DNA of 64,000 nt from NCBI GenBank assembly GCA_002694685.1, contig NZMW01000002.1, positions 1-64,000 on the forward strand, in the 5' to 3' direction. The stretch is from Balneola sp. (GTDB lineage Bacteria; Bacteroidota; Rhodothermia; Balneolales; Balneolaceae). Shown here in pieces: positions 1-64,000 of this stretch. The stretch's first letter is position 1. Each line of letters begins with the position of its first letter. The position numbers and the translations under genes were made by a program. The notes beneath the pieces are model-generated. The model did not search any database. It had not been told where the DNA came from and worked only from the letters and a program-made list of their open reading frames with translations.

Positions 1-23
1 TAGTATAGTAACTAAGTAATGTT

Positions 24-227
24 TCATCTTCGCTCTACCCAAGTTGATCCACAATGGTCGCATTTATAAGAATACTTCCCTTTATTTGATTGCTGCAGTT
101 GCCCCATCCCCTCATTACATTTGAGGCAATCGCTAGTTTTTAGCTTTTGTTTCCTTTCATCTCCTATGCTGCCGGCAGCCCATAATCCATAAATGACTAT
201 TCCTCCAGCTACAATATAGTACCACAT
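24..227 (-). CDS. Small membrane-anchored zinc-ribbon protein
   Basis: A 67-residue protein of unknown function. Residues 1-22 are a hydrophobic helix. They are followed by a basic linker and two CxxC pairs (C34/C37 and C56/C59), which look like a zinc ribbon facing the cytoplasm. I chose the ATG at 227 because GGAG lies 6 nt before it; an upstream in-frame ATG at 239 overlaps that ribosome site and would add four residues. It is divergent from the XRE regulator at 306. Zinc binding is inferred from cysteine spacing only. Confidence 0.6.
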   Translation of the reverse strand: MWYYIVAGGIVIYGLWAAGSIGDERKQKLKTSDCLKCNEGMGQLQQSNKGKYSYKCDHCGSTWVERR

Positions 228-305
228 AATGGTCTCCATTTTATTTATTAATTAACCACCCTATAGTATGTTGTAATTAGGGTCATTGTCAAGCCATAAT
301 TGGCA

Positions 306-548
306 ATGCCAACAGACGAGCAAATATCCAGAGCAATCGCCCAAACGCTAAAGCATTTCAGGGCTGAAAAAAACTTATCTCAGATTGCACTTGCCGAGGA
401 AAGTGGTGTTCATAGGACAATGGTAGAAAAGATAGAATCACTGAAGCGTAGGCCAACTATGCATACTATTTACCGGTTATGTCATGCAATGAATGTGTCT
501 GTTGGAGATTTCTCCTCTAAGGTTGATGAGTTTATAGGTAGAGAATAA
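306..548 (+). CDS. XRE-family helix-turn-helix regulator
   Basis: An 80-residue single-domain DNA-binding protein. Residues about 10-70 form a Cro/C1-type helix-turn-helix, with the recognisable stretches NLSQIALAEESGVHRTMVEKIE and RRPTMHTIYRLCHAMNVS. Family members are usually repressors of their own or a neighbouring promoter. I prefer the ATG at 306 over the TTG two codons upstream; neither has a clear Shine-Dalgarno site. It diverges from the small zinc-ribbon gene, so the 228-305 gap is its likely target. No toxin partner sits next to it. Confidence 0.8.
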   Translation: MPTDEQISRAIAQTLKHFRAEKNLSQIALAEESGVHRTMVEKIESLKRRPTMHTIYRLCHAMNVSVGDFSSKVDEFIGRE

Positions 549-938
549 ATAGACTCAGTTATTAAACATCAACAGTGCTAAAGTGATGTAATTTTTGATT
601 TTAGTAGATTAGAATTAATTTAGTATTACTAATTCTTCTGGCCTACCTACATTTCAAAAAATTATTTATAGTTAGTTTAGCACTCTAGCACTCTAGCACT
701 TTTCTAATTCACAGTACAATTATGTGGTTTTTAAACTTTTTTTGTAAGGAGTTACTTTGAAATCGCTCTTACCTACTGACACCTTTAGTAATAATTACTC
801 CATGCAGCTAACCAATTCACATAATAATATTAGTAATCGATTATAGATTTTATGCGTAATTAAATTAATTTGTAACATTTAAGTCGTATGAGTATCCTGT
901 ATATGTTGCATTCGAAATTTTTCCTATAGAGAGACTGA
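549..938. other. Gene-poor gap with one weak small ORF
   Basis: No convincing gene. The stretch is AT-rich and holds an imperfect inverted repeat (AGAATTA/TAATTCT, 611-636) and an 8-bp tandem repeat (678-700). One weak candidate exists: a 29-codon plus-strand frame at 757-846, starting TTG after AAGGAG and encoding a protein that begins MKSLLPTDTF. It has no recognisable domain and may be chance. The rest should hold the promoter for the lipoprotein at 939. Confidence 0.4.
678..700. repeat. Short tandem repeat TAGCACTC
   Basis: Three near-complete head-to-tail copies of the 8-mer TAGCACTC (the last lacks its final base). The unit is too short and too few in number to be a CRISPR or iteron array. 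It sits in the gap between the XRE regulator and the lipoprotein gene. Confidence 0.7.
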
Positions 939-1892
939 ATGAAAAAATTTTTACTTGTTACTATTCTTGTTGCTTTTCTACTCCTTCAAGGCTGTGATTT
1001 GCTTGATGACAACAACCCCAAGCCTGAGATCCCTGGTAAAATTGTCTTTTCTACCAACGAAAAGACCAAAGAACCTCAAGTGTTCAAAATGAATACCGAT
1101 GGATCTGATTTAAAAAACCTCACCAATTTTGGGAAGTATTCAGCCTTTGACCCATCATGGAGTCCGGATGGGGCTAAAATCGTATTTACTACCACAAAAA
1201 AAGGAGCGGTGAGTTCTGATGCTATATTTATTATGAATGCTGATGGGTCCAATAAAAGACCTATGAAAAAAATTTCTAGTGATTTAGTCTACCTTGGAGG
1301 AAACCCAGTATGGAGTCCCAATGGATCTAAAATAGCTTTTGAAGATTGTGTAGCCTGTAGCGGTGGTGGTATAAATTATGAGATTTTTGTATATGATTTT
1401 GAAACCGACTCTGTAACGAGAATCACCAATAACTACTGGAAAGACAGACACCCATCATGGAGTCCGGATGGTTCAAAGTTGGCTTTCTCTACCGAAGTAG
1501 CATATGTTGATTCAGGGTTATCCGGTTTCAAACAAGATATTTATACTTTGGACCTGGAAAGCAGGGCGCTCGAAAGAATTACGGAATCAGGAAATGCGAC
1601 AGATCCAAACTGGAGCCCTGATGGTAGATTTATTACTTATCAAACAGCTGTGGGTGGTGTGCAAGCTTATCTGTACGATTATGAAACGAACGGCCATAAG
1701 TTACTTTTACCTGACTTTAAAACGTCAGGAGACGTGCAATGGAGTAATGATGGATCATTGATGCTTATTCAAGCATCGAAATATGAAAGGGCTACTGATC
1801 AAAGTAGATTTTATAAATTCACAGAAGGAAAGTACGAACTAATTCATATTGAACTTAAACCTGCTCGAGGAACCTTCAAATGGTTTAACTAA
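939..1892 (+). CDS. TolB-like beta-propeller lipoprotein
   Basis: A 317-residue exported lipoprotein. The signal peptide ends in a lipobox LLQGC with the cysteine at about residue 19, followed by Asp-Asp. Thereafter PD40/TolB-like blades repeat, each marked by a W-S-P-D/N-G-x-K/R motif (for example SWSPDGAKIVF and NWSPDGRFITY), giving about five blades. Such propellers bind partner proteins or sugars at the cell surface or periplasm; no catalytic site is visible. It precedes the metallopeptidase by about 130 nt on the same strand, but the gap contains a stem-loop, so co-transcription is uncertain. Confidence 0.75.
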   Translation: MKKFLLVTILVAFLLLQGCDLLDDNNPKPEIPGKIVFSTNEKTKEPQVFKMNTDGSDLKNLTNFGKYSAFDPSWSPDGAKIVFTTTKKGAVSSDAIFIMNADGSNKRPMKKISSDLVYLGGNPVWSPNGSKIAFEDCVACSGGGINYEIFVYDFETDSVTRITNNYWKDRHPSWSPDGSKLAFSTEVAYVDSGLSGFKQDIYTLDLESRALERITESGNATDPNWSPDGRFITYQTAVGGVQAYLYDYETNGHKLLLPDFKTSGDVQWSNDGSLMLIQASKYERATDQSRFYKFTEGKYELIHIELKPARGTFKWFN

Positions 1893-1956
1893 AAAAATAC
1901 CCCCCAAGACATCCATCGCTCCGACTAAAGAATGAAGGGTAATCCTGAAGGGGTTT

Positions 1957-1992
1957 GGTGTATCTGTAGTTCATTACAGAACTACGGAACAC
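1957..1992 (+). promoter_or_regulatory. Stem-loop in the leader of the metallopeptidase gene
   Basis: GTAGTT and AACTAC pair around an 8-nt loop, and the outer GGTGT and ACACC extend the stem. It lies about 30 nt before the ATG of the secreted peptidase. There is no following U-run, so an mRNA leader structure is more likely than a terminator. Function is not known. Confidence 0.35.
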
Positions 1993-2021
1993 CTCAATAA
2001 TAACCAAAAATGAGGTAAACA

Positions 2022-4289
2022 ATGAAATATCTAATCATAATATCAACCATCACCTTAGCACTTATTTTCAGTGCATATAGCGTAAATGGTCAAGAAATAA
2101 CTGAAAACAAGAAAGCTGCCTGGACTCAGTTCAAAGCTGAAGAGGGTACTGAATGGGAGGTTCGATGGAATAAACATGGAGAAGCACCCAGATCACTTTT
2201 TGCCGGTAAAAGTGTACGATTCCAAGGTACCCCAGAGGCAATAGCAAGACAGTTTCTTGCTAAACATAAGGAGTTATTCTCATTTGAGAATGATTTAAAA
2301 ACTCTTAAATACCGAGAAACTAAATCCCGCAAAGGAACAAGCACGGTAATTCTTGACCAAGTGTATAAAGGTTTACCTGTTTATGGTGCAGAGTATAGAG
2401 TTCATATACTTTCTGATGGCAGTATCAATCTTGTAACTGGACATTACTATCCTAATATATCATTATCTAAATCTACAAGTATTAGTGAAATTGAAGCGAG
2501 TACCATTGCAGTAGAACATCTGGCAGAAGAATCCAACGCCTTAGAATCCTCAAACGAAGAGCTGGTCGTTTTCGTGAAAGATGAACATACGTTCCATTTG
2601 TCTTATAAATTTGATGTTCACTCCAACAACAAAAGAATATTCTGGAATGTCTTTGTAGATGCTAAATCAGGAGAAGTTTTAAAAGCTAATAACCTTAATG
2701 TTGGAATGGGTGGGGCAGAACCGCCAAATCTGCAAAGAAAATTATCTCCAAAATTCAATGGCAATCAAAAAGAAAATGCTAATAAAGCCTCTTTAGCAAC
2801 TGGTCTCGGTAATGTTTTTGCGACACATCCGGGTTTAAACTCTAATCTAACTTCCGGATACCTTTGGAATTTAAACAGCCCTACAAAACTTAATGGTACT
2901 TATCTTAAAGTTGGATATTTTGACGACCAATTTAAAGATATAGGTGCAAGTTATTACTTTAATTATTCCGAAACTGATGATGAGTTAGATGAAGTTATGG
3001 CTTACCATCATTCTGAAAACTTCAGAAGAAATTATATTAGTAACATCGATTCTGATGTGGCAAATCAGATGCCAAAAACTGTAATTAATGTTCGTGCTGG
3101 TTCATGTAGCGCTTTTTATTATCCTGGTCCCAAGAAAATAACACTTGGTACAAATGGTTACGTTGATAATGATAATTGTAATAAAGCTTCTCGTGAGGAT
3201 AAAGTTATAATGCATGAATACATGCACGCTGTAACACACAAACTTAATGGGTCATTAGTTAACATTAGTTCAGATACAGAGAGAGCTTTGATAGAAGGTT
3301 TAGCTGATTATTTCCCTGGCTCATATACTGATAGACCTGAACTTGGTGATTACATGTTTGCCAATCATGATTCTGACTATAGAGGAAGAAGGGAAATGGA
3401 TGATCCAGATTATGATGTTTTTGGAGATATAGAGTATGACGTAAATGGTGATTTCGAAGAAGTTTATATTGTCGGAGAGTTTTTCTCATCTATCTTATGG
3501 GACATCCGTAGTGATGCTTCTAATAGTGACGACATCGATGAAGTGATTTTCTATTCAATTGAAACAGTTAATAATGACCCTGACTTTTTAGATTTCAGGA
3601 ATGTCATGATTGCTAAAGACCAAGCAATGAATAGTGGAGCAAATTGGAAAATGATACAAAATCGATTTGCAGATAAAGGGGTTGGAATGCATGCTCCCTT
3701 AGATGTTGATATAACTGGCCCCTCATCAATTACTTCAGGTGTAAATGCTACGTGGACTGCAAGTTCTTCAGATGGGCAATCTCCTCTACAATATGAATGG
3801 AAAAAGATACCCTTTGGTGGAGGAAGTGGAACAGTTGTTGGTACTGGTTCTTCGTATACAGGTACAAATACAAGTGATTTCTACATTCAGGCTACAATCA
3901 CAGATTCAAGAACTCATGAGGGTTATTTGAAGAACTATATTACAGTTACAGGTGGTGGCTGCCAACCAGGATTTCCTTGCAAACCAATAGCTCCGGGAAC
4001 AGAACAACCGGAAAGTTTTAGCTTAGAGCAAAACTACCCGAATCCATTTAACCCTTCAACTGAAATTACCTATGCACTACCTGAAGCAGCAGAGGTTGTC
4101 TTGAAGGTATATAATATCATGGGGCAGGAAGTAGCAACACTTATTAATAATAACATGAGTGCTGGCTTCCATAGCATAACCTTTGATGCTAATACCCTGC
4201 CAAGTGGTGTTTACATAGCCCGAATGGATGCAGTTGGGCAATCAGGAACAACATTTACCAAAGAGCTAAAAATGCAGCTCATTAAGTAA
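2022..4289 (+). CDS. Secreted M4/M36-type metallopeptidase with T9SS sorting domain
   Basis: A 755-residue secreted zinc peptidase. It has a signal peptide (1-23), then an FTP-type inhibitory propeptide (about 40-230) as in thermolysin and fungalysin zymogens. The catalytic domain carries HEYMH at 398-402, with the third-ligand motif EGLADY downstream. An Ig/PKD-like beta domain follows (about 565-645). The last about 85 residues are a type A T9SS sorting domain with [11 protein letters not shown] and the usual GVYIARM strand. It should therefore be exported, matured and attached to or released from the outer membrane by the type IX system. The start has GAGG 8 nt upstream. A strong terminator follows. 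Confidence 0.9.
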   Translation: MKYLIIISTITLALIFSAYSVNGQEITENKKAAWTQFKAEEGTEWEVRWNKHGEAPRSLFAGKSVRFQGTPEAIARQFLAKHKELFSFENDLKTLKYRETKSRKGTSTVILDQVYKGLPVYGAEYRVHILSDGSINLVTGHYYPNISLSKSTSISEIEASTIAVEHLAEESNALESSNEELVVFVKDEHTFHLSYKFDVHSNNKRIFWNVFVDAKSGEVLKANNLNVGMGGAEPPNLQRKLSPKFNGNQKENANKASLATGLGNVFATHPGLNSNLTSGYLWNLNSPTKLNGTYLKVGYFDDQFKDIGASYYFNYSETDDELDEVMAYHHSENFRRNYISNIDSDVANQMPKTVINVRAGSCSAFYYPGPKKITLGTNGYVDNDNCNKASREDKVIMHEYMHAVTHKLNGSLVNISSDTERALIEGLADYFPGSYTDRPELGDYMFANHDSDYRGRREMDDPDYDVFGDIEYDVNGDFEEVYIVGEFFSSILWDIRSDASNSDDIDEVIFYSIETVNNDPDFLDFRNVMIAKDQAMNSGANWKMIQNRFADKGVGMHAPLDVDITGPSSITSGVNATWTASSSDGQSPLQYEWKKIPFGGGSGTVVGTGSSYTGTNTSDFYIQATITDSRTHEGYLKNYITVTGGGCQPGFPCKPIAPGTEQPESFSLEQNYPNPFNPSTEITYALPEAAEVVLKVYNIMGQEVATLINNNMSAGFHSITFDANTLPSGVYIARMDAVGQSGTTFTKELKMQLIK

Positions 4290-4311
4290 ACCTAAAGCTG
4301 TCTCATATTAT

Positions 4312-4344
4312 AAAGCCCGCTTGGTTTTCCAAGCGGGCTTTTTT
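4312..4344 (+). terminator. Rho-independent terminator after the metallopeptidase
   Basis: AAAGCCCGCTTGG pairs with CCAAGCGGGCTTT across a short TTTT loop and is followed by a T-run. It lies 23 nt past the stop codon. Confidence 0.9.
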
Positions 4345-4570
4345 AATGTAGGAGATTTATGCGCTTTAGCCTTAGGATTAGTGCTTAAGTGATAAAGAAG
4401 TTGGTTAATTATATTCACTATCTGTTGTGATATTCACGATATCTCGTACTAGTAGATTTGAATATCGAAAGCTACAACACTTCAGCACTACCCTTCCTCT
4501 GTCCCTTTCTTTTTTGCCTTAGTGTATTCTCCGAAAAGAGTAAACAGGGTGATTAGGTATTATAATTCTA

Positions 4571-5833
4571 TTAAACAAGCTTTTTTGTTTTACCAGTCAA
4601 TCCTTTTTTTCTATTAATTAACTCTTCTAAAGCTCTCTGATCAATTATTTCAACCTCAGTCGAATCCTTAAGCTCCAACATTTTCTCCCAATCATCTTGG
4701 CCGTTTATATTATGCTTTGGAAATATCACTAGGTTTGTATGTCCCTTATCTATTGAGCTTGGATATATTGTGGCATCAATTTTCTTATCATCATCAATTA
4801 GTAGTACCTGAGCAAAAAACTCAGATACTATCTGAGAGGGTACATAATCGATGTGTTCTCTTCCATCCTTTGTAACGGGAGTTGATATTGCTTCTACAAA
4901 TGACTTAAGAAATATCAGTGCATTAAGTTTAGAGCTTTTATCATTTTCAAATATTGATGGCAATGGCGGTAAATCGGTTAAATCAACTACAATCATTGGT
5001 TCTCTTAATTCAAATTTACCTACCACATAAGTAGATGGAGTAGTGTCATTCATTTCAAGAATTGCAGTCGTTTCATTATTCGAAAAGTAACCATAGCTAA
5101 TACCAGCCGGGTTCATTCTGCCTGCTGTTGCTAGATTTCGAGGTGGAGGGCCAATATCAGTGAATTTTGATAGGTCATAATCACCTTCCTTCTTTCTTAC
5201 TCTATAAAAAGTTGTATTAGCTGGTAATTCTTTCCAAAGAGATAACTCGACTATTATTTCACCAATCCTATTTAAAACTTGCTTAGGTGTATATGTCGGT
5301 CTATAGGTTACATCGTTATCCTTCTCTTGTTTTTTCTGAAAAATAAAATACCTGCTTATATGCTTTGCACTTTCAGTAAAATTACTCCATGAATAACTTA
5401 GAACTTCATGTTCATGCTCCCCAAGCCAAGAACCATCTACTGCGGGAACCCACGCATCATTTGTAAATGAGTTGCAAATATCGTCCATTAGCTCCTCATC
5501 AACAGATAATCCAAGTGTCAGAAGTGCCTCGTAAGTATCAGTAATTCTATCCTCCATTACCCATGCTCCCGAATCACGTGGCAAGCCAGCTTCTCCCGGT
5601 TCTCCAAAATAATTAAACATAGCGCCTGCAATACTTGGCATAACATCTGCAAGGGCAGCTACCATGGCACCTTCAATTCTGTTATCACAATATGAACAAT
5701 ATTCACTTGTTGCTTTTTCTCCTACAACTTTACTTAGAAATTCATCCTCTATACAACTTTCGCACACAAAAGTATCTGGCTCATTCCAACCACGCTCCAT
5801 ACTTTCTATCCAATTTTGCTTCACAAATCCCAT
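4571..5833 (-). CDS. RES-domain protein with HEPN-associated N-terminal domain
   Basis: A 420-residue cytoplasmic protein. The N-terminal about 65 residues carry two CxxC pairs (CESC and CSYC), a probable zinc ribbon. They are followed by a helical HEPN/RES-associated region up to about 190. The C-terminal half is a RES domain: FYRVR near 210, the segment RMNPAGISYGYFS near 240, AILEM after it, and the closing YVPSQIVSEFFAQ. RES proteins of MbcT type cleave or phosphorolyse NAD+ as toxins; the Arg/Tyr/Glu set looks retained, so activity is plausible. It lies 35 nt downstream of an unknown 148-residue gene on the same strand. No Xre/DUF2384 antitoxin is adjacent. The region is AT-rich, suggesting acquisition. 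Confidence 0.75.
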   Translation of the reverse strand: MGFVKQNWIESMERGWNEPDTFVCESCIEDEFLSKVVGEKATSEYCSYCDNRIEGAMVAALADVMPSIAGAMFNYFGEPGEAGLPRDSGAWVMEDRITDTYEALLTLGLSVDEELMDDICNSFTNDAWVPAVDGSWLGEHEHEVLSYSWSNFTESAKHISRYFIFQKKQEKDNDVTYRPTYTPKQVLNRIGEIIVELSLWKELPANTTFYRVRKKEGDYDLSKFTDIGPPPRNLATAGRMNPAGISYGYFSNNETTAILEMNDTTPSTYVVGKFELREPMIVVDLTDLPPLPSIFENDKSSKLNALIFLKSFVEAISTPVTKDGREHIDYVPSQIVSEFFAQVLLIDDDKKIDATIYPSSIDKGHTNLVIFPKHNINGQDDWEKMLELKDSTEVEIIDQRALEELINRKKGLTGKTKKLV

Positions 5834-5868
5834 ATCAATCTATTGTTTTGTATCGTTATAGAACTATT

Positions 5869-6315
5869 TTAGTTATTTATTACTTCAGCAATAAATTGTA
5901 AGTCATCTTCATCAAAATAGCCCCACTCTCCTGTTACCATTTGTTTCGAAAATTTCTTTTTGGCAATTACCTTCTCATATTTTTCAGATATAAAATCAAT
6001 CACTTCTTGAAAAGAATTAAGTTTAATGAGCTCTTCTTCATTATACCTAAGTGACCCATCTCCTTTCATTTTAGATACGAAGGGATTAGTATACTTGTCT
6101 GGAATTGATAGGACATATTCATCAAGATCCTCACACCTTTGTAGTATTATGTTGAATTCGTATTCTGAATCTTTAATCTCAGTTAATAATTCTTGAATAG
6201 TTAGATCAATTTCGACTCCTAAAACAAATGGTATAGTTAATCCATATCCTTTTGGTTTACGCTCTTGGCACCAAGTAACAATTAGCTTATACCAAGTTGG
6301 TTTAATTTTTGACAT
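5869..6315 (-). CDS. Unknown 148-residue protein upstream of the RES gene
   Basis: I do not recognise this family. The product is soluble, charged and without a signal peptide or clear motif. The C-terminus is acidic (EWGYFDEDDLQF). It is encoded immediately upstream of, and co-oriented with, the RES-domain gene, so the two probably share a transcript. By position it could be an antitoxin, a sensor or an immunity partner, but nothing in the sequence proves this. Composition is as AT-rich as the RES gene and unlike the housekeeping genes to the right. Confidence 0.6.
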   Translation of the reverse strand: MSKIKPTWYKLIVTWCQERKPKGYGLTIPFVLGVEIDLTIQELLTEIKDSEYEFNIILQRCEDLDEYVLSIPDKYTNPFVSKMKGDGSLRYNEEELIKLNSFQEVIDFISEKYEKVIAKKKFSKQMVTGEWGYFDEDDLQFIAEVINN

Positions 6316-6482
6316 GAATCGTATTATGATTTAAAACTGAGCTTAATTCAAAAACTCTATTAAAATTGATTTAGTCAACTCGGAAGTTATTAAAAGGCAC
6401 TATAGTCTTCATTATTTAATAATCAGACTTCGAAAGTTCTACACTTAATCTAAAAGAGAAGGCAAGCCTCCTCCCTTGAAGC

Positions 6483-6986
6483 CTAAGCTCCATTTAATGC
6501 ATACTCCTCTGGCTGCTTATAGTCGGGCCGGTTAATTACCCGCTCATAATTTCCAGATGGAATTAGTGCATCTTTCACAACTCTACCACTGCCGTCTTTA
6601 AAAGGAAGTAGAGATTCGATATTAGCATACGTCCGGTCTTCCGTTTCATTATGGACAACCAGAATATTACAGCTTATCCCAATATGCGCCTCCAGATCTA
6701 TCCCTTCCAGTAACTCCTGTGAACGAAACTTCTTTCCAAGGAGCCGTTCCAGGTCTTTGCGAAGATTACTCTTATCATGCAAGCTCCATGTGTAGCGCTT
6801 GGCAAGAATAAACGGCTTGTCATCCTCATCTTTCTGCTGAGTCTCAAGGACAAGCGATAGGCGATGTTTTTTTCCCCACGGGCTTTCTTGCTCGCCCAGA
6901 TCAACAGCGTCGACGAGTACGGCTGGGTGTAATCCCTCCGGACAGAGAGGGTATTCGGATGGGTCTTCTTTTACGATAAGTGGCAT
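6483..6986 (-). CDS. Phage-type accessory protein (DUF669-like) next to YqaJ nuclease
   Basis: A 167-residue soluble protein. The start at 6986 is fixed by an AAAGGAGG ribosome site; the frame stays open further upstream but would run into the nuclease gene. The body (GLHPAVLVDAVDLGEQESPWG, then a beta-rich core) resembles proteins found beside YqaJ-type nucleases in phages, which bind single-stranded DNA or assist annealing. That assignment rests mostly on context. It starts 15 nt after the nuclease stop, so the pair is an operon. It is the last gene of the minus-strand block. Confidence 0.6.
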   Translation of the reverse strand: MPLIVKEDPSEYPLCPEGLHPAVLVDAVDLGEQESPWGKKHRLSLVLETQQKDEDDKPFILAKRYTWSLHDKSNLRKDLERLLGKKFRSQELLEGIDLEAHIGISCNILVVHNETEDRTYANIESLLPFKDGSGRVVKDALIPSGNYERVINRPDYKQPEEYALNGA

Positions 6987-7000
6987 GTTAGCCTCCTTTA

Positions 7001-7930
7001 TTATTTGACGGTGAACCGTCGGGTTGTGGTTGATTTTGTGTACTGGCGATAGAGCTTGGGGCGCGCCTCCCGGAATGATTTCGTGTCGAGCCGGTTCTGG
7101 CTCGAACTTTTCCAACTGATTAGGTCTTTGCCAGCCAGCACCATACGTTCGGCGTCGCCAAGGCGAACCTTCAGTTTGGTTTTTAGGTCTTCTTCCATAG
7201 CCTCAAGATCCGACTTACGCTCACGAACCTTTACCAGTTCCTGGTAGAGGCTATAGCCCGCAGGGGTGACTTCCATGGTTTTTCCATCCGAGGAGTCTGG
7301 GTATAGGATGAGGGCGTCTTCCCCGTTTATTGGATCGGGCCGCTTACCGCCAACCATGTGAGTCTGCCACCATTGGATAAGGGTATTCATGTTATTAATG
7401 ATGAGATCATCATCGCGTTCGATTATAACCGGATCATGGAACCGGCAAGTGTCTCGTTCGTAAGCCAAAATTATCCCGATATCATATCCTGTGATACCCA
7501 GATAATGTTGGACCTGAAGTATCCAACTTTTTGGAGACTCGCCATCCAGAGCTTTCAGGCGATGGCTTGTGGTCGTTTTAAGCTCGAGTACTGCTGTAGA
7601 TTCCAGCTTGTCGCCGGCTAAGACCTGACGGTCGATGTTAGCACGCAGGAAGTCATGTTCAGAGTGGACAAAGGTTTTATTCACCTGCCGGGTTTTAAAG
7701 CCCGTCACGTCCTCAAAATGCATGGCCAGTATGGACTCGAAGAAATGGCCGAATTTTAGGATGGGGGTATTTTCAATGGGAGGCAACAAGCCTTGCTTGC
7801 GCATCCAAAGTTGCAGGGGCGTTGAGTAGGGATTCTCCCCAAGGATCGTCCCGACGTCACTGCCTCCGAGATATTGCGACCGCTCTGACACCCATTGTTC
7901 GGATGGGAGCTCTGATTCTAATGATTTCAT
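7001..7930 (-). CDS. YqaJ-family phage-type nuclease (recombination exonuclease)
   Basis: A 309-residue nuclease of the lambda-exonuclease/YqaJ fold. Visible motifs are LGGSDVGTILGENPY near residue 25, GHFFESILA near 65 (first acidic ligand), IDRQVLAG, AVLELKTT (the E-x-K catalytic pair) and WILQVQHYL (the QxxxY helix). Such enzymes resect double-stranded ends for single-strand annealing recombination in phages and integrative elements. I start it at the ATG at 7930 (MKSLESELP); the frame is open 46 codons further, but that part overlaps a well-supported small ORF and a terminator and is not family-like. The ribosome site is weak. Confidence 0.8.
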   Translation of the reverse strand: MKSLESELPSEQWVSERSQYLGGSDVGTILGENPYSTPLQLWMRKQGLLPPIENTPILKFGHFFESILAMHFEDVTGFKTRQVNKTFVHSEHDFLRANIDRQVLAGDKLESTAVLELKTTTSHRLKALDGESPKSWILQVQHYLGITGYDIGIILAYERDTCRFHDPVIIERDDDLIINNMNTLIQWWQTHMVGGKRPDPINGEDALILYPDSSDGKTMEVTPAGYSLYQELVKVRERKSDLEAMEEDLKTKLKVRLGDAERMVLAGKDLISWKSSSQNRLDTKSFREARPKLYRQYTKSTTTRRFTVK

Positions 7931-7958
7931 AAGGGTAGGGTTTAAAGGTTCGTAGTTA

Positions 7959-7991
7959 TAAAAAAAGCCCACTGAGTTATTCAGCAGGCTT
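7959..7991 (-). terminator. Rho-independent terminator inside the phage-type operon
   Basis: On the minus strand AAGCC and GGCTT pair, with CTGA/TCAG further in, and a run of seven to eight T follows. It overlaps the last codons of the 43-residue ORF and ends only 29 nt before the ATG of the YqaJ nuclease. It would separate the DUF932 part of the operon from the nuclease part unless read through. Confidence 0.7.
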
Positions 7992-8108
7992 ATTGTGGTT
8001 TTGGTTTTCTTCGTCCTCCGGTTTGGGAATTTTTCCAAGCAGGAGCACACGCAGGGTTTGCTTAACAAACTCTGCGGCGGCTTCTATAAAGTCGTTAGTT
8101 ACACTCAT
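7977..8108 (-). CDS. Small ORF, 43 residues, coupled downstream of a tiny ORF
   Basis: Encodes a 43-residue protein starting MSVTNDFIEAAAEFVKQTL, with an amphipathic helix and an acidic/Asn-rich tail. It is preceded by CGGAGGT at good spacing, one of the best ribosome sites in the region. Its ATG overlaps the stop of the 21-codon ORF upstream (ATGA), so translation is probably coupled. I recognise no family. Its 3' end overlaps a terminator stem. Position suggests a small accessory protein of the replication/recombination block. Confidence 0.6.
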   Translation of the reverse strand: MSVTNDFIEAAAEFVKQTLRVLLLGKIPKPEDEENQNHNKPAE

Positions 8109-8170
8109 TGCTTTTTACCTCCGGTGATAATGATGATCACAATCTTGATGATCAGTTTAGGTAGGCTCAT
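8105..8170 (-). CDS. Tiny hydrophobic ORF, 21 residues, coupled on both sides
   Basis: Encodes MSLPKLIIKIVIIIITGGKK plus a final Gln: a positively charged start, an Ile/Val-rich core long enough for a short membrane helix, and a basic tail. Its ATG overlaps the stop of the DUF932 gene (ATGA) and its own stop overlaps the next ATG (again ATGA). It may be a real micro-protein, or a leader that couples translation and carries the ribosome site of the next ORF. No homologue is known to me. Confidence 0.45.
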   Translation of the reverse strand: MSLPKLIIKIVIIIITGGKKQ

Positions 8171-8934
8171 AGGGCGAATACTTTAGATACGTTATCCTGG
8201 TATCGCGCTTGAACATGAGGGTCCATATCGTGGGAGATCCGATTCGTTAAGCGATTCAGTAGTACCCATTGGGATATGCGTCCTATCTCCTCCTGATCAA
8301 TAGCTTCTTGAGCTAGTCGCTTGGAGATTTTCTCTGAGACATGCTCTACCAACTGTTCATCTACCCGGAGTACTTCTAAGCGGTTGATACGCTCTTGTAT
8401 CTCTGGGAAGAAAGACCTCGCCTCGGCAAGCTTCTCACTTAGGTCATCAAAGGAGAATCCCTTCGTATGACGAGAATAGTACTTACTAAGTACCGTTCCG
8501 AAAATCATTCCATTGGAACAGATTGCACGGATGGCTCCAAAGTAAAAACGCACTCCCTCCGATTGGTCATAGGAGTTATGAATGAAGGCAGATAAGGCAA
8601 TGTCAGATTCTTTATCCCGAAGTTTAAGATCCGGGAAGGTTATCTGAAGCCTCATCCGTTCATTACTTACAAACGAATGGGAAGGATCGATCTTGAAGGA
8701 ATGACCACAGGTTGCTAACTGCCTCAGTAGCTGGTCAATCAGGTTAGAGTTCGTCACGATTTTATAGGAATCGCGAACGATGCTGATAACCTCATTGGTA
8801 TCCTCACGGACAATAGCTTTGTAGCCGTTGGACAGAAAGGTTTCCTGGTTATCCAGATCTATTAGTGGCGTCGTTGAGTTATCAACAGCAACCGTACGCT
8901 CGGTTACGGGGAATAAAAAGGGTTGAAGGTTCAT
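8167..8934 (-). CDS. DUF932 phage/plasmid-like protein
   Basis: A 255-residue cytoplasmic protein of the DUF932 family (phage/plasmid-like, TIGR03299 type). The family start (NGYKAIVREDTNEVISIVRDSY) and the conserved RFYFGAIRAICSNGMIFG segment are clear. The biochemical role is unknown; members lie in plasmids, phages and integrative elements next to recombination and replication genes, as here. The ATG at 8934 sits directly against one arm of a perfect inverted repeat and has no visible Shine-Dalgarno site, so initiation may be controlled by that structure. It is the first gene of the minus-strand operon. Confidence 0.85.
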   Translation of the reverse strand: MNLQPFLFPVTERTVAVDNSTTPLIDLDNQETFLSNGYKAIVREDTNEVISIVRDSYKIVTNSNLIDQLLRQLATCGHSFKIDPSHSFVSNERMRLQITFPDLKLRDKESDIALSAFIHNSYDQSEGVRFYFGAIRAICSNGMIFGTVLSKYYSRHTKGFSFDDLSEKLAEARSFFPEIQERINRLEVLRVDEQLVEHVSEKISKRLAQEAIDQEEIGRISQWVLLNRLTNRISHDMDPHVQARYQDNVSKVFAL

Positions 8935-8935
8935 G

Positions 8936-8986
8936 GGTATAAGAATTATAGATTTAAAGAGCGTTATTGCTCATTATTCTTATACC
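8936..8986. promoter_or_regulatory. Nested inverted repeat abutting the DUF932 start codon
   Basis: Outer arms GGTATAAGAAT (8936-8946) and ATTCTTATACC (8976-8986) are perfect 11-bp complements. Inner arms GAGC (8959-8962) and GCTC (8969-8972) are also complementary. In the minus-strand transcript the hairpin ends one base before the ATG. It may be a repressor operator, a translation-blocking hairpin, or part of a replication origin. Confidence 0.55.
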
Positions 8987-9016
8987 TCATTTTTTTTAAA
9001 AGCGGGTATGAGCGTG

Positions 9017-9047
9017 TGACACTTTGGTTTTTTGGCCTGACACTTTG
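9017..9047. promoter_or_regulatory. Direct repeats TGACACTTTG, 21 bp apart
   Basis: Two exact 10-bp copies at 9017-9026 and 9038-9047, in phase at 21 bp (two helical turns), next to an A/T-run and the inverted repeat at 8936. Same-face spacing suits a dimeric protein or iteron-type initiator. They lie between divergent genes, upstream of the DUF932 operon. Confidence 0.5.
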
Positions 9048-9134
9048 CTCACATTATATGTCATTTTCCCTTTAATGAGATACTGGCAATATCTTTGATA
9101 AGACTACCATAGCTTGTTCATTAACCAAACGATC

Positions 9135-9659
9135 ATGAATAAAAATACACCTAAGCTAGAAATAAACGTATGTTTTAGAAGTCAGAATCATTATGATTTA
9201 GAAAGACTTGATAATGAGTACATCCATTTTTCGGATCTTGGTACTCATCTCATTATGCCCACAATCATCGGCAAGGATAAACATAACCTTAAATCACTCT
9301 ACAAGCATAACTGCACCAACTTTGGAGTTCATGAATCCGATGAAATATTGGCGATGTATAGCATCTATGACCTTCATCCAAAAAACTTAGTTACTCACTT
9401 AATATTATTTGATTATTTAGGTTTCGATGAAAAGGAAATAGTGTATCTATACCATTTGGTATACGATTATGATCAGGATTTATATGTAACGATTTTAGAG
9501 GATAACTATGGGAGTTATCAAACTCGCAGTTTTAAGCTTGCCCAACAAAATAAGTCTTCAGGACAAATCCCCTCATTTATTTCATCCAACCCAAAAAACG
9601 CAGCAGGGAAATACTATTATAATTTTCTTACTGATCCTACCCTTAAAATCTTAATCTAA
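9135..9659 (+). CDS. Unknown 174-residue protein
   Basis: I do not recognise this family. The product is soluble, rich in Tyr, Asp and Asn (LVYDYDQDLYVTILEDNYGSY), with no signal peptide and no catalytic motif I can name. I prefer the ATG at 9135; a TTG at 9114 in the same frame is the alternative, and neither has a clear ribosome site. It is the only plus-strand gene within the phage-type block, divergent from DUF932 and convergent with the primase-helicase, so it could be a control or cargo gene of the element. Confidence 0.6.
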   Translation: MNKNTPKLEINVCFRSQNHYDLERLDNEYIHFSDLGTHLIMPTIIGKDKHNLKSLYKHNCTNFGVHESDEILAMYSIYDLHPKNLVTHLILFDYLGFDEKEIVYLYHLVYDYDQDLYVTILEDNYGSYQTRSFKLAQQNKSSGQIPSFISSNPKNAAGKYYYNFLTDPTLKILI

Positions 9660-9681
9660 AGAGCTACAAAAAAATTATAAA

Positions 9682-9703
9682 AGAAAAGGGGCCGAAGCCC
9701 CTC
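9682..9703 (-). terminator. Terminator of the primase-helicase gene
   Basis: On the minus strand GGGGC-TTCG-GCCCC, a stable UUCG tetraloop hairpin, is followed by TTTTC and a T-rich stretch. It lies just past the stop at 9707. Confidence 0.85.
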
Positions 9704-9706
9704 ATC

Positions 9707-12241
9707 CTATAAATCACTCTTCCTTTTTGTAAACCAAATGAATGTATTCCCATTTGATTCACGTTCCTGTATTTTCCAACCTTTATAGGAAGCATAAAGC
9801 TCTAAAGAACGCTTGAATGTGCGGATCTGATTTTCACCCATTCCTCCGGGATCATGCATTGAATACGATGGAAAGGATTCTCCATTTTTATTCTTCGGCT
9901 TCTTCATTCCTGGATAATTTTCTATCCCAACCTCAGAATGACCTCTAAATAACTCTCGCTGTTCGTATTCAAGTTCTAGTTCAAGATACAGCTCTGCCCA
10001 GTTAAAGAATTGTAGCGATGTCTCATTGATAGCTTTACGCTTTTCATAATTCACTGAGGCTTCAACCAATCCATCTTTCAGGAATAATTGTATGCATTGG
10101 ATCATAAATGCGTCAAATCTGGCCCATTCTTTTTCATCCCAGTCATCGAAGAGCATATGACCGAAATAATCGACCGGATTCTTCTGTGAATCAAAGAATG
10201 AAGCAAATTCAACGATGAATTGCCGGCGCTTGTGACTTTCACCAGAACCCGATAAGGGATCATTGGTCGTAAGTATAAATTTCGGAGCTTGTTCGAAAGG
10301 TACACTAAATCTATTCTTATGCAGCCTCCGTATAGGCATATTTCCAGTAATAACTGTAAACAGATCTTCAAAGATAAATTTTTCGCCGACATCGTCAATC
10401 AGGATTAACCTATAATATTCCTGAAAATCATTGAACATGAATTTATCTTTGCTGTTGAGTGATTTTCCACTCATCTCATGCAGTGGTCGTAAATGCCCAA
10501 TTGCTTTAGCAATGAGGGTCTTTCCGGTTCCTCCATTGGAAGTGTTAGCCATTCCAATTTCTTGATCGGTAAAGATTATAGCTTTCGAATTGGCTTTATT
10601 TTTATATCGGTGAAGTAAATAGCCAATGGCTGACATTAAGCTGGCCTTCCTGTCTGAATTTTCGCCCGTAACAAGCTCACAAAAGACTTCGAACTCAGAC
10701 TTTTCTGAATTTACCTCTACTGGGGCGAGACGTTCCGCTTGGTCTTGTTCCCAAATTAAGCCATCCAGATCCTCGTATGATATATCTTGAACAGAGTCCT
10801 TAGTAACCCTAATACATTTATCCTTAAAGAATAAATAACAATCATTGCGTTGATCCTGATGAAGCCCTAAGTCTTCTTTTTTGGGCGCATTCGTAAGTAA
10901 CTGCCCCATATTAGTAGTAATTAGGCTGCTCATTACCTTCACCCTCGTATCACGGTCTAAAACTTCATCGGGAATATTCTGAATCATTTCATTAACGAAG
11001 TCTGTAAGCTGTGATTCATTAATCGGTACAATCACATTGTCCTTTACCATATAATTACGGTCTTCATCGGCAATGTACCGCTTAAATAATCCACGCTCTT
11101 GGAGCTTTTCCAATAGCAATGATTTCTCAATAGCTCCTTTCGTGTTCCAGATCACCTCATCAGTAGTTAGAAGTGAATCTTTTCCCTTAACTTTTACCAC
11201 TTCAGCACTTTCTAATAAATTGGGGAATGCTGGTGACTTAGTTCGATACAAATCAGCAATATCCTTTGCCTTGCCCTCAGATAAGTCATGAATGTTTATT
11301 TTTTTTAACTCAACATTTGGCTCAATAACCTTTTTTACTTCGACAGAAAATGCCTCAGCAATAGATTTTGCTTCTTCCGTATCCTGATCGAATACTACGA
11401 TTACTGTATCGTATTTTTGAGCTAGTTCTTTTATGATTTGAGCCTGATTGTGAGACAATGAAGGTTTTTCTCCCCCACATACACTAATTACATCACATTC
11501 CGGGCTGAATTCCTGCCATGCAAGCATGCACTCCCTTGGAGATTTAGTAATTAAAAGTGTGGTACTGTCTGTGTCCGGGATATGTTCAACACCAAAGAAT
11601 GAGTCATTTGGCGAACTTCCAGACATCTGGATTACCTGTTTTTCGTTTTCCTCATTCCGGCTATAAAGTTCTACTCCAGTAGGGTATATCATGGCCAGAT
11701 CCAACTGCCCATGCTTAGTCAGGAACTTACAGCCAAATTTATCTAACGTATTTCGGGTCAATCCGTCGTATTCCTCTATAGTATCAAAAAAAGGTGCATT
11801 GGAGTGCAGATCTAAATCATCCAGTGCCTTCAGGTTTATATCTGATCTTTCGTTAGCAATTTTTTTGATTGAATCGGCATTTGTATCAATCAGCTGTGAG
11901 TTTTCTTTTTTTAATTGCTGGATACTAATTCCTGATTTTCTCTTTCTATCAGTCCTATCTCTGTTAAGAACCATATCCAAAAAGTCTGCAACTGCCTTAT
12001 CCGATTCGGTTCCGTTTATGCGCTTTATCAGATCAATTATACTTCCTTTTTCATCTGTAGTACGATCAATGAAAGCTCCGCTTTCGAGGTTGATACTAAA
12101 TGAAGGATTTTTTTCTTCCCTAAGGGGTGAGAGAATATCAATCCAGTTATTTCTTGGTTTTACTTTGGTATTGATACCCAAAGCTTTGAGTACCGCAATT
12201 ATTTCAAAGCGGTCTAATTTTTTGTTTGATTTGTTTTGCAT
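9707..12241 (-). CDS. Phage/plasmid-type primase-helicase (CHC2-like, Toprim, SF3 helicase)
   Basis: An 844-residue replication protein. Residues about 10-80 resemble the DnaG/CHC2 start (SPLREEKNPSFSI) but lack the zinc cysteines. Around 220-320 is a Toprim-like domain with LLITKSPREC in place of the usual glutamate motif and VVFDQD retained. The C-terminal half is a D5/SF3-type helicase with Walker A GGTGKT, Walker B LILIDDVGE and the sensor FILTTNDP. It would unwind and perhaps prime an element origin. I use the ATG at 12241, which has GGAG 9 nt before it; earlier in-frame ATGs exist at 12256 and 12289. It has its own terminator and is separated from DUF932 by one opposite-strand gene. Confidence 0.8.
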   Translation of the reverse strand: MQNKSNKKLDRFEIIAVLKALGINTKVKPRNNWIDILSPLREEKNPSFSINLESGAFIDRTTDEKGSIIDLIKRINGTESDKAVADFLDMVLNRDRTDRKRKSGISIQQLKKENSQLIDTNADSIKKIANERSDINLKALDDLDLHSNAPFFDTIEEYDGLTRNTLDKFGCKFLTKHGQLDLAMIYPTGVELYSRNEENEKQVIQMSGSSPNDSFFGVEHIPDTDSTTLLITKSPRECMLAWQEFSPECDVISVCGGEKPSLSHNQAQIIKELAQKYDTVIVVFDQDTEEAKSIAEAFSVEVKKVIEPNVELKKINIHDLSEGKAKDIADLYRTKSPAFPNLLESAEVVKVKGKDSLLTTDEVIWNTKGAIEKSLLLEKLQERGLFKRYIADEDRNYMVKDNVIVPINESQLTDFVNEMIQNIPDEVLDRDTRVKVMSSLITTNMGQLLTNAPKKEDLGLHQDQRNDCYLFFKDKCIRVTKDSVQDISYEDLDGLIWEQDQAERLAPVEVNSEKSEFEVFCELVTGENSDRKASLMSAIGYLLHRYKNKANSKAIIFTDQEIGMANTSNGGTGKTLIAKAIGHLRPLHEMSGKSLNSKDKFMFNDFQEYYRLILIDDVGEKFIFEDLFTVITGNMPIRRLHKNRFSVPFEQAPKFILTTNDPLSGSGESHKRRQFIVEFASFFDSQKNPVDYFGHMLFDDWDEKEWARFDAFMIQCIQLFLKDGLVEASVNYEKRKAINETSLQFFNWAELYLELELEYEQRELFRGHSEVGIENYPGMKKPKNKNGESFPSYSMHDPGGMGENQIRTFKRSLELYASYKGWKIQERESNGNTFIWFTKRKSDL

Positions 12242-12289
12242 GAAGAATGTCTCCATTAAAACGATAGGCTGGTAATCAATAGCATACAC

Positions 12290-12815
12290 AGTATCCTACC
12301 TAATTTATTTTTTCCCATAATAATTCTGTCTCGGCAAACACTATTGTCGAATTATTTGGATATAAATCAGGTGGATCACTTACAGATAATCATGGATCGT
12401 CCTGTGTAATGCTTTCTTAATAGAAAGGCATATGCCGAAGCTTTGAAGTTAACACTGTTAAGTACTATTATCAATGGGCACAATAAAAATATTTTTTTAC
12501 CTTTCTACACAAAACTGAAACCCTAAACCATAGTAACTACTATCGTATTGCTATCCGGGAAATTGAAAAGATGAGAAAACAGGGGTTTAGAAGAGCTGGG
12601 AGCTGATTATTGGCTTAGCTGCTCTCGACCCCCAGCCGAGCGCTCTACCTAGCTGAGCCACGCCCCGATTTAATAGAATAATAAGATAAGCCGATTTGTG
12701 GCAGGCATCAATCTTAATTTTGCCTTTTCCGGGCACTGTCTACAAATTAATATCTGGATTCAATGGCAATTATTCTGATTTTATGGAAATAATTTTAATA
12801 CTACCAGATTCATAG
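12290..12815. other. Gap around a truncated tRNA
   Basis: This 526-bp stretch holds the tRNA-Pro 5' fragment at 12626-12669 and no supported gene. On the plus strand a short open frame (about 12499-12606) reads NYYRIAIREIEKMRKQGFRR and then stops; it has no start codon and looks like a possible gene remnant, but I cannot name it. The stretch to the left should hold the primase promoter. Confidence 0.45.
12626..12669 (-). pseudogene. Truncated tRNA-Pro(GGG), 5' half only
   Basis: On the minus strand the sequence runs through a normal acceptor 5' strand (CGGGGCG), D arm (GCTC-AGCTAGGTA-GAGC) and anticodon arm (CTCGG-CTGGGGG-TCGAG), which reads anticodon GGG with T33 and G37. After the anticodon stem the tRNA pattern stops. 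No T-arm TTCRA motif, matching acceptor 3' strand (CGCCCCG) or CCA follows. It cannot make a cloverleaf and is best read as a scar of integration or deletion at a tRNA gene. Confidence 0.75.
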
Positions 12816-14570
12816 CTATTGGTGTTCTGACTCATTCAACCAGTCATCGATTTTAGAAAATGGGAAAGGTACGCCTTCAGTCTGTATTATTTTTTCACCT
12901 ATTCTCCATGAAGCTTCAATAGCGAGATGAGATCTATCTCTATATACCGGTAGTCCCTGCTCATCGTATGCATTGCAAGTACCAGTTGGACAAATATATT
13001 TATTAAAATCATAGTACTCAATGTGTATGGAAGAATCAGCAAATTGTTTCAAGGTCTCATTAATCTTTATTACGTTATCGGATATTGTATATGGTTGATT
13101 TTCACAATTTAACCATGGCAGTCTTATTGCTTTTTTGTAGCAATTACGATCATAACTTTCCAAATAAGGGGCTTTACCTAGTAATATCACTTTCTTTTTT
13201 CTTTGAACTAGACTATTCAGTGTGGCTTTAAGATCTACTATAAAATTAGTGGATATTTGCTGATATGTTGACCAACTTGCTGACATTATCAGCACATCAT
13301 AGTCAGTTATATGTCTATTTAGTATTGGCTTAGATCTTATGCAATTTGGTTGAACTAGATAAGGTAGATCAGAAAGAGTAGGTGGACAGCTGCCAATAGC
13401 AATATTTCTGAAAGTAAATTTTGCTACTTGAGCAAATGAACCAATCATACCAATATAATGGGTGGAATTAGAATCACCCCAGAGCATGACTTTTGACACT
13501 TCGTTACCATTATTACCTAATACACATCTAGGATCTATGAGATCCATATTACCAATTGGATTAGGCATACAAACGTATTCAAAGCTAGCAGGATGTTTCA
13601 TCTCCATACTTTCATCTACTACTTCCGATAAAAATAGATCTCTATCGTTTCGAAGCCCATATCCATTAGTCATTATTGAAAACAAGACGATCGTTGATAT
13701 TAATGTGGATGGGATTAAGTATTGGTTAGTAACGACTTTGTGAAATCCATTTTCAGAACGCCTGAAAGGAACCTCAATATAAGTGTATGAAAAATATGAC
13801 AGTATGAATGTAGACATTAAAACTATAAGGGCATCAATTAAAGTAATTGAAGAATAGAAATACCTATAAAAGGCCAATATTAACCAGTGCCATAAATAAG
13901 CCGAATATGAAAGCTTACCAATCCATACAAAAATTGGTAATGATAGTAATTGCTTGACAGTATTTGATCTTTGGTGGCCTAAGAAGATTAGTAACCCCGT
14001 ACTGAATGTAGGTGGAATTGCTATTAACCCTGGAAACGTCTGATCTTTGGATATGAAAAAGAAACTAGAGCAGATAATTGCAAAACAAATTGTTGAAAGA
14101 GCGGTGTTGACATAACGACCCAAAAACGCACGTATCATTTTATATTGAAAAACTATGTAGGCAGTTACTGCACCAATAAGTAATTCCCCAATTCTAGAAG
14201 GAAGCATGTAGTATGTAAAAGATCGGTCTATCTCATACGCAAATTCACCAAATAAGAAAGATAGAGAAGCGATACTGCAAACTATAGGTAAAAAAAGACG
14301 CCCTTTATCCTTTTTGAGTATCAAGATGAGTAATAAGGGCCATAATATATAAAATTGTTCCTCCACTCCGAGTGACCATAAATGCAGGAATGGCTGTTCT
14401 TCACTAGGTGTTGCGAAATAGCTCGTATCTTCGCTAAACCAAAAATAAACATTAGCGAAAGAAATGATTGCCCAAAATGCTGAAATTGCTGTATTTTTTG
14501 CATCTATTGGTAGAAGAAAAAGTTGTGAGAAGACCAACCCTACAAAAATTATGAAGAGCAATAAGGGCAT
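12816..14570 (-). CDS. Acyltransferase-3/SGNH O-acyltransferase (OafA-like), 5'-frameshifted
   Basis: A 584-residue frame for a membrane O-acyltransferase of the OafA/YrhL type. The N-terminal half is multi-spanning acyltransferase-3 (FLHLWSLGVEEQFYILWPLLL is diagnostic). The C-terminal about 250 residues are an SGNH-type hydrolase/transferase domain (VMLWGDSNSTHY near 340; DRSHLAIEASW near the end). Such proteins acetylate surface polysaccharides or peptidoglycan. The frame from the ATG at 14570 lacks the first membrane helix and the RxDGLRAIAV motif; these are encoded upstream in the same frame but without a start codon (see the 14571-14838 entry). Function is therefore doubtful. Confidence 0.75.
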   Translation of the reverse strand: MPLLLFIIFVGLVFSQLFLLPIDAKNTAISAFWAIISFANVYFWFSEDTSYFATPSEEQPFLHLWSLGVEEQFYILWPLLLILILKKDKGRLFLPIVCSIASLSFLFGEFAYEIDRSFTYYMLPSRIGELLIGAVTAYIVFQYKMIRAFLGRYVNTALSTICFAIICSSFFFISKDQTFPGLIAIPPTFSTGLLIFLGHQRSNTVKQLLSLPIFVWIGKLSYSAYLWHWLILAFYRYFYSSITLIDALIVLMSTFILSYFSYTYIEVPFRRSENGFHKVVTNQYLIPSTLISTIVLFSIMTNGYGLRNDRDLFLSEVVDESMEMKHPASFEYVCMPNPIGNMDLIDPRCVLGNNGNEVSKVMLWGDSNSTHYIGMIGSFAQVAKFTFRNIAIGSCPPTLSDLPYLVQPNCIRSKPILNRHITDYDVLIMSASWSTYQQISTNFIVDLKATLNSLVQRKKKVILLGKAPYLESYDRNCYKKAIRLPWLNCENQPYTISDNVIKINETLKQFADSSIHIEYYDFNKYICPTGTCNAYDEQGLPVYRDRSHLAIEASWRIGEKIIQTEGVPFPFSKIDDWLNESEHQ

Positions 14571-14838
14571 TATTCGTTTTACCCGCCTTCTGTAAAAATC
14601 TAATAACGAGAATGTATTATTCTCGAAATTTCGTATGATTTGTAGAGATATCAGGTAACCCGAGATGACAAAGAAAATATCAACTCCTACGAAGCCTCCT
14701 GGTAGAAGAGTATCATTAATGTGAAATATTATGACAGATAGAACTGCTATGGCACGAAGTCCATCAATATCTGGACGATAGTCAATATTATTATTGGTGG
14801 TGATAATAGTCTGAGATTTATTGGGGATTATGTGTCAT
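14571..14838 (-). pseudogene. Frameshifted 5' end of the acyltransferase gene
   Basis: The reading frame continues upstream of 14570 and encodes the family N-terminus (YRPDIDGLRAIAVLSVIIFH, then GGFVGVDIFFVISGYLIS), but it meets a stop before any ATG, GTG or TTG. An ATG at 14838 opens the neighbouring frame (MTHNP, then stop). Removing one C from the CCCC run at 14823-14826 joins the two into a continuous gene. This is a one-base insertion: a real mutation, a phase-variable tract or a sequencing error. Confidence 0.7.
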
Positions 14839-15172
14839 GAATTTTAGACTAGTGCGTCTATTCAAACATTCTTAAATATTGCGCTACACTCTGAGTAAAT
14901 TGCCTAGCATAAGTTGCATAATGTAGTATGTATTTATGACTATAGGAGCTAAAAAATTTAAAGAAAACTATCTTTTAAATCACCGATTTAAGGTGACTTA
15001 TCTCTATTTAATATTTAGAAGGAAAGGTTTTCAGTGGTTAAATGGCCAAAAATCCGAAAACTAATCTAAAAGTAAGAAAGTAGTAGTACCCTGGTAAAAG
15101 TTTTCCACAAAGAATTTTAGTAATAATACACCACTTCGCCACTGGCGTGACGAAGCAGCGCTGTAGTCGATT
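14839..15172. other. Gap between acyltransferase and T9SS cargo gene
   Basis: AT-rich, no gene seen. The right end holds an imperfect inverted repeat (CTTCG/CGAAG with inner pairing, about 15133-15154) just past the stop of the T9SS cargo gene, which could stop transcription, although no good T-run follows. The left end must hold the acyltransferase promoter. Confidence 0.4.
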
Positions 15173-16972
15173 CTATTTAATCAACATCAACTTCTTAGTA
15201 CTCACAAACTCGCCAGCTTGAATGCGGTAAATATAGACTCCACTTGAAAGGAGGGAAGCATCAAAGCTTGTTATATGCAAACCGGCTGATTGCTTGCCAT
15301 TCACCAAGGTAGCTACTCTTTGCCCCATCATATTATAAACTGATAACTCGACTAGCTCAGCTTGAGGCAAGCTATAACTTATCTGTGTAGTGGGGTTAAA
15401 TGGGTTTGGATAGTTTTGGTTCAATCTGAATTCATTGGGTAACCCATCATCATTATCTACACTTGTAGGTACTTCTCTGTACAGGTAGAGGTTGTCTATG
15501 AAAACAACGTCCATATTGGATGTTAGAATAAACTGTGCAAGGTCGTCTCTGGTTTGAGGAGAATTTGTCCAACTCGAAAAAGGGACGTCAATAGATACCC
15601 AGGTTTGAGATTCAATAGCCGGATTTGTACCTGAGTTTATTGGTAATTCGAAGGCAGAAACCTCGCCATCACTACCTCCCCACTGAGAGAATTTTGAGTT
15701 AAATACTCTCCCATCCAAATCAATGCTTGAAGTCCAGAAATCAAGGTGAAAGTGGGTCATTTGAGATGCATCTTGTTTGTTACCTGAAAAGTCAATCCCC
15801 AGAAAGTTGGTGAAATCAATTTTTAAGACTGAATCTCCTTCAATCACAACATCTTCAATTGATGAATCGTCAAACACAGCGGAATAGGCATTTACACCAA
15901 TATTTGAATAAGCATCACTATATATAGAAATAACATCATCAACATTTCTGGAAGGCGGAGTTGTGGCCGGCTCCAATGGAGTGGCTACTGCAAAAGTAAC
16001 GGTATAAGTATTTGTTTCAGTTTCATCTTCGGAGACTACCTCAACAGTTGCGTCTCCGGGAATTCCTGTAGCTTGAGTAATTGTGACCGTAGCATTCTCA
16101 TTTGTTGGAGTTGCCAACGTTATTTGGGGAGCAGTAATAGTTCCCTCATCTACGCCATAGGTGTAATTTTTTACTTCAGTGCTAAATCGAGGAATGGTTT
16201 TACCATCCACTTGTAAATCTTCTAATGCAGCGTCAGATGGGGTGATTGCTGCAGTTTTCCAGAGATATATATTGTCAACAAAAACGGTACCTAAATTGGA
16301 TGTAATTATTAATTGAGCAAGATTACTTCTTAGATCAGGTCGGTTAACCCAGCTATCGAGAGGTACATCTAAAGATACCCAAACTCCACCTGGTCCTAAA
16401 GGAGGATCTGTTCCGTCATTGATATTCAATTCTAATACGGATGACTCACTATCTCCCTCACCGAAGTCAACCAGCTTAGAGTTAAAAACTAATCCGTCTT
16501 TATCCGGACGTGTAAACCAAAAATCCATATGGAAATTAGTCATCTCGGAGGCGTCTTGCTTGTTACTGGAAAAATCGATTCCCAGAAAGTTGGTAAAATC
16601 TATCTCCAGAGTATTATTTCCCGCTATTAATACCTCTTCTAATGTTGAATCATCAAATTCTGCAGATAATGAATCTAAGTTAATGTCGGTATAGGCATCA
16701 CTATAGATAGATATAACATCTTGTGGCTGTCTTGAAGGAGGTGTTGGCGCTGCTTCAGATGGAGTAATTACGGTATATGAAAGTAAATTTTCAGGCACCT
16801 CAGCTTCTGGAGTAGTGAAAGAGGTGTCAGTCGATATGACTTCGTTACTTTGACCATTTTGAATGGCAGCGGAAAGATTTGCTGTGGCAGCAGGTACTGA
16901 CTGAGCCAATCCGTTAGAATAAGGTAAAACAAGAAATAGAATGAGTAAGAGAAGGGATCTGTATAAGTTCAT
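15173..16972 (-). CDS. Secreted two-module T9SS cargo protein
   Basis: A 599-residue exported protein with a signal peptide at 1-23. Two copies of a beta-rich module (about residues 75-245 and 335-500) share [16 protein letters not shown], [17 protein letters not shown] and FVDN.YL; they resemble carbohydrate-binding modules attached to glycoside hydrolases. Between them is a cadherin-like beta-sandwich segment (about 245-330). The C-terminus is a type A T9SS sorting domain ([17 protein letters not shown] ... GVYIYRI). No catalytic domain is visible, so it is probably a surface glycan-binding or adhesive protein. No neighbouring gene shares its theme. Confidence 0.8.
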
Positions 16973-19538
<2,566 letters not shown>

Positions 19539-19565
19539 TCGTCTTAACACTTATTAGTTATTAGA

Positions 19566-19598
19566 AAAGGCAGCCTTTTAACAGGCTGCCTTTTTTTT
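19566..19598 (+). terminator. Rho-independent terminator after katG
   Basis: AAGGCAGCCT pairs with AGGCTGCCTT across a short loop and is followed by eight T. It begins 28 nt past the katG stop. Confidence 0.92.
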
Positions 19599-19741
19599 AT
19601 GAATACATTTCTAAAATGGCATATTGTATTATTAGTGCGGTCATCGATAAAACATTTCCTTCATTTAATGTTGCTTAGTTTATCAAAAACTGATATTTAA
19701 TTATAAAATGCTTTGGCAGTTTTCAAACTGTCTGGCTATTT

Positions 19742-19749
19742 TATATTTG
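19742..19749 (+). promoter_or_regulatory. Bacteroidota-type -7 element upstream of the DUF4384 gene
   Basis: TATATTTG matches the TAnnTTTG -7 consensus of Bacteroidota promoters, 44 bp before the ATG at 19793. A TTTG lies upstream at 19712-19715, but the spacing is longer than usual, so only the -7 element is convincing. Confidence 0.35.
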
Positions 19750-19792
19750 TTAGGGTATTTGCAGGGAAATTTTTGGGTACAAATTAAGCTTT

Positions 19793-21355
19793 ATGAAAAA
19801 ATATCGGGGTAAACTCAGAGTACTCCCTATTTTAGGGATTCTAATTACTTTTCCACTAATAAATGTGTTTTCACAAACACCAGAGTGGGTTTCAACATAT
19901 GGGACCAATACACCTTATTCAGGGGAATCACATATTACCGGTTTTGGAATGTCAACCGTTTCTGAGGAGGCAACAGCAGAAGAGGTGCTGGCAATAGCTG
20001 AAGCTAATTCAAGATCTGATTTAATTCAAAAGATTACCGTTGATGTTAGCTCACTATCTCAAATCTTTGAAGAAGAAACGAACGGCAATTATAGCAGCCA
20101 GACTATGTTTGCGACTGAGAGCTCATCTAATCTCAGTATATATGGTTTAAGCAGAGAGAACTATGTTGATGGAAATAGGGTGTATGTACTAACAAGTGTA
20201 AGCAGAGAGAATCTGTTTGGGCAGTACGTATCGAACAGAAAAGAACTGCTAAGCCAGTTTACAAGTAGTGTAGAAAATGGGAAGGCCAGCCTTGAAAACG
20301 GGAATAAAGAACTTGCGTTATCGCAATTTATAGAAGCGAAGCCATTGTATGCTGAACTGATTAAAGCATGGATGATAACGCGGTCATTAGAAAGTTCAGT
20401 CACGGAAGGAAAAGAAAGGTCTTGGTCTCCGGATAACATCCGCGCCGATATGGAATATGTGGATCGACAGATTAATGAACTTACAAATCGGAAAGTAAAC
20501 TCTTTGGATGATGCTGTTTGGGTGATGGTAAATAATTTCGGTAGCGAATCGGAAAAAAACCACAGCTTGAATATGGGGTCTATTACATTTGAAGATTCTG
20601 GGATCAGCAGCGTATTCGCCAATTTTCTGAGGCAGAATTTATTACAGGAATTAGGGGCTAAAACAAGCTGGAATATTGTTGAAGCGAACGCTCAGCTTAA
20701 ACAAGATCCTACACACATTCTAACAGGGACTTTTTGGAATGCAGGCAATAATGTAGATGTGTTGCTTGATGTCCGTGAAATCAAAACGGGAACTGTAATT
20801 GCTTCTTCGAACGCCTCTATCAGTCAATCAATAGTTGAAGAAAGTGGCCTTCAGTTAATTCCGGATAATTATGAAAACGCGGTTAAAGATTTAGAAGCAC
20901 TCAAAGAAAATAAGGGAGATTCCAGGGGACTTAAGCTCGAAGTGTGGACTACAAAAGGCAGTGATCAATTAGTTTATGAAGAGGGAGAGCTGATGGAAGT
21001 ATCGCTACAGGTAAACATTCCAAGCTATATCAGAATCCTATATCATTTAAATGATGGGACCAGAGTTTTGCTTACTGATAGCCACTTTATTAATGAAAGA
21101 GCAGTTAACAAAAGCTACACCTTGCCCTATCAGTTTGAATGCGTTGCCCCTTTTGGGGTAGAAATGATGCAGGTTATAGCACAAACAGAACCTTTTGAGA
21201 GGTTGCAAACAAAAATGGTAGATGGGATTCCTTATCTGGCGGAAGATTTAGAAGAGTTTTTAAGCAACACACGGGGATTTAAAATAAAGAAACAAGAAGC
21301 TCAGCAGGCTGAAGAAGTGTTGACAATTACAACCATGCCTAAGCTGGTAAATTAA
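19793..21355 (+). CDS. Exported LPP20/DUF4384-type protein
   Basis: A 520-residue exported protein with a signal peptide (about 1-27). Residues 30-150 resemble the LPP20 family (GFGMSTVSEEATAEEVLAIAEANSRSDL). The middle resembles a FlgT/CsgG-type nucleotide-free fold. Residues about 385-465 are a DUF4384 domain (EGELMEVSLQVNIPSYIRILYH and the later QTEPFERLQ). DUF4384 is often fused to caspase-like domains in other bacteria; here the caspase is encoded 10 nt downstream, so the two products likely act together in the periplasm or at the outer membrane. The exact role is unknown. Confidence 0.7.
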   Translation: MKKYRGKLRVLPILGILITFPLINVFSQTPEWVSTYGTNTPYSGESHITGFGMSTVSEEATAEEVLAIAEANSRSDLIQKITVDVSSLSQIFEEETNGNYSSQTMFATESSSNLSIYGLSRENYVDGNRVYVLTSVSRENLFGQYVSNRKELLSQFTSSVENGKASLENGNKELALSQFIEAKPLYAELIKAWMITRSLESSVTEGKERSWSPDNIRADMEYVDRQINELTNRKVNSLDDAVWVMVNNFGSESEKNHSLNMGSITFEDSGISSVFANFLRQNLLQELGAKTSWNIVEANAQLKQDPTHILTGTFWNAGNNVDVLLDVREIKTGTVIASSNASISQSIVEESGLQLIPDNYENAVKDLEALKENKGDSRGLKLEVWTTKGSDQLVYEEGELMEVSLQVNIPSYIRILYHLNDGTRVLLTDSHFINERAVNKSYTLPYQFECVAPFGVEMMQVIAQTEPFERLQTKMVDGIPYLAEDLEEFLSNTRGFKIKKQEAQQAEEVLTITTMPKLVN

Positions 21356-21365
21356 GTATAAACTT

Positions 21366-24257
21366 ATGAATTTTTTGAACACACTAAGAAAGTCAGTACT
21401 GCTAATTGGGGGTATGTTAGTAGCTCAGTCATTAATGGCACAGTCTCAACAAAAGCCAATATTAAGGCTAAACACCGAGATGCATATGTCCAGTATCGTT
21501 AGCATAGATACCGATGCTGAAGGGCGCTATATGCTAACCGGCGCGAGTGACAAAACTGCTAAACTTTGGGATGCAGCCTCAGGTCATTTTTTAAAAACCT
21601 TTCGAATCCCAATTGGTGATGGCCAAGAAGGGATGATTTATGCGAGTGCAATTTCTCCGGATGGCAGTAAAGTAGCCATCGCCGGGAACACAGGCTGGAG
21701 CTGGTATGGGGAAACATCCATATATATTTATGATGTTGAGAGTGCTGAAATGGTTGAGCGTATTGGTGGTCTCACTAATTTGGTACTGGACGTAGAATTC
21801 TCACAGGACGGGAAATACCTTGCAGCATCTCTTGCCGGACCCAATGGGGTATTTGTATATGATGCCAATAATTATCAGTTAGTATCTTCTTTATTAGACC
21901 ACAATGACAGTTCTTACAATGTTGAATTCGATCAAGAAAACCGATTGGCAACGGTTTCTTATGATGGATATGTACGGATTTATAATTCTTCATTTGAATT
22001 GGAAGCAGAGGAAATGCCTACGGGAGGGCAACTTCCTTTTTCACTTTCATTTTCACCGGATGGACAGAAACTGGCTGTTGGCTATAATCAATCACCTGTG
22101 ATTCAGGTACTGAACGGAAAAACGTTAGCGCCTCTCTATGAACCCGACATCACAAAGGCAAATACACAGACTGATCGCTTATTTAATCTGGCTTTCTCAA
22201 AGGATGGGCAATCACTGTATGCAGGAGGAGTTTATCAGAGTGTTTATGATGGAAAGTGGAAGCAGGTGATGCGTAAGTGGAGTAACGGAGGACAGGGCAG
22301 TTACGTAGATATTCCCGTTGGCTCCAATACGATTATGGATGTAAAAGCACACCCGAAAGGCGGAGTTGTTTTTGCGGGAAGTGCACCTGAATTTGGTACA
22401 GTCAATGCGGATGATGAGCTGGGTATTTATCATAAAGGAGAAATTAATAGTTATAGAGCTCCAGATAATTCCCACTTCAAATTAAATGAAACGGGAGATG
22501 AAGTTGGTTTTACTCCATTTCGCGGGGAACCTCTGACATTTTCTGTGTTAAATAAAAGTCTTATTCCAGATGAGTCTGGCAGCCCAAGTTATAGTGCTTC
22601 AGCTACAGGGGTAAAAATTGAAAATTGGGAAACCTCTGAGATGGTATCTGTAAACGGTCAACTCTTGCAAATTTTTGAGCAGTATGAGCGAACTTATAGT
22701 GTGGATGTACTCAATGAAAATGCAGTAGTTCTGGGCGCAGATTGGAATATATACAGTGTTGACAACTCAGGTAATAAAAAATGGAATACTTCCATTCAAA
22801 GCCCTGCTTTTGCGATCAAGATTGCAGGAAATGGAAAGATGGTAGTTGCGGCACATGGAGATGGAACCATTCGGTGGTATAGAATGGAAGACGGTGAGCC
22901 ATTGCTGTCGCTATTTGTACATCCTGACAATAAAAGATGGATTACATGGACCCCCGGAGGCTACTATGATGCATCACCGGGAGCTGAAGAGTTGATCGGT
23001 TGGTATATGAATAACGGGCTGAACGATGCGGCCAGCTTTTACCCAATAGATCGGTTTTTTGAAACGTATTATCGTCCGGATTTAATAAAAGAAGTGATAC
23101 TAAGAAATGAGACGGATGACTTGATTACTGAGGCAGCCGGTTTTGAAACGTATAGAGAGTTTGAACAACCGCCATTGGTGGAATTTGTTTCACCGGAAGC
23201 CGGAACAAAGCTTTCACGAGAACAGGTAACGATAAAAGCCAAAGTCACTGACCAGGGTGGAGGGATAGATGAGGTACGGCTCTACCATAATGGGAAATTA
23301 GTGAATTCTGATACCCGTGGGTTTAAAATAGCCGGCGGAGATAACATCACTGAAAAAGAATTCAATGTTGCTTTGCTTCCGGGGACAAACAGTTTCAGAC
23401 TCACAGCCTTTAACTCCGAAAGAATCGAATCTAACCCGGTAGAATTGGAGCTGGACTATTCGGGGGCGGTAGCTACTTCAGATTTATATGTCCTAGCCAT
23501 AGGTGTTAATGAGTATAAGAATGCGTCCATGAATTTAAATTATGGAAAACCGGATGCGGAGTCTTTTGTAGAAACCGTTCAGCAGAAAGGATCATCCATT
23601 TTTAAATCTATAAACGTAACTACGCTTTATGATGGAAAAGCTAACAAAAAGAACGTGGAGAAAGCTTTTCAGGAAATTATTAAAAAGGCTAAACCTGAAG
23701 ATGCTTTTCTATTCTTTTATGCCGGTCATGGGGTTATGAGCGAACCGATGGAAGGCAAAGAAGAAGATTTCTATATGGCTTTGCATGATGTAGTAAGACT
23801 ATATGGTGATAATGAAGGGCTTGAAAAAAATGGGATCTCAGCTGATCAGATCACCGGACTTTCCAAACAAATAAAGGCACGAAAACAAATGATTGTACTG
23901 GACGCGTGCCAAAGTGGTGGAGCCGTGGAGACCTTCAGTATGCGTGGGGCAACCGAACAAAAAGCGATTCTGCAATTAGCCAGAAGCGCAGGTTTAGTGG
24001 TAATGGCCTCAACGGGAACCGAACAATATGCAACGGAATTTCAAGCCTTGGGGCATGGAGTTTTTACCTATGCACTCTTGCAAGGAATGCAGGGAGGTGC
24101 CGATGGAGGTCTTAAAGACGGTAAGATCACCGTTAAGGAATTGGACGCTTTTATTAACGACCAGGTTCCGGTTCTTACGCAAAAGCACAAGGGTCAGGCT
24201 CAATACCCAAATAGTTATTCAAGAGGGCAAGACTTCCCTATTGTGATAGTTAACTGA
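21366..24257 (+). CDS. Exported WD40-repeat caspase-like peptidase (C14)
   Basis: A 963-residue protein with a signal peptide (1-25), an N-terminal WD40-type beta-propeller (about 30-560; for example ASDKTAKLWDAASGHFLKTF), an Ig-like segment (about 590-700) and a C-terminal caspase/metacaspase domain (about 710-955). The catalytic dyad is intact: H788 in YAGHG and C848 in LDACQSG. It should cleave after basic or acidic residues as a cysteine protease, but the substrate is unknown and export is unusual for caspase-like proteins. It follows the DUF4384 gene by 10 nt, so they form an operon. Confidence 0.88.
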   Translation: MNFLNTLRKSVLLIGGMLVAQSLMAQSQQKPILRLNTEMHMSSIVSIDTDAEGRYMLTGASDKTAKLWDAASGHFLKTFRIPIGDGQEGMIYASAISPDGSKVAIAGNTGWSWYGETSIYIYDVESAEMVERIGGLTNLVLDVEFSQDGKYLAASLAGPNGVFVYDANNYQLVSSLLDHNDSSYNVEFDQENRLATVSYDGYVRIYNSSFELEAEEMPTGGQLPFSLSFSPDGQKLAVGYNQSPVIQVLNGKTLAPLYEPDITKANTQTDRLFNLAFSKDGQSLYAGGVYQSVYDGKWKQVMRKWSNGGQGSYVDIPVGSNTIMDVKAHPKGGVVFAGSAPEFGTVNADDELGIYHKGEINSYRAPDNSHFKLNETGDEVGFTPFRGEPLTFSVLNKSLIPDESGSPSYSASATGVKIENWETSEMVSVNGQLLQIFEQYERTYSVDVLNENAVVLGADWNIYSVDNSGNKKWNTSIQSPAFAIKIAGNGKMVVAAHGDGTIRWYRMEDGEPLLSLFVHPDNKRWITWTPGGYYDASPGAEELIGWYMNNGLNDAASFYPIDRFFETYYRPDLIKEVILRNETDDLITEAAGFETYREFEQPPLVEFVSPEAGTKLSREQVTIKAKVTDQGGGIDEVRLYHNGKLVNSDTRGFKIAGGDNITEKEFNVALLPGTNSFRLTAFNSERIESNPVELELDYSGAVATSDLYVLAIGVNEYKNASMNLNYGKPDAESFVETVQQKGSSIFKSINVTTLYDGKANKKNVEKAFQEIIKKAKPEDAFLFFYAGHGVMSEPMEGKEEDFYMALHDVVRLYGDNEGLEKNGISADQITGLSKQIKARKQMIVLDACQSGGAVETFSMRGATEQKAILQLARSAGLVVMASTGTEQYATEFQALGHGVFTYALLQGMQGGADGGLKDGKITVKELDAFINDQVPVLTQKHKGQAQYPNSYSRGQDFPIVIVN

Positions 24258-24284
24258 TTTGAGATTAAAGTTCATTATCTCAAA
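24258..24284. terminator. Inverted repeat between convergent genes
   Basis: TTTGAGAT (24258-24265) and ATCTCAAA (24277-24284) are perfect complements, sitting just past the caspase gene and 22 bp before the end of the opposite gene. No strong T-run, so only a weak or bidirectional terminator. Confidence 0.4.
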
Positions 24285-24305
24285 CGACTTTCATGCTAAT
24301 CAAAA

Positions 24306-26399
24306 CTAAAACAGGTTGATTTGATGAAGTAGGATAGCCGTTCTCAAAATTGAGATCTCAATAACTCTGGTTTCAATTTTGTCACCGGTAAATTCTATTT
24401 CGTACGGACCTTCGAGAAGTTGATAGTCAAAACGGCGTCTTCGTTGAAATTCATCAACCAACACATTGCCGCCTTCATCAGTAATCTTTATGTTGAAATT
24501 ATTGACGTTGGTTTTAAACCGTACTTTTCCTTCGAAGGCAAATTCTTCAGCAAAAGCGAGTTCCGTAGTATCTGGTGCTGGGGGTTCTATTTCACCAGCT
24601 TCTATAGCCCGTTCAACTTCTTCAACTTCTTCCTGCTCCTGACGAGACATAATCCGAACAGTCATAACATTCAGTCTTTGTAAGTAAAGAGGCTGGGTAC
24701 TTGAAAAATCATCAATAACAGAAGTACCCCGAATGCTCAGGTCTGTTGTAATTCTCTGCATTCCTTGCTCCCAATCTGTTTTAAAGGGGATGCGAATATT
24801 GGTACTGTCAATTATCTCGATGAAATTGGCAAGCAATTCAAGATTTGTGAAGGTAAAGGTTTGATTAGCGATCCATTCATTGGCGATTTCAGAATTGATC
24901 AGGCTGATGTCATTTGTTTCCAATTCAATCTGTAGCAGCCCCTGATCCTTTGGCATAGACTTAGTGAGGCTGAGATTACTGTTATCAACCCGAGTTCTAA
25001 CATCAGTAAGCTGAGCTTCAAGCCTGCGTGGTTTGGGGGCAACTTCGGCACTAACTTCAGTAAAATTGATTTCCACTGTCATAACATTTAAGCGCTTTAA
25101 GACAAGAGCTTGGTCACTTCGAAAACTGTCAATTACAGGAGTCCCCAAAAATTTAAGTTCGGTTGAAACCTCAGGCAATCCATCGTATGGTTCAACTTTA
25201 AAGGGAATGCGGATGTTTTTGTCGTCAATGATTTCAATGAAATCAGTAAGGAGTTCGAGATTTGAAAGTGATAACTTCTCCTCATGAATCCACTGCCTTA
25301 TTTTGTCGGTATTGGCAAGATCAAGTTTGTTGGTTTCTAACTCAATTTGAAGCAAGCCTTGGTTCTCAGGCATAGATTTGGTTAAGCTCAAATTGCTGTT
25401 ATCAACCCTTGTGCGAACTTCGGTGAGCCGAGCCTCAAGCCGGGTTGTTTTTGGAGCAGCAATTTCACCAAAAGGATTGGCATCTGTTTTCGGATTTTGC
25501 CAGGTTCGGTTCACAAGTTTTGGTGATCCCGATTCAAAATCCCATATCATAAAGATGTAGCCTGTATCAGCATAAGAAGGAGTTTGGTAATACTGCTTGG
25601 CGTTATAGCCAAAAGAGTTCGGGTAATCCGGGTGGCGTAGAATTTTTTCATCTTCATACTTGATCCCCACGGTATTGTAGGAAGTTAAAACACGCTCTTC
25701 TAAGCGTGTCATATACTCCTCATAGGTATACCGATCATAATCTACCAAGCCATCACTTTCTCTAATGGATCCGGCAATTATGGCTGATTCTACTGTAAAT
25801 AAATTTCTTACGGCTTCAACATCTTTGTCTTCGAAAGCTTTTATATAGGACTCAACTGCAGATTTAACTATGGCTGATTCTTCCTCATCAGCCAAAGAGG
25901 ATCGCCTGACAATACGATCTATATTTTGATGCTTATCAATAATTATAGCATCAATTAGCTCACCTTCTTCAGAAAAAGTGAACTTTAATTCCTCATAAGA
26001 AAACTCATTCCCATCAATTGGCTTAAGGTAGATTCTGGGAACTTCATAGGTATTATTCTGGGTAGTAATTACATAGGTATTAATCTCCTGAAGGTTAGAG
26101 ATGAATTGATTTTCTTCAACCAAAGCTTTTAAAGCAGCTTGTCCTTCACTGTTTTGAAACTCATCAACTTGGTCGTTGGTGAATTTGTTTATCGAGACCA
26201 GTAGTGTTTGAATAGTTTGCTCCAACTGCTCATTAAATTCCGGTGGCTGTCCGGATGTAATATTAATGACCGGTTCAGTTTCAACATTTTGACCTATCAA
26301 TTGCTGGTTTGATATCAACAGAAGAAAGAAAGTGAAACCGAATACTTTACGTGAAAAATTATATACCCTACTTTTATATAAACGAAATATTAAATGCAT
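24306..26399 (-). CDS. Exported protein with NTF2-like domain and duplicated beta modules
   Basis: A 697-residue protein of unknown function with an N-terminal signal sequence (hydrophobic about 18-36). Around residues 180-310 is an NTF2/SnoaL-like stretch (AVESYIKAFEDKDVEAVRNLF). Two tandem modules follow (about 320-455 and 457-580) that share 36 nearly identical residues starting RLEA.LT.VRTRVDNSNLSL, then RIPFK and RLNVMTV. The C-terminal end is a PEGA-like beta segment (KFNVNNFNIKITDEGGNVL style). The gene is convergent with the caspase gene, with 48 bp between stops. A functional link is possible but unproven. Confidence 0.65.
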   Translation of the reverse strand: MHLIFRLYKSRVYNFSRKVFGFTFFLLLISNQQLIGQNVETEPVINITSGQPPEFNEQLEQTIQTLLVSINKFTNDQVDEFQNSEGQAALKALVEENQFISNLQEINTYVITTQNNTYEVPRIYLKPIDGNEFSYEELKFTFSEEGELIDAIIIDKHQNIDRIVRRSSLADEEESAIVKSAVESYIKAFEDKDVEAVRNLFTVESAIIAGSIRESDGLVDYDRYTYEEYMTRLEERVLTSYNTVGIKYEDEKILRHPDYPNSFGYNAKQYYQTPSYADTGYIFMIWDFESGSPKLVNRTWQNPKTDANPFGEIAAPKTTRLEARLTEVRTRVDNSNLSLTKSMPENQGLLQIELETNKLDLANTDKIRQWIHEEKLSLSNLELLTDFIEIIDDKNIRIPFKVEPYDGLPEVSTELKFLGTPVIDSFRSDQALVLKRLNVMTVEINFTEVSAEVAPKPRRLEAQLTDVRTRVDNSNLSLTKSMPKDQGLLQIELETNDISLINSEIANEWIANQTFTFTNLELLANFIEIIDSTNIRIPFKTDWEQGMQRITTDLSIRGTSVIDDFSSTQPLYLQRLNVMTVRIMSRQEQEEVEEVERAIEAGEIEPPAPDTTELAFAEEFAFEGKVRFKTNVNNFNIKITDEGGNVLVDEFQRRRRFDYQLLEGPYEIEFTGDKIETRVIEISILRTAILLHQINLF

Positions 26400-26604
26400 A
26401 ACCCTACGTATTTATTTTATTGTCCCCGTTAATTGTAGCTAAATTTCTACCCAAGCTCACAGCATAGCTATGCGGAACATATTGTACAGGTAAGCTATTA
26501 CCCCGAAATTATTTTAATATGATAAAACCTAAGTGTACCCTTTTGTTTAGCTTAGGGCATGTTAATAAAGAAGAGTGATATTGTCAAAGAGAGATATAGC
26601 TTGC

Positions 26605-26832
26605 TTACCCCTTGGCTTGGCACAGCTCTACCAAAACCCCATGATTGTCTTTAGGGTGAACAAAGGCCACTAATTTATTATCTGCGCCGTCTTTGGGTTG
26701 TTCATTAAGGATGGTGAACCCTTCTTTTCGCAAACGATCTAATTCGGAATAGATATCATCTACTTCAAAGGCAACATGATGAATACCCTCGCCTTTTCGG
26801 TTAACATATTTTGCGATAACAGAATCAGGAGC
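26605..26832 (-). pseudogene. Truncated methylmalonyl-CoA epimerase remnant (C-terminal half)
   Basis: The minus strand encodes an uninterrupted C-terminal half of the vicinal-oxygen-chelate epimerase: VIAKYVNRKGEGIHHVAFEV, then LRKEGFTILNEQPK and KDNHGVLVELCQAKG, ending in TAA. It matches the complete copy at 33193-33588 residue for residue over most of its length, but the DNA has clearly diverged. The first 60 or so residues, including the first metal ligand, are missing and there is no start codon. It is a broken gene at the left border of the sugar island. Confidence 0.85.
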
Positions 26833-26971
26833 AATAGGCCTCGGCAGCAGCGACGGTTTTATTAGATATCAGCTATTTTTGGAAGCAAAATATACTTAGC
26901 TTTGAATACCAGCGAACCCGCGATAACTATAATTATTTATTTACCAATTTTATGGGTAGATATAATCCATA

Positions 26972-26998
26972 CCCATATGATATAGGGCACCATATGGG
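26972..26998. promoter_or_regulatory. Inverted repeat upstream of the glycosyltransferase genes
   Basis: CCCATATG and CATATGGG, 11 bp apart, about 130 bp before the first glycosyltransferase ATG. It could be an operator; there is no T-run to suggest a terminator. Confidence 0.3.
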
Positions 26999-27128
26999 GT
27001 TAGGGGAAATTATTATTTCGATAATTCTGAAGATAAAGTTAATGGTCATGGCAATATTTCACTTCGTTAAAATTTTTAGTTCTTTTATCCAAAGTGCTAT
27101 TTTTTAATAAGAAACAACTAGCTAGAAA

Positions 27129-27881
27129 ATGATGAATTGGATTAAAAAGAAATACTATCAAGCAATTTCCGCTGAAGAAGGTAACCTATACAGTAACAGT
27201 GATGGCTGCACCCTGATTTTGTCATCTTTTAAAAGGCCAAAGAATGTTAAAAAAATTTTAGCTGCCTATATGGATTATGCACTTCTGGATGAAATAATTA
27301 TTTGGCATAATGGGCCTGAGAAATTGGATATTGGAGCTTTTGATGAGGATGTTAAAATTATTGAAAGTAATGACCTGGGGCTTGCTTCAAGATATGCTGC
27401 AGGGCTATTAGCCTCAAATGACATAGTTCTCCTTCAAGACGATGATATCTTTTTTGAAGAAGAAAGTTTAAGAATAATTGTGAATGAAAGTATAAAAAAT
27501 CCGGAAAGAACAATAACTTCAGAAGGGAAAATACCACATAAGGATAACACTTATGGAAAGGGCATTAAGCCAGGCATTGGGGAAAAAATTGAATGCGAAA
27601 TTCATTTAAACAGGCTTGTTTGTACCAAACGTGAGTTTATCCCGCATTTTTTTTCAACACTATATAAAACCGGGCTATCCTTAAATCCAAGAACGGGTGG
27701 TGGAGAAGATATTGTTTATAGCTACGCAATTACCAATTTCACTGGAAAAAAGCCGTTAGCAGTAGGTGTTAGTTATAAAAACCTTTCTTCTAAAGAAGCA
27801 ATATCTGACAGGTATGGAAATCAACATGCTAACAGAACTGATATAATGAAAATTTGTAAACAGCTCTTTGAAGAAAGTTAA
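27129..27881 (+). CDS. Glycosyltransferase, GT2/GT64-like
   Basis: A 250-residue cytoplasmic GT-A fold transferase. The start is family-like (CTLILSSFKRPKNVKKIL), followed by IIIWHNGPE and the metal-binding acid cluster VLLQDDDIFFEEE (a DxD equivalent) near residue 100. Late residues TGGGEDIVYSYAI contain the usual ED acid pair. It resembles the EXTL/GT64-type domain more than classic GT2. It probably adds a sugar to a surface glycan. It begins a run of three plus-strand glycosyltransferase genes. Low GC compared with flanking housekeeping genes. Confidence 0.75.
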   Translation: MMNWIKKKYYQAISAEEGNLYSNSDGCTLILSSFKRPKNVKKILAAYMDYALLDEIIIWHNGPEKLDIGAFDEDVKIIESNDLGLASRYAAGLLASNDIVLLQDDDIFFEEESLRIIVNESIKNPERTITSEGKIPHKDNTYGKGIKPGIGEKIECEIHLNRLVCTKREFIPHFFSTLYKTGLSLNPRTGGGEDIVYSYAITNFTGKKPLAVGVSYKNLSSKEAISDRYGNQHANRTDIMKICKQLFEES

Positions 27882-27951
27882 CCAGAAGGACATATATCAA
27901 CTACTAATTCTTAGAACTTGTATATTTATTTAGGGGAATATTAGTTAGAAA

Positions 27952-29121
27952 TTGAAAAACGCCTCAACTACAAAAGTGATTATATTACTTCCATCTCTTG
28001 CTGGAGGTGGGGCTGAGAGAACTGTATTAAACCTGTTGAAAACTTATGATAGAAATAAATTTACCATCAAAGTTTTACTAATAAGTAGCGAAGGCTCATA
28101 TTCTTCATCGTTCAATAAGGCTGATTTAATCTACAGTACATCTGATTTCTTTAGAAATAATTTTTTTTGGCAACTCTGTTTCTTTGTTTTTAAGATTATG
28201 CCTTTCCATCTAAATAGCCTGAAATCTGAGAAACCAGATGTGGTAATGACGGTAACAGAGAGTATGAATTATTATGGCTATTTTTTAAAAGCTATTGGTG
28301 TCATTAACGGCATATGGATTATACGAAGTGGTAATAATATTTTTGCTGAAGCAAGATCAAAAGGTTTTGTTTTTGGCAATATTTTGCAATTTCTGTTAAA
28401 AATAACTTATCACCGTGCAGATCATGTAATCGCAATTAGCAATGGCGGTAAAAAATCTATCCTTAACAGATTTAAGATCTCTGGAAAAAAAATTACTACA
28501 ATCTATAATCCAATTGATCTGAAAAAAATAGAATCCTTGGCTTCTTCAGTTAATCATTTAGAATTGAAAAAACCGTTTTTACTTGGCATAGGGAGGCTTG
28601 CTAAACAGAAAAGATTTGATAAAATGATTCGAGCCTTCTACGAAAGTAATGCCTATAAAAAAGGTTATTTACTGGTTATTCTTGGTCAAGGGCCACAGCA
28701 AAAGAATCTTCAAAAGCTGGTTGATGATTTATCTTTGAATGCTAGTGTGAAGTTCATGGGTTTTCAAGATAATCCTTATGTCTATTTAAGACATGCTGAA
28801 TGCTTCTTGTTATCATCTGATTGGGAAGGATTTGCCCATGTATTAGCTGAAGCACTGGCCTGTGATACAGAAGTAATTACCACCAACTGTGACTTTGGGC
28901 CCGCTGAAATTCTTTCAGACGGCAGGTATGGAACAATTCTTGAGGGTTCTGATCCCGTGTTATTTGGGAAAGCAATTAAACAGTTTCTTGAAGATAGAGG
29001 GCTGAATATACATACAGATAAAAATCAAAGAGCATCAGATTTTGATGTAATTGTAATTATTCCACAATACGAAGAACTCTTTACTGAACTCGCATCATCC
29101 TCGAATGGAGAAAAAACATAA
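27952..29121 (+). CDS. Glycosyltransferase family 4
   Basis: A 389-residue GT-B fold transferase. The N-terminus has the glycine-rich acceptor loop LPSLAGGGAERTVLNLL, and the C-terminal half carries LLGIGRLAKQKRFDKMI and the E-x7-E motif in WEGFAHVLAEALAC, which holds the nucleotide sugar. It uses retaining chemistry by family. The start is TTG at 27952, because no upstream ATG exists and the family N-terminus begins at once; an AGGGGA lies about 15 nt before it. It overlaps the next glycosyltransferase by 17 nt, so the genes are co-transcribed. Confidence 0.85.
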   Translation: MKNASTTKVIILLPSLAGGGAERTVLNLLKTYDRNKFTIKVLLISSEGSYSSSFNKADLIYSTSDFFRNNFFWQLCFFVFKIMPFHLNSLKSEKPDVVMTVTESMNYYGYFLKAIGVINGIWIIRSGNNIFAEARSKGFVFGNILQFLLKITYHRADHVIAISNGGKKSILNRFKISGKKITTIYNPIDLKKIESLASSVNHLELKKPFLLGIGRLAKQKRFDKMIRAFYESNAYKKGYLLVILGQGPQQKNLQKLVDDLSLNASVKFMGFQDNPYVYLRHAECFLLSSDWEGFAHVLAEALACDTEVITTNCDFGPAEILSDGRYGTILEGSDPVLFGKAIKQFLEDRGLNIHTDKNQRASDFDVIVIIPQYEELFTELASSSNGEKT

Positions 29122-30112
29122 ACTTACGGTAGTTACTTACGCTGATCAAAAATTAGAACCATCCAATGTACTTGTAGAGTCTTGCAATAAGCTTGGGCTG
29201 AAACTGGAAGTGCTTATTCATTCTACATGGAATGCGAACTCATTAAAAATCAAAGTTCTATATGATTTTTTACAAACAAAAAAAACTGATCAAATAATTC
29301 TTTTTGTTGATGCTTTTGATGTCCTGATACAAGAGAATGAACAAACGATACTCAAAAAATTTAATTCTCTAAATACAGATATACTTTTTTCTGGTGAAGC
29401 AAATTTCTCTTTTTATGACTCAACATTATATAAAGAATATTGGAGAATATACCCAAGAGGAGAAACCGTATTTGATTATGTAAATGCAGGGTCTTGTATC
29501 GGTAAAGTATCTGATTTAAGATTAATGCTTAATAAAATGATAAAGGATTACAAGATTCCAATAGAAAGAGAAGCTGAACTAACAAAAATTAAAAGCGATC
29601 AACATTTTTTTCATAGGTTTTACGTAGATAATTTTTATAAATCTGAGAATTATTTGGTCGCAAAAATTGATAGAAATCAACTCATTTTAGGCTGTACAGG
29701 AGGAAGAATGACTGCCAAAACTTTTTCTGAATACTCTAAAGTTCAGTCTTATTATCGCTTCAGAATTGAACGTCAGATACTAAAATTTCTGAACTTACAT
29801 AGATTTCAAAATGAGCCTAAAGATTATGTTGTAGAAGATGGAGCTTTCATTCAAAAAGAAACTCAAACCAAACCAAGTGTTGTGCACTTACCCGGCACGT
29901 GGGCTTCTTTTGATGAAATTTTAGATAATCTTTTATCAAAAAACACACAAAATCGGCGGAAGCCATGGAAACAGAAACTTGCTGTTTTTATCAGCTTTAT
30001 AAGTCAGGTAGTATCCATTATTTTCTCCCTTTTCATTAGCCTTCCATCTGTGAAACTGCAAAACAAAGAGAAACAGAGAAGAGCATCGGTCATAAGAGAC
30101 CTTAAAAATTAA
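29105..30112 (+). CDS. PLOD-type glycosyltransferase
   Basis: A 335-residue protein. The first 230 residues match the glycosyltransferase domain of procollagen lysyl hydroxylase/galactosyltransferase (PLOD) type: TVVTYADQKLEPSN, IILFVDAFDVLI (the DxD motif), FSGEANFSFYD, YVNAGSCIGKV and the later SDQHFFHRFY. The remaining third includes a hydrophobic helix near 300-315 and a basic tail, perhaps for membrane association. It starts inside the end of the GT4 gene (17-nt overlap). Predicted to glycosylate an exported glycan or protein; the acceptor is unknown. Confidence 0.75.
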   Translation: MEKKHKLTVVTYADQKLEPSNVLVESCNKLGLKLEVLIHSTWNANSLKIKVLYDFLQTKKTDQIILFVDAFDVLIQENEQTILKKFNSLNTDILFSGEANFSFYDSTLYKEYWRIYPRGETVFDYVNAGSCIGKVSDLRLMLNKMIKDYKIPIEREAELTKIKSDQHFFHRFYVDNFYKSENYLVAKIDRNQLILGCTGGRMTAKTFSEYSKVQSYYRFRIERQILKFLNLHRFQNEPKDYVVEDGAFIQKETQTKPSVVHLPGTWASFDEILDNLLSKNTQNRRKPWKQKLAVFISFISQVVSIIFSLFISLPSVKLQNKEKQRRASVIRDLKN

Positions 30113-30225
30113 GATTATTATACTTTTAAGTTTATGAAAGTAAAGTAAGAATTGCCAGATTTAAGCTATATTACTCAGGGCAAACGTCTCAGTTTTAAGC
30201 TACTTGTTAAACTGTTTACAGTAAC

Positions 30226-31041
30226 TTATACAGCCAGAAAAATACTCTGGAATTTTTTGCTTCCTAGATGTTATAAAGAGCCTGAAATACTTTTTAGAAG
30301 AATACGGACTACGCCATTTTTCGTTATAGGGTTCAGTGTTATTAATAACATTTCTTTCTCAATAAATTGCAGAGCATTCAGCGGCTTGTTCTTTCTGTAG
30401 GTTTTGTTATGAACTGCATGTAATTTTCCTGCAAGAATTAGGTTTAATACCCAGGCTCACCGCTCGGTCGTTGTAATTAGCATCTTCGCCATAGCGGAAA
30501 AAGTATGGATGAAAAACTCCCACAGTTTCCACTACTTGTCTACTCAATATCCAAAGTGCTACATTCACAAATTCAACTTCATAGGATTCTTTTAAGTTAC
30601 CTGCCTTAAAATCCTCCCGGAATAATTTATGGTCTTTGCGGTTTTGTTAAAAGAATTTAGAAATTTGTAAATCAAGAACTTTTTTAGAGTCATCAAAGTG
30701 AACAGGTGAAATAATTACCCTGTCACTAAACTTCTGAGACATTCGAATTAATTCTCCCACAGTGTTTTCTTTTATTCGGGTATCTTGGTTCACAAAAAAT
30801 ATTCAAAACCCTCCAAATAGGCCTTTTTTAAAGCCAGATTATTTGCTTTTCCAAAGCCTAAATTTTCTATCAAATAAATCTCTTCAAAAGACATCAAAAT
30901 TGTTAACGTATTGTCCGTAGACCTATTATAAACAATGGTAATACCTTCTCAACAGGCTTTTAATAAATTCTTCAATGTAATTTTTTGTCCACTGCATGTT
31001 ACAATAATCGCGCAAACAGAAGCATCTTTATTACGTACCAT
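30226..31041 (-). pseudogene. Decayed GT2 family glycosyltransferase
   Basis: On the minus strand a GT2 sequence can be followed from an ATG at 31041 (SVCAIIVTCSGQKITLKNLL) through ENLGFGKANNLALKKAY, FVNQDTRIKENTVGELI and YFFRYGEDANYNDRAVSLGIK to the C-terminal HNKTYRKNKPLNALQFIEKE. It is broken by an in-frame TGA (30949-30951), a lost T in the run at 30794-30799, a TAA (30647-30649), a frameshift at an A-run near 30424-30427 and a further TAA (30271-30273). The length of 272 codons is close to normal. It is a dead relative of the adjacent sugar-transfer genes. A short open frame on the other strand here (30152-30400) is only its antisense. Confidence 0.8.
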
Positions 31042-31113
31042 AGTTTTTTTTAATTCTTACTTAAAGAGGGCTCTAAGGTTATTATATATATGACATATAG
31101 CAACTAAATTTTT

Positions 31114-32730
31114 TTAAGACATCTTGACACTTTCAATTTGCCCGTTTCTCAGCGTAATAAGCTGGTCTGCTATGGAATAATATTTATCGTCATGTGATAT
31201 TAGAATTACCGTTTTTCCTTCCTTTTTAAGTCTCGGAATTATTTCAAGATAAAATTTCTCCTTAAAATGAACGTCTTGGTTGGCAGCCCATTCATCTAAT
31301 ACATAAATTGATTTGTCTTCTAATAATAATCGCATCAAATTAAGCCTGCTTTTTTGGCCAAAAGAAAGATTGAAATCACTGATTCTGAAAAAAGACAGAT
31401 TAGTTTTTCCTGTAAGCTCTAATTCATCAATGTAAGCATCTGAGTTTTCGAACTTGTTCTCTGGTATGTATGATATGTCATCAAAAACAGGTGAATCTGT
31501 GAAATGACAACAAAGCTCATTCCGATAAAATTGAATATTATCAAGAGACAGGGTTTGTCCTTTATATTTTACCTTTCCTTTGTCTGGTTGAAATAAACCC
31601 ACAATAATGTTGAAAAGGGTTGTTTTACCGCTACCATTACCACCTTTAATAATCACAATCTCATTTTCGTATATTACTGTATTTATAGGTCCAATTTTGA
31701 ATTCAGATTCATTCTCTCCATAAAAATATTCTACATTTTTTAAAGAAATTATTGGTGCACTATTATTTTCATTGTTAATAGGTTGATTCTTTAATGTAGG
31801 AATTGCATCCTCCAGATCTTTACTGAGTTCATTTATTTGCTCTATAGCATTTTCAACTTTTTTCAGTTCATTAAAAAAGACAATAATTTTAATGAATGAA
31901 GGCAAAATGAAAATCATTACCACAACAAATTGTGTGATAACTGGCTGGCTTAGTTCCACCCAATCCTGTCCCCCAAGAAAAAAAATACCTAAGCCAATTA
32001 GCACGATTGCTGTTATTAGTTGTTCCAAGACAATTTTAACAAGTTCAATCTTTGTATTCTCTTGAGCTAATCTATAATTCGGAGTGTGGATAGAATGATT
32101 TATGAAGTGATCACCATGCTCCCTGTTAATAGATAAATTTTTATACCCTAAGTTGAATAACTCAAACTTGGTATGAAGTTTTGTGCGGTTAATTGATCTC
32201 TCTCTTTCAAAACGTTTTTGCATAGGCAATGCTACAATCATAACACAGGTAATAAGTAAAAAAAGTGTCAAAACCATGGTAGCTAGTTGCCAAGACAGAT
32301 AAAACATATATGCAAATACTACCAGTGTTTGAGTAATAGCTACAACAAGACCTGGAAGGTTTTTCCCGAACTTACGAACTTCAGCTACTTCAAACTGTAG
32401 TACAGGAGCGATACGATTCAAGCGATCTTTTATAGCATCATAAGGTCTTCGTAGAATATTACGTGAAATGCTTTCTCTACACTCAATCAATATTTGTTCA
32501 AAATGCCATGTAATCTTTTTCCCTACAATAGTACTAATCAGTAAGGCTGTAATAATTTGACTAGCAATTAACCCAAAGTAGAAGAGTTTATTATCTTGAT
32601 CTGCAACTACTAGTTCCTTAAAAAAATTTAAGCTCGAGAGATTCAGTCCGGCAACTACTAAGCTTGCTACTGAAGCAGCAAGTATTTGCTTCCGCGAAGA
32701 TTGGTAAAAAAATTGAAGTGCTTTATACAT
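31114..32730 (-). CDS. SyrD/PvdE-like ABC exporter (fused membrane and ATPase domains)
   Basis: A 538-residue half-transporter. Residues 1-290 contain about six membrane helices. The ATPase domain follows, with Walker A GGNGSGKTT near 360, signature LSFGQKSRL near 475 and Walker B YVLDEWAANQD. The DEWAxxQD form is typical of the cyclic-peptide/pyoverdine (SyrD, PvdE) exporter family. It should move a peptide-like or lipid-linked substrate outward. It faces away from the glycosyltransferase genes across the pseudogene; no peptide synthetase or precursor peptide is nearby, so the cargo is unknown. Confidence 0.85.
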   Translation of the reverse strand: MYKALQFFYQSSRKQILAASVASLVVAGLNLSSLNFFKELVVADQDNKLFYFGLIASQIITALLISTIVGKKITWHFEQILIECRESISRNILRRPYDAIKDRLNRIAPVLQFEVAEVRKFGKNLPGLVVAITQTLVVFAYMFYLSWQLATMVLTLFLLITCVMIVALPMQKRFERERSINRTKLHTKFELFNLGYKNLSINREHGDHFINHSIHTPNYRLAQENTKIELVKIVLEQLITAIVLIGLGIFFLGGQDWVELSQPVITQFVVVMIFILPSFIKIIVFFNELKKVENAIEQINELSKDLEDAIPTLKNQPINNENNSAPIISLKNVEYFYGENESEFKIGPINTVIYENEIVIIKGGNGSGKTTLFNIIVGLFQPDKGKVKYKGQTLSLDNIQFYRNELCCHFTDSPVFDDISYIPENKFENSDAYIDELELTGKTNLSFFRISDFNLSFGQKSRLNLMRLLLEDKSIYVLDEWAANQDVHFKEKFYLEIIPRLKKEGKTVILISHDDKYYSIADQLITLRNGQIESVKMS

Positions 32731-33192
32731 TCTTATAATGGTAGAGTTTCGAGATTAAGTTTTATTCAGGCCAATTTATGTCTGAGTATTAATCTGATTT
32801 GTTTGTCAGCATGATAATATAGGGCCCATTAATTATGTAAAGGTAACAATTTTTACCAGGCTAAAGTTAAGTCTCATTTAATTTTAACCCCATTTAAGCC
32901 TTACTTCGAGTATCCAAGGTTGGGATACGAAGATCATTATTTCTACTATTATATTTAATGTGTCTGGAGAGCCTAGCTCTCAGGATATTGAACATCAGCT
33001 AGAGCTTATAATTTTATTGGAATACGTAATAATTATTTATTCTGGGACATGTGGCCTCTATTAGAGTCACGTATGAACCTCTCTCTGCGTTAATCCTTTT
33101 AAATCTATGAGAAAAAGTTCTCCTCCCTTAGATTGTTTTTTCGAGATTTTCAACCACAAGAAAGGGGGGCAAGATTTCAGGAATTATTGACC
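32731..33192. other. Gap between ABC exporter and epimerase
   Basis: About 460 bp without a supported gene. A short perfect palindrome GAGAGC-CTA-GCTCTC lies at 32967-32981. The left part should contain the ABC promoter. The right part follows the epimerase stop; I see no clear terminator. This is the right border zone of the sugar island. Confidence 0.45.
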
Positions 33193-33588
33193 CTATCTAC
33201 TCTGACACAACTCTACTAATACACCGTGATTATCTTTTGGCTGGACAAATGCAACCAACTTTTTATCGGCTCCTTTTTTGGGCTGTTTATTGAGTATGGT
33301 AAATCCTTCTTTTTTAAGCCGGGCCAGTTCTTGATGTATATCCTCCACCTCAAAAGCTACATGATGTAATCCTTCTCCATTTTTCTTGACATATTTTGCT
33401 ATAACAGAGTCATCAGTCGTAGCACCTAAAAGTTCCACTTTAGATTCCCCGGTTTGAAAGAACACGGTTTCAACTTTTTCACTTTCAACTGTCTCACTTT
33501 TAGTGGGAGAGGCATTAAGGATTTTGGAGTAGGTCTCCGTTGCTGCTTTAATGTCTTTTACGGCAATGCCGATATGATCGATATGCAT
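33193..33588 (-). CDS. mce: Methylmalonyl-CoA epimerase
   Basis: A 131-residue enzyme of the vicinal-oxygen-chelate fold. It inverts (R)- and (S)-methylmalonyl-CoA in the propionate/succinate route. The two halves each supply metal ligands: HIDHIGIAV at the N-terminus and GLHHVAFEV and VLVEL in the second half. The length is typical (about 130-140). It is a single gene; the mutase genes are not in the window. A second, 5'-truncated and diverged copy lies at 26605-26832, on the other side of the glycosyltransferase island. Confidence 0.92.
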   Translation of the reverse strand: MHIDHIGIAVKDIKAATETYSKILNASPTKSETVESEKVETVFFQTGESKVELLGATTDDSVIAKYVKKNGEGLHHVAFEVEDIHQELARLKKEGFTILNKQPKKGADKKLVAFVQPKDNHGVLVELCQSR

Positions 33589-33628
33589 GGCTGGTTTATT
33601 GAATTGAAAGGTGAAAAATCAGTAGCAA

Positions 33629-33683
33629 TAAAAAAGAGCAGGTAAGAAACAAAACTCAATGAGTAATGTTTTTTACCTGCTCT
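33629..33683 (-). terminator. Terminator of the cyclase/M48 operon
   Basis: On the minus strand AGAGCAGGTAA and TTACCTGCTCT form an 11-bp stem around a 27-nt loop, followed by TTTTTT. It lies just past the end of the M48 peptidase gene (33716). Confidence 0.7.
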
Positions 33684-33715
33684 AAAATATAGAATTTTAA
33701 AAGAAGCTGTTCAGC

Positions 33716-35026
33716 TTATTCAAGTGAATTAATGAGTCGCTGAAATAAATCACTGCTCGTATTGCCGTTTCCTAAATTCAATTCGCTGATTTGCTTATTA
33801 ACAGCTGTAATTCGCTTTTCAAGCTTTAGGCCATTCCATTCTGTAATTGATTCTGAAGGATTTTCGAAGCGCTGAAGTCTTTCAAGATATTTAACGGCTT
33901 CATTCGGATTATATCCGGAAAGGTATGTATAGATGATGCCCCAGTAGTCAGCCTCAAATTCATATTCTTCCAAACGCTCACTATTTATAGCATCATAAAA
34001 GCCATCCCCCATATCAGTGAGTCGTTGCTCACTCGTTCTTTCCTCTTCAGTAGCTTGGTCTTCGGCATTATTGGCTGCCAATTTACGACGCATTTCTTCC
34101 AGCATGCTTTCCTGTTTGATGCGTGGCTCTTGCTCCAGATACTCAACTATTCCATGTCCAAAAACCAGGTGAGCAACTTCATGGGCTATAAAATGAACCA
34201 GCTCTGCCTCTGTCTGCATCTGCTTGAGAGCTCCCTTTGAGATAAAGATATAGTTTCCGGGAAGGGAATACCCTTGAATATCTTCCACATCAAGAATGAG
34301 AATACTGAAATCCAACTCAGGGCGGTGGCTATTTTCTACTACCAATCCTGAAATAAGATCAAGGTATCGCTGAAGTGGATAGTTGCTGACCAAGCCTTTT
34401 TGAGCAACTGCACTTGCCACAGCATATCCAACCTGATCGATAGAAGGGTTGGGGTATGGAATATAGATAGCACGTGGATACAGCATTCTTCTTTGCTGAT
34501 AGTCATTCATGGGGCGGTCACGAACTCCAATAAAGTTCTGAAATTCAGTAGGTGAAGCCGGTTCAATTAGGTATCGCTCAAAATTGACGGAATATTCCAG
34601 GCCACGTGTACGAGCCCATTTTTCAGAAAATCCTTTTACAGCAGCCGAAACCTGGGCAGGAGAAGCTGTCAGGTCTTCTTCAGTTACTGGGTCATCGTTG
34701 TTAAGCTGTGAAAACATCAGCCCCATACGTTGTTGCATGGAGTCCGACTCAAGTTCATCAGAGCTGATTTGAGCTTCGGAAAGCGTATAGCTTGGCAACC
34801 AGCCTCTTGTGTCTTTAAACCAAACACGATTCCAATACCCCTCGGTTGAATCCAGTTCAACTTTATTATTGATGTAAAGTCTTAGAAGGAATTCATGATA
34901 GGCTGCCGGACCTTCTCTAAGGTCAGCTGTTTGATTCGTGTACCTTGTTTGTGCAATTCCTGACTGGCTAAAGATAACTGTGCTTAATAGCAGCACCCCA
35001 AAAATAGAAAGTATTGTTTTCATCAT
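33716..35026 (-). CDS. Exported M48-family metallopeptidase with SH3-like domain
   Basis: A 436-residue exported protein. Signal peptide at 1-25, then a bacterial SH3-like domain (about 27-85; TADLREGPAAYHEFLLRLY), a linker, and an M48 zinc peptidase domain with HEVAH near 285 and the downstream ADYWGIIYT segment (third ligand). Such proteins act in the periplasm or at the outer membrane as quality-control proteases. Its ATG overlaps the stop of the upstream cyclase (ATGA), so the genes are translationally coupled, linking a signalling cyclase to a peptidase. Confidence 0.85.
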   Translation of the reverse strand: MMKTILSIFGVLLLSTVIFSQSGIAQTRYTNQTADLREGPAAYHEFLLRLYINNKVELDSTEGYWNRVWFKDTRGWLPSYTLSEAQISSDELESDSMQQRMGLMFSQLNNDDPVTEEDLTASPAQVSAAVKGFSEKWARTRGLEYSVNFERYLIEPASPTEFQNFIGVRDRPMNDYQQRRMLYPRAIYIPYPNPSIDQVGYAVASAVAQKGLVSNYPLQRYLDLISGLVVENSHRPELDFSILILDVEDIQGYSLPGNYIFISKGALKQMQTEAELVHFIAHEVAHLVFGHGIVEYLEQEPRIKQESMLEEMRRKLAANNAEDQATEEERTSEQRLTDMGDGFYDAINSERLEEYEFEADYWGIIYTYLSGYNPNEAVKYLERLQRFENPSESITEWNGLKLEKRITAVNKQISELNLGNGNTSSDLFQRLINSLE

Positions 35027-37197
35027 TTATTTGTTTGTTGATAGCTTCCTTCCCAGTTTTCCCCGGGCGGATTCTTTTTAAATACCTCGATGTTCTTTAA
35101 ATAAATACGGCAAAGCATGTCCCCGTCTTTCATTTCCAGTGCTTTTTGGAAATTAACTTCTGCCTCTTCCCATTCCCGATTATAATACTGATTTAAACCT
35201 TTATGGAAAAGTTCAACAAAAGGGGCCCATTTTGCATGCTCAGTATCATCATTCTCACAAACCAGCTCAAAAATACGGATGGGTTTTGTTTTACCTTTTG
35301 CCTTCATCAAAGCAACTTCACGGGTCAGCATACGGTCTTTAACTTGTAGCTGTGTACTTTCAGAGATCAAAATCCGGGTACCAAAATCTTTGTTGGCGGG
35401 TTCAAGTCGTGCACCTAAATTCACATTATCGCCTAATACGGTATAGCTAAAGCGATCTTTAGAGCCCATGTTACCAACAACCATCGGCCCTGAATTTAAC
35501 CCATAACGAACATGCGGTGCGGGTAAGTCATCTCCACTCCATTTAGCTTGTAGCTCCTGGAGCTTATCCTCCATTTCGAGCACACATTTACAGGCAAGGT
35601 AGGCATGTTCTTCGGTTGGCACGGGAGCTCCCCAAAAAGCCATAATAGCATCACCGATATACTTATCCAGGGTGCCTTTATTTCTGAAAACAATATCAGT
35701 CATTTCACTCAGGTACTCATTCAGAAAAGTAACGAGTTCTTCAGGAGGCATATCTTCCGAAATAGAAGTAAAACCAGCCAAGTCACTAAACAGTACAGTT
35801 AGTTCTTTCTTTTCGCCTCCTAACTTTAGCAACTCGGGCGATTCAATAATTTGTTCGACCAGCTCTTTTTGAAGGTATAAGTCAAACGCGCTTCGGATAG
35901 CACGTTTTTGGGCATCTTCACTGACATATTTTGTGGTATAACCAACAATGATGACTAACAATGAGGAAAGGAAAATTTCGGCAGTAGGGAACCAGACCCG
36001 ATATACACTGAATAGCAGTAACCCTATAACTACAATTGATCCCATTACTACCGCAGAAACAGAAATATTGACTCGGGAAGGAGTCCAGAAAATAGCAGCA
36101 AGCAGCAGGGCACAAATAATTAGAATCAGGATATTCTTAACAAGGTTAGGAACCGATGTGATGAAGTCGTTTTCTAATAAATTATTGGCAACCGCAGCAT
36201 GTATTTCTACACCGGGGAAGGGCTCTATGGGACTCATCGGGGTTGATTTGATGTCGGATAAACCGGCTGCACTTGCCCCTATGAAAACAATTTTATCCTG
36301 TAATTCAATTAATGAATCTGCATTGGTGGTTCCTGTTTGCCGAAACTGCAAACCGGCTTTAAACAACCCATAAATTGGATAGGTGCGGAAGGAGCCATCA
36401 TTCACCCCACCTTGCTTGTACCAATTAATCAGATAATTTCCATCATCTTGTAAAGGGATTTCCAGGGAGTCAACGTGAAGGGCATTGCCTTTCTCTTCTA
36501 GAGTCAGGTTTTGAGGATTGGTGTATCCTAAGTAAGCAGCAACACCAAGTGACGGGATTGCTTTTTCTTCGGTTAAATTGAAGAAAAGCGGAACCGATCG
36601 AATAATAGATTCATTTTGTGTGGGAATCTGAACAGACCCAAGCTTATGAGCCGTCTTTAGAAATCGAGGAATGGGAACGTTAGAAACACTATAAAGCTGG
36701 TGTTGATCTTCAATATTTATGGGATAGGTAAAACGGTCTAATTTGCCAGATTCATAGGCTGAATCAGATTCTAAAGTTTGAATAGAAAGTACTGAGTTTT
36801 GGTAGGTGCCAAACATCTGTTCAAGGAAAAGATCACTCATCCATCCTGACATGCCCCTTCGGTCAAAATCTGGTTGATCAAAAAGCACATCATAAACAAC
36901 AAGCCGTACACCTTTTGCCATTAGGTAATTATGTACGGTTCCATACACTTCACGAGGCCAAGGCCAGTAAATACCGTGATTTTCCACAAAGTCATCCAGA
37001 CTTTTTTGGTCAATCATAGCAAGCGAAACACGCTCTTTGGGAACGTCCCGATCAAAAGTTCTAAACTTTTGGTCCAAAAGAGAGTACTCAATAGGGTTAA
37101 AAAAACCGGAATATTGAAGGGCAAAAAGAGAGCTCATCACCCCAACAAACACTAAACCGATGAGCGTACCTTTTGATAGTTTTTTGCTTTTTTTCAT
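35023..37197 (-). CDS. CHASE2-domain class III adenylate/guanylate cyclase
   Basis: A 724-residue membrane receptor cyclase. After an N-terminal helix (about 10-30) comes an extracellular CHASE2 domain (about 35-340; RVSLAMIDQKSLDDF and VFIGASAAGLSDIKSTP), then three membrane helices (about 350-425) and a class III cyclase domain (about 455-640) with the metal-binding Asp in LFSDLAGFTS and the second in DKYIGDAIMAFWG. The C-terminus has a TPR-like segment. It would make cAMP (or cGMP) in response to an external signal. It is the first gene of a two-gene operon with the M48 peptidase; both start and stop overlap. Confidence 0.92.
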   Translation of the reverse strand: MKKSKKLSKGTLIGLVFVGVMSSLFALQYSGFFNPIEYSLLDQKFRTFDRDVPKERVSLAMIDQKSLDDFVENHGIYWPWPREVYGTVHNYLMAKGVRLVVYDVLFDQPDFDRRGMSGWMSDLFLEQMFGTYQNSVLSIQTLESDSAYESGKLDRFTYPINIEDQHQLYSVSNVPIPRFLKTAHKLGSVQIPTQNESIIRSVPLFFNLTEEKAIPSLGVAAYLGYTNPQNLTLEEKGNALHVDSLEIPLQDDGNYLINWYKQGGVNDGSFRTYPIYGLFKAGLQFRQTGTTNADSLIELQDKIVFIGASAAGLSDIKSTPMSPIEPFPGVEIHAAVANNLLENDFITSVPNLVKNILILIICALLLAAIFWTPSRVNISVSAVVMGSIVVIGLLLFSVYRVWFPTAEIFLSSLLVIIVGYTTKYVSEDAQKRAIRSAFDLYLQKELVEQIIESPELLKLGGEKKELTVLFSDLAGFTSISEDMPPEELVTFLNEYLSEMTDIVFRNKGTLDKYIGDAIMAFWGAPVPTEEHAYLACKCVLEMEDKLQELQAKWSGDDLPAPHVRYGLNSGPMVVGNMGSKDRFSYTVLGDNVNLGARLEPANKDFGTRILISESTQLQVKDRMLTREVALMKAKGKTKPIRIFELVCENDDTEHAKWAPFVELFHKGLNQYYNREWEEAEVNFQKALEMKDGDMLCRIYLKNIEVFKKNPPGENWEGSYQQTNK

Positions 37198-37384
37198 TTC
37201 TGTACCCGATTAATAGTAACCCTTAAGCAACTTTATAATAGTAAATAAACAGTACTCCTTCACTTTCTTATTTAGAAAATAAGCATGTTTTGAAGTGCGA
37301 CATTATATAATACATCTTAGAAATGCTTTATTTATCATTGCCTGTAAAGCTGTAAGAAGTAAAACGAACACAATATAAATATTT

Positions 37385-38470
37385 ATGGCACACCATAGAG
37401 TTAAATCTTCCGGCAAATATCCCTTTTGGCTTAAGTCGACCATTACCCTTATCGGGTTAAGCCTGCTTTTTGTGATCGTCAGCTACGCGAAGTTCATTTT
37501 GATGCCCCTGGCTTTTTCTGCCTTTTTTGCGATGCTTTTAAATCCATTGGTTCGGCTTTTTGAACGGTGGAAAGTAGGTCGTGCCTTTAGCATAATTCTG
37601 ACCCTTTTGGTTGTATTTATTGTTTTTACCGGAGTTATATCACTGATATCAGCACAGTTTGTACAATTTGCTGAACGAATCCCTGAGGTGACAGAAAAAC
37701 TTAAGACAGTATCAAACAGTGCTATTCAATATTTGGAGGAAACAGCAGGAATCTCACAAGAGGAGCAAAGTGAATACCTGCAACAGGGTATCAATAACCT
37801 CATTGACCAAAGCGGAAATTATGTGAGTTCTTTTTTAAGCGCTACCACCAATATTTTTACGGTTATGACGCTGATGCCCATCTTCGTCTTTTTCATGTTG
37901 TATTATCAGGAAATGTACAGGACGTTCTTCCAAAAGCTATTTACTTCAAGAAAAGAAGAGGGCTCCGGTGTTGATAAACTCTTAGATAACATTCAGGATG
38001 TAACTCAAAATTATTTGGTAGGAATGTTATCTGTAATCGGGATATTAGCAGTTTTAAACACCACCGGGCTTTTAATTATTGGCCTCGAACACGCCTTATT
38101 CTTCGGTGTTTTTGCTTCCTTGTTAGCCATCATCCCATATATTGGAATTATTATTGGGGCCCTGCCACCGTTACTTTTTGCCCTGTTGTTAACCGACTCT
38201 TTACTAACACCCGTCTTTGTGGTAGCGGTATTTGCGACGGTACAGTTTTTGGAAGGAAATTTTATCACCCCAAGAATTGTAGGATCTAAAGTTTCCATAA
38301 ACCCTTTTGTAGCTATGGTCGCATTGATAGTGGGAGGAGAGCTATGGGGTATTTCCGGGATGATTTTATTTGTACCACTCATCGGAATTTTAAAGGTCGT
38401 ATTTGATCAGATTCCGGAAATGAAGCCTTATGGATATTTATTAGGCAACAGTATTACCTATGAGAAATGA
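37385..38470 (+). CDS. AI-2E family transporter
   Basis: A 361-residue polytopic inner-membrane protein of the AI-2E (PerM-like) family. Two N-terminal helices, a periplasmic loop (about 75-150), then a run of helices with the family motifs FFMLYYQEM, PYIGIIIGALPPLLFALL and FLEGNFITPRIVG. Some family members export signalling molecules or act as Na+/H+ antiporters; the substrate here is not known. It overlaps the next gene by 4 nt (ATGA), so they are translated together. Confidence 0.9.
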   Translation: MAHHRVKSSGKYPFWLKSTITLIGLSLLFVIVSYAKFILMPLAFSAFFAMLLNPLVRLFERWKVGRAFSIILTLLVVFIVFTGVISLISAQFVQFAERIPEVTEKLKTVSNSAIQYLEETAGISQEEQSEYLQQGINNLIDQSGNYVSSFLSATTNIFTVMTLMPIFVFFMLYYQEMYRTFFQKLFTSRKEEGSGVDKLLDNIQDVTQNYLVGMLSVIGILAVLNTTGLLIIGLEHALFFGVFASLLAIIPYIGIIIGALPPLLFALLLTDSLLTPVFVVAVFATVQFLEGNFITPRIVGSKVSINPFVAMVALIVGGELWGISGMILFVPLIGILKVVFDQIPEMKPYGYLLGNSITYEK

Positions 38471-39249
38471 AACGCTTTTTAATGGTGCCTGAAAGGATTC
38501 AACATACCTTACTCTTTATAGTACTTATTTTGCTTACTGTGGCATGTGCACCGGAAGAGAAAAAGAAAAAAGAGCATTACTTTTTGGATGGTTACGACCA
38601 TCTTGAATTCAGGGACAAGGCTGGAAATAAAGTGGCTCCTTCAGAATATATCTACTCAACCCAAGTTAATGGTGAAAGAGGATATTTTGTCGAAGACAGC
38701 ACGCTTACACTCTATAACACAAGAGAAGGGGCGCCATACTCAGGGTATATCAGAACGTTTCATAGCCGGAGCTATAATTTGCAGGGTGAATTTCAAGATG
38801 GGGTGATGCAGCGCCTTAGGTACTGGCATCGTAACCGAACATTAGGAATGGATGCTAATTATAAAAATGAGTCGGGTTCTATCTGGAAAGACAATGGAAA
38901 ACTGGTTGTTAACTGGAACTCAGAAGAGATGTACTATCTAAATCCGGTTTCACAATCGATTGAGCAAATTATTTCAGACACACTTACCAGTTACTTTGAT
39001 GCAGAAGGTGAACTGGAATATTATACCGTTCGCCGTGATACCGCCTATATAAATTACTATTCTGATGGAACTCCGAGATTTGAAATGCCAAGAAGAAGCG
39101 GATATGACCGAAGTGGCATTCTAAGACGGTGGCATCCAAATGGACAGTTACAAGTTATAGGGATGTACGAAAAGGGAGAGCAGGTTGGAACGTGGATTGA
39201 ATACGACAGCCTTGGAAATGAAATTGACCGGATAGAATACCCGGATTAG
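38467..39249 (+). CDS. Lipoprotein with MORN-like repeats
   Basis: A 260-residue lipoprotein: signal peptide ending in the lipobox LTVAC (Cys at about 27). The mature part has short repeats of the MORN/YwqK type, most clearly near the C-terminus (RRWHPNGQLQVIGMYEKGEQVGTWIEY). Such repeats form extended beta sheets at membranes or surfaces. It is translationally coupled to the AI-2E transporter through an ATGA overlap. A second possible start is the ATG seven codons in (MVPERIQ). Confidence 0.65.
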   Translation: MKRFLMVPERIQHTLLFIVLILLTVACAPEEKKKKEHYFLDGYDHLEFRDKAGNKVAPSEYIYSTQVNGERGYFVEDSTLTLYNTREGAPYSGYIRTFHSRSYNLQGEFQDGVMQRLRYWHRNRTLGMDANYKNESGSIWKDNGKLVVNWNSEEMYYLNPVSQSIEQIISDTLTSYFDAEGELEYYTVRRDTAYINYYSDGTPRFEMPRRSGYDRSGILRRWHPNGQLQVIGMYEKGEQVGTWIEYDSLGNEIDRIEYPD

Positions 39250-39250
39250 A

Positions 39251-39850
39251 TCAAATATCGTTTGGAAAAAATAAATCCCGGACGTGGGTATAATTTGCTG
39301 CCATCCGGCCTATAGGGTCAAAGGTGTCATAGTTTACTTTATCATTTTCCAAATACACATCATCATTAATGTGATAACAAACCAACTCCCCGATTACCTG
39401 ATTAAAATCGCCAAGTTCCATAACGTGATCTAGTTTGCATTCCATACTGATTGCCGCTTCTTCTACACGCGGTGCAGTAATCAATTTACTTTTTGCAGGA
39501 GTGAGGCCGGTTTCCTCAAATTCACTAACATCTTTTGGAAAAATATGGCTGCTCTTATGCATTTGATCAGCCAGCCGGGAAGACACTAAATTTATGACAA
39601 AGTCTCCGGTCTCCTTAATATTTGCCAGTGTGTCTTTATCTCCTTTTTTACCAACATTGGCACCTTTCCCGATAGATATGATGAACATAATCGGATTATG
39701 CGAAATAACCTGGAAGTAACTATAAGGAGCTAAATTAAATATTCCGCTCTTGCCAACAGAAGAAATCCAGGCAATAGGTCTTGGAACTACCGACCCCTTT
39801 ACAAGCTTCGCAATTTGATGTTCAGAAAATTGGGATTTTTCTATAATCAT
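39251..39850 (-). CDS. Flavin reductase-like flavoprotein
   Basis: A 199-residue soluble protein of the flavin reductase/FMN-binding split-barrel family. Conserved parts are VPRPIAWISSVGKSGIFNLAPYSYFQVISHNPIMFIIS (FMN pocket), DFVINLVS and SMECKLDH. It probably uses FMN to reduce flavins or other acceptors with NAD(P)H. It ends within 2 nt of the opposite-strand lipoprotein gene, so the two are convergent. Substrate is not evident from the sequence. Confidence 0.85.
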   Translation of the reverse strand: MIIEKSQFSEHQIAKLVKGSVVPRPIAWISSVGKSGIFNLAPYSYFQVISHNPIMFIISIGKGANVGKKGDKDTLANIKETGDFVINLVSSRLADQMHKSSHIFPKDVSEFEETGLTPAKSKLITAPRVEEAAISMECKLDHVMELGDFNQVIGELVCYHINDDVYLENDKVNYDTFDPIGRMAANYTHVRDLFFPNDI

Positions 39851-39901
39851 GTATGTGGGTTCTAAGGGCGTTTATAATCTTAACTGTGTGAATGATGAAG
39901 T

Positions 39902-41662
39902 CTAACGTGACTCAAAATATGCTTTTACTTCATCCGCACTTTTGGTATTCAATACTCGGTCTTTTCCATACTTTCCTTTTCGGGCAATGCGTACGCCAAA
40001 GGGAATATCATCAATTCCGTCGGTAGTATGAGCATCCGGATTGATAGAAGTCATAAGGCCGGTTTCTAGGGCTTTGTTTCCAAACCTCCAGTCCAGATCA
40101 AGTCGCCTTGGGTTAGCGTTAATTTCGATTGCGGTGTTATGTTCAGCAGCTAAAGCGACGAGCTCATTCAAGTCTAAATCGCTGCCATTTCTTCTCAGTA
40201 ATAAGCGTCCGGTTGGGTGGCCCAAAATTCTGGTATAGGGATTTTTGATAGCATTCCGCATTCGCTCCATCATTTTATCACGGGGCATCTCAAGAGATTG
40301 GTGCACGCTGGCAATCACAAAGTCAAAACCTTCCAATATTTCGTCGTCATAATCCAGCGAGCCATCGGCTAGAATGTCTGACTCGATACCTTTAAAAATC
40401 ACAAAATTCTTGCCGGCTTCTTCGAACTCTGCATTCAGCTCATCAACTTCTTCCCATTGCTGCTTGATTTCGTCAACGGAAAGTCCACCCGCATAAGCCG
40501 CTGTTTTAGAATGATCGGTGAGGCCTAAGTATTCATAACCCCGCTCCATGCAGGCTTCAGCCATTTCTTTTATAGAATACTTACCATCACTGTAGGTGCT
40601 GTGGGCGTGAATGACTCCGCGAATATCATCATCCGTGACTAAGTCGAAATCTTCCTGTTCCTCATAAATATCAAATTCACCACGATCTTCACGAAGTTCA
40701 GGTGGAACAAAGTGGAGGTCTAATTTTTGATAGATGTCAGATTCGCTGGAAGTTTCAACGGGCCTATCAAAGTCAGTATCACCATCTTCGTTAAGCTTGA
40801 AAAGGCCGTATTCATTCAGGCTCATTCCCCGGTCTCTGGCGCGTTGGCGCATTACCACGTTGTGCTCTTTGCTTCCGGTGAAATACATTAAAGCCGCTGA
40901 GAATTCTTTAGGAGCGACGATGCGCAAATCTACCTGTCGACCTTCTTTGGTGCGAACAGAACTTTTAGTGTCACCCTTACCTAGTACTTCCGTCACTCGA
41001 TCGTGATTCGTGAAAACCTCAAAAAGTGAGTTTATGTGTTTTTCTTCTGCAGCAATAAGGATGTCGATATCACCAATGGTTTCGAGTCCACGGCGATATG
41101 AGCCAGCAACTTCAATCTGTTCTACACCTTCTTCACCCTTAAGGCTATTAAAAATAGTTGTAGCAATTTCCTGAGCCTGATCCAGCCGGCATCGCTCATC
41201 AAACTTCTCCATCCACTCGATGGATTTCATGATCTTATCAGCTGACTTCTGTCCCAATCCCGATAACGAAGCAACGGACCCATCTTCGATTTTCTCTTTT
41301 AATTCTTCAATGGTGCTAATGCCTAATTCTTTATGAATTTTATAGGCGTTTTTGGGTCCCAACCCGGAAATACTTAACCACTTCACTAATCCTTCTGGCA
41401 CTTTTTCTTTGAAGGCTTCTAAAACAGGCATTTCACCGGTTTCATCGAGAGCGTAAATATCTTCAGCTATAGATTTTCCTATACCTTTGATATCGGTCAG
41501 GTTTTTATCTGAAATATAGTTTTGAATGTTATCCTGAAGCCCTTCAATTGTTTGTGCAGCTTTATCGAAGGCTATGACTTTGAAACGGTTCTCTCCAGCA
41601 AGCTGCATGAGTTGTGATACTTCACGAAGTTTTGCCGCAATATCCTGATTGGTGTAAGGCAT
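39902..41662 (-). CDS. polX: Bacterial PolX DNA polymerase / 3'-5' exonuclease
   Basis: A 586-residue bacterial family X DNA polymerase. N-terminal helix-hairpin-helix and polymerase domain (about 1-320) with helix-hairpin-helix ISGLGPKNAYKIH and the nucleotidyltransferase motif GSYRRGLETIGDIDILI, plus GRQVDLRIV. The C-terminal PHP domain (about 340-586) has HAHSTYSDGKYS, TDHSKTAAYAGGLS and late ligands NPDAH, giving metal-dependent 3'-5' exonuclease. It fills gaps in base-excision repair. The length is normal for the family. Confidence 0.95.
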   Translation of the reverse strand: MPYTNQDIAAKLREVSQLMQLAGENRFKVIAFDKAAQTIEGLQDNIQNYISDKNLTDIKGIGKSIAEDIYALDETGEMPVLEAFKEKVPEGLVKWLSISGLGPKNAYKIHKELGISTIEELKEKIEDGSVASLSGLGQKSADKIMKSIEWMEKFDERCRLDQAQEIATTIFNSLKGEEGVEQIEVAGSYRRGLETIGDIDILIAAEEKHINSLFEVFTNHDRVTEVLGKGDTKSSVRTKEGRQVDLRIVAPKEFSAALMYFTGSKEHNVVMRQRARDRGMSLNEYGLFKLNEDGDTDFDRPVETSSESDIYQKLDLHFVPPELREDRGEFDIYEEQEDFDLVTDDDIRGVIHAHSTYSDGKYSIKEMAEACMERGYEYLGLTDHSKTAAYAGGLSVDEIKQQWEEVDELNAEFEEAGKNFVIFKGIESDILADGSLDYDDEILEGFDFVIASVHQSLEMPRDKMMERMRNAIKNPYTRILGHPTGRLLLRRNGSDLDLNELVALAAEHNTAIEINANPRRLDLDWRFGNKALETGLMTSINPDAHTTDGIDDIPFGVRIARKGKYGKDRVLNTKSADEVKAYFESR

Positions 41663-41753
41663 GAAATGAATTAGCTAAAAAATTAATGTATTGGATGATA
41701 GTAACTAATGGCTTTGCATTCAAAAAGGTTCAGGGTTGAGGTGTTAATAAAAC

Positions 41754-42119
41754 TTACCTGAATGCATCCTCAATGTGATTGAACTCCGGTGCTTCATTTT
41801 TTTCTTGAAGTATGCCAACGATATCAAAACGCATGGGAGAGCCCTCCATCTTTCGCTCATACATCCAGGCTTCGGAGGCTTTGAATATGTTCTTTACTTT
41901 GTCTTCCGTTACGTGCTCAAAAGGTTGACCAAACTTGGTATTTGAGCGGAGCTTGACTTCTACAAAAACGATAGCTGTATCATCATAAGCAACGATGTCA
42001 ACTTCGGCATGTTCAAAAAAGTAATTTCGTTCAAGAATTCGCCATCCCTTAGACTCAAGGTAAGCACAAGCGAGGTCTTCGCCTTCATTTCCAATTTCTC
42101 GCTTTGACTTCTTAGTCAT
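41754..42119 (-). CDS. YraN/UPF0102-family nuclease-like protein
   Basis: A 121-residue protein of the YraN (UPF0102) family, with the restriction-endonuclease-like core: GNEGEDLACAYLESKGWRIL, then EVDIVAYDDTAIVFVEVKLR (the D...ExK catalytic pattern). It probably binds or cuts branched or damaged DNA, but its function is not settled. Its ATG overlaps the end of the upstream regulator gene by 8 nt, so they are co-transcribed. Confidence 0.9.
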   Translation of the reverse strand: MTKKSKREIGNEGEDLACAYLESKGWRILERNYFFEHAEVDIVAYDDTAIVFVEVKLRSNTKFGQPFEHVTEDKVKNIFKASEAWMYERKMEGSPMRFDIVGILQEKNEAPEFNHIEDAFR

Positions 42120-42690
42120 CTGTACTTTTTTTGCTTACAAGTGATTCTTTGACTTCTACCAGCTTTATAAGCTGTTTTAAAAACTTCAGGTTTTTCTTGC
42201 TGATGTACGGAAGAAGGGCCCCGGTGAAGCGCTCAAACATCTCCAAAAACTCAACGTAGTTTTCGATGCGGACTTTGAACTCTTTGCTCTCTTCATCATT
42301 AAGTCCACCAGATTCCAAAGTCTGAATGCACTTTTCAAGGTTTTCGCGAATTGGAGCAATTTCCTGTTGCTGCCTTTCCCTTATTATGGTGGATACTATT
42401 TTCCAGACATCAGTTTCAGCCGAGTAATAATCCTTGCGGTCGCCGGGAAAAGATTTTTTGTGAATGAGTTCCCAGTCAACTAACCGGCGAAGGTTCATAT
42501 TTGCATTGCCGCGGCTGATATCCAGCGTGTCCATGATGGAGTCGGTATCCAGTGGTTGCGACTCTGCATATAGTAATGCGTGGATCTGAGACATGGTTTT
42601 ATTAATTCCCCATGCTGAGGCCATATCACCCCATAACATTACAAATTGTTCTAACGCTTGTTCGTAAGCTTCCGGCCTTTTGGCTGCCAT
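42112..42690 (-). CDS. GbsR/MarR-like transcriptional regulator
   Basis: A 192-residue winged helix-turn-helix regulator of the GbsR type (distant MarR relative). HTH region about 25-85 (INKTMSQIHALLYAESQPL, LDISRGNANMNLRRLVDWELIHKK), followed by long helices for dimer formation (to about 175). Family members repress osmolyte or transport genes in response to small molecules; the target here is unknown. The gene is co-transcribed with the YraN gene downstream. Confidence 0.85.
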   Translation of the reverse strand: MAAKRPEAYEQALEQFVMLWGDMASAWGINKTMSQIHALLYAESQPLDTDSIMDTLDISRGNANMNLRRLVDWELIHKKSFPGDRKDYYSAETDVWKIVSTIIRERQQQEIAPIRENLEKCIQTLESGGLNDEESKEFKVRIENYVEFLEMFERFTGALLPYISKKNLKFLKQLIKLVEVKESLVSKKSTDD

Positions 42691-42763
42691 TTTAAATACC
42701 TGAATTTAGTTACCCAAATATAATGACTTTGAAGTAATTATGATGGAACTAGAAAATTCAGAT

Positions 42764-42796
42764 TTACCGAAGTTTATTCAAAATTAAGTTCGGTAA
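42764..42796 (-). terminator. Inverted repeat at the end of the GH5 gene
   Basis: TTACCGAA and TTCGGTAA (8-bp perfect arms) flank the GH5 stop codon at 42774; the following minus-strand bases are moderately T-rich. A weak terminator is possible. Confidence 0.35.
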
Positions 42797-44516
42797 TGTT
42801 AAACCCGCCGGTTACTGCAGTCAATCTTAAAGTGTATGTGCCGGATGGGAAATCGGCTGTTCCCAGTCTCAGTCGTTGCCAGGTTTGATACCCTCCTGTG
42901 TTAGGCACATCAACTGTGCCTGTAAGGGAAACTCCGTCAAGCTGGAGCAGCAGCTCTGAAGAATTTATTGCAGAGGCAATTCGTGCGGTCATGTCATACG
43001 TGCCTTCTGTAACCTCAACGGTATACTCCATCCATTCTCCGGTTTCTATCCAGCCCACATTATACTCATTGGCTGGGTCTTCGCTGGACTGTATATCAAC
43101 TCCATCGTTGCGATATTCCCAGCCATTATTGCCGTTATTTTGAGCATCGTCACTGCTTACTCGCTTATATTCAACATCCCAATAAGAAACGTTGTTTGTG
43201 CCGATATCATAATCAACGGCTTTTATATTTCCGGGAATCGTCAGCTCTTTGTATGGTTCATTTATAGTTCCAAAAGAAGGAGAAAAGAGGGCGGCGATTA
43301 CATCGGGCCTTCTTGTTGTATTTTCTATCTGAAGGTCTTCAGCCATTTTAAAAAGACCGTCTTTGGCCTCTGAAACTGAAGGGCGGTTTCCACCTCTCCA
43401 GTACTCCAATACTTTCTCGTAATTTTCATTAGTTGGTGCTGATAGGGGAGAAGTGATCGTCTCTAATTTTTTATGAGTCCACCAGTTCCAGCCCACATTA
43501 TTCCGCTCCATCAGCTTGATAGTTTCGTAAAACCACGGGTTTGAATTCTCCCCAGACTCACCTAACCACAATGGCACATTATGCTGTGAACGGATATTAA
43601 GTAGATATTGGATAGTTCCCTGATCTGTTTCATTCCAGTATTTATGGAAGGCGTAAACCATGTTGTCGTCAAAGGGAGGGGTGAGGAAATCGAAGGTTGT
43701 TGCATAATAATTACCTTCGATAAACAGGATATGATTTTCGTCTATTTTGCGGATGGCCGTAGTTAGTTGTCCATACAGGCGGGCCAAGTCACGTCCGCCG
43801 TAACCATCAGGAGTTACTGGCTCGTTAATTAAATCATAACCGATAATGATGGTTTCATCCTTGTATTGTCGGGCAATTTCTTCCCACACTTTTACGGTGA
43901 TGGGCCAGTAAGTCTCACTTTCGGTCCAGAGCCGTGCGGTTCCATCACTGTCAGAAATAGGGCCATCATTTTGAGCGCCCGGGGCCGCATGCATATCTAA
44001 AATTACGTCAACACGATGGCGCTTACACCAAACAAGCAGTTGGTCTAGCCGGTCAAATCCCTCATCAATAAATTCATCGGTGTCGATATCGTAAAAAAGA
44101 TTGTAATGAAAAGGAAAACGGATGTGATCTGCGCCCCATTCTTTCATGGCAATGATGTCAGCTTCCTGAACATAATTATCACGAAAAAGCTGGAACCACT
44201 CTTCGGTATCAGCGGGGCCAATAAGGTCTTCAATTTGTCGGCGAATAGATGTTGGCGATCCACCATCGGGAGCAGAAATGTTAAACATGTATCCCTCGGG
44301 CAAAAGCCAGCCACCCAATCCAAAACCTTTGATTACTACCGGTTCACCCTGACGGTTTAGTATTTCCTGACCGTCTGTTTTGAAGAACGTCTTGTCGTTA
44401 TAGCCATTGAGATCTGAGTCATCAACGCCTCCATCATCTTTTGCCCCCGTATTCGGCTTACAGGATATGAGCGTGAATAAAATTAATAGCGGGAAAGCAA
44501 CTTGAGTGAATCTCAT
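42774..44516 (-). CDS. GH5-family glycoside hydrolase lipoprotein with CBM6-like domain
   Basis: A 580-residue surface lipoprotein. Lipobox LISC (Cys about 19), then an Asp/Gly-rich spacer, a GH5 (beta/alpha)8 domain (about 50-375) with the acid/base Glu in YDLINEPV near 233 and the nucleophile in WLGESGENS near 320, and a C-terminal CBM6-like beta-sandwich (about 440-580; YNVGWIETGEWMEYTVEV, TGGYQTW). Such enzymes hydrolyse beta-glucans, mannans or similar polysaccharides at the cell surface. No sugar-import genes adjoin it. Confidence 0.9.
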   Translation of the reverse strand: MRFTQVAFPLLILFTLISCKPNTGAKDDGGVDDSDLNGYNDKTFFKTDGQEILNRQGEPVVIKGFGLGGWLLPEGYMFNISAPDGGSPTSIRRQIEDLIGPADTEEWFQLFRDNYVQEADIIAMKEWGADHIRFPFHYNLFYDIDTDEFIDEGFDRLDQLLVWCKRHRVDVILDMHAAPGAQNDGPISDSDGTARLWTESETYWPITVKVWEEIARQYKDETIIIGYDLINEPVTPDGYGGRDLARLYGQLTTAIRKIDENHILFIEGNYYATTFDFLTPPFDDNMVYAFHKYWNETDQGTIQYLLNIRSQHNVPLWLGESGENSNPWFYETIKLMERNNVGWNWWTHKKLETITSPLSAPTNENYEKVLEYWRGGNRPSVSEAKDGLFKMAEDLQIENTTRRPDVIAALFSPSFGTINEPYKELTIPGNIKAVDYDIGTNNVSYWDVEYKRVSSDDAQNNGNNGWEYRNDGVDIQSSEDPANEYNVGWIETGEWMEYTVEVTEGTYDMTARIASAINSSELLLQLDGVSLTGTVDVPNTGGYQTWQRLRLGTADFPSGTYTLRLTAVTGGFNITELNFE

Positions 44517-44634
44517 CAGTGACTCCTAAAATGGTGGTTTGCATGAAAAAAATACGTCATACAAACAGAAGAATCAGAGATAAGAATTTTCACAGACCTA
44601 AACTCAAGGCACTAAATGGCTTGTAAAGAAATTT

Positions 44635-44928
44635 TTATTCTTTAGAAGTTTCTTTACCTGATTTTTCAGGTTTTGAGGCTTCCGCTTTTGGCTCAGTTTT
44701 AGCAGAACCTTCAGTTTCAGCCGGAGGTGTAGAAGCAGATTTTCGTCCGCCATCTTTATAGTCCGTCACATACCAGCCATCACCTTTATAAACGACACCA
44801 CCGCCTCCTGAAATCACACGTTTCACAGCTTGTCCGGTATCAGGGCAAGTTTTCAATGGCTCTTCGCTCATTTTTTGTTTGACTTCAAAAGTACTTCCGT
44901 CTTCTCTTTTGTATTCGTAAGTAGGCAT
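44635..44928 (-). CDS. FmdB-like small protein with incomplete zinc ribbon
   Basis: A 97-residue protein of the FmdB/CxxC regulatory family: MPTYEYKREDGSTFEVKQ at the start is diagnostic, and the later TCPDTGQAVKRVISGGGG follows the family plan. The family normally has two CxxC pairs to bind zinc; here the first pair is gone (KREDG) and only one Cys remains in the second. The C-terminal third is Lys/Ser/Glu-rich and disordered. It is probably not a functional zinc ribbon. Confidence 0.8.
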   Translation of the reverse strand: MPTYEYKREDGSTFEVKQKMSEEPLKTCPDTGQAVKRVISGGGGVVYKGDGWYVTDYKDGGRKSASTPPAETEGSAKTEPKAEASKPEKSGKETSKE

Positions 44929-45381
44929 GTTAGAAATGTTAGATTAAGAAATGATGAATTTTCAATGGCTGAATATCAAATAGTGTGCCAAGAAACTATA
45001 GGTCTGTAACATTGATAGAAGTTAATTCAGTTCTCGCACAATCGTAAGGGAAAATGGAGGAAAAAAATTTTAAAAAAGCGATGGATTGAAAGTCAATATT
45101 GCAGAAATGGGAAAAGAAAGAGAGAGTTAAGAAGCCAAATGCCCGACTATTTCTTCAGAAAACCGCTTACAAGTTCAATGCTGAAAAATGCAACCATGTT
45201 TATGATTTCATAACATGAAAAGATAGATCATCAGGTACTCATCTATAACAAAAGTCCGTAACTTTATGTGCTTCAAATAGAGGATTCGCACTGCGCTAGC
45301 CCGTCAAGAAAACTCACCTTATAAGCAGGCATTCTTTTTAGAGAAATTGATTTTATAACACACTTAGTATCCAATAAATAG
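44929..45381. other. Gap between the FmdB-like gene and the SulP transporter
   Basis: About 450 bp with no supported gene. It must contain divergent promoters, since both neighbours read away from it. I see no strong hairpin or repeat. Confidence 0.45.
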
Positions 45382-46911
45382 ATGAAAAAGTATTTGGACC
45401 TTTTTGGTCTCAACGACAAGATTGACTACAAAACTGAAATTTTAGCCGGTATTACAGTATCCATGGCTCTTATTCCGGAAGCCGTTGCCTTTGCGATGAT
45501 TGCCGGACTTTCTCCGCTAACCGGACTTTATGCCGCATTTATGATGGGCTTGGTTACCTCTATTATTGGTGGCCGACCGGGGATGATTTCCGGAGCTACA
45601 GGTGCTATTGCGGTGGTATTGGTAGCCTTGGCTCAATCACATGGCGTTGAGTATATATTTGGTGCAGTAATACTTGCAGGTATCATTCAGGTAGCAGCCG
45701 GCGCTTTGAAGTTAGGAAAGCTGATGCGCTTGGTTCCACATCCTGTGATTTTCGGTTTTGTAAATGGACTCGCCGTAATCATTTTTATGTCTCAGCTGGC
45801 ACAGTTTAAAACACCCGGCGGGGAATGGATGACCGGTCAGGCAATGTATGTTTTATTAGGGCTGGTTGCCTTAACCATGCTGATTATATGGGGACTTCCA
45901 AAATTAACAAAAGCAGTTCCGGCTTCACTGGTGGCAATTTTGACAGTATTCGGTGTGGTAGTGGCATTTGGCATTGAAACCCGTACTGTTGGAGATATAG
46001 CTTCCATTTCCGGTGGATTCCCTCCATTTCACATTCCGCAAATACCGTTCTCAATGGAAGCCTTTATGGTGATTCTGCCTTATTCGGCGATCATTGCCGG
46101 TGTTGGGTTGATTGAAAGCTTGTTGACGCTAAATATCATTGACGAGATTACAGAAACCCGTGGAAATGGAAATCAGGAAGCTATTGCTCAGGGATCAGCG
46201 AACATTCTTTCAGGACTCTTTTCCGGAATGGGTGGTTGCGCTATGATTGGCCAGAGTTTGATTAACGTTTCTTCCGGTGCCCGGACACGCATTTCCGGTA
46301 TCGTAGCTTCGGTGATGCTATTGGTATTTATCATGTTTGGTGCCCCCATTATTGAATTGATGCCAATGGCCGCTTTAACCGGGCTGATGATCATGGTTGC
46401 AGTCGGTACTTTTGAGTGGGCAAGTTTAAGAACGTTTAACCGCATGCCGGCTTCTGATATTTTCGTGATGGTAACAGTAACACTGGTAACGGCTGTTCTT
46501 CATAATTTGGCACTGGCTGTTATTGTTGGGGTGATTATAGCCGCGCTGGTATTTGCATGGGATAACGCGAAAAGAATTCGTGCCCGCAAGCACATTGATG
46601 AAGACGGAATCAAACACTACGAAATCTACGGCCCGCTATTCTTTGGATCGGTAACCGTATTCAACTCCAAGTTTGATGTACTTAACGACCCCGATGAGGT
46701 TATCATCGATTTTGAGGAAAGCCGGGTCGTTGATATGTCAGCGATTGAAGCGCTGAATAAAATAACGGAGCGTTACAATAAGGTGGGAAAAACGGTACAC
46801 TTAAAGCACCTTAGTAAAGATTGTCGCCAGTTGCTTGCAGATGCAGACGCCATCATTGATGTAAATGTGATGGAAGATCCCACCTACAAGCTGGCGATCG
46901 ATCAGGTTTAA
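45382..46911 (+). CDS. SulP-family anion transporter with STAS domain
   Basis: A 509-residue SLC26/SulP carrier. About 11-14 membrane helices over residues 15-395, with the start signature ILAGITVSMALIPEAVAFAMIAGLSPLTGLYAAF and the family motif around GSANILSGLFSGMGGCAMIGQSLIN. Residues about 400-505 are a cytoplasmic STAS domain (IDFEESRVVDMSAIEALNKI). Relatives move sulfate or bicarbonate with Na+ or H+; which ion is not clear here. It is a single gene, ending 9 bp from the convergent NmrA gene. Confidence 0.93.
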   Translation: MKKYLDLFGLNDKIDYKTEILAGITVSMALIPEAVAFAMIAGLSPLTGLYAAFMMGLVTSIIGGRPGMISGATGAIAVVLVALAQSHGVEYIFGAVILAGIIQVAAGALKLGKLMRLVPHPVIFGFVNGLAVIIFMSQLAQFKTPGGEWMTGQAMYVLLGLVALTMLIIWGLPKLTKAVPASLVAILTVFGVVVAFGIETRTVGDIASISGGFPPFHIPQIPFSMEAFMVILPYSAIIAGVGLIESLLTLNIIDEITETRGNGNQEAIAQGSANILSGLFSGMGGCAMIGQSLINVSSGARTRISGIVASVMLLVFIMFGAPIIELMPMAALTGLMIMVAVGTFEWASLRTFNRMPASDIFVMVTVTLVTAVLHNLALAVIVGVIIAALVFAWDNAKRIRARKHIDEDGIKHYEIYGPLFFGSVTVFNSKFDVLNDPDEVIIDFEESRVVDMSAIEALNKITERYNKVGKTVHLKHLSKDCRQLLADADAIIDVNVMEDPTYKLAIDQV

Positions 46912-46920
46912 AAGTTAGCT

Positions 46921-47793
46921 TTAGCTATAAGCCTGCTTCAGAAAATCTTCTAAAGAAACCGGTTTCCTGCCCAGAAGTTCTTCAAGGTCGGAGCTGGTTT
47001 CATTGATTTCACCTTGCTCAATGGCTTGGGCAAATCCTACGGTCATTCCGATAGCTTCTTCAGGTACTCCGGCATCTTTCATGGTTTTGGTGTACTCATC
47101 AACTTCAGGAGAAACATAGCCAATGTCTTTTCCGCTAATTTCGGACAGAATAGAAGCGACTTCATCAAAGCCGTAATTTTCGGAATTAGAGAAGGTGTAC
47201 GATGTGTTTTTATGTCCTTCACCTAACAAGACATTTGCGGATGCTTCGGCCATTTCATCTCTTAATACGCAAGCCATTTTACCCTCACCTGCAGGAATAT
47301 ATACAGTACCCTGCTCAACCACATTTTCCCCGATAAACATCGGCACAAAATCCATGTAGAGGTTATTTTTCAGGAAGGTGTAGTCGAGTTCGCTTTCTTC
47401 CAGCCATTTCTCGGTGTGAAGGTGGGATTCAGCAACCATCCAAATTGGAGAGCTCTCATCGTTTGTCTTCCGTTGGAAACTGGTGTAAACCACATGATCC
47501 ACATCCGCTTTTTTAGCAGCTTCAACAACATTTTTGTGTTGCTCTACGCGACTTCCTATTTCACTAGCCGAAATAAAGAACAGTTTATCCACACCCTGAA
47601 AAGCTTTTTCGAGGCTTTCGGGATCGTCGTAATTACCCATTCTTATTTCTGCGCCTTTTTGTTTTAGTGAAGCCGCTTTGTCTTCGTCTCTTGCCAACCC
47701 AATGATGGTATGTTCACTTCCCTTTTCCAGAAGAAATTCAATTGTTGCCGTTCCTAAAGAGCCGGTTGAACCGGTGACTAATATTGTACTCAT
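46921..47793 (-). CDS. NmrA/QOR2-like SDR family NAD(P)-binding protein
   Basis: A 290-residue atypical short-chain dehydrogenase. The Rossmann motif is at the N-terminus (ILVTGSTGSLGTATIEFLL), followed by the NmrA-type RDEDKAASLKQKGAEIRMGNYDDPESLEKAFQGVDKLFFIS. Closest in character to QorB/QOR2 quinone reductases. It probably reduces quinones or senses the NADP state. It is divergent from an HxlR regulator gene, as in known qorB/qorR pairs, which suggests regulation by that protein. Confidence 0.85.
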   Translation of the reverse strand: MSTILVTGSTGSLGTATIEFLLEKGSEHTIIGLARDEDKAASLKQKGAEIRMGNYDDPESLEKAFQGVDKLFFISASEIGSRVEQHKNVVEAAKKADVDHVVYTSFQRKTNDESSPIWMVAESHLHTEKWLEESELDYTFLKNNLYMDFVPMFIGENVVEQGTVYIPAGEGKMACVLRDEMAEASANVLLGEGHKNTSYTFSNSENYGFDEVASILSEISGKDIGYVSPEVDEYTKTMKDAGVPEEAIGMTVGFAQAIEQGEINETSSDLEELLGRKPVSLEDFLKQAYS

Positions 47794-47829
47794 AATATTT
47801 TCTTTTCCATTAGTTTAAAATAGTTTCTA

Positions 47830-47846
47830 ACTTACTTTTAGTAACT
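47830..47846. promoter_or_regulatory. Candidate operator near the NmrA-type gene
   Basis: ACTTACT-TTT-AGTAACT: a near-perfect inverted repeat (core TTACT/AGTAA exact) 37 bp upstream of the NmrA-type gene start. Size and position suit an HxlR dimer. Confidence 0.45.
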
Positions 47847-47898
47847 AAAGGTATCGATGTGTAGTTCATACATCAAGAGGATACGATATTGTGACTAA

Positions 47899-47914
47899 GT
47901 TACCCTGGTGTAAC
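47899..47914. promoter_or_regulatory. Second candidate operator near the HxlR gene
   Basis: GTTAC-CCTGGT-GTAAC, perfect 5-bp arms, about 24 bp before the HxlR start codon. It resembles the half-site GTNACTAA seen in the first palindrome and could serve autoregulation. Confidence 0.4.
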
Positions 47915-47937
47915 CCTTACATTAAAAACAGTATGTT

Positions 47938-48306
47938 ATGGAAGAAAAAACCTTGATAGATTATTCAAATGTGGAAGATTGTCCGGTTCGGCAGGTGCTT
48001 AATCGGTTTGGGGATAAATGGTCCACACTTGTCATCCTGGTTTTAGCTGAAAAGGGGGTACTTCGATTCAATGAGCTGAGTAAAACAATTGAAGATGTTT
48101 CCCAAAAAATGCTGACTACCACACTGCGGACACTGGAAGCGGATGGGTTGGTCCATCGAAAAGTATATCCTGAAGTGCCACCAAGGGTAGAATATAAATT
48201 GACTCCTTTAGCAGAAACACTGGTTCCCCATATTCAGCGGCTAACCGACTGGGCAAACGAAAACTTCGATGAGATTAAGCACGCCCGAAAAGCGTATGCG
48301 AAATAG
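47938..48306 (+). CDS. HxlR-family transcriptional regulator
   Basis: A 122-residue winged helix-turn-helix protein of the HxlR type: CPVRQVLNRFGDKWSTLVILVL, then RFNELSKTIEDVSQKMLTTTLRTLEADGLVHRKVYPEVPPRVEY. The Cys near residue 15 is conserved in redox-sensing members (QorR, YodB), so it may sense quinones or oxidants. It is divergent from the QOR2-like gene; the shared 144-bp region has two palindromes that could be its operators. It shares a bidirectional terminator zone with the aminotransferase. Confidence 0.92.
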   Translation: MEEKTLIDYSNVEDCPVRQVLNRFGDKWSTLVILVLAEKGVLRFNELSKTIEDVSQKMLTTTLRTLEADGLVHRKVYPEVPPRVEYKLTPLAETLVPHIQRLTDWANENFDEIKHARKAYAK

Positions 48307-48311
48307 ATTCA

Positions 48312-48345
48312 ACAAAAAAAGCCCTGCACGGTAAATGCAGGGCTT
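48312..48345. terminator. Bidirectional terminator between HxlR and aminotransferase genes
   Basis: AAGCCCTGCA and TGCAGGGCTT form a 10-bp stem around a 7-nt loop. A T7 run follows on the minus strand, and the hairpin also lies past the plus-strand HxlR stop (48306). It serves both converging genes. Confidence 0.9.
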
Positions 48346-48368
48346 AAATACATAAGAAAGAAGAGGGT

Positions 48369-49562
48369 TTATGAAAGGCTATCAAGTCCTTTTTCGAAGC
48401 GACTCATCGCCTCTTCCAGATCTTCCATGGAAGCAGCGTAACTTAAACGAACGCCGTTGGGTTCTCCAAATGCATCGCCGGGAACGAGTGCCAGTCCAAA
48501 CTCATCCAGCAGGTAAAGACATAAATCCGTAGAAGATCCAATGGTCGAACCATCCGGTTTTTTGGATCCGATGTAATGAGAGATATCCGGAAAAACGTAA
48601 AAGGCTCCACCGGGTGAGAAGCAACTTACTCCTTCAAAAGAGTTGAGTGTATCCACGAGGTAATCACGTCGTTTTTTGAATTCGGCACGCATGGTTTCTA
48701 CTTCATCCAGACTTCCATTGTAAGCAGCCTCACCGGCTTTCTGGGAAATAGAAGATGGAGCCGATGTCTCCTGACTCTGGATTTTAGAAACAGCACTTAC
48801 GATTTCATTCGAAGCAGCTAAATATCCAAGCCGCCAGCCGGTCATAGCAAATCCTTTAGAAAAACCGTTGATTAACAAAACGCGATCTTTTAGGTCAGGT
48901 GCTACGTTCAAAATGCTGACATGGTCGCCGTCAAAAACGATGTATTCATAAATTTCATCTGAAACAACATATACCTGAGGATGTTTTCTCAGCACCTCAG
49001 CAAGCCCTTCCAATTCTTTGGCCGTGTATTGCGCTCCGGTTGGATTAGATGGAGAGCATAAAATCAGCGCTTTGGTTTTATCAGTAATAGCTTCTTCTAA
49101 CTGCTCGGGGGTAAGTTTGAAATTATTTTCGAAAGAGGTCCTGATGGTCACAGACTCTCCCTCCGCAAGGCGAGTCATCTCAGGGTAGGAAACCCAATAG
49201 GGAGCAGGGATAATTACTTCATCACCGGGGTTAACCAACGCTAAAAGGCTGAAACCTACAGATTGTTTTGCTCCATTTGAGCAGATGATCTGGGAAGGAT
49301 CGTAATCCAGATTGTTATCTCTTTTGAGTTTCGCACAAATAGCTTCCCGCAATTCCGGTGTTCCGGGATTCATGGTATATCCGTGAAAGCCATCTTCAAT
49401 GGCTTTTATAGCAGCATCACAAATATGCTTAGGTGTTTTAAAATCAGGTTCGCCGGCGCTCAGGGAAATAATCGATTTTCCTTGTCGCTTAAGTTCTTTG
49501 GCTCGTCCGGTGACTTTTAAAGTTGCTGAAGGCTGTAAATTTTGTGCTCGTGTTGAGATCAT
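48369..49562 (-). CDS. Pyridoxal-phosphate aminotransferase (class I, AspC-like)
   Basis: A 397-residue fold-type I aminotransferase. Key segments are YTMNPGTPELREAI, the DEIYEYIVF segment, and NGFSKGFAMTGWRLGY, whose lysine forms the internal aldimine; a later SYAASMEDLEEAMSRFEKGL closes the protein. The whole sequence resembles thermophile/Bacteroidota aspartate or aromatic aminotransferases. It probably moves the amino group between Asp or aromatic amino acids and 2-oxoglutarate. It lies 85 nt downstream of coaD and ends in a shared terminator. Confidence 0.9.
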   Translation of the reverse strand: MISTRAQNLQPSATLKVTGRAKELKRQGKSIISLSAGEPDFKTPKHICDAAIKAIEDGFHGYTMNPGTPELREAICAKLKRDNNLDYDPSQIICSNGAKQSVGFSLLALVNPGDEVIIPAPYWVSYPEMTRLAEGESVTIRTSFENNFKLTPEQLEEAITDKTKALILCSPSNPTGAQYTAKELEGLAEVLRKHPQVYVVSDEIYEYIVFDGDHVSILNVAPDLKDRVLLINGFSKGFAMTGWRLGYLAASNEIVSAVSKIQSQETSAPSSISQKAGEAAYNGSLDEVETMRAEFKKRRDYLVDTLNSFEGVSCFSPGGAFYVFPDISHYIGSKKPDGSTIGSSTDLCLYLLDEFGLALVPGDAFGEPNGVRLSYAASMEDLEEAMSRFEKGLDSLS

Positions 49563-49647
49563 AAGTATTAAAAAATAGAAGTGAGAGTGAGTATGATGCC
49601 TTGTTGAATATAAAAGGCTTGACTAAAGAAAAGTAGGTCTATTCTAT

Positions 49648-50148
49648 TTAATCAGTCTTGTTCTTGAATTTTTCTGTGAGGGCATCGGCCACAAGAGTAG
49701 GTACAAAAGAGCTTAAATCACCACCCCAGTAGGCAACTTCCTTCACAATGGAGGCAGATATAAAGGTAAATTCCTCATCCGGCATCAGGAAAACGGTATC
49801 CACATTTGGAGCGAGTCGTTTGTTGGTCAAGGCCATTCGGAACTCATATTCAAAATCTGAAATCTGCCGAACCCCACGGACTAAAGTATCCGCATTCATT
49901 TTCTGAGCGTGATCGACCAATAGCCCGGTAAACTGCTTTACAGCCACATTTTTGCCCCATATTTTATCTGCGATACAGGCCTTTATCAGTTTAACCCGTT
50001 CTTCCCCGGAGAAAACGGCATCTTTCTTTTTATTGACGGCTACAGTGATAATCACATGGTCAAAGAGATTGGTAGCACGCTCAAGAATATCGAGGTGACC
50101 GTTTGTGATGGGATCGAAAGACCCGGGATATAAAGCAATTGTTTTCAT
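49648..50148 (-). CDS. coaD: Phosphopantetheine adenylyltransferase
   Basis: A 166-residue enzyme that transfers AMP from ATP to 4'-phosphopantetheine, the fourth step of coenzyme A synthesis. The HxGH-type active site is in YPGSFDPITNGHLDILERA, with later VRGVRQISDFEYEFRMA and the ISAS(I/x)VKEVA segment. The length is normal (about 160). It starts 9 nt after the rsmD stop, the same order as in other Bacteroidota. Confidence 0.96.
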   Translation of the reverse strand: MKTIALYPGSFDPITNGHLDILERATNLFDHVIITVAVNKKKDAVFSGEERVKLIKACIADKIWGKNVAVKQFTGLLVDHAQKMNADTLVRGVRQISDFEYEFRMALTNKRLAPNVDTVFLMPDEEFTFISASIVKEVAYWGGDLSSFVPTLVADALTEKFKNKTD

Positions 50149-50157
50149 AGGCTTGAT

Positions 50158-50712
50158 TTAATCTGAATCTACCGGATGCTTTTGAAAGATGCTAACAATG
50201 GTTCGCCCGTATGCTTTAGAGAATGTGCAGTTGGGATGATCCGTGAAATCCTTGTACTTATCATGCTCAAGGAACAGCCAGCCTTCATCCGTTAGCCAGT
50301 TGTTGCCCAAAATTTGATCGATAAGTTCGTCCATAAGTGGAAAGTCATACGGAGGGTCACAAAAAATAAAATGGTTGGGTGTGGCCATTCCGTTTAAATA
50401 GCGCAGTGCATCTGAACAGACAATTCGCATTTGGTTATCTATCTCGAACTGTTTGGCCGTTTTCTCAATCTGCTTCACATTATCCGGGTCTAACTCTACA
50501 GCAGTAACATGCTTTGCTCCTCGGGATATAGCTTCAAAACCAAGGTTTCCTGATCCAGCAAAAAGATCCAGAATAATAGTCCCTTCCATAAAAACCCGGG
50601 CTTCAATCAGGTTGAAGATGCTTTCTTTGGTCCGATCGGTAGTAGGGCGGACGTCCAGTCCTTTGGGAATGTTGAAGTGTCGACCTTTAAGTTTGCCTGT
50701 TATTATCCGCAT
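50158..50712 (-). CDS. rsmD: 16S rRNA (guanine966-N2)-methyltransferase
   Basis: A 184-residue SAM-dependent methyltransferase that methylates G966 of 16S rRNA. Start MRIITGKLKGRHFNIPKG, cofactor site LDLFAGSGNLGFEAISRGA, and catalytic FCDPPY (the NPPY-type motif). It forms an operon with coaD. Upstream of it a nested palindromic repeat separates it from the DUF3822 gene. Confidence 0.95.
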   Translation of the reverse strand: MRIITGKLKGRHFNIPKGLDVRPTTDRTKESIFNLIEARVFMEGTIILDLFAGSGNLGFEAISRGAKHVTAVELDPDNVKQIEKTAKQFEIDNQMRIVCSDALRYLNGMATPNHFIFCDPPYDFPLMDELIDQILGNNWLTDEGWLFLEHDKYKDFTDHPNCTFSKAYGRTIVSIFQKHPVDSD

Positions 50713-50759
50713 GGCGGAGTGATTTTTAAAATTTTAGGTGATAATGAATTGATGTTCAA

Positions 50760-50914
50760 TTGTCATCCTGAGCGCTTAGTAATATAACGTAAGTATGGAT
50801 TTCAACCGCGAAGGATCTCAATGCCAAAAAATACCAATGCTGTAAGTTAGAACTTGAGACTCTTCGCGGCCAACTTACTAATCAAATAATAACTCCGGGC
50901 GCTCAGAGTGACAA
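50760..50914. repeat. Nested palindromic intergenic repeat (REP/MITE-like)
   Basis: Outer arms TTGTCATCCTGAGCGC (50760-50775) and GCGCTCAGAGTGACAA (50899-50914), and inner arms CCGCGAAGGATCTCAA and TTGAGACTCTTCGCGG around 50806-50869, form a double-stem structure about 155 bp long. TGTCATCCTGAGCG repeats of this kind are scattered intergenic elements in Bacteroidota and relatives. No reading frame is inside. It splits rsmD from the DUF3822 gene. Confidence 0.85.
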
Positions 50915-50981
50915 AAATAAATTTACGTCGAATTAGCTCAAAAATAACATTTAAAACTGAGCATTTAGAATTCCCGAAGGG

Positions 50982-51842
50982 CTAAAAATCGAGGCTCAGT
51001 AGAATAGCAGGAAAAGCAGCGGCTAGATCAAACCCATATGTTTCTTCTTCAGCCTGTACACCAATGGTCTCTAACGAATTTAGCTTGGTGATTTCAGCTG
51101 AATCATCCCAAAAACCCTGAAGCGCCTGTTCCACTTCATGGCACTGGTGCCCAAAGAGGTAGATCGTTTCATGAATGCCACGCATCCAGCTGGAGTTTGC
51201 AGAGTGTTGTAGCCAGTGATAAGGCAAGTCTTCGGCTTGATCGAACGAGATATAGGTAGCGGCTCTGAATTTTCCGAGAAGAAAGCTCGTGATTGAAATG
51301 ACATTTTCATGACAGCCAATCATTAAAAAAGAACCGCCTGGTTTGGCAAAAGCTGACCATTTTTGTGCCATCTCGAAGTCACTGCTAAAGTCTGTGGTAG
51401 CAACCTGAGTGGTAAGCTCGTCAAAACCAGTCATTAAATTTCTTCGGCGAACGGATAAAAATCTGTACTCATTATTATGAAGTCCGTGCCAGGTAGGTTC
51501 GATATGTTCACGTTCAACACCCTTCATTAAAATGGCGAGGTGATCTTCACGTTCATCAGCATTATCATAAACTACTTTAGGGAAAACCGTCCAGCATTCA
51601 TGGGCAGGGTGAGTCAGTGCCCGTACCGACTTAATGTTATGATCGGTTCGAAATCGGTCAAAAGTGGAAAGGATGTGCGGGAAATGATCTTCTTGCTGGC
51701 GGGTAATAGCTTCAATAACATTGAAATTAAAATCAAATGAGCCAATACGAAAAAGGTGCTTGTCGTTTTCCGGATCATTGATCGAGTAGAAAAGGCGATC
51801 CGAAAAAAAACAAACACCTAAATTTGCAGAAGCGTCATCCAT
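50982..51842 (-). CDS. DUF3822-family protein
   Basis: A 286-residue cytoplasmic protein of the DUF3822 family, typically found next to rsmD and coaD in Bacteroidota. The sequence has an actin/ASKHA-like feel (NLGVCFFSDRLFYSIND, later SFLMIGCHENVISITSF) but no clear catalytic motif. Role unknown; a link to pantetheine or ribosome metabolism has been guessed from the gene order only. Its ATG overlaps the stop of the upstream gene (TAATG), so they are coupled. Confidence 0.75.
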   Translation of the reverse strand: MDDASANLGVCFFSDRLFYSINDPENDKHLFRIGSFDFNFNVIEAITRQQEDHFPHILSTFDRFRTDHNIKSVRALTHPAHECWTVFPKVVYDNADEREDHLAILMKGVEREHIEPTWHGLHNNEYRFLSVRRRNLMTGFDELTTQVATTDFSSDFEMAQKWSAFAKPGGSFLMIGCHENVISITSFLLGKFRAATYISFDQAEDLPYHWLQHSANSSWMRGIHETIYLFGHQCHEVEQALQGFWDDSAEITKLNSLETIGVQAEEETYGFDLAAAFPAILLSLDF

Positions 51843-52315
51843 TAATTCCAGTTTGGAGCATTTCTCATCGTTGTACGCTCAAGACTACCAACTGCATCAT
51901 TAGAACCGGGATCTTCCAACAAGTAAATTTGAGGACGCAAAGTATCATTAAGGGCGTACTCAAATCTTGGGTATGGAGCTCGAGGGGAATAAACCAACGA
52001 GTCTGGATTAAAAGTATCAAAGGTAGTTCCATACAAAGAATCACCCATTGCAATCATGAGAGAATCTGTTTTCAAGAATTTAATCAAGCTATCAAGTCCT
52101 CCTTCTGTAGGGGGGAAAGTTTCGTTTTGAGCTTCGTACTGGATAAGAGCATCTTTGGTGTCTAGCATTCGCTGGCGAACTTTCTCAGTTAAAGCTTCCC
52201 GCTCCAGCACTTCCTGATAAGGCGTTACCAATGAATCATACAAATAATAAGTAAGACCAAGGATTATGATTCCAAGTACAACGGTAAGAATTTTATTACG
52301 CGATTCAATGTCCAT
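51842..52315 (-). CDS. Unknown membrane-anchored 157-residue protein
   Basis: I do not recognise a named family. An N-terminal membrane helix (about 9-27) is followed by a helical then beta-rich extracytoplasmic domain with Pro/Tyr-rich segments (SPRAPYPRFEYALND). It is translated together with the DUF3822 gene downstream (TAATG overlap). It may be an envelope partner of that protein. It diverges from the MATE gene. Confidence 0.7.
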   Translation of the reverse strand: MDIESRNKILTVVLGIIILGLTYYLYDSLVTPYQEVLEREALTEKVRQRMLDTKDALIQYEAQNETFPPTEGGLDSLIKFLKTDSLMIAMGDSLYGTTFDTFNPDSLVYSPRAPYPRFEYALNDTLRPQIYLLEDPGSNDAVGSLERTTMRNAPNWN

Positions 52316-52490
52316 GTGAAAAGCAAATGAGTTAATTAATTAAGTTTATATCCCAATAAAAAATAGGAGAAAGAAAATACATGCACACCCATAGATATGC
52401 AACTTTCCCCACCATGGAAAATATGAATTCATAATTCTTTTTCAGGCCTTATTTTCAGGTCGCTAATTTTAATCCCTAAAACCTCCTTTT

Positions 52491-53786
52491 TTGAACCGGC
52501 AAATACTTCGCCTCGCCATTCCAAACATCATAAGTAACCTGTCGGTGCCACTACTTGGAGCTGTAGATACAGCGGTTGTCGGGCGCCTTGAACACGTTTA
52601 CTATCTGGGAGCCATTGCAGTAGGGAGTATCATATTTGACTTTATTTTTTGGGGATTTGGGTTTCTGAGAATGGGGACCACCGGTATGGTTGCGCAGGCT
52701 TATGGCGCACAACAAGAGCGAAAAACACGGATTATTTTATTTCGCGTGCTACTGGTAGCAGGGGTGAGCAGTTTGGTTATTCTATTAATTCAGTACCCGC
52801 TGATAGAGGCTTCGCTTTACCTGGTCAATGCTTCACCAGAAGTTGAGGAATACACACGGCTCTATTATCACATCCGAATTTTTGCTGCACCGGCAACGCT
52901 GGCTTTGTTTGGGTTAAATGGATGGTTCCTTGGAATGCAGAATTCTACCTACCCTATGATCATCACCATTTTCTTAAACATTGTAAATATAATCCTGAAT
53001 CTGATTTTTGTGTTCCGGTTTGACATGACCGTTGATGGCGTTGCAACGGGAAGTTTGGTGGCCAGTTTTCTGGCACTTGGGCTGGCTCTGTTCCTTTACA
53101 ACAAAAAATATGGCGGGGTGAAGTTGAATATAAAATGGGATGAACTGATTGAAGCCGAAGAGCTGAAAAAATTCTTCTCCGTCAATCGCGACATTGTAAT
53201 ACGGACCTTGTGCCTCATTTTCTCCTATGCATTTTTTACGGCAAAGTCGGCAGAAATGGGGGATGTGGTACTGGCTGCAAATACCATATTACTGCAAATG
53301 TGGTACATCAGTTCTTACGGGACGGATGGGTTTGCATATGCTGCCGAAAGTTTAGTGGGTCGATTCAAGGGTGCCGGCGACAAAGAAAAGCTAAAAAGCG
53401 CTGTGGTCGCCAACATGTTTTGGGGATTGGGGCTCGGTGTTTTGGGAACGGTAAGCTATGCTATTTTTGATGCCGAAATTATTTCACTATTCACAGATAA
53501 AGAAAATGTGGTAGCCGTTGCTATGACGGTTGTGATCTGGTTGATTGTGGCTCCGGTAGTAAACAGTGTTTGTTTTATCTGGGATGGGGTCTATATAGGT
53601 GCAACCGCAACGGGTGCAATGCGAAACTCGATGATAGTGGCAACTATATTGGTATTTATTCCGGTTTATTACATCAGTGAACCGTTTGTGGGAATTCATG
53701 CGTTATGGATGGCGATGACGGCTTTTATGATAGCGCGAGGAGTAATTTTATCCATGTATGCGCCTTCACGAATTTTTAACAGCTAA
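52491..53786 (+). CDS. MATE-family efflux transporter (DinF-like)
   Basis: A 431-residue MATE exporter with 12 membrane helices. The N-terminus (LRLAIPNIISNLSVPLLGAVDTAVVGRLEHVYYLGAIAVG) and the GMVAQAYGAQ segment are diagnostic of the DinF subgroup. It should export cationic drugs or metabolites using Na+ or H+. The start is a TTG at 52491, chosen because the family N-terminus begins right there and no ATG lies upstream in frame; there is no good ribosome site. Confidence 0.9.
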   Translation: MNRQILRLAIPNIISNLSVPLLGAVDTAVVGRLEHVYYLGAIAVGSIIFDFIFWGFGFLRMGTTGMVAQAYGAQQERKTRIILFRVLLVAGVSSLVILLIQYPLIEASLYLVNASPEVEEYTRLYYHIRIFAAPATLALFGLNGWFLGMQNSTYPMIITIFLNIVNIILNLIFVFRFDMTVDGVATGSLVASFLALGLALFLYNKKYGGVKLNIKWDELIEAEELKKFFSVNRDIVIRTLCLIFSYAFFTAKSAEMGDVVLAANTILLQMWYISSYGTDGFAYAAESLVGRFKGAGDKEKLKSAVVANMFWGLGLGVLGTVSYAIFDAEIISLFTDKENVVAVAMTVVIWLIVAPVVNSVCFIWDGVYIGATATGAMRNSMIVATILVFIPVYYISEPFVGIHALWMAMTAFMIARGVILSMYAPSRIFNS

Positions 53787-53797
53787 GACAGTTGCAA

Positions 53798-54721
53798 ATG
53801 GACATCCTTAAAAAGGCAGGGCAAACACTGCTTAAAGCCATTAATTCTTTTATTGAAGACAACGGTTTTCAATATAGCGCAGCTGTTTCTTTTTATACGT
53901 TATTCTCATTAGCTCCAATCATAATGATTGCTGCCTACCTCGCCGGTTTTTTTATTGGGGATGCGGGCGTATTAAGAGAACTAACCAGTTTCCTTGATGA
54001 GGCCGTAGGAGAGGAAAGCAGGGAAGCTGTTTTGCTGTTGGTAGAAACAGTTCAGACAGACAGCCAGAACAAATTCTATTTCATTATCAGTATTCTATTT
54101 CTGATAATCTCAGCGACTACCGTTTTCATACAGTTTAAAGATTCATTCAACAGAATATTTAAGGTCGTAGCCAAGCCCGAGGTGGCGTTTTCAAAGATAC
54201 TGATAGACCGTGTAATGGCTTTTGGTATGATTTTGCTACTCGGTGTTGCAATGATTGTCTCTCTGATATTAGACTCTCTTTTAGCCGCCCTTTTTGATTT
54301 GCTGCTCGCAAACTTTGAATCTGCACAGCTTTTCTTTGTGGGCCTTGGCAGCAATTTGTTGACCTTGTTTATGATCTTTTTCGCTGTTTTAATGATGTTC
54401 TATATCCTTCCGGATGTTAAAATGAGATGGAAGCCACTGATATATGGGAGTCTCATAACCACCTTTTTATTAGTGATAGGGAAGTTTGGTGTCGGGATGA
54501 TTATCGGGAACAGTTCTCTGAATAAGCTTACCGGGGCATCATCCTCTGTTATCATTTTAATGTTGTGGGTGTACTATTCCAGTATTATCGTATTTTTTGG
54601 TATTGAATTGGTGAAGGCTCTCGCTGAAGCAGCTCAAGGTGAGATTAAGGCAAATCGGTTTGCCAGAAAAATTAAGATGGTTGAAATGTCCGCAAACAAA
54701 AAGAAGTCGAAAGAATCATGA
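53798..54721 (+). CDS. YihY/BrkB-family membrane protein
   Basis: A 307-residue inner-membrane protein with about six helices. The family core is visible: GFQYSAAVSFYTLFSLAPIIMIAAYLAGF, FKDSFNRIFKV and SSVIILMLWVYYSSIIVFFGIELVKA. YihY/BrkB proteins are often linked to serum resistance or to transport, but their function is uncertain. I use the ATG at 53798 over a TTG two codons earlier. It overlaps the SixA-like gene by 4 nt and follows the MATE gene by 11 nt, so three genes may form one operon. Confidence 0.88.
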   Translation: MDILKKAGQTLLKAINSFIEDNGFQYSAAVSFYTLFSLAPIIMIAAYLAGFFIGDAGVLRELTSFLDEAVGEESREAVLLLVETVQTDSQNKFYFIISILFLIISATTVFIQFKDSFNRIFKVVAKPEVAFSKILIDRVMAFGMILLLGVAMIVSLILDSLLAALFDLLLANFESAQLFFVGLGSNLLTLFMIFFAVLMMFYILPDVKMRWKPLIYGSLITTFLLVIGKFGVGMIIGNSSLNKLTGASSSVIILMLWVYYSSIIVFFGIELVKALAEAAQGEIKANRFARKIKMVEMSANKKKSKES

Positions 54722-55227
54722 AACAGATATTACTGTTGAGACACGCCAAATCCAATTGGGACAATCCCGACTTAAAAGACTTTGACCGGCCACTTGCCAA
54801 GCGGGGGCTCGAAGATGCTCCGCGAATGGGAAAGTTTATCCGAAAGGCTAAATATAAGCCGGGAATCATTATATCGTCTCCTGCTCAGCGAGCTAAAGAA
54901 ACAACGGAGTTGGTCGCAGAAGGTGCAAAGATAGATGACCAAAGTATAAGCTGGAACGAAGATCTTTATTTTGGTTCCGTCCAGGATTACTTATCAGCTA
55001 TACAAACCGCCTCGGACGATTTCGAACGAATTATGTTAGTCGGCCATAACCCATTGATGGAAAATACGGCCGGGGTTTTAGCCGGTGCACACCAAAAAAT
55101 AGCGTTAAGAATGCCAACGGCTGCTTTAGTCTGTCTCGAAAGTTTTGCGGATACCTGGGAAACGATCGCTCCGGGAACGTGCCAAATCAAATGGATGATG
55201 ATCCCAAAAGTCTTGAAGAAATTATAG
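54718..55227 (+). CDS. SixA-like histidine phosphatase
   Basis: A 169-residue phosphatase of the histidine-phosphatase superfamily. The catalytic RH is in LLLRHAKSNWDNPDLKDFDRPLAKRG, a partner His lies in MLVGHNPLMENTAG, and the order matches SixA-type proteins. It probably removes phosphate from a phosphohistidine protein or a small molecule; the substrate is not known. The start overlaps the YihY stop (ATGA). Confidence 0.9.
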   Translation: MKQILLLRHAKSNWDNPDLKDFDRPLAKRGLEDAPRMGKFIRKAKYKPGIIISSPAQRAKETTELVAEGAKIDDQSISWNEDLYFGSVQDYLSAIQTASDDFERIMLVGHNPLMENTAGVLAGAHQKIALRMPTAALVCLESFADTWETIAPGTCQIKWMMIPKVLKKL

Positions 55228-55228
55228 T

Positions 55229-55302
55229 GGTAAGGTGATAGGCTTTAGGTGTTAGGACAAGAAATTCTCTAACACCTTGAGCCTAAAACCTTACACCTTA
55301 CA
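55229..55302. repeat. Imperfect intergenic inverted repeat
   Basis: GTAAGGTG...AGGTGTTAG on the left pairs with CTAACACCT...CACCTTAC on the right, with AGGCT/AGCCT in between, across a 13-nt loop. It begins just past the SixA-like gene stop. No T-run follows, so it may be a mobile or REP-type repeat rather than a terminator. Confidence 0.6.
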
Positions 55303-55355
55303 TTCAAATTTTATTATATTGACCCAGCTTAAAATTCAACCCACATAAACAGCAG

Positions 55356-55706
55356 ATGCAATACCAACAAAATTTTTTCTATCTCTGCAAAACTCCTTTA
55401 AGTGCTGAAGGACCCGAGCATGTTGAAATTGTAACCCGAGCCGAAGACAGCGAAGACTTCCCCCGTGTTTTTCAGGAATTTGAAGAAAAGCGCTCGCATG
55501 CTTTTAATGACGACAAAATTTACAGTGTAGTACGAGCTGACGATATTTACGAGCTTATCCGTACCAACACTGAAAACAGTGCAAAAGAATTGGCTTACGA
55601 AAAGGCCGAACAAGAAATTATTACCAACCTCCAGCATCGCGTAATGCAAGACGGTGATGCCAATGCTAAAGGCATTCTTAAAGAGGTGTATGGTATAGAG
55701 GAGTAA
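55356..55706 (+). CDS. Unknown 116-residue protein
   Basis: I do not recognise the family. The product is soluble, acidic and mostly helical in its C-terminal half (ELAYEKAEQEIITNLQHRVM), without signal peptide or metal-binding motif. It is a single plus-strand gene between the palindromic repeat at 55229 and a strong terminator. It could be a small cytoplasmic regulator, but nothing supports a specific role. Confidence 0.65.
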   Translation: MQYQQNFFYLCKTPLSAEGPEHVEIVTRAEDSEDFPRVFQEFEEKRSHAFNDDKIYSVVRADDIYELIRTNTENSAKELAYEKAEQEIITNLQHRVMQDGDANAKGILKEVYGIEE

Positions 55707-55734
55707 AAGAGCCTCATTCTCCAGTTTACTGATC

Positions 55735-55769
55735 AATCCCGCATGCTAACCAGTGTGCGGGATTTTTTT
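55735..55769 (+). terminator. Terminator after the 116-residue gene
   Basis: ATCCCGCA and TGCGGGAT form a stem with a 14-nt loop, followed by seven T. It lies 29 nt past the stop at 55706. Confidence 0.9.
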
Positions 55770-55891
55770 GTGATAGGTATCCTCAATCAGCCTGATTGTA
55801 AATCCATTCAAGTATGAGCTTTAAGGTTGGAACATAACCGCTCCAGATTTGTTATGATAGGTGAAGATAAACAAAGCTAAACCATCAAATT

Positions 55892-56395
55892 ATGGATATA
55901 GCAACACTAAACGGAGTATCAGATATGAAAGTGAATATTGGAATTTCAGAAGAGCACAGAGAAAAGATCGCAGAAGGATTATCGAAGGTTTTGGCCGACT
56001 CTTATCTCTTGTATTTAAAGACCCATAATTATCACTGGAATGTGACTGGTGAATTATTTCATCAGCTGCATGAGCAATTTGAAGAGCAGTACACTGAATT
56101 GGCAGAAGCTATTGATGAAATTGCAGAACGCATCCGTGCATTAGGATTCAGAGCACCGGGATCGTTCAAAGAATTCAACGAAATAACTTCTATTGAAGAG
56201 GATACAGATCGTCCCAAAGCCAAAGAAATGGTGAAGCGACTCACAGAAGCAAACGAACAGGTAATCCGCACAGCACGAGAAGCTCTGGGACCTGCCAATG
56301 TCGCAGACGATGAATCTACCATAGATTTACTGACCGAAAGATTAACCGTCCATTCTAAAACAGCATGGATGCTTAGAAGTCATTTAGAAGATTAA
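55892..56395 (+). CDS. dps: Dps-family ferritin-like DNA-protection protein
   Basis: A 167-residue Dps/miniferritin. Ferroxidase residues are in the conserved LKTHNYHWNVTGELFHQLHEQFEEQY...ELAEAIDEIAERIRALG segment. It oxidises and stores iron and protects DNA from peroxide; the 12-mer assembles in the cytoplasm. The ATG at 55892 gives the extended form; the ATG at 55925 (MKVNIGISEEHR) has GGAG at 8 nt and gives a 156-residue protein closer to the family start, so it may be the true one. It heads a stress-related group with CsbD and an MscS channel. Confidence 0.92.
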   Translation: MDIATLNGVSDMKVNIGISEEHREKIAEGLSKVLADSYLLYLKTHNYHWNVTGELFHQLHEQFEEQYTELAEAIDEIAERIRALGFRAPGSFKEFNEITSIEEDTDRPKAKEMVKRLTEANEQVIRTAREALGPANVADDESTIDLLTERLTVHSKTAWMLRSHLED

Positions 56396-56433
56396 ATAGC
56401 AATCGCTTAATCTGAATTAAAAGAGAGAACATT

Positions 56434-56619
56434 ATGAATGATTTAACAATAAAGGGTACCTGGAACGAAGTAAAGGGAAAACTAAAACAAAAATACTCAG
56501 AGTTAACAGACGATGATTTAGCTTTTACAGAAGGTAAAGAAGATGAGCTGTTAGGCCGTCTTCAAAATAAGCTCGGTAAAACTAAAGACGAGATTAAGAA
56601 AGAGCTGGCAGAGCTGTAG
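56434..56619 (+). CDS. CsbD-family stress protein
   Basis: A 61-residue acidic, helical protein of the CsbD family ([20 protein letters not shown], then [18 protein letters not shown]). CsbD proteins are made under general stress; their molecular role is unclear. AGAGAG lies about 8 nt before the start. It lies 38 nt after dps, so the two probably share a transcript, and it is followed by a terminator. Confidence 0.9.
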
Positions 56620-56640
56620 AAGCAGATATTTATAGAATTG

Positions 56641-56669
56641 AAAGGGAAGGTTAACGCCTTCCCTTTTTT
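56641..56669 (+). terminator. Terminator after the CsbD gene
   Basis: AAAGGGAAGG and CCTTCCCTTT form a 10-bp stem around TTAACG, followed by TTTTT. It ends the dps-csbD transcript. Confidence 0.92.
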
Positions 56670-56749
56670 ATGAATTGAGCGAATATGGTACTACTTTAAG
56701 GCTCGATAATTTTCGCAGTTAATAATTTTAAAATAGATAGGAAATAAAC

Positions 56750-57571
56750 ATGGGAGACTTCACGATTAGTTCAGAAGAGATTATGGGATTTGTAACCACT
56801 TTTGGCCCAAAGCTTCTGGCAGCAATTGCTACTCTGGTAATCGGTCTTTGGATCGTTAAGTTTATTGTAAAAGGAGTATCTAAAGTACTGAATAGAAGTA
56901 ATGTTGATGAGGCCTTGGTTTCCTTTATGCGAAGCCTGGTTTCAATGTTACTGAAAGTGATGGTCTACATTTCTGCTTTGGGAATGTTAGGTATTGAAAT
57001 GACCTCCTTTATAGCTGTATTAGGTGCCGCGGGTCTTGCTGTAGGTTTGGCACTTCAGGGAAGCCTCTCCAATTTTGCAGGAGGAGTTCTAATTCTGTTT
57101 TTCAAACCCTTTAAAGTAGGCGATTTTATTGAGCGCGGAAGCGAGTCGGGAACCGTTGAGCGAATTGACATTCTGCATACACATCTCAAAACGCCAAATA
57201 ACCAGTTAGTTGTTATTCCGAACGGTCAATTGGCAAACTCTCCGGTAACCAATTATTCCGCAAAAGAAACCCGAAGAGCAGTTTTCCCGGTAGGTGTAGG
57301 CTATGGTTCTGATATGGAAAAAGCCCGACAGGTTATGCTCCGGGTTTTGAATGAAGATGAAAGAGTTTTAGAAGATCCGGCCCCCGTTGTCGTATTAACA
57401 AATCTGGGTGACAGCTCTCTTGACCTATCTGCTCGAGCATGGACAACCACAGACAATTACTGGCCATTTTTCTTTGAAAATCTGGAAAAAATTAAAGTGG
57501 AACTGGATAAAGAAGGTATTGAGATTCCATTTCCTCAAAGAGATGTGCACCTTATTAAAGAAGTAGATTGA
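56750..57571 (+). CDS. Small-conductance mechanosensitive channel (MscS-type)
   Basis: A 273-residue MscS-family channel. Three membrane helices (about 18-40, 60-85, 90-125) end in the pore-lining GAAGLAVGLALQGSLSNFAGG, followed by the beta domain KPFKVGDFIERGSESGTVERIDILHTHLKTPNNQLVVIPNG. It opens under membrane tension and releases solutes on hypo-osmotic shock. The compact length equals E. coli MscS. It has its own start and ends before a convergent gene. Confidence 0.95.
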   Translation: MGDFTISSEEIMGFVTTFGPKLLAAIATLVIGLWIVKFIVKGVSKVLNRSNVDEALVSFMRSLVSMLLKVMVYISALGMLGIEMTSFIAVLGAAGLAVGLALQGSLSNFAGGVLILFFKPFKVGDFIERGSESGTVERIDILHTHLKTPNNQLVVIPNGQLANSPVTNYSAKETRRAVFPVGVGYGSDMEKARQVMLRVLNEDERVLEDPAPVVVLTNLGDSSLDLSARAWTTTDNYWPFFFENLEKIKVELDKEGIEIPFPQRDVHLIKEVD

Positions 57572-57610
57572 TGTGCGAATGATCGATTGACCGGTTTTTG
57601 ATTTATGAAG

Positions 57611-57970
57611 TTACTTATTTCTTTTATGGGCTGTTTGTACACTTTTCACAAAAATAGAAATAAGTTGATTGCACTCGTTTAATGCTGAGTCTAGTTCCGG
57701 TTTGTCGTTATATAAATTAGCCCGATCTATTATTTTCAAAATAACGAATGACTCTCTAAGCTCTTTTAGTACAATTTGTAGCTTGTGTATGAAATCTTTT
57801 AAAGATTCTGCACTTTGAGCTTCTCCATAATTAAGCGCGGGAGAAGTTCCGGATCGTATTAATTGACCGGATAAATGTTTATTGATCTGAGATAATGGCA
57901 ATCCTTTTGTTAGCTTTATAATAGTGACCGAAAAATCGATCAAGCGATTCTCTAATTCTGCTCTTTTCAT
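57611..57970 (-). CDS. Four-helix-bundle (S23-type) protein
   Basis: A 119-residue helical protein of the four-helix-bundle/S23 family: LENRLIDFSVTIIKLTKGLPLSQINKHLSGQLIRSGTSPALNYGEAQSAES is its typical start, followed by LKELRESFVILKII. The family was first seen inside 23S rRNA intervening sequences, but free copies like this one are common in Bacteroidota. Function is unknown. The gene stands alone, convergent with the MscS gene. Confidence 0.9.
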   Translation of the reverse strand: MKRAELENRLIDFSVTIIKLTKGLPLSQINKHLSGQLIRSGTSPALNYGEAQSAESLKDFIHKLQIVLKELRESFVILKIIDRANLYNDKPELDSALNECNQLISIFVKSVQTAHKRNK

Positions 57971-58260
57971 GATTAAATGGATTATTTGTTTTCAGAGTTA
58001 GAGCTATAAAGTGCGTATTCCTTACAGAATTAATTTAAAAAGAACTGCAATCACAGTTCGGTCTGTCGATCATTCGAAAATCAAACAGCCATTTATGAAG
58101 TAAGGAAACAGTTTTTAAACCCTTATAAATTGATTAAGAACCACTTTCCCAAACTTTTGCTTTAGATTGCCAAAGATTGGGTAGATATATTATCTTAATG
58201 AACTAATGAAGAAGGCTTCGAGCCGTTAATTAAAAGACCTACGAGGAAAGGAAGGTTACT
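57971..58260. other. Gap upstream of the DUF349 gene
   Basis: About 290 bp without a supported gene. It contains the promoters for the divergent S23-type and DUF349 genes, and the GGAAGG ribosome site just before the GTG at 58261. Nothing else recognisable. Confidence 0.45.
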
Positions 58261-60333
58261 GTGGAGAACCTGGAGCAAAACAAAAAGGACGCTGAAAGCG
58301 AAGAGACTAACAAAAGTGAACTCAAAAATATATCTGAAGAAACAACTTCTGAAGAAGTAGAAAGTTCTGCTGAAGAAGAATTAGAAACTGTTTCTGATGT
58401 TGATAATGCTGATACCGCCGAAGCTGAGGTGGTTGAAGAGTCAGCATCTGAAGAAGACTCAGATAGTGAAGAGGAAGACACTGCCGAAAAAGCTGAGACT
58501 GAAGCGGCTGAAGAGTCAACATCAGAGGAAGACTCAGCTGATGAAAAAGAAGGAGAGGCAGAACCAGACCCAGACCCGGAAGAAGAAGATTCCGATGCTG
58601 CTGAGCCTGAGTCTTCAGAGACTGATGAAGAAAATGCGGAATCAGAAGAGGACGCCGAGAGCTATTACTCGGATATTGTAGTCCGCGCTAAAGAATTGGT
58701 AGAGCAAACCGATTGGGCTTTTGTAACTACTGAGCTATCTAACCTTGCGCATTCAATTACGGAAGGGCCTGAGTCAGATGATGACAAAGCCAAACAACTG
58801 ATTGAAGAATTTCAGGAGCTCAGAGAAAGTTTTGAGCAGAAGAAAAATGAGTATTACGAAGAGCAAAATCGTAGGAAGGAAGAAAATCTGGCTAAGAAAA
58901 AAGACCTTCTCAAATCCCTTTCTAATATAATAAGTGAAGAAGATTGGTCAGCCACCAAACAAGTAGGCAAGATTAAGGGACAGTGGGAATCCATCAAGTT
59001 ATTACCTCAGGGTGAAGCAGAAGCCTTGGATGCTCGCTATAAAGAGCTGATGGATGAGTTTGAAGATCATAAAGTAGATCGGCTCGTTAAAAAACTTCAG
59101 AAGGAAGAAGAAAACTTAGAGCTTAAGCTTCTTCTTCTGGATAAAATGGATGTGCTGGTCAAGAATCTTGAAAATGAGAGCCCTGACTTTAACGAACTTG
59201 AAGATGAGTTTAACAAGCTTATCTCTCAATGGCGAAAAGTGGGGCGTGTGCCTTCAGAAAAAAATCAATCCCTTTGGGATCGGTTTAACAAAGTGCAGGA
59301 TACGTTCAATGAAATGCGCTTTAAGTTCGATAAAGAATACCGCAAGGTGGTAGAGAAGGCCCTGTCGAAGAAAAAGAAACTAGTTAAAGAAGCCGAAGCA
59401 CTGGTTGATCAGGAGAATATTGCCAAAGCTGCCCGTAAGGTGAATAAGCTTCACAAGGCGTGGAAAAATGCCGGAAACCTCCCACAGAAAGATGAGAATG
59501 ATATGTGGGATCTCTTCAAGGCGGCTACCGATAAGTTTAACGACATGAAGTCGGATAACATCGACAAGCTTCGGGAACAAGAAGAGGCGAACCTTGAGAA
59601 GAAGTATGATCTGATTAAAAAGGCTGAAGAATCAAAAGATACGGAAGACTTTGATGCCGGCCACCAGATTATGCAGGACTTGATGAACCAATGGAAACAG
59701 ATTGGTCCGGTTCCCAGAAAACAATCCTCGAAGATCTGGAAAAAGTTTAAAGGCGCGATGGACGTATTTTATGATCGCCGTCGAGAAGCTTTCAAAGGTC
59801 AGCGTAAAGATCAAAAAGAGAATCTTGCGAAGAAGGAAGAGATTCTTGAGAAGCTCAGAGAGTTAGGCAAGCATGAAGATCCGGCGCTGGCGGTTCAGGA
59901 AGCCAAAGAGCTTCAGCAGGAGTTTAAGGATGCCGGCTACGTTCCTATCAAGATGAAGAATAAAATCTGGAAGCAGTATCGGGAAGCTTGTGATGTGATT
60001 TATGACCGTTACAGAGCTTTGGGTAATGATCTCGGGATGGAGAAAGAACTCGCTAATCAGGGTATTGATCCTGATACGCGGAAAGATATTATTAAACTTC
60101 AGAAAGAAAGAGACAAGCTTAAAAAAGAAGTCTCAAGTCTCGAAAGTGAAATGATTCAGTATCAGGAAGCCAAGACTTATTTTAAGCCGACGAACAGAGG
60201 CAACGCGCTGAAAGACGAACTTCAGGCAAAAATTGATAAAGCTGAAAAGGCGATTGATGATAAGAAAGAACGCCTTAAGGAAGTTAAAAAGCAGATTGAC
60301 CAGCTAAAAAGGACTGGAGACGAGGAAGAGTAA
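58261..60333 (+). CDS. DUF349-repeat protein with acidic N-terminal tail
   Basis: A 690-residue cytoplasmic protein. Residues 1-140 are an extreme Glu/Ser/Asp-rich, disordered tail. From about 145 to 600 five DUF349 helical repeats follow, each with a Trp-containing motif (SQWRKVGRVPSEKNQSLWDRF, AWKNAGNLPQKDENDMWDLF, QWKQIGPVPRKQSSKIWKKF). The end is a charged coiled coil (about 610-690). DUF349 proteins of this length occur across Bacteroidota; function unknown. The start is GTG with a GGAAGG site before it. Single gene. Confidence 0.9.
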   Translation: MENLEQNKKDAESEETNKSELKNISEETTSEEVESSAEEELETVSDVDNADTAEAEVVEESASEEDSDSEEEDTAEKAETEAAEESTSEEDSADEKEGEAEPDPDPEEEDSDAAEPESSETDEENAESEEDAESYYSDIVVRAKELVEQTDWAFVTTELSNLAHSITEGPESDDDKAKQLIEEFQELRESFEQKKNEYYEEQNRRKEENLAKKKDLLKSLSNIISEEDWSATKQVGKIKGQWESIKLLPQGEAEALDARYKELMDEFEDHKVDRLVKKLQKEEENLELKLLLLDKMDVLVKNLENESPDFNELEDEFNKLISQWRKVGRVPSEKNQSLWDRFNKVQDTFNEMRFKFDKEYRKVVEKALSKKKKLVKEAEALVDQENIAKAARKVNKLHKAWKNAGNLPQKDENDMWDLFKAATDKFNDMKSDNIDKLREQEEANLEKKYDLIKKAEESKDTEDFDAGHQIMQDLMNQWKQIGPVPRKQSSKIWKKFKGAMDVFYDRRREAFKGQRKDQKENLAKKEEILEKLRELGKHEDPALAVQEAKELQQEFKDAGYVPIKMKNKIWKQYREACDVIYDRYRALGNDLGMEKELANQGIDPDTRKDIIKLQKERDKLKKEVSSLESEMIQYQEAKTYFKPTNRGNALKDELQAKIDKAEKAIDDKKERLKEVKKQIDQLKRTGDEEE

Positions 60334-60520
60334 GTCGCTCTTTCTGTTTACTTGATATTTTTTTACACTGTTGGTCAAATTTGCTCAGACGGAATATTTA
60401 GGTTTTAACATTTCACATATTTAGTTTAAGAAAAGGAATTTCCGATCTGTATTTTTATACTTGGGGTATAAATCTGTAACAACATAGTTTTGTATACATA
60501 GAGGTTATGTAAGGAAAAAT

Positions 60521-61408
60521 TTGAAAGGTTCGATTAACATAAAATTCTGGGGTGTTCGAGGGTCTACCCCTTGTGCTAACATTGAGAATATGACCTATGG
60601 TGGTAATACCACCTGTGTTCAGGTTCAGATTGAAGGCATTGAAGAGCTCCTTATTTTTGATGCAGGAACCGGATTCAGAAACCTCGGCAATGAATTACAA
60701 AGCAATGGCTCACCGCTAAAAGGCCGAGTTTTTATATCGCATCCCCACTGGGATCACTTGCAAGGCTTTCCTTTTTTCAAACCTTTTTATAACGGGGATA
60801 ACTGGTTCCGTATTTACTTACCTCCACAAGGTGATATGGGATGTGAAGAAATTCTTCAAGGCCATATGTCCAGCACTTTTTTCCCGGTATCTATAGATAT
60901 GCTGGAAGCAGATTTGCAATGCGAGACATTTCAACCCGGAAAAAGGTCTTTCGATAATTACACTGTTGAGTACATGTGGGCAACTCATACTGTGCCTACA
61001 GCTATCTACAAACTTACAGTTAAAGATAAAGTAATTGTATTTTGTCCGGATAATGAACTGGCAGCAGAGGACAGCGATGAAGTCATTAAATTCAAAGAAG
61101 AGTTTAAAGATTTCATTAAGGGCAGTGATGTGTTGATTCATGATGCCCAGTACAACAGGGTTTCTTACCAAGAACGAAAAGGGTGGGGACATTCAGCCTG
61201 GGAAGATGTGGCCGAGATAGCAGCTGAAGCTAAAGTAAAAATGCTGTACTTAACTCATCATGACCCGGATAAAAGTGATGATGTATTAGCTGAAGTAGAT
61301 AAGAAAGTAATAGAAAAGCATGGTTCTGATTTCACTGAAATAAGTTTGGCGAAAGAAGGACAGGAAATAAAGCTGCCCCTCAATACAGCCAAAATTATTG
61401 CTGATTAG
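60521..61408 (+). CDS. Metallo-beta-lactamase-fold hydrolase
   Basis: A 295-residue cytoplasmic MBL-fold enzyme. Start KFWGVRGSTPCANIENMTYGGNTTC is typical of the PhnP/ElaC-like cyclic-phosphodiesterase and related subgroup, and the metal site is in SHPHWDHLQGFPFF, followed by DAQY, HSAWEDV and LTHHDP later. It probably hydrolyses a small ester or phosphodiester. The start is TTG at 60521 with AAGGA 5-7 nt upstream. Single gene, convergent with the outer-membrane protein gene. Confidence 0.85.
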   Translation: MKGSINIKFWGVRGSTPCANIENMTYGGNTTCVQVQIEGIEELLIFDAGTGFRNLGNELQSNGSPLKGRVFISHPHWDHLQGFPFFKPFYNGDNWFRIYLPPQGDMGCEEILQGHMSSTFFPVSIDMLEADLQCETFQPGKRSFDNYTVEYMWATHTVPTAIYKLTVKDKVIVFCPDNELAAEDSDEVIKFKEEFKDFIKGSDVLIHDAQYNRVSYQERKGWGHSAWEDVAEIAAEAKVKMLYLTHHDPDKSDDVLAEVDKKVIEKHGSDFTEISLAKEGQEIKLPLNTAKIIAD

Positions 61409-61414
61409 CTAAAA

Positions 61415-61894
61415 TCAGAAGTAGAACCGGATACCTAACGCTCCGTTTCCGTCAAAGTCAGTACTTGGTGCTAAATCAAGAATAGGGACGGCTTCCACAA
61501 AGATATCAATAGGTGCGTCGGGAACAACGTAATTCAAGCCTAAAGGAATGCGAACTCCGATTCCAGGATCGTCAGCAAGCACAATTCGCCCACCAATACC
61601 GTAGTAAAACGCTAAGTCGCCTTTCTCAACGCCTTGTATCCAAGAGTGACGAAGATAATCTGCATGGAGATGTACAGCATCATATCGTCCAAAGGACCAA
61701 GCTGCACCAAAGCCAAAAGCTGATTTATCGCTATTCCAAACTTTTGCAGATATGCCTGTAGGTTCACCTAACATAACACCCAGGCCAAAGTTTCCGCCTT
61801 CGCCACGTGCTTGAGCCTGTGCTGAATCAGAGGGGTAGATTAGAAATAATCCACAAATTAAAGTTATTGCTGATAGTAGTTTCGCTAATTTCAT
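61415..61894 (-). CDS. Small outer-membrane beta-barrel protein
   Basis: A 159-residue protein with an N-terminal signal peptide (about 1-28) and alternating hydrophobic strands rich in Gly/aromatic residues (FGLGVMLGEPTGISAKVWN, AAWSFGRYDAVHLHADYLRH, GALGIRFYF at the C-terminus). It ends in Phe, as outer-membrane barrels do. Probably an eight-strand outer-membrane protein; function unknown. It ends 6 bp from the convergent MBL gene. Confidence 0.75.
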   Translation of the reverse strand: MKLAKLLSAITLICGLFLIYPSDSAQAQARGEGGNFGLGVMLGEPTGISAKVWNSDKSAFGFGAAWSFGRYDAVHLHADYLRHSWIQGVEKGDLAFYYGIGGRIVLADDPGIGVRIPLGLNYVVPDAPIDIFVEAVPILDLAPSTDFDGNGALGIRFYF

Positions 61895-62079
61895 AGTTAT
61901 TTTTTTATTAGTGATTGTTACACTATTAAAGGAAAGTAAGGGAGAAAATGTTTCAATTTTGTCATAATAAGTGATTTATTGGGGCAGAATTTTATTATTT
62001 CAATCTGAATAAAGGCTTTCTTCGTAAGAATGAAGTAACACAGAGCCTCATTAATATTATTAACCAAATCATATACGAC

Positions 62080-62415
62080 ATGGACAATACTTATTACAAA
62101 GCAGAAGACTTAAAGAAGTTTGGAAATATTACTGAATTCCAGGAAAATCTCGGTAATAAATTTTTTGAATACTATGGAGAGGTCTTTGAGGAAGGGGCGC
62201 TTACCAAACGAGAAAAAGCACTTATTGCTCTGGCTGTAGCTCACACGGTGCAGTGTCCATATTGTATTGATGCATATACCAGCGACAGCCTCGAAAAAGG
62301 TGCCAGTGAAGAACAAATGATGGAAGCGGTGCACGTTGCAGCGGCTATAAGAGGTGGCTCATCCTTAGTTCATGGCGTACAGATGATGAACAAAGTGAAA
62401 GATCTGTCAATGTAA
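62080..62415 (+). CDS. Carboxymuconolactone-decarboxylase-like protein of the arsenosugar cluster
   Basis: A 111-residue alkylhydroperoxidase-D-like protein. The CxxC with its relay residues is in HTVQCPYCIDAYTSDSLEKGASEEQMMEAVHVAA, so it should be redox-active. It matches the arsenosugar-biosynthesis-associated peroxidase-like group, and the next two genes confirm this context. It probably handles a thiol or peroxide step in this pathway. First gene of a plus-strand operon running off the window. Confidence 0.9.
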   Translation: MDNTYYKAEDLKKFGNITEFQENLGNKFFEYYGEVFEEGALTKREKALIALAVAHTVQCPYCIDAYTSDSLEKGASEEQMMEAVHVAAAIRGGSSLVHGVQMMNKVKDLSM

Positions 62416-62497
62416 AACCTGAAGTTGTTATAAACAGGAAAGACCGATCTGGCATACCGGCTTGGTCGGGTCATAAATTATTTAGTTAAAGAAAGTC

Positions 62498-63544
62498 ATG
62501 AAAAGTTTATTAGCGGAATCACACTCTCTGTCAAAGCCGAGTGTACAGCTTGAAATCATAAATTCACATAACCAAAAGATTGAATCCCTTCCTAAGTTTG
62601 AAGAAAAGATCAATGATATTGGACTGTTCCCACTTAAACCTACCGGAATAGAGATCTTTCAAATGAATGTGGGCTACATGTGTAACATGACCTGCAAACA
62701 CTGTCATGTTGATGCAGGGCCTGACCGGCAGGAAATTATGACGAAAGAGACTTTTGAATACTGTCTGGATGCTCTCAAAAATACTGATATCCAAACGGTA
62801 GATTTGACTGGTGGAGCTCCGGAGATGAATCCTCATTTTAGGTGGTTTGTGGAAGAGGTTTCGAAGCTGGGTAAGCAGGTTATCGTCCGTTCAAATCTGA
62901 CTATTCTGACGACCAATAAATTTAGTGATCTACCCGAATTCTTTAAGAAGCACAATGTAGAGGTTACCTGCTCGCTGCCCTTCTACAGTAAGTCCAGAAC
63001 AGACCGGCAGCGTGGGGAAGGCACGTATGACAAATCAATAACGGCTCTCAAGAGATTGAATGAAATTGGGTACGGAAAAGAAGGCACCGGCCTAATGTTG
63101 AATCTGGTTTATAATCCTGTTGGTGCTTTTTTGCCGGGAGATCAAGCGGAAATCAGGCAAGAGTTTAAAAAAGAGCTGAAGCGAAAGCACGATATTGAGT
63201 TCAACGATCTTTTTACTATCACGAATCTGCCTATCAGTCGATTTTTGAATTTCTTATTAATGTCAGGGAATTTGGAGGACTATATGGAGAAGCTGATCGA
63301 ATCTTTCAACCCTGCAGCTGCAGAAGGAGTGATGTGCCGGAATACGATTTCAATCGGGTGGGATGGTCGTCTTTTCGATTGTGACTTCAATCAAATGCTG
63401 GAGATGGAAACTCACAAAGATACCGTGCAGCACATCAAAGATTTTGATCTGGATTCGTTGAATAACAGGGAAATCATGATTAACCAACATTGCTTTGGCT
63501 GCACGGCCGGTGCAGGAAGTAGTTGTGGCGGGGCAACTACTTAA
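62498..63544 (+). CDS. arsS: Arsenosugar biosynthesis radical SAM enzyme (ArsS-like)
   Basis: A 348-residue radical SAM enzyme. The [4Fe-4S] cysteines are in GYMCNMTCKHCHVDAGP (CxxxCxxC), followed by a SAM-binding TGGAPEMNPHF. A C-terminal Cys set (MCRNTISIGWDGRLFDCDFNQM, then QHCFGCTAGAGSSC) likely binds further clusters. ArsS makes the adenosine-type intermediate that leads to arsenosugars. It follows the peroxidase-like gene by 82 nt and precedes the TIGR04282 transferase by 67 nt, the usual order. Confidence 0.92.
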   Translation: MKSLLAESHSLSKPSVQLEIINSHNQKIESLPKFEEKINDIGLFPLKPTGIEIFQMNVGYMCNMTCKHCHVDAGPDRQEIMTKETFEYCLDALKNTDIQTVDLTGGAPEMNPHFRWFVEEVSKLGKQVIVRSNLTILTTNKFSDLPEFFKKHNVEVTCSLPFYSKSRTDRQRGEGTYDKSITALKRLNEIGYGKEGTGLMLNLVYNPVGAFLPGDQAEIRQEFKKELKRKHDIEFNDLFTITNLPISRFLNFLLMSGNLEDYMEKLIESFNPAAAEGVMCRNTISIGWDGRLFDCDFNQMLEMETHKDTVQHIKDFDLDSLNNREIMINQHCFGCTAGAGSSCGGATT

Positions 63545-63577
63545 AATCAAATACAAAGTGTAATCCGAACATAGTCT

Positions 63578-63602
63578 CGCTCCTGACGCTCTGCGTCGGA
63601 GC
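63578..63602. repeat. Small REP-like palindrome between arsS and the glycosyltransferase
   Basis: CGCTCCTGACGC-TCT-GCGTCGGAGCG: nearly perfect hairpin in the 67-bp gap between two genes of the same operon. It may be a scattered REP-type repeat or a weak terminator; no T-run follows. Confidence 0.55.
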
Positions 63603-63611
63603 GGTTAAGTA

Positions 63612-64000
63612 ATGAGAATGAACCAAAGAAATAAGCTCATCATTTTTGTAAAAAACGAAGAAGCCGGCAAAACCAAAACAAGATTAGCTGCAACCATTGG
63701 GGATGAAGAAGCTTTGGAGGCATACAGGAGGTTGCTGACCTATACCTTCAGTCAGGCAAAAAATGTAAATGCCCATAAAGAAGTATGGTATTCAAGATAT
63801 AAAGCTGAAGATGATATTTGGGCCTCAGGTGATTTCAACAAAAAAGTGCAGTCTGGGGAAGATCTTGGAAAGCGTATGTCTAATGCTTTTGAGCATTCTT
63901 TTAAAAAGGAGAAGGTTCAAAGCGTGGTTGTGATTGGGAGTGATTGTGCAGAGCTGAAAACGGAAATCATTGAAGAAGCCTATTCGAAGCTGAAGGATCA
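63612..64000 (+). CDS. TIGR04282-family arsenosugar glycosyltransferase, partial
   Basis: The first 129 codons of a gene cut by the window edge. The sequence (KLIIFVKNEEAGKTKTRLAATIGDEEALEAYRRLL, then VVVIGSDCAEL) matches the TIGR04282/DUF2064 family, which follows arsS in arsenosugar clusters and is thought to attach or process the sugar part. The start is ATG at 63612; a second in-frame ATG lies two codons in. Co-transcription with arsS is likely despite the palindrome between them. Confidence 0.88.
   Translation, partial: MRMNQRNKLIIFVKNEEAGKTKTRLAATIGDEEALEAYRRLLTYTFSQAKNVNAHKEVWYSRYKAEDDIWASGDFNKKVQSGEDLGKRMSNAFEHSFKKEKVQSVVVIGSDCAELKTEIIEEAYSKLKD

Follow-up and report, generated by a model that had tools for sequence, protein, structure and literature searches.

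A truncated and an intact methylmalonyl-CoA epimerase gene at the edge of a proposed tRNA-Pro(GGG) integration hotspot

The window, by which we mean the whole 64,000-nucleotide stretch analysed here, comes from a Gracilimonas-group bacterium and holds a broken and an intact gene for methylmalonyl-CoA epimerase (MCE), an odd pair that can be explained by its place at one edge of a hotspot for integration formed by MCE and tRNA-Pro(GGG). The preliminary description of this DNA took MCE itself for the insertion point; judging from the gene order of the locus and its relatives, the main insertion target is the neighbouring tRNA-Pro(GGG), and MCE is better viewed as a boundary gene of the tRNA hotspot where recombination took place. 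We put the hotspot reading as a whole, in which the sugar segment between the two copies entered through a crossover in MCE and left a chimera and a displaced half, at a probability of roughly 0.45. The features are collected in Table 1.

Table 1. Features of the locus in the window and on contig C11
Feature	Coordinates	Strand	Evidence
Island P, left part (HEPN-RES protein, YqaJ, DUF932, primase-like protein)	1..12621		Pfam
Left attachment site of island P: tRNA-Pro(GGG) promoter with the gene's first 46 nt, displaced	12622..12721	(-)	99% over 100 bp to G000:C11:6959-7058
Block between tRNA 5' half and MCE fragment (acyltransferase, DUF4384 protein, WD40-caspase protein, 697-aa protein; by reading only, secreted repeat protein and catalase-peroxidase)	12722..26604		GC 0.397; Pfam
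MCE 3' fragment (C-terminal, 75 residues)	26605..26832	(-)	Open frame, 75 codons and TAA stop at 26605-26607
Low-GC sugar segment	26833..33192		GC 0.329; homologous cassette between MCE and tRNA-Pro in G030
Glycosyltransferase, GT64-like	27129..27881	(+)	Pfam PF09258, 1.4e-05
Glycosyltransferase group 1, GT4-like	27952..29121	(+)	Pfam PF00534; 41% identical to G030 hotspot gene
PLOD-type glycosyltransferase domain protein	29105..30112	(+)	Pfam PF25342; 34-37% identical to G030 hotspot gene
Broken frame, family-2 glycosyltransferase-like	~30420..31078	(-)	Several stops and frame changes; resemblance judged by eye
ABC exporter, 538 aa	31114..32730	(-)	Pfam PF00005; 36-38% identical to 538-aa exporter in G030 hotspot
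Intact MCE	33193..33588	(-)	131 aa; Pfam Glyoxalase_4 and Glyoxalase
Intact MCE, 3' half (may be incoming)	33193-33414		Synteny, private residues, simulation
Intact MCE, 5' half (looks resident)	33415-33588		Synteny, private residues, simulation
Conserved neighbourhood upstream of MCE (M48 peptidase, cyclase, AI2E, 260-aa protein, flavin reductase-like protein, PolX)	33716..41662		tblastn against congener loci; M48 peptidase by Pfam, other names by reading
Tyrosine integrases flanking C11 tRNA-Pro	C11:5793-6908; C11:7198-8355	(-); (+)	PF00589 in both, 5e-22 and 1.2e-21
Displaced tRNA-Pro 3' copy, 55 nt	C11:29121-29175		Matches within C11:7013-7087 at 100%

tRNA-Pro(GGG) and the islands beside it

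Seven of the eight congeners that have MCE carry tRNA-Pro(GGG) downstream of it, at about 50 bp, 198 bp, 1.5 kb, 4 kb or 5 kb; in G001, G005 and G007 the tRNA starts 51 bp beyond the point where the MCE match ends, and in G002 (on the opposite strand), G006, G004 and G003 the distance is 0.2-5 kb. Gene content between the same conserved genes varies among relatives, as in hotspot exchange. The downstream neighbours of MCE in the present genome are found from C11:36366 onward, and the interval from MCE to them would measure about 69 kb or more if C2:1 faces C11:1, an adjacency that we infer and that is not assembled. A large inversion parting MCE from its downstream genes was rejected, because an insertion between C2:1 and C11:1 suffices to explain the same data and is backed by a contiguous element in G060.

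The tRNA fragment at the end of island P is the sole match to the tRNA-Pro start in the window, and the only near-identical full tRNA-Pro in this genome lies on contig C11 (6959-7087, including the promoter). The two agree over 100 bp at 99%, with a shared orientation that depends on the inferred contig join. The other end of island P, with integrase and intact tRNA, is probably G000:C11:1-6958, so that the island would span contigs C2 and C11. This join is supported by a contiguous homologous element in G060, which has the same element end and, in one stretch, the order MCE, tRNA 5' 52 nt, element end, homologs of three P genes, integrase and full tRNA. Island Q is contiguous, about 22 kb long, and runs from the intact tRNA to a displaced, co-oriented fragment at its far end. 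Both islands have the tyrosine integrase that marks a tRNA-targeted island, and the two C11 enzymes are sisters with 84% identity. Eleven matches to the integrase were found in 9 of 92 family genomes, two of them in this genome; nine adjoin a full tRNA-Pro(GGG), one a tRNA-Pro 3' part and one a tRNA-Gly. Viral contigs scanned with the integrase and with the MCE fragment contained no relatives of either.

We read the locus as an integration hotspot delimited by two conserved genes, MCE and one for a 425-aa cyclase, that lie on either side of tRNA-Pro(GGG). A single family of tyrosine integrases would insert islands at the anticodon region of the tRNA, some islands displacing its 5' half and at least one the 3' part; each would supply the part that was lost, and therefore islands would accumulate on both sides. 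Such a build-up on both sides of tRNA-Pro is supported at the level of sequence. A bolder proposal, to which we give slightly less than even odds, is that one integrase family at this single tRNA-Pro exists in two polarities, and that exchange between the arrays reaches the flanking MCE. Elements with the promoter and tRNA 5' half would then insert on the MCE side and those with the 3' part on the other; sister integrases could build islands both ways thanks to the near-palindromic anticodon stem, and array exchange would spill into the flanking core gene, leaving chimeric and half MCE copies.

The epimerase pair and the sugar segment

The layout given in the preliminary description was borne out: a C-terminal MCE fragment lies to the left of a full but diverged copy in the same orientation (73% identity across 210 nt), and between them lie glycosyltransferases and an ABC exporter, identified by Pfam, together with a broken frame judged by eye. 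The fragment is free of stops and frameshifts; codons 1-73 correspond to MCE residues ~58-130 in the alignment, and its homology to MCE sets in abruptly at ~26832, where the two copies agree at 21/24 nt. They are the only MCE matches in the genome at E<=0.001. In the repeat listing for 24-36 kb, the 210-nt MCE repeat is the longest family (runner-up 129 nt), and a separate BLAST returned a longer, weaker repeat (66%, 390 nt) within the gene for the 697-aa protein. The fragment differs from the intact copy with dN of 0.147 (dS was not computable) and many silent changes; its open frame, 29% DNA divergence and silent changes together suggest that it was probably under selection until recently. 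The search for end repeats proposed at the outset yielded the MCE repeat itself: no other repeat of at least 16 nt, and no exact repeat, marks both ends of the sugar segment, and an exact attachment repeat in MCE was found neither in the repeat listing nor in the alignments. The genus-type MCE-tRNA spacer was absent after either copy, as was a second tRNA-Pro start near either.

Judged by synteny, the intact MCE occupies the ancestral neighbourhood, where relatives keep their MCE. It retains upstream an M48 peptidase gene, present in 3 of 8 congener loci, and an AI2E transporter gene, present upstream of MCE in 7 of 8. Relatives carrying both copies and no island had been named as the observation that would undo the island reading; exactly one MCE is present in eight of nine congeners and none was detected in the ninth. 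Relatives that lack the segment thus carry one MCE, and this comparison does not refute the island reading.

The DNA between the copies looks foreign, as had been supposed, from its low G+C (0.329 over 26833-33192, against 0.397 over 12722-26604 and 0.414 over 33193-64000) and from its exporter, whose best match is 36% identical among the matches listed from 91 other family genomes (up to 15 candidates per genome were scored). The homologous cassette in G030 belongs to another genus. No integrase was recognised among the four Pfam-scanned genes of the segment, and no tRNA-Pro start was found in it; taken alone, 26833-33192 lacks the integrase and terminal tRNA fragment of a tRNA-targeted island and does not appear to be one.

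Recombination within MCE and other explanations

We propose that the MCE pair is a by-product of tRNA island traffic, with the half-gene as debris. Donor DNA carrying an MCE 3' half and the sugar cassette would recombine with the resident gene at the conserved block DSVIAKYV. The product would be, in order, a functional chimera whose 5' half is resident and whose 3' half is incoming, then the cassette, and then the original 3' half, pushed aside and dead. A single crossover with circular DNA could bring this about, as could an exchange of hotspot alleles left incomplete on the other side. Of the earlier idea that foreign DNA brought or left a working copy, the foreign look of the DNA is supported; the intact copy does not look like a simple replacement, given its ancestral neighbours and a 5' half like that of congeners.

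The evidence for a crossover inside MCE is suggestive only. Compared with the eight congeners having MCE, the intact copy has 0 private residues in its 5' half and 8 in its 3' half, where the fragment has 4. Among the unusual residues of this 3' half is a Q at the position of the nearly invariant H in the VHPKD motif. The 5' half protein is 91-96% identical to five of the eight congeners and 84-88% to the other three. In a simulation under one history, N=0 with C>=8 arose in 7/1000 runs and C-N>=8 in 57/1000, and among runs with a total of 7-9, N=0 in 6/286; a Fisher test on columns invariant in congeners gave p=0.08. The terminal branch of the intact copy measures 0 (5' half) and 0.57 (3' half) in protein trees, and 0.24 and 0.73 in DNA trees. 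The GC3 values (5' half 0.379, 3' half 0.301, fragment 0.342, sugar genes 0.24-0.27) are a weak hint of a chimera, to be read beside a spread between congener halves that reaches 0.19 (G003: 0.333 and 0.521). The intact 3' half is 72-77% identical in DNA to congeners, which are 71-91% identical among themselves, and no closer donor for it was present among the family genomes searched.

For the phylogeny of both copies suggested in the preliminary description, 96 MCE sequences were kept after dropping duplicates and partial matches (L001, the intact copy itself, was not counted as a relative); 33 relatives from this set entered the trees and 21 the simulation. The half-gene trees were poorly resolved; those of the 3' half placed neither copy, and holding both with the eight congeners was disfavoured (AU p=0.039 for protein, 0.051 for DNA). 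The same constraint gave 0.37 and 0.31 on the 5' half, a region that the fragment does not cover. Taken together, the tree tests do not favour the chimera model, and the private-residue test is weak.

A serious rival reading, somewhat less probable, is that the fragment is instead a passenger: a block with the MCE 3' half, the 697-aa protein and the caspase protein, on towards the tRNA, would have been imported from a relative, while the intact MCE would be wholly resident with a merely fast-evolving 3' half. In the DNA tree the fragment pairs with the Balneola-group sequence L042 (90/89, bootstrap not settled), and its protein is 90% identical to those of G001, G006 and G007, and equally to that of G025, which has another genus code in the same family. 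The WD40-caspase protein has only partial matches of 30-37%, in 5 of 9 congeners, and in the Balneola genome G061 this hotspot contains a separate duplication of ~81 nt of the MCE tail. The 697-aa protein has any match in 17 of 92 genomes, with distant and partial relatives (best 33% outside its own genome), and its gene was not seen adjoining MCE in any relative among the 92 family genomes. Against a passenger, the whole block is near host composition (GC 0.397), though the acyltransferase gene is at 0.346, and the 8-to-0 split of private residues would stay unexplained.

An improbable alternative, in line with the insertion point named in the preliminary description, is a dedicated integrative element for which MCE would be the attachment gene and which would bring along a 3' half to replace the lost one. 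The geometry would fit, with the fragment and the intact 3' half co-oriented at the two ends and a well-matched block (21/24 nt) at the fragment start. Integration into the 3' part of a protein-coding gene is defined by an integrase encoded on the element and by attachment repeats that are identical at its two ends. Between the copies no integrase was recognised, and their repeat reaches 73% over 210 nt and 21/24 nt in the start block; with neither a recognised integrase nor an exact end repeat, the segment does not establish MCE as a dedicated attachment site. Second MCE copies number zero in the eight congeners with MCE, the 91 other family genomes show only short second matches (e.g. G061, G082), and all 11 integrase-query matches adjoin a tRNA gene or tRNA part. 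A scan for the MCE repeat over 120 locus records, in which several genomes are present twice and L003-L031 extend only ~1.5 kb past MCE, gave matches in 19, of which L040/G061 alone is convincing and the others are short or weak. That MCE was duplicated in tandem long ago, with the sugar segment later inserted between the copies and decay following, seems very unlikely: the copies do share orientation and neighbourhood, but congeners have at most the one MCE described above, and the still-open fragment frame with its many silent changes probably reflects selection until recently.

Relation to known islands and biological meaning

The islands at this locus belong to a known kind, tRNA-targeted island arrays, as far as sequence features can place them. 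Like the tRNA and tmRNA islands of the Islander map, they have a tyrosine integrase, an intact tRNA with a co-oriented displaced fragment, an anticodon-centred crossover and tandem arrays (PMC4383910). Islands with 5' fragments are a minority in that map (159/3919, against 3760 with 3' fragments; PMC4383910). The present locus differs in that 84%-identical sister integrases flank one tRNA, one island having displaced its 5' half and the other its 3' part, a pairing not described in the available portion of that paper (PMC4383910), and in that the sugar segment has neither an integrase nor a tRNA fragment at its ends. The hotspot-exchange system of 2017, so far as its account was available, resembles ours in that the DNA flanked by the same conserved genes varies among relatives, and in recombination proposed within a flanking core gene, here MCE (PMC5635113). 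In our case the 3' half of the flanking gene is left behind, which a clean double exchange would not do. CGI48 at a Shewanella tRNA-Trp is likewise a composite island at one tRNA locus and carries an island type using the protein-coding gene yicC, but tRNA, host and cargo differ, and the available part of that source mentions no partial flanking metabolic gene (PMC8978831). Among the papers listed by literature searches on Gracilimonas genomic islands, on MCE with genomic islands and on Balneola tRNA-Pro, none showed anything on the locus.

The MCE/tRNA-Pro hotspot is common to several Balneolaceae, with restriction systems and sugar genes as the cargo of its islands. It offers a concrete case for asking whether, and how, tRNA island traffic can rewrite an adjacent metabolic gene, and for a single integrase family that may face both directions at the same tRNA.

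Two epimerase copies and the DNA between them

The genome of this Balneola sp. (G000; 3.95 Mb in 17 contigs) holds both a broken and an intact methylmalonyl-CoA epimerase (MCE) gene, as the preliminary description had stated. They are an open frame of 75 codons and a full 131-aa gene on the same strand. The copies share 73% identity across the 210 nt they have in common (repeat search), and no third match was found in the genome at E ≤ 0.001. The content proposed for the DNA between them, namely glycosyltransferases, a pseudogene and an ABC exporter, was also confirmed, with three glycosyltransferase-type genes, one broken frame and a 538-aa exporter; the G+C of this sugar segment (0.329) is lower than on either side. 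The 697-aa protein gene adjoining the fragment contains an internal direct repeat (66% over ~390 nt). A nearby protein that combines WD40 repeats with a caspase domain at its C terminus has only partial congener matches (30–37%, in five of nine).

Comparison with relatives at the locus showed exactly one MCE in eight of nine congeners (G001–G008), and none was detected in G009, which is 83% complete. Second weak matches in G004–G006 were rejected as MCE, with 30–31% identity to frames of >380 aa. Upstream of MCE, AI2E is common to G000 and seven of the eight congener loci, and M48 peptidase to three of the eight. Because these neighbours are kept as in the congeners, the intact right-hand copy occupies the ancestral location. 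Its 5′ half has 91–96% protein identity to five congeners and 84–88% to the other three.

Features at the MCE/tRNA-Pro locus of G000 (C2, contig whose first 64 kb are the window; C11, second contig)
Feature	Contig	Positions	Strand	Remark
MCE fragment	C2	26605-26832	minus	TAA end
Full MCE gene	C2	33193-33588	minus	
Sugar segment	C2	26833-33192		
Internal direct repeat	C2	24658-25458		
WD40/caspase protein	C2	21366-24257		
tRNA-Pro promoter and first 46 nt	C2	12622-12721	minus	99% identical to C11:6959-7058
HEPN/RES-domain protein	C2	4571-5833		within island P
Complete tRNA-Pro	C11	7013-7087		upstream of cyclase
tRNA-Pro 3′ copy	C11	29121-29175		55 nt; upstream of cyclase
Integrase	C11	5793-6908	minus	points away from complete tRNA-Pro
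Integrase	C11	7198-8355	plus	points away from complete tRNA-Pro
Island P	C2, C11	C2:12621 down to 1, then C11:1-6958		C11 part a predicted continuation
Island Q	C11	7088-29120		
Defence-type cargo	C11	L198:276-4944, L198:8384-9823, L130:4129-6905		positions in locus records

tRNA-Pro(GGG) and its two islands

In most congeners tRNA-Pro(GGG) lies downstream of MCE. In G001, G005 and G007 it starts 51 bp past the MCE match, and after it come a cyclase of 425 aa (456 aa in the G007 gene call) and additional genes; it is more distant in G002 (opposite strand), G006, G004 and G003, and visible in G008 only as a mutated start. Directly ahead of the intact tRNA-Pro of G003 stands an odd tRNA-like gene (L116:15319-15394; ARAGORN ‘tRNA-???’), with tRNA-Pro 5′ and 3′ parts and a different anticodon arm. 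In G000, the cyclase and the genes after it are on contig C11, from 36366, and searching the whole window for the beginning of the tRNA gave the piece at 12622-12721 as the sole match, with 0 expected by chance.

Island Q, which has the 3′ part of the tRNA as its displaced fragment, contains an integrase, a type I methylase with a specificity gene and a bSEFIR protein. Island P, whose displaced fragment is the 5′ half, contains genes for a primase-like protein, DUF932, YqaJ, a HEPN-RES protein (a toxin-like domain pair), type III restriction-modification and an integrase. The defence-type cargo on C11 comprises type III restriction-modification genes, the bSEFIR protein, the type I methylase and a specificity subunit. 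We infer that C2:1 and C11:1 are joined through island P, because of an unbroken element in another genome (G060), similar end sequence and homologous genes. The G060 element runs from a 52-nt tRNA 5′ fragment, 55 bp past MCE, to a full tRNA-Pro; its integrase is 89% identical, and three other island P proteins have homologs in it, namely primase-like (34%), YqaJ (55%) and a 210-aa protein (52%). If the join is right, the MCE-to-cyclase interval would measure ~69.5 kb, of which C2 supplies 33.2 kb and C11 36.4 kb, not counting a possible gap.

Islander (PMC4383910) describes islands by an intact tRNA, a displaced fragment, a tyrosine integrase, an anticodon-centred site and tandem arrays, and gives 159 of 3919 as 5′-fragment islands; P and Q agree with this description. 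Tested by itself, the sugar segment does not qualify as an integrase-driven island, and is therefore not classed as one.

Origin of the epimerase pair

The intact MCE has eight residues unlike all eight congeners in its 3′ half (columns 68–116) and none in its 5′ half, compared with 1–3 and 0–6, respectively, in the congeners; the fragment has four over the stretch matching the intact 3′ half. In the protein trees the end branch of the intact copy is 0 (5′ half) versus 0.57 (3′ half), and that of the fragment 0.16. Single-history simulations gave N=0 with C≥8 in 7/1000, and were as extreme by looser measures in 57/1000 and 6/286; for the invariant columns, Fisher's test yielded p=0.08. The GC3 of the 3′ half (0.301; 5′ half, 0.379) is closer to that of the sugar genes (0.24–0.27), while congener MCE halves differ by up to 0.19. 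The private-residue split, end branches, simulations and GC3 favour, without proving, a chimera in which the 5′ half is resident and the 3′ half incoming, the fragment being the displaced resident 3′ half. The 3′ half of the intact copy (window 33193-33414) has Q for a near-invariant H (91/95 rows) in the VHPKD motif and K for a near-invariant N (87/95 rows).

In its DNA the intact 3′ half stays within what is usual for the genus, and a search of 92 family genomes yielded no donor for it. For the 3′ half, AU tests disfavour grouping both copies in one clade with the eight congeners (p=0.039 for protein, 0.051 for DNA). In the DNA tree, a check of the kind proposed, the fragment pairs with a Balneola-group sequence, which suits the rival reading, import of the fragment together with its neighbours. 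The MCE part of the locus agrees with a published model in which exchange proceeds by way of the core genes at the flanks (PMC5635113).

In a Balneola genome (G061), ~81 nt from the tail of MCE occur a second time with 89% identity, 366 bp past the end of the MCE match. This is an independent duplication in the same MCE/tRNA-Pro hotspot; G000 is not the only genome with MCE remnants there. The G061 copy (isolate IP29b_bin.89; L040:10759-10838) is a degraded second tail beyond the tRNA-Pro gene. Two MCE matches, one short, on contigs C357 and C321 of the fragmented genome G082 may stem from a split gene, from an additional copy or from contamination.

The hotspot across the family

Related integrases (E ≤ 1e-60; 92 family genomes, G000 included) gave 11 matches in nine genomes, two of them from G000, alongside a full tRNA-Pro(GGG) in nine cases, a tRNA-Pro 3′ part in one and tRNA-Gly in one. 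Displaced tRNA 5′ fragments follow MCE in G060, G062 (49 nt, contig end), G057 (16 nt) and G058 (25 nt). The integrase is on the tRNA 3′ side in G110, G030, G027 and one G111 contig; the only displaced 3′ fragments seen are those of G000 and, beside an integrase, of a second G111 contig. In nine loci of Flavobacteriia-type genomes (L062, L068, L074, L080, L085, L087, L102, L104 and L108), tRNA-Met lies 0.1–1.1 kb downstream of MCE, so that MCE repeatedly has a tRNA neighbour beyond Balneolaceae too.

The suggestion that a housekeeping gene served as insertion point is partly supported: MCE forms the boundary of a tRNA-Pro hotspot and was perhaps a crossover site; as the dedicated target it is at most a candidate. 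G030, of a different genus, has a cassette homologous to the sugar segment between MCE and tRNA-Pro, with identities of 41% (group-1 glycosyltransferase), 34–37% (PLOD-type protein) and 36–38% (538-aa ABC exporter), the exporter differing in position. The sugar genes are thus carried as cargo of the MCE/tRNA-Pro hotspot in at least two genera.
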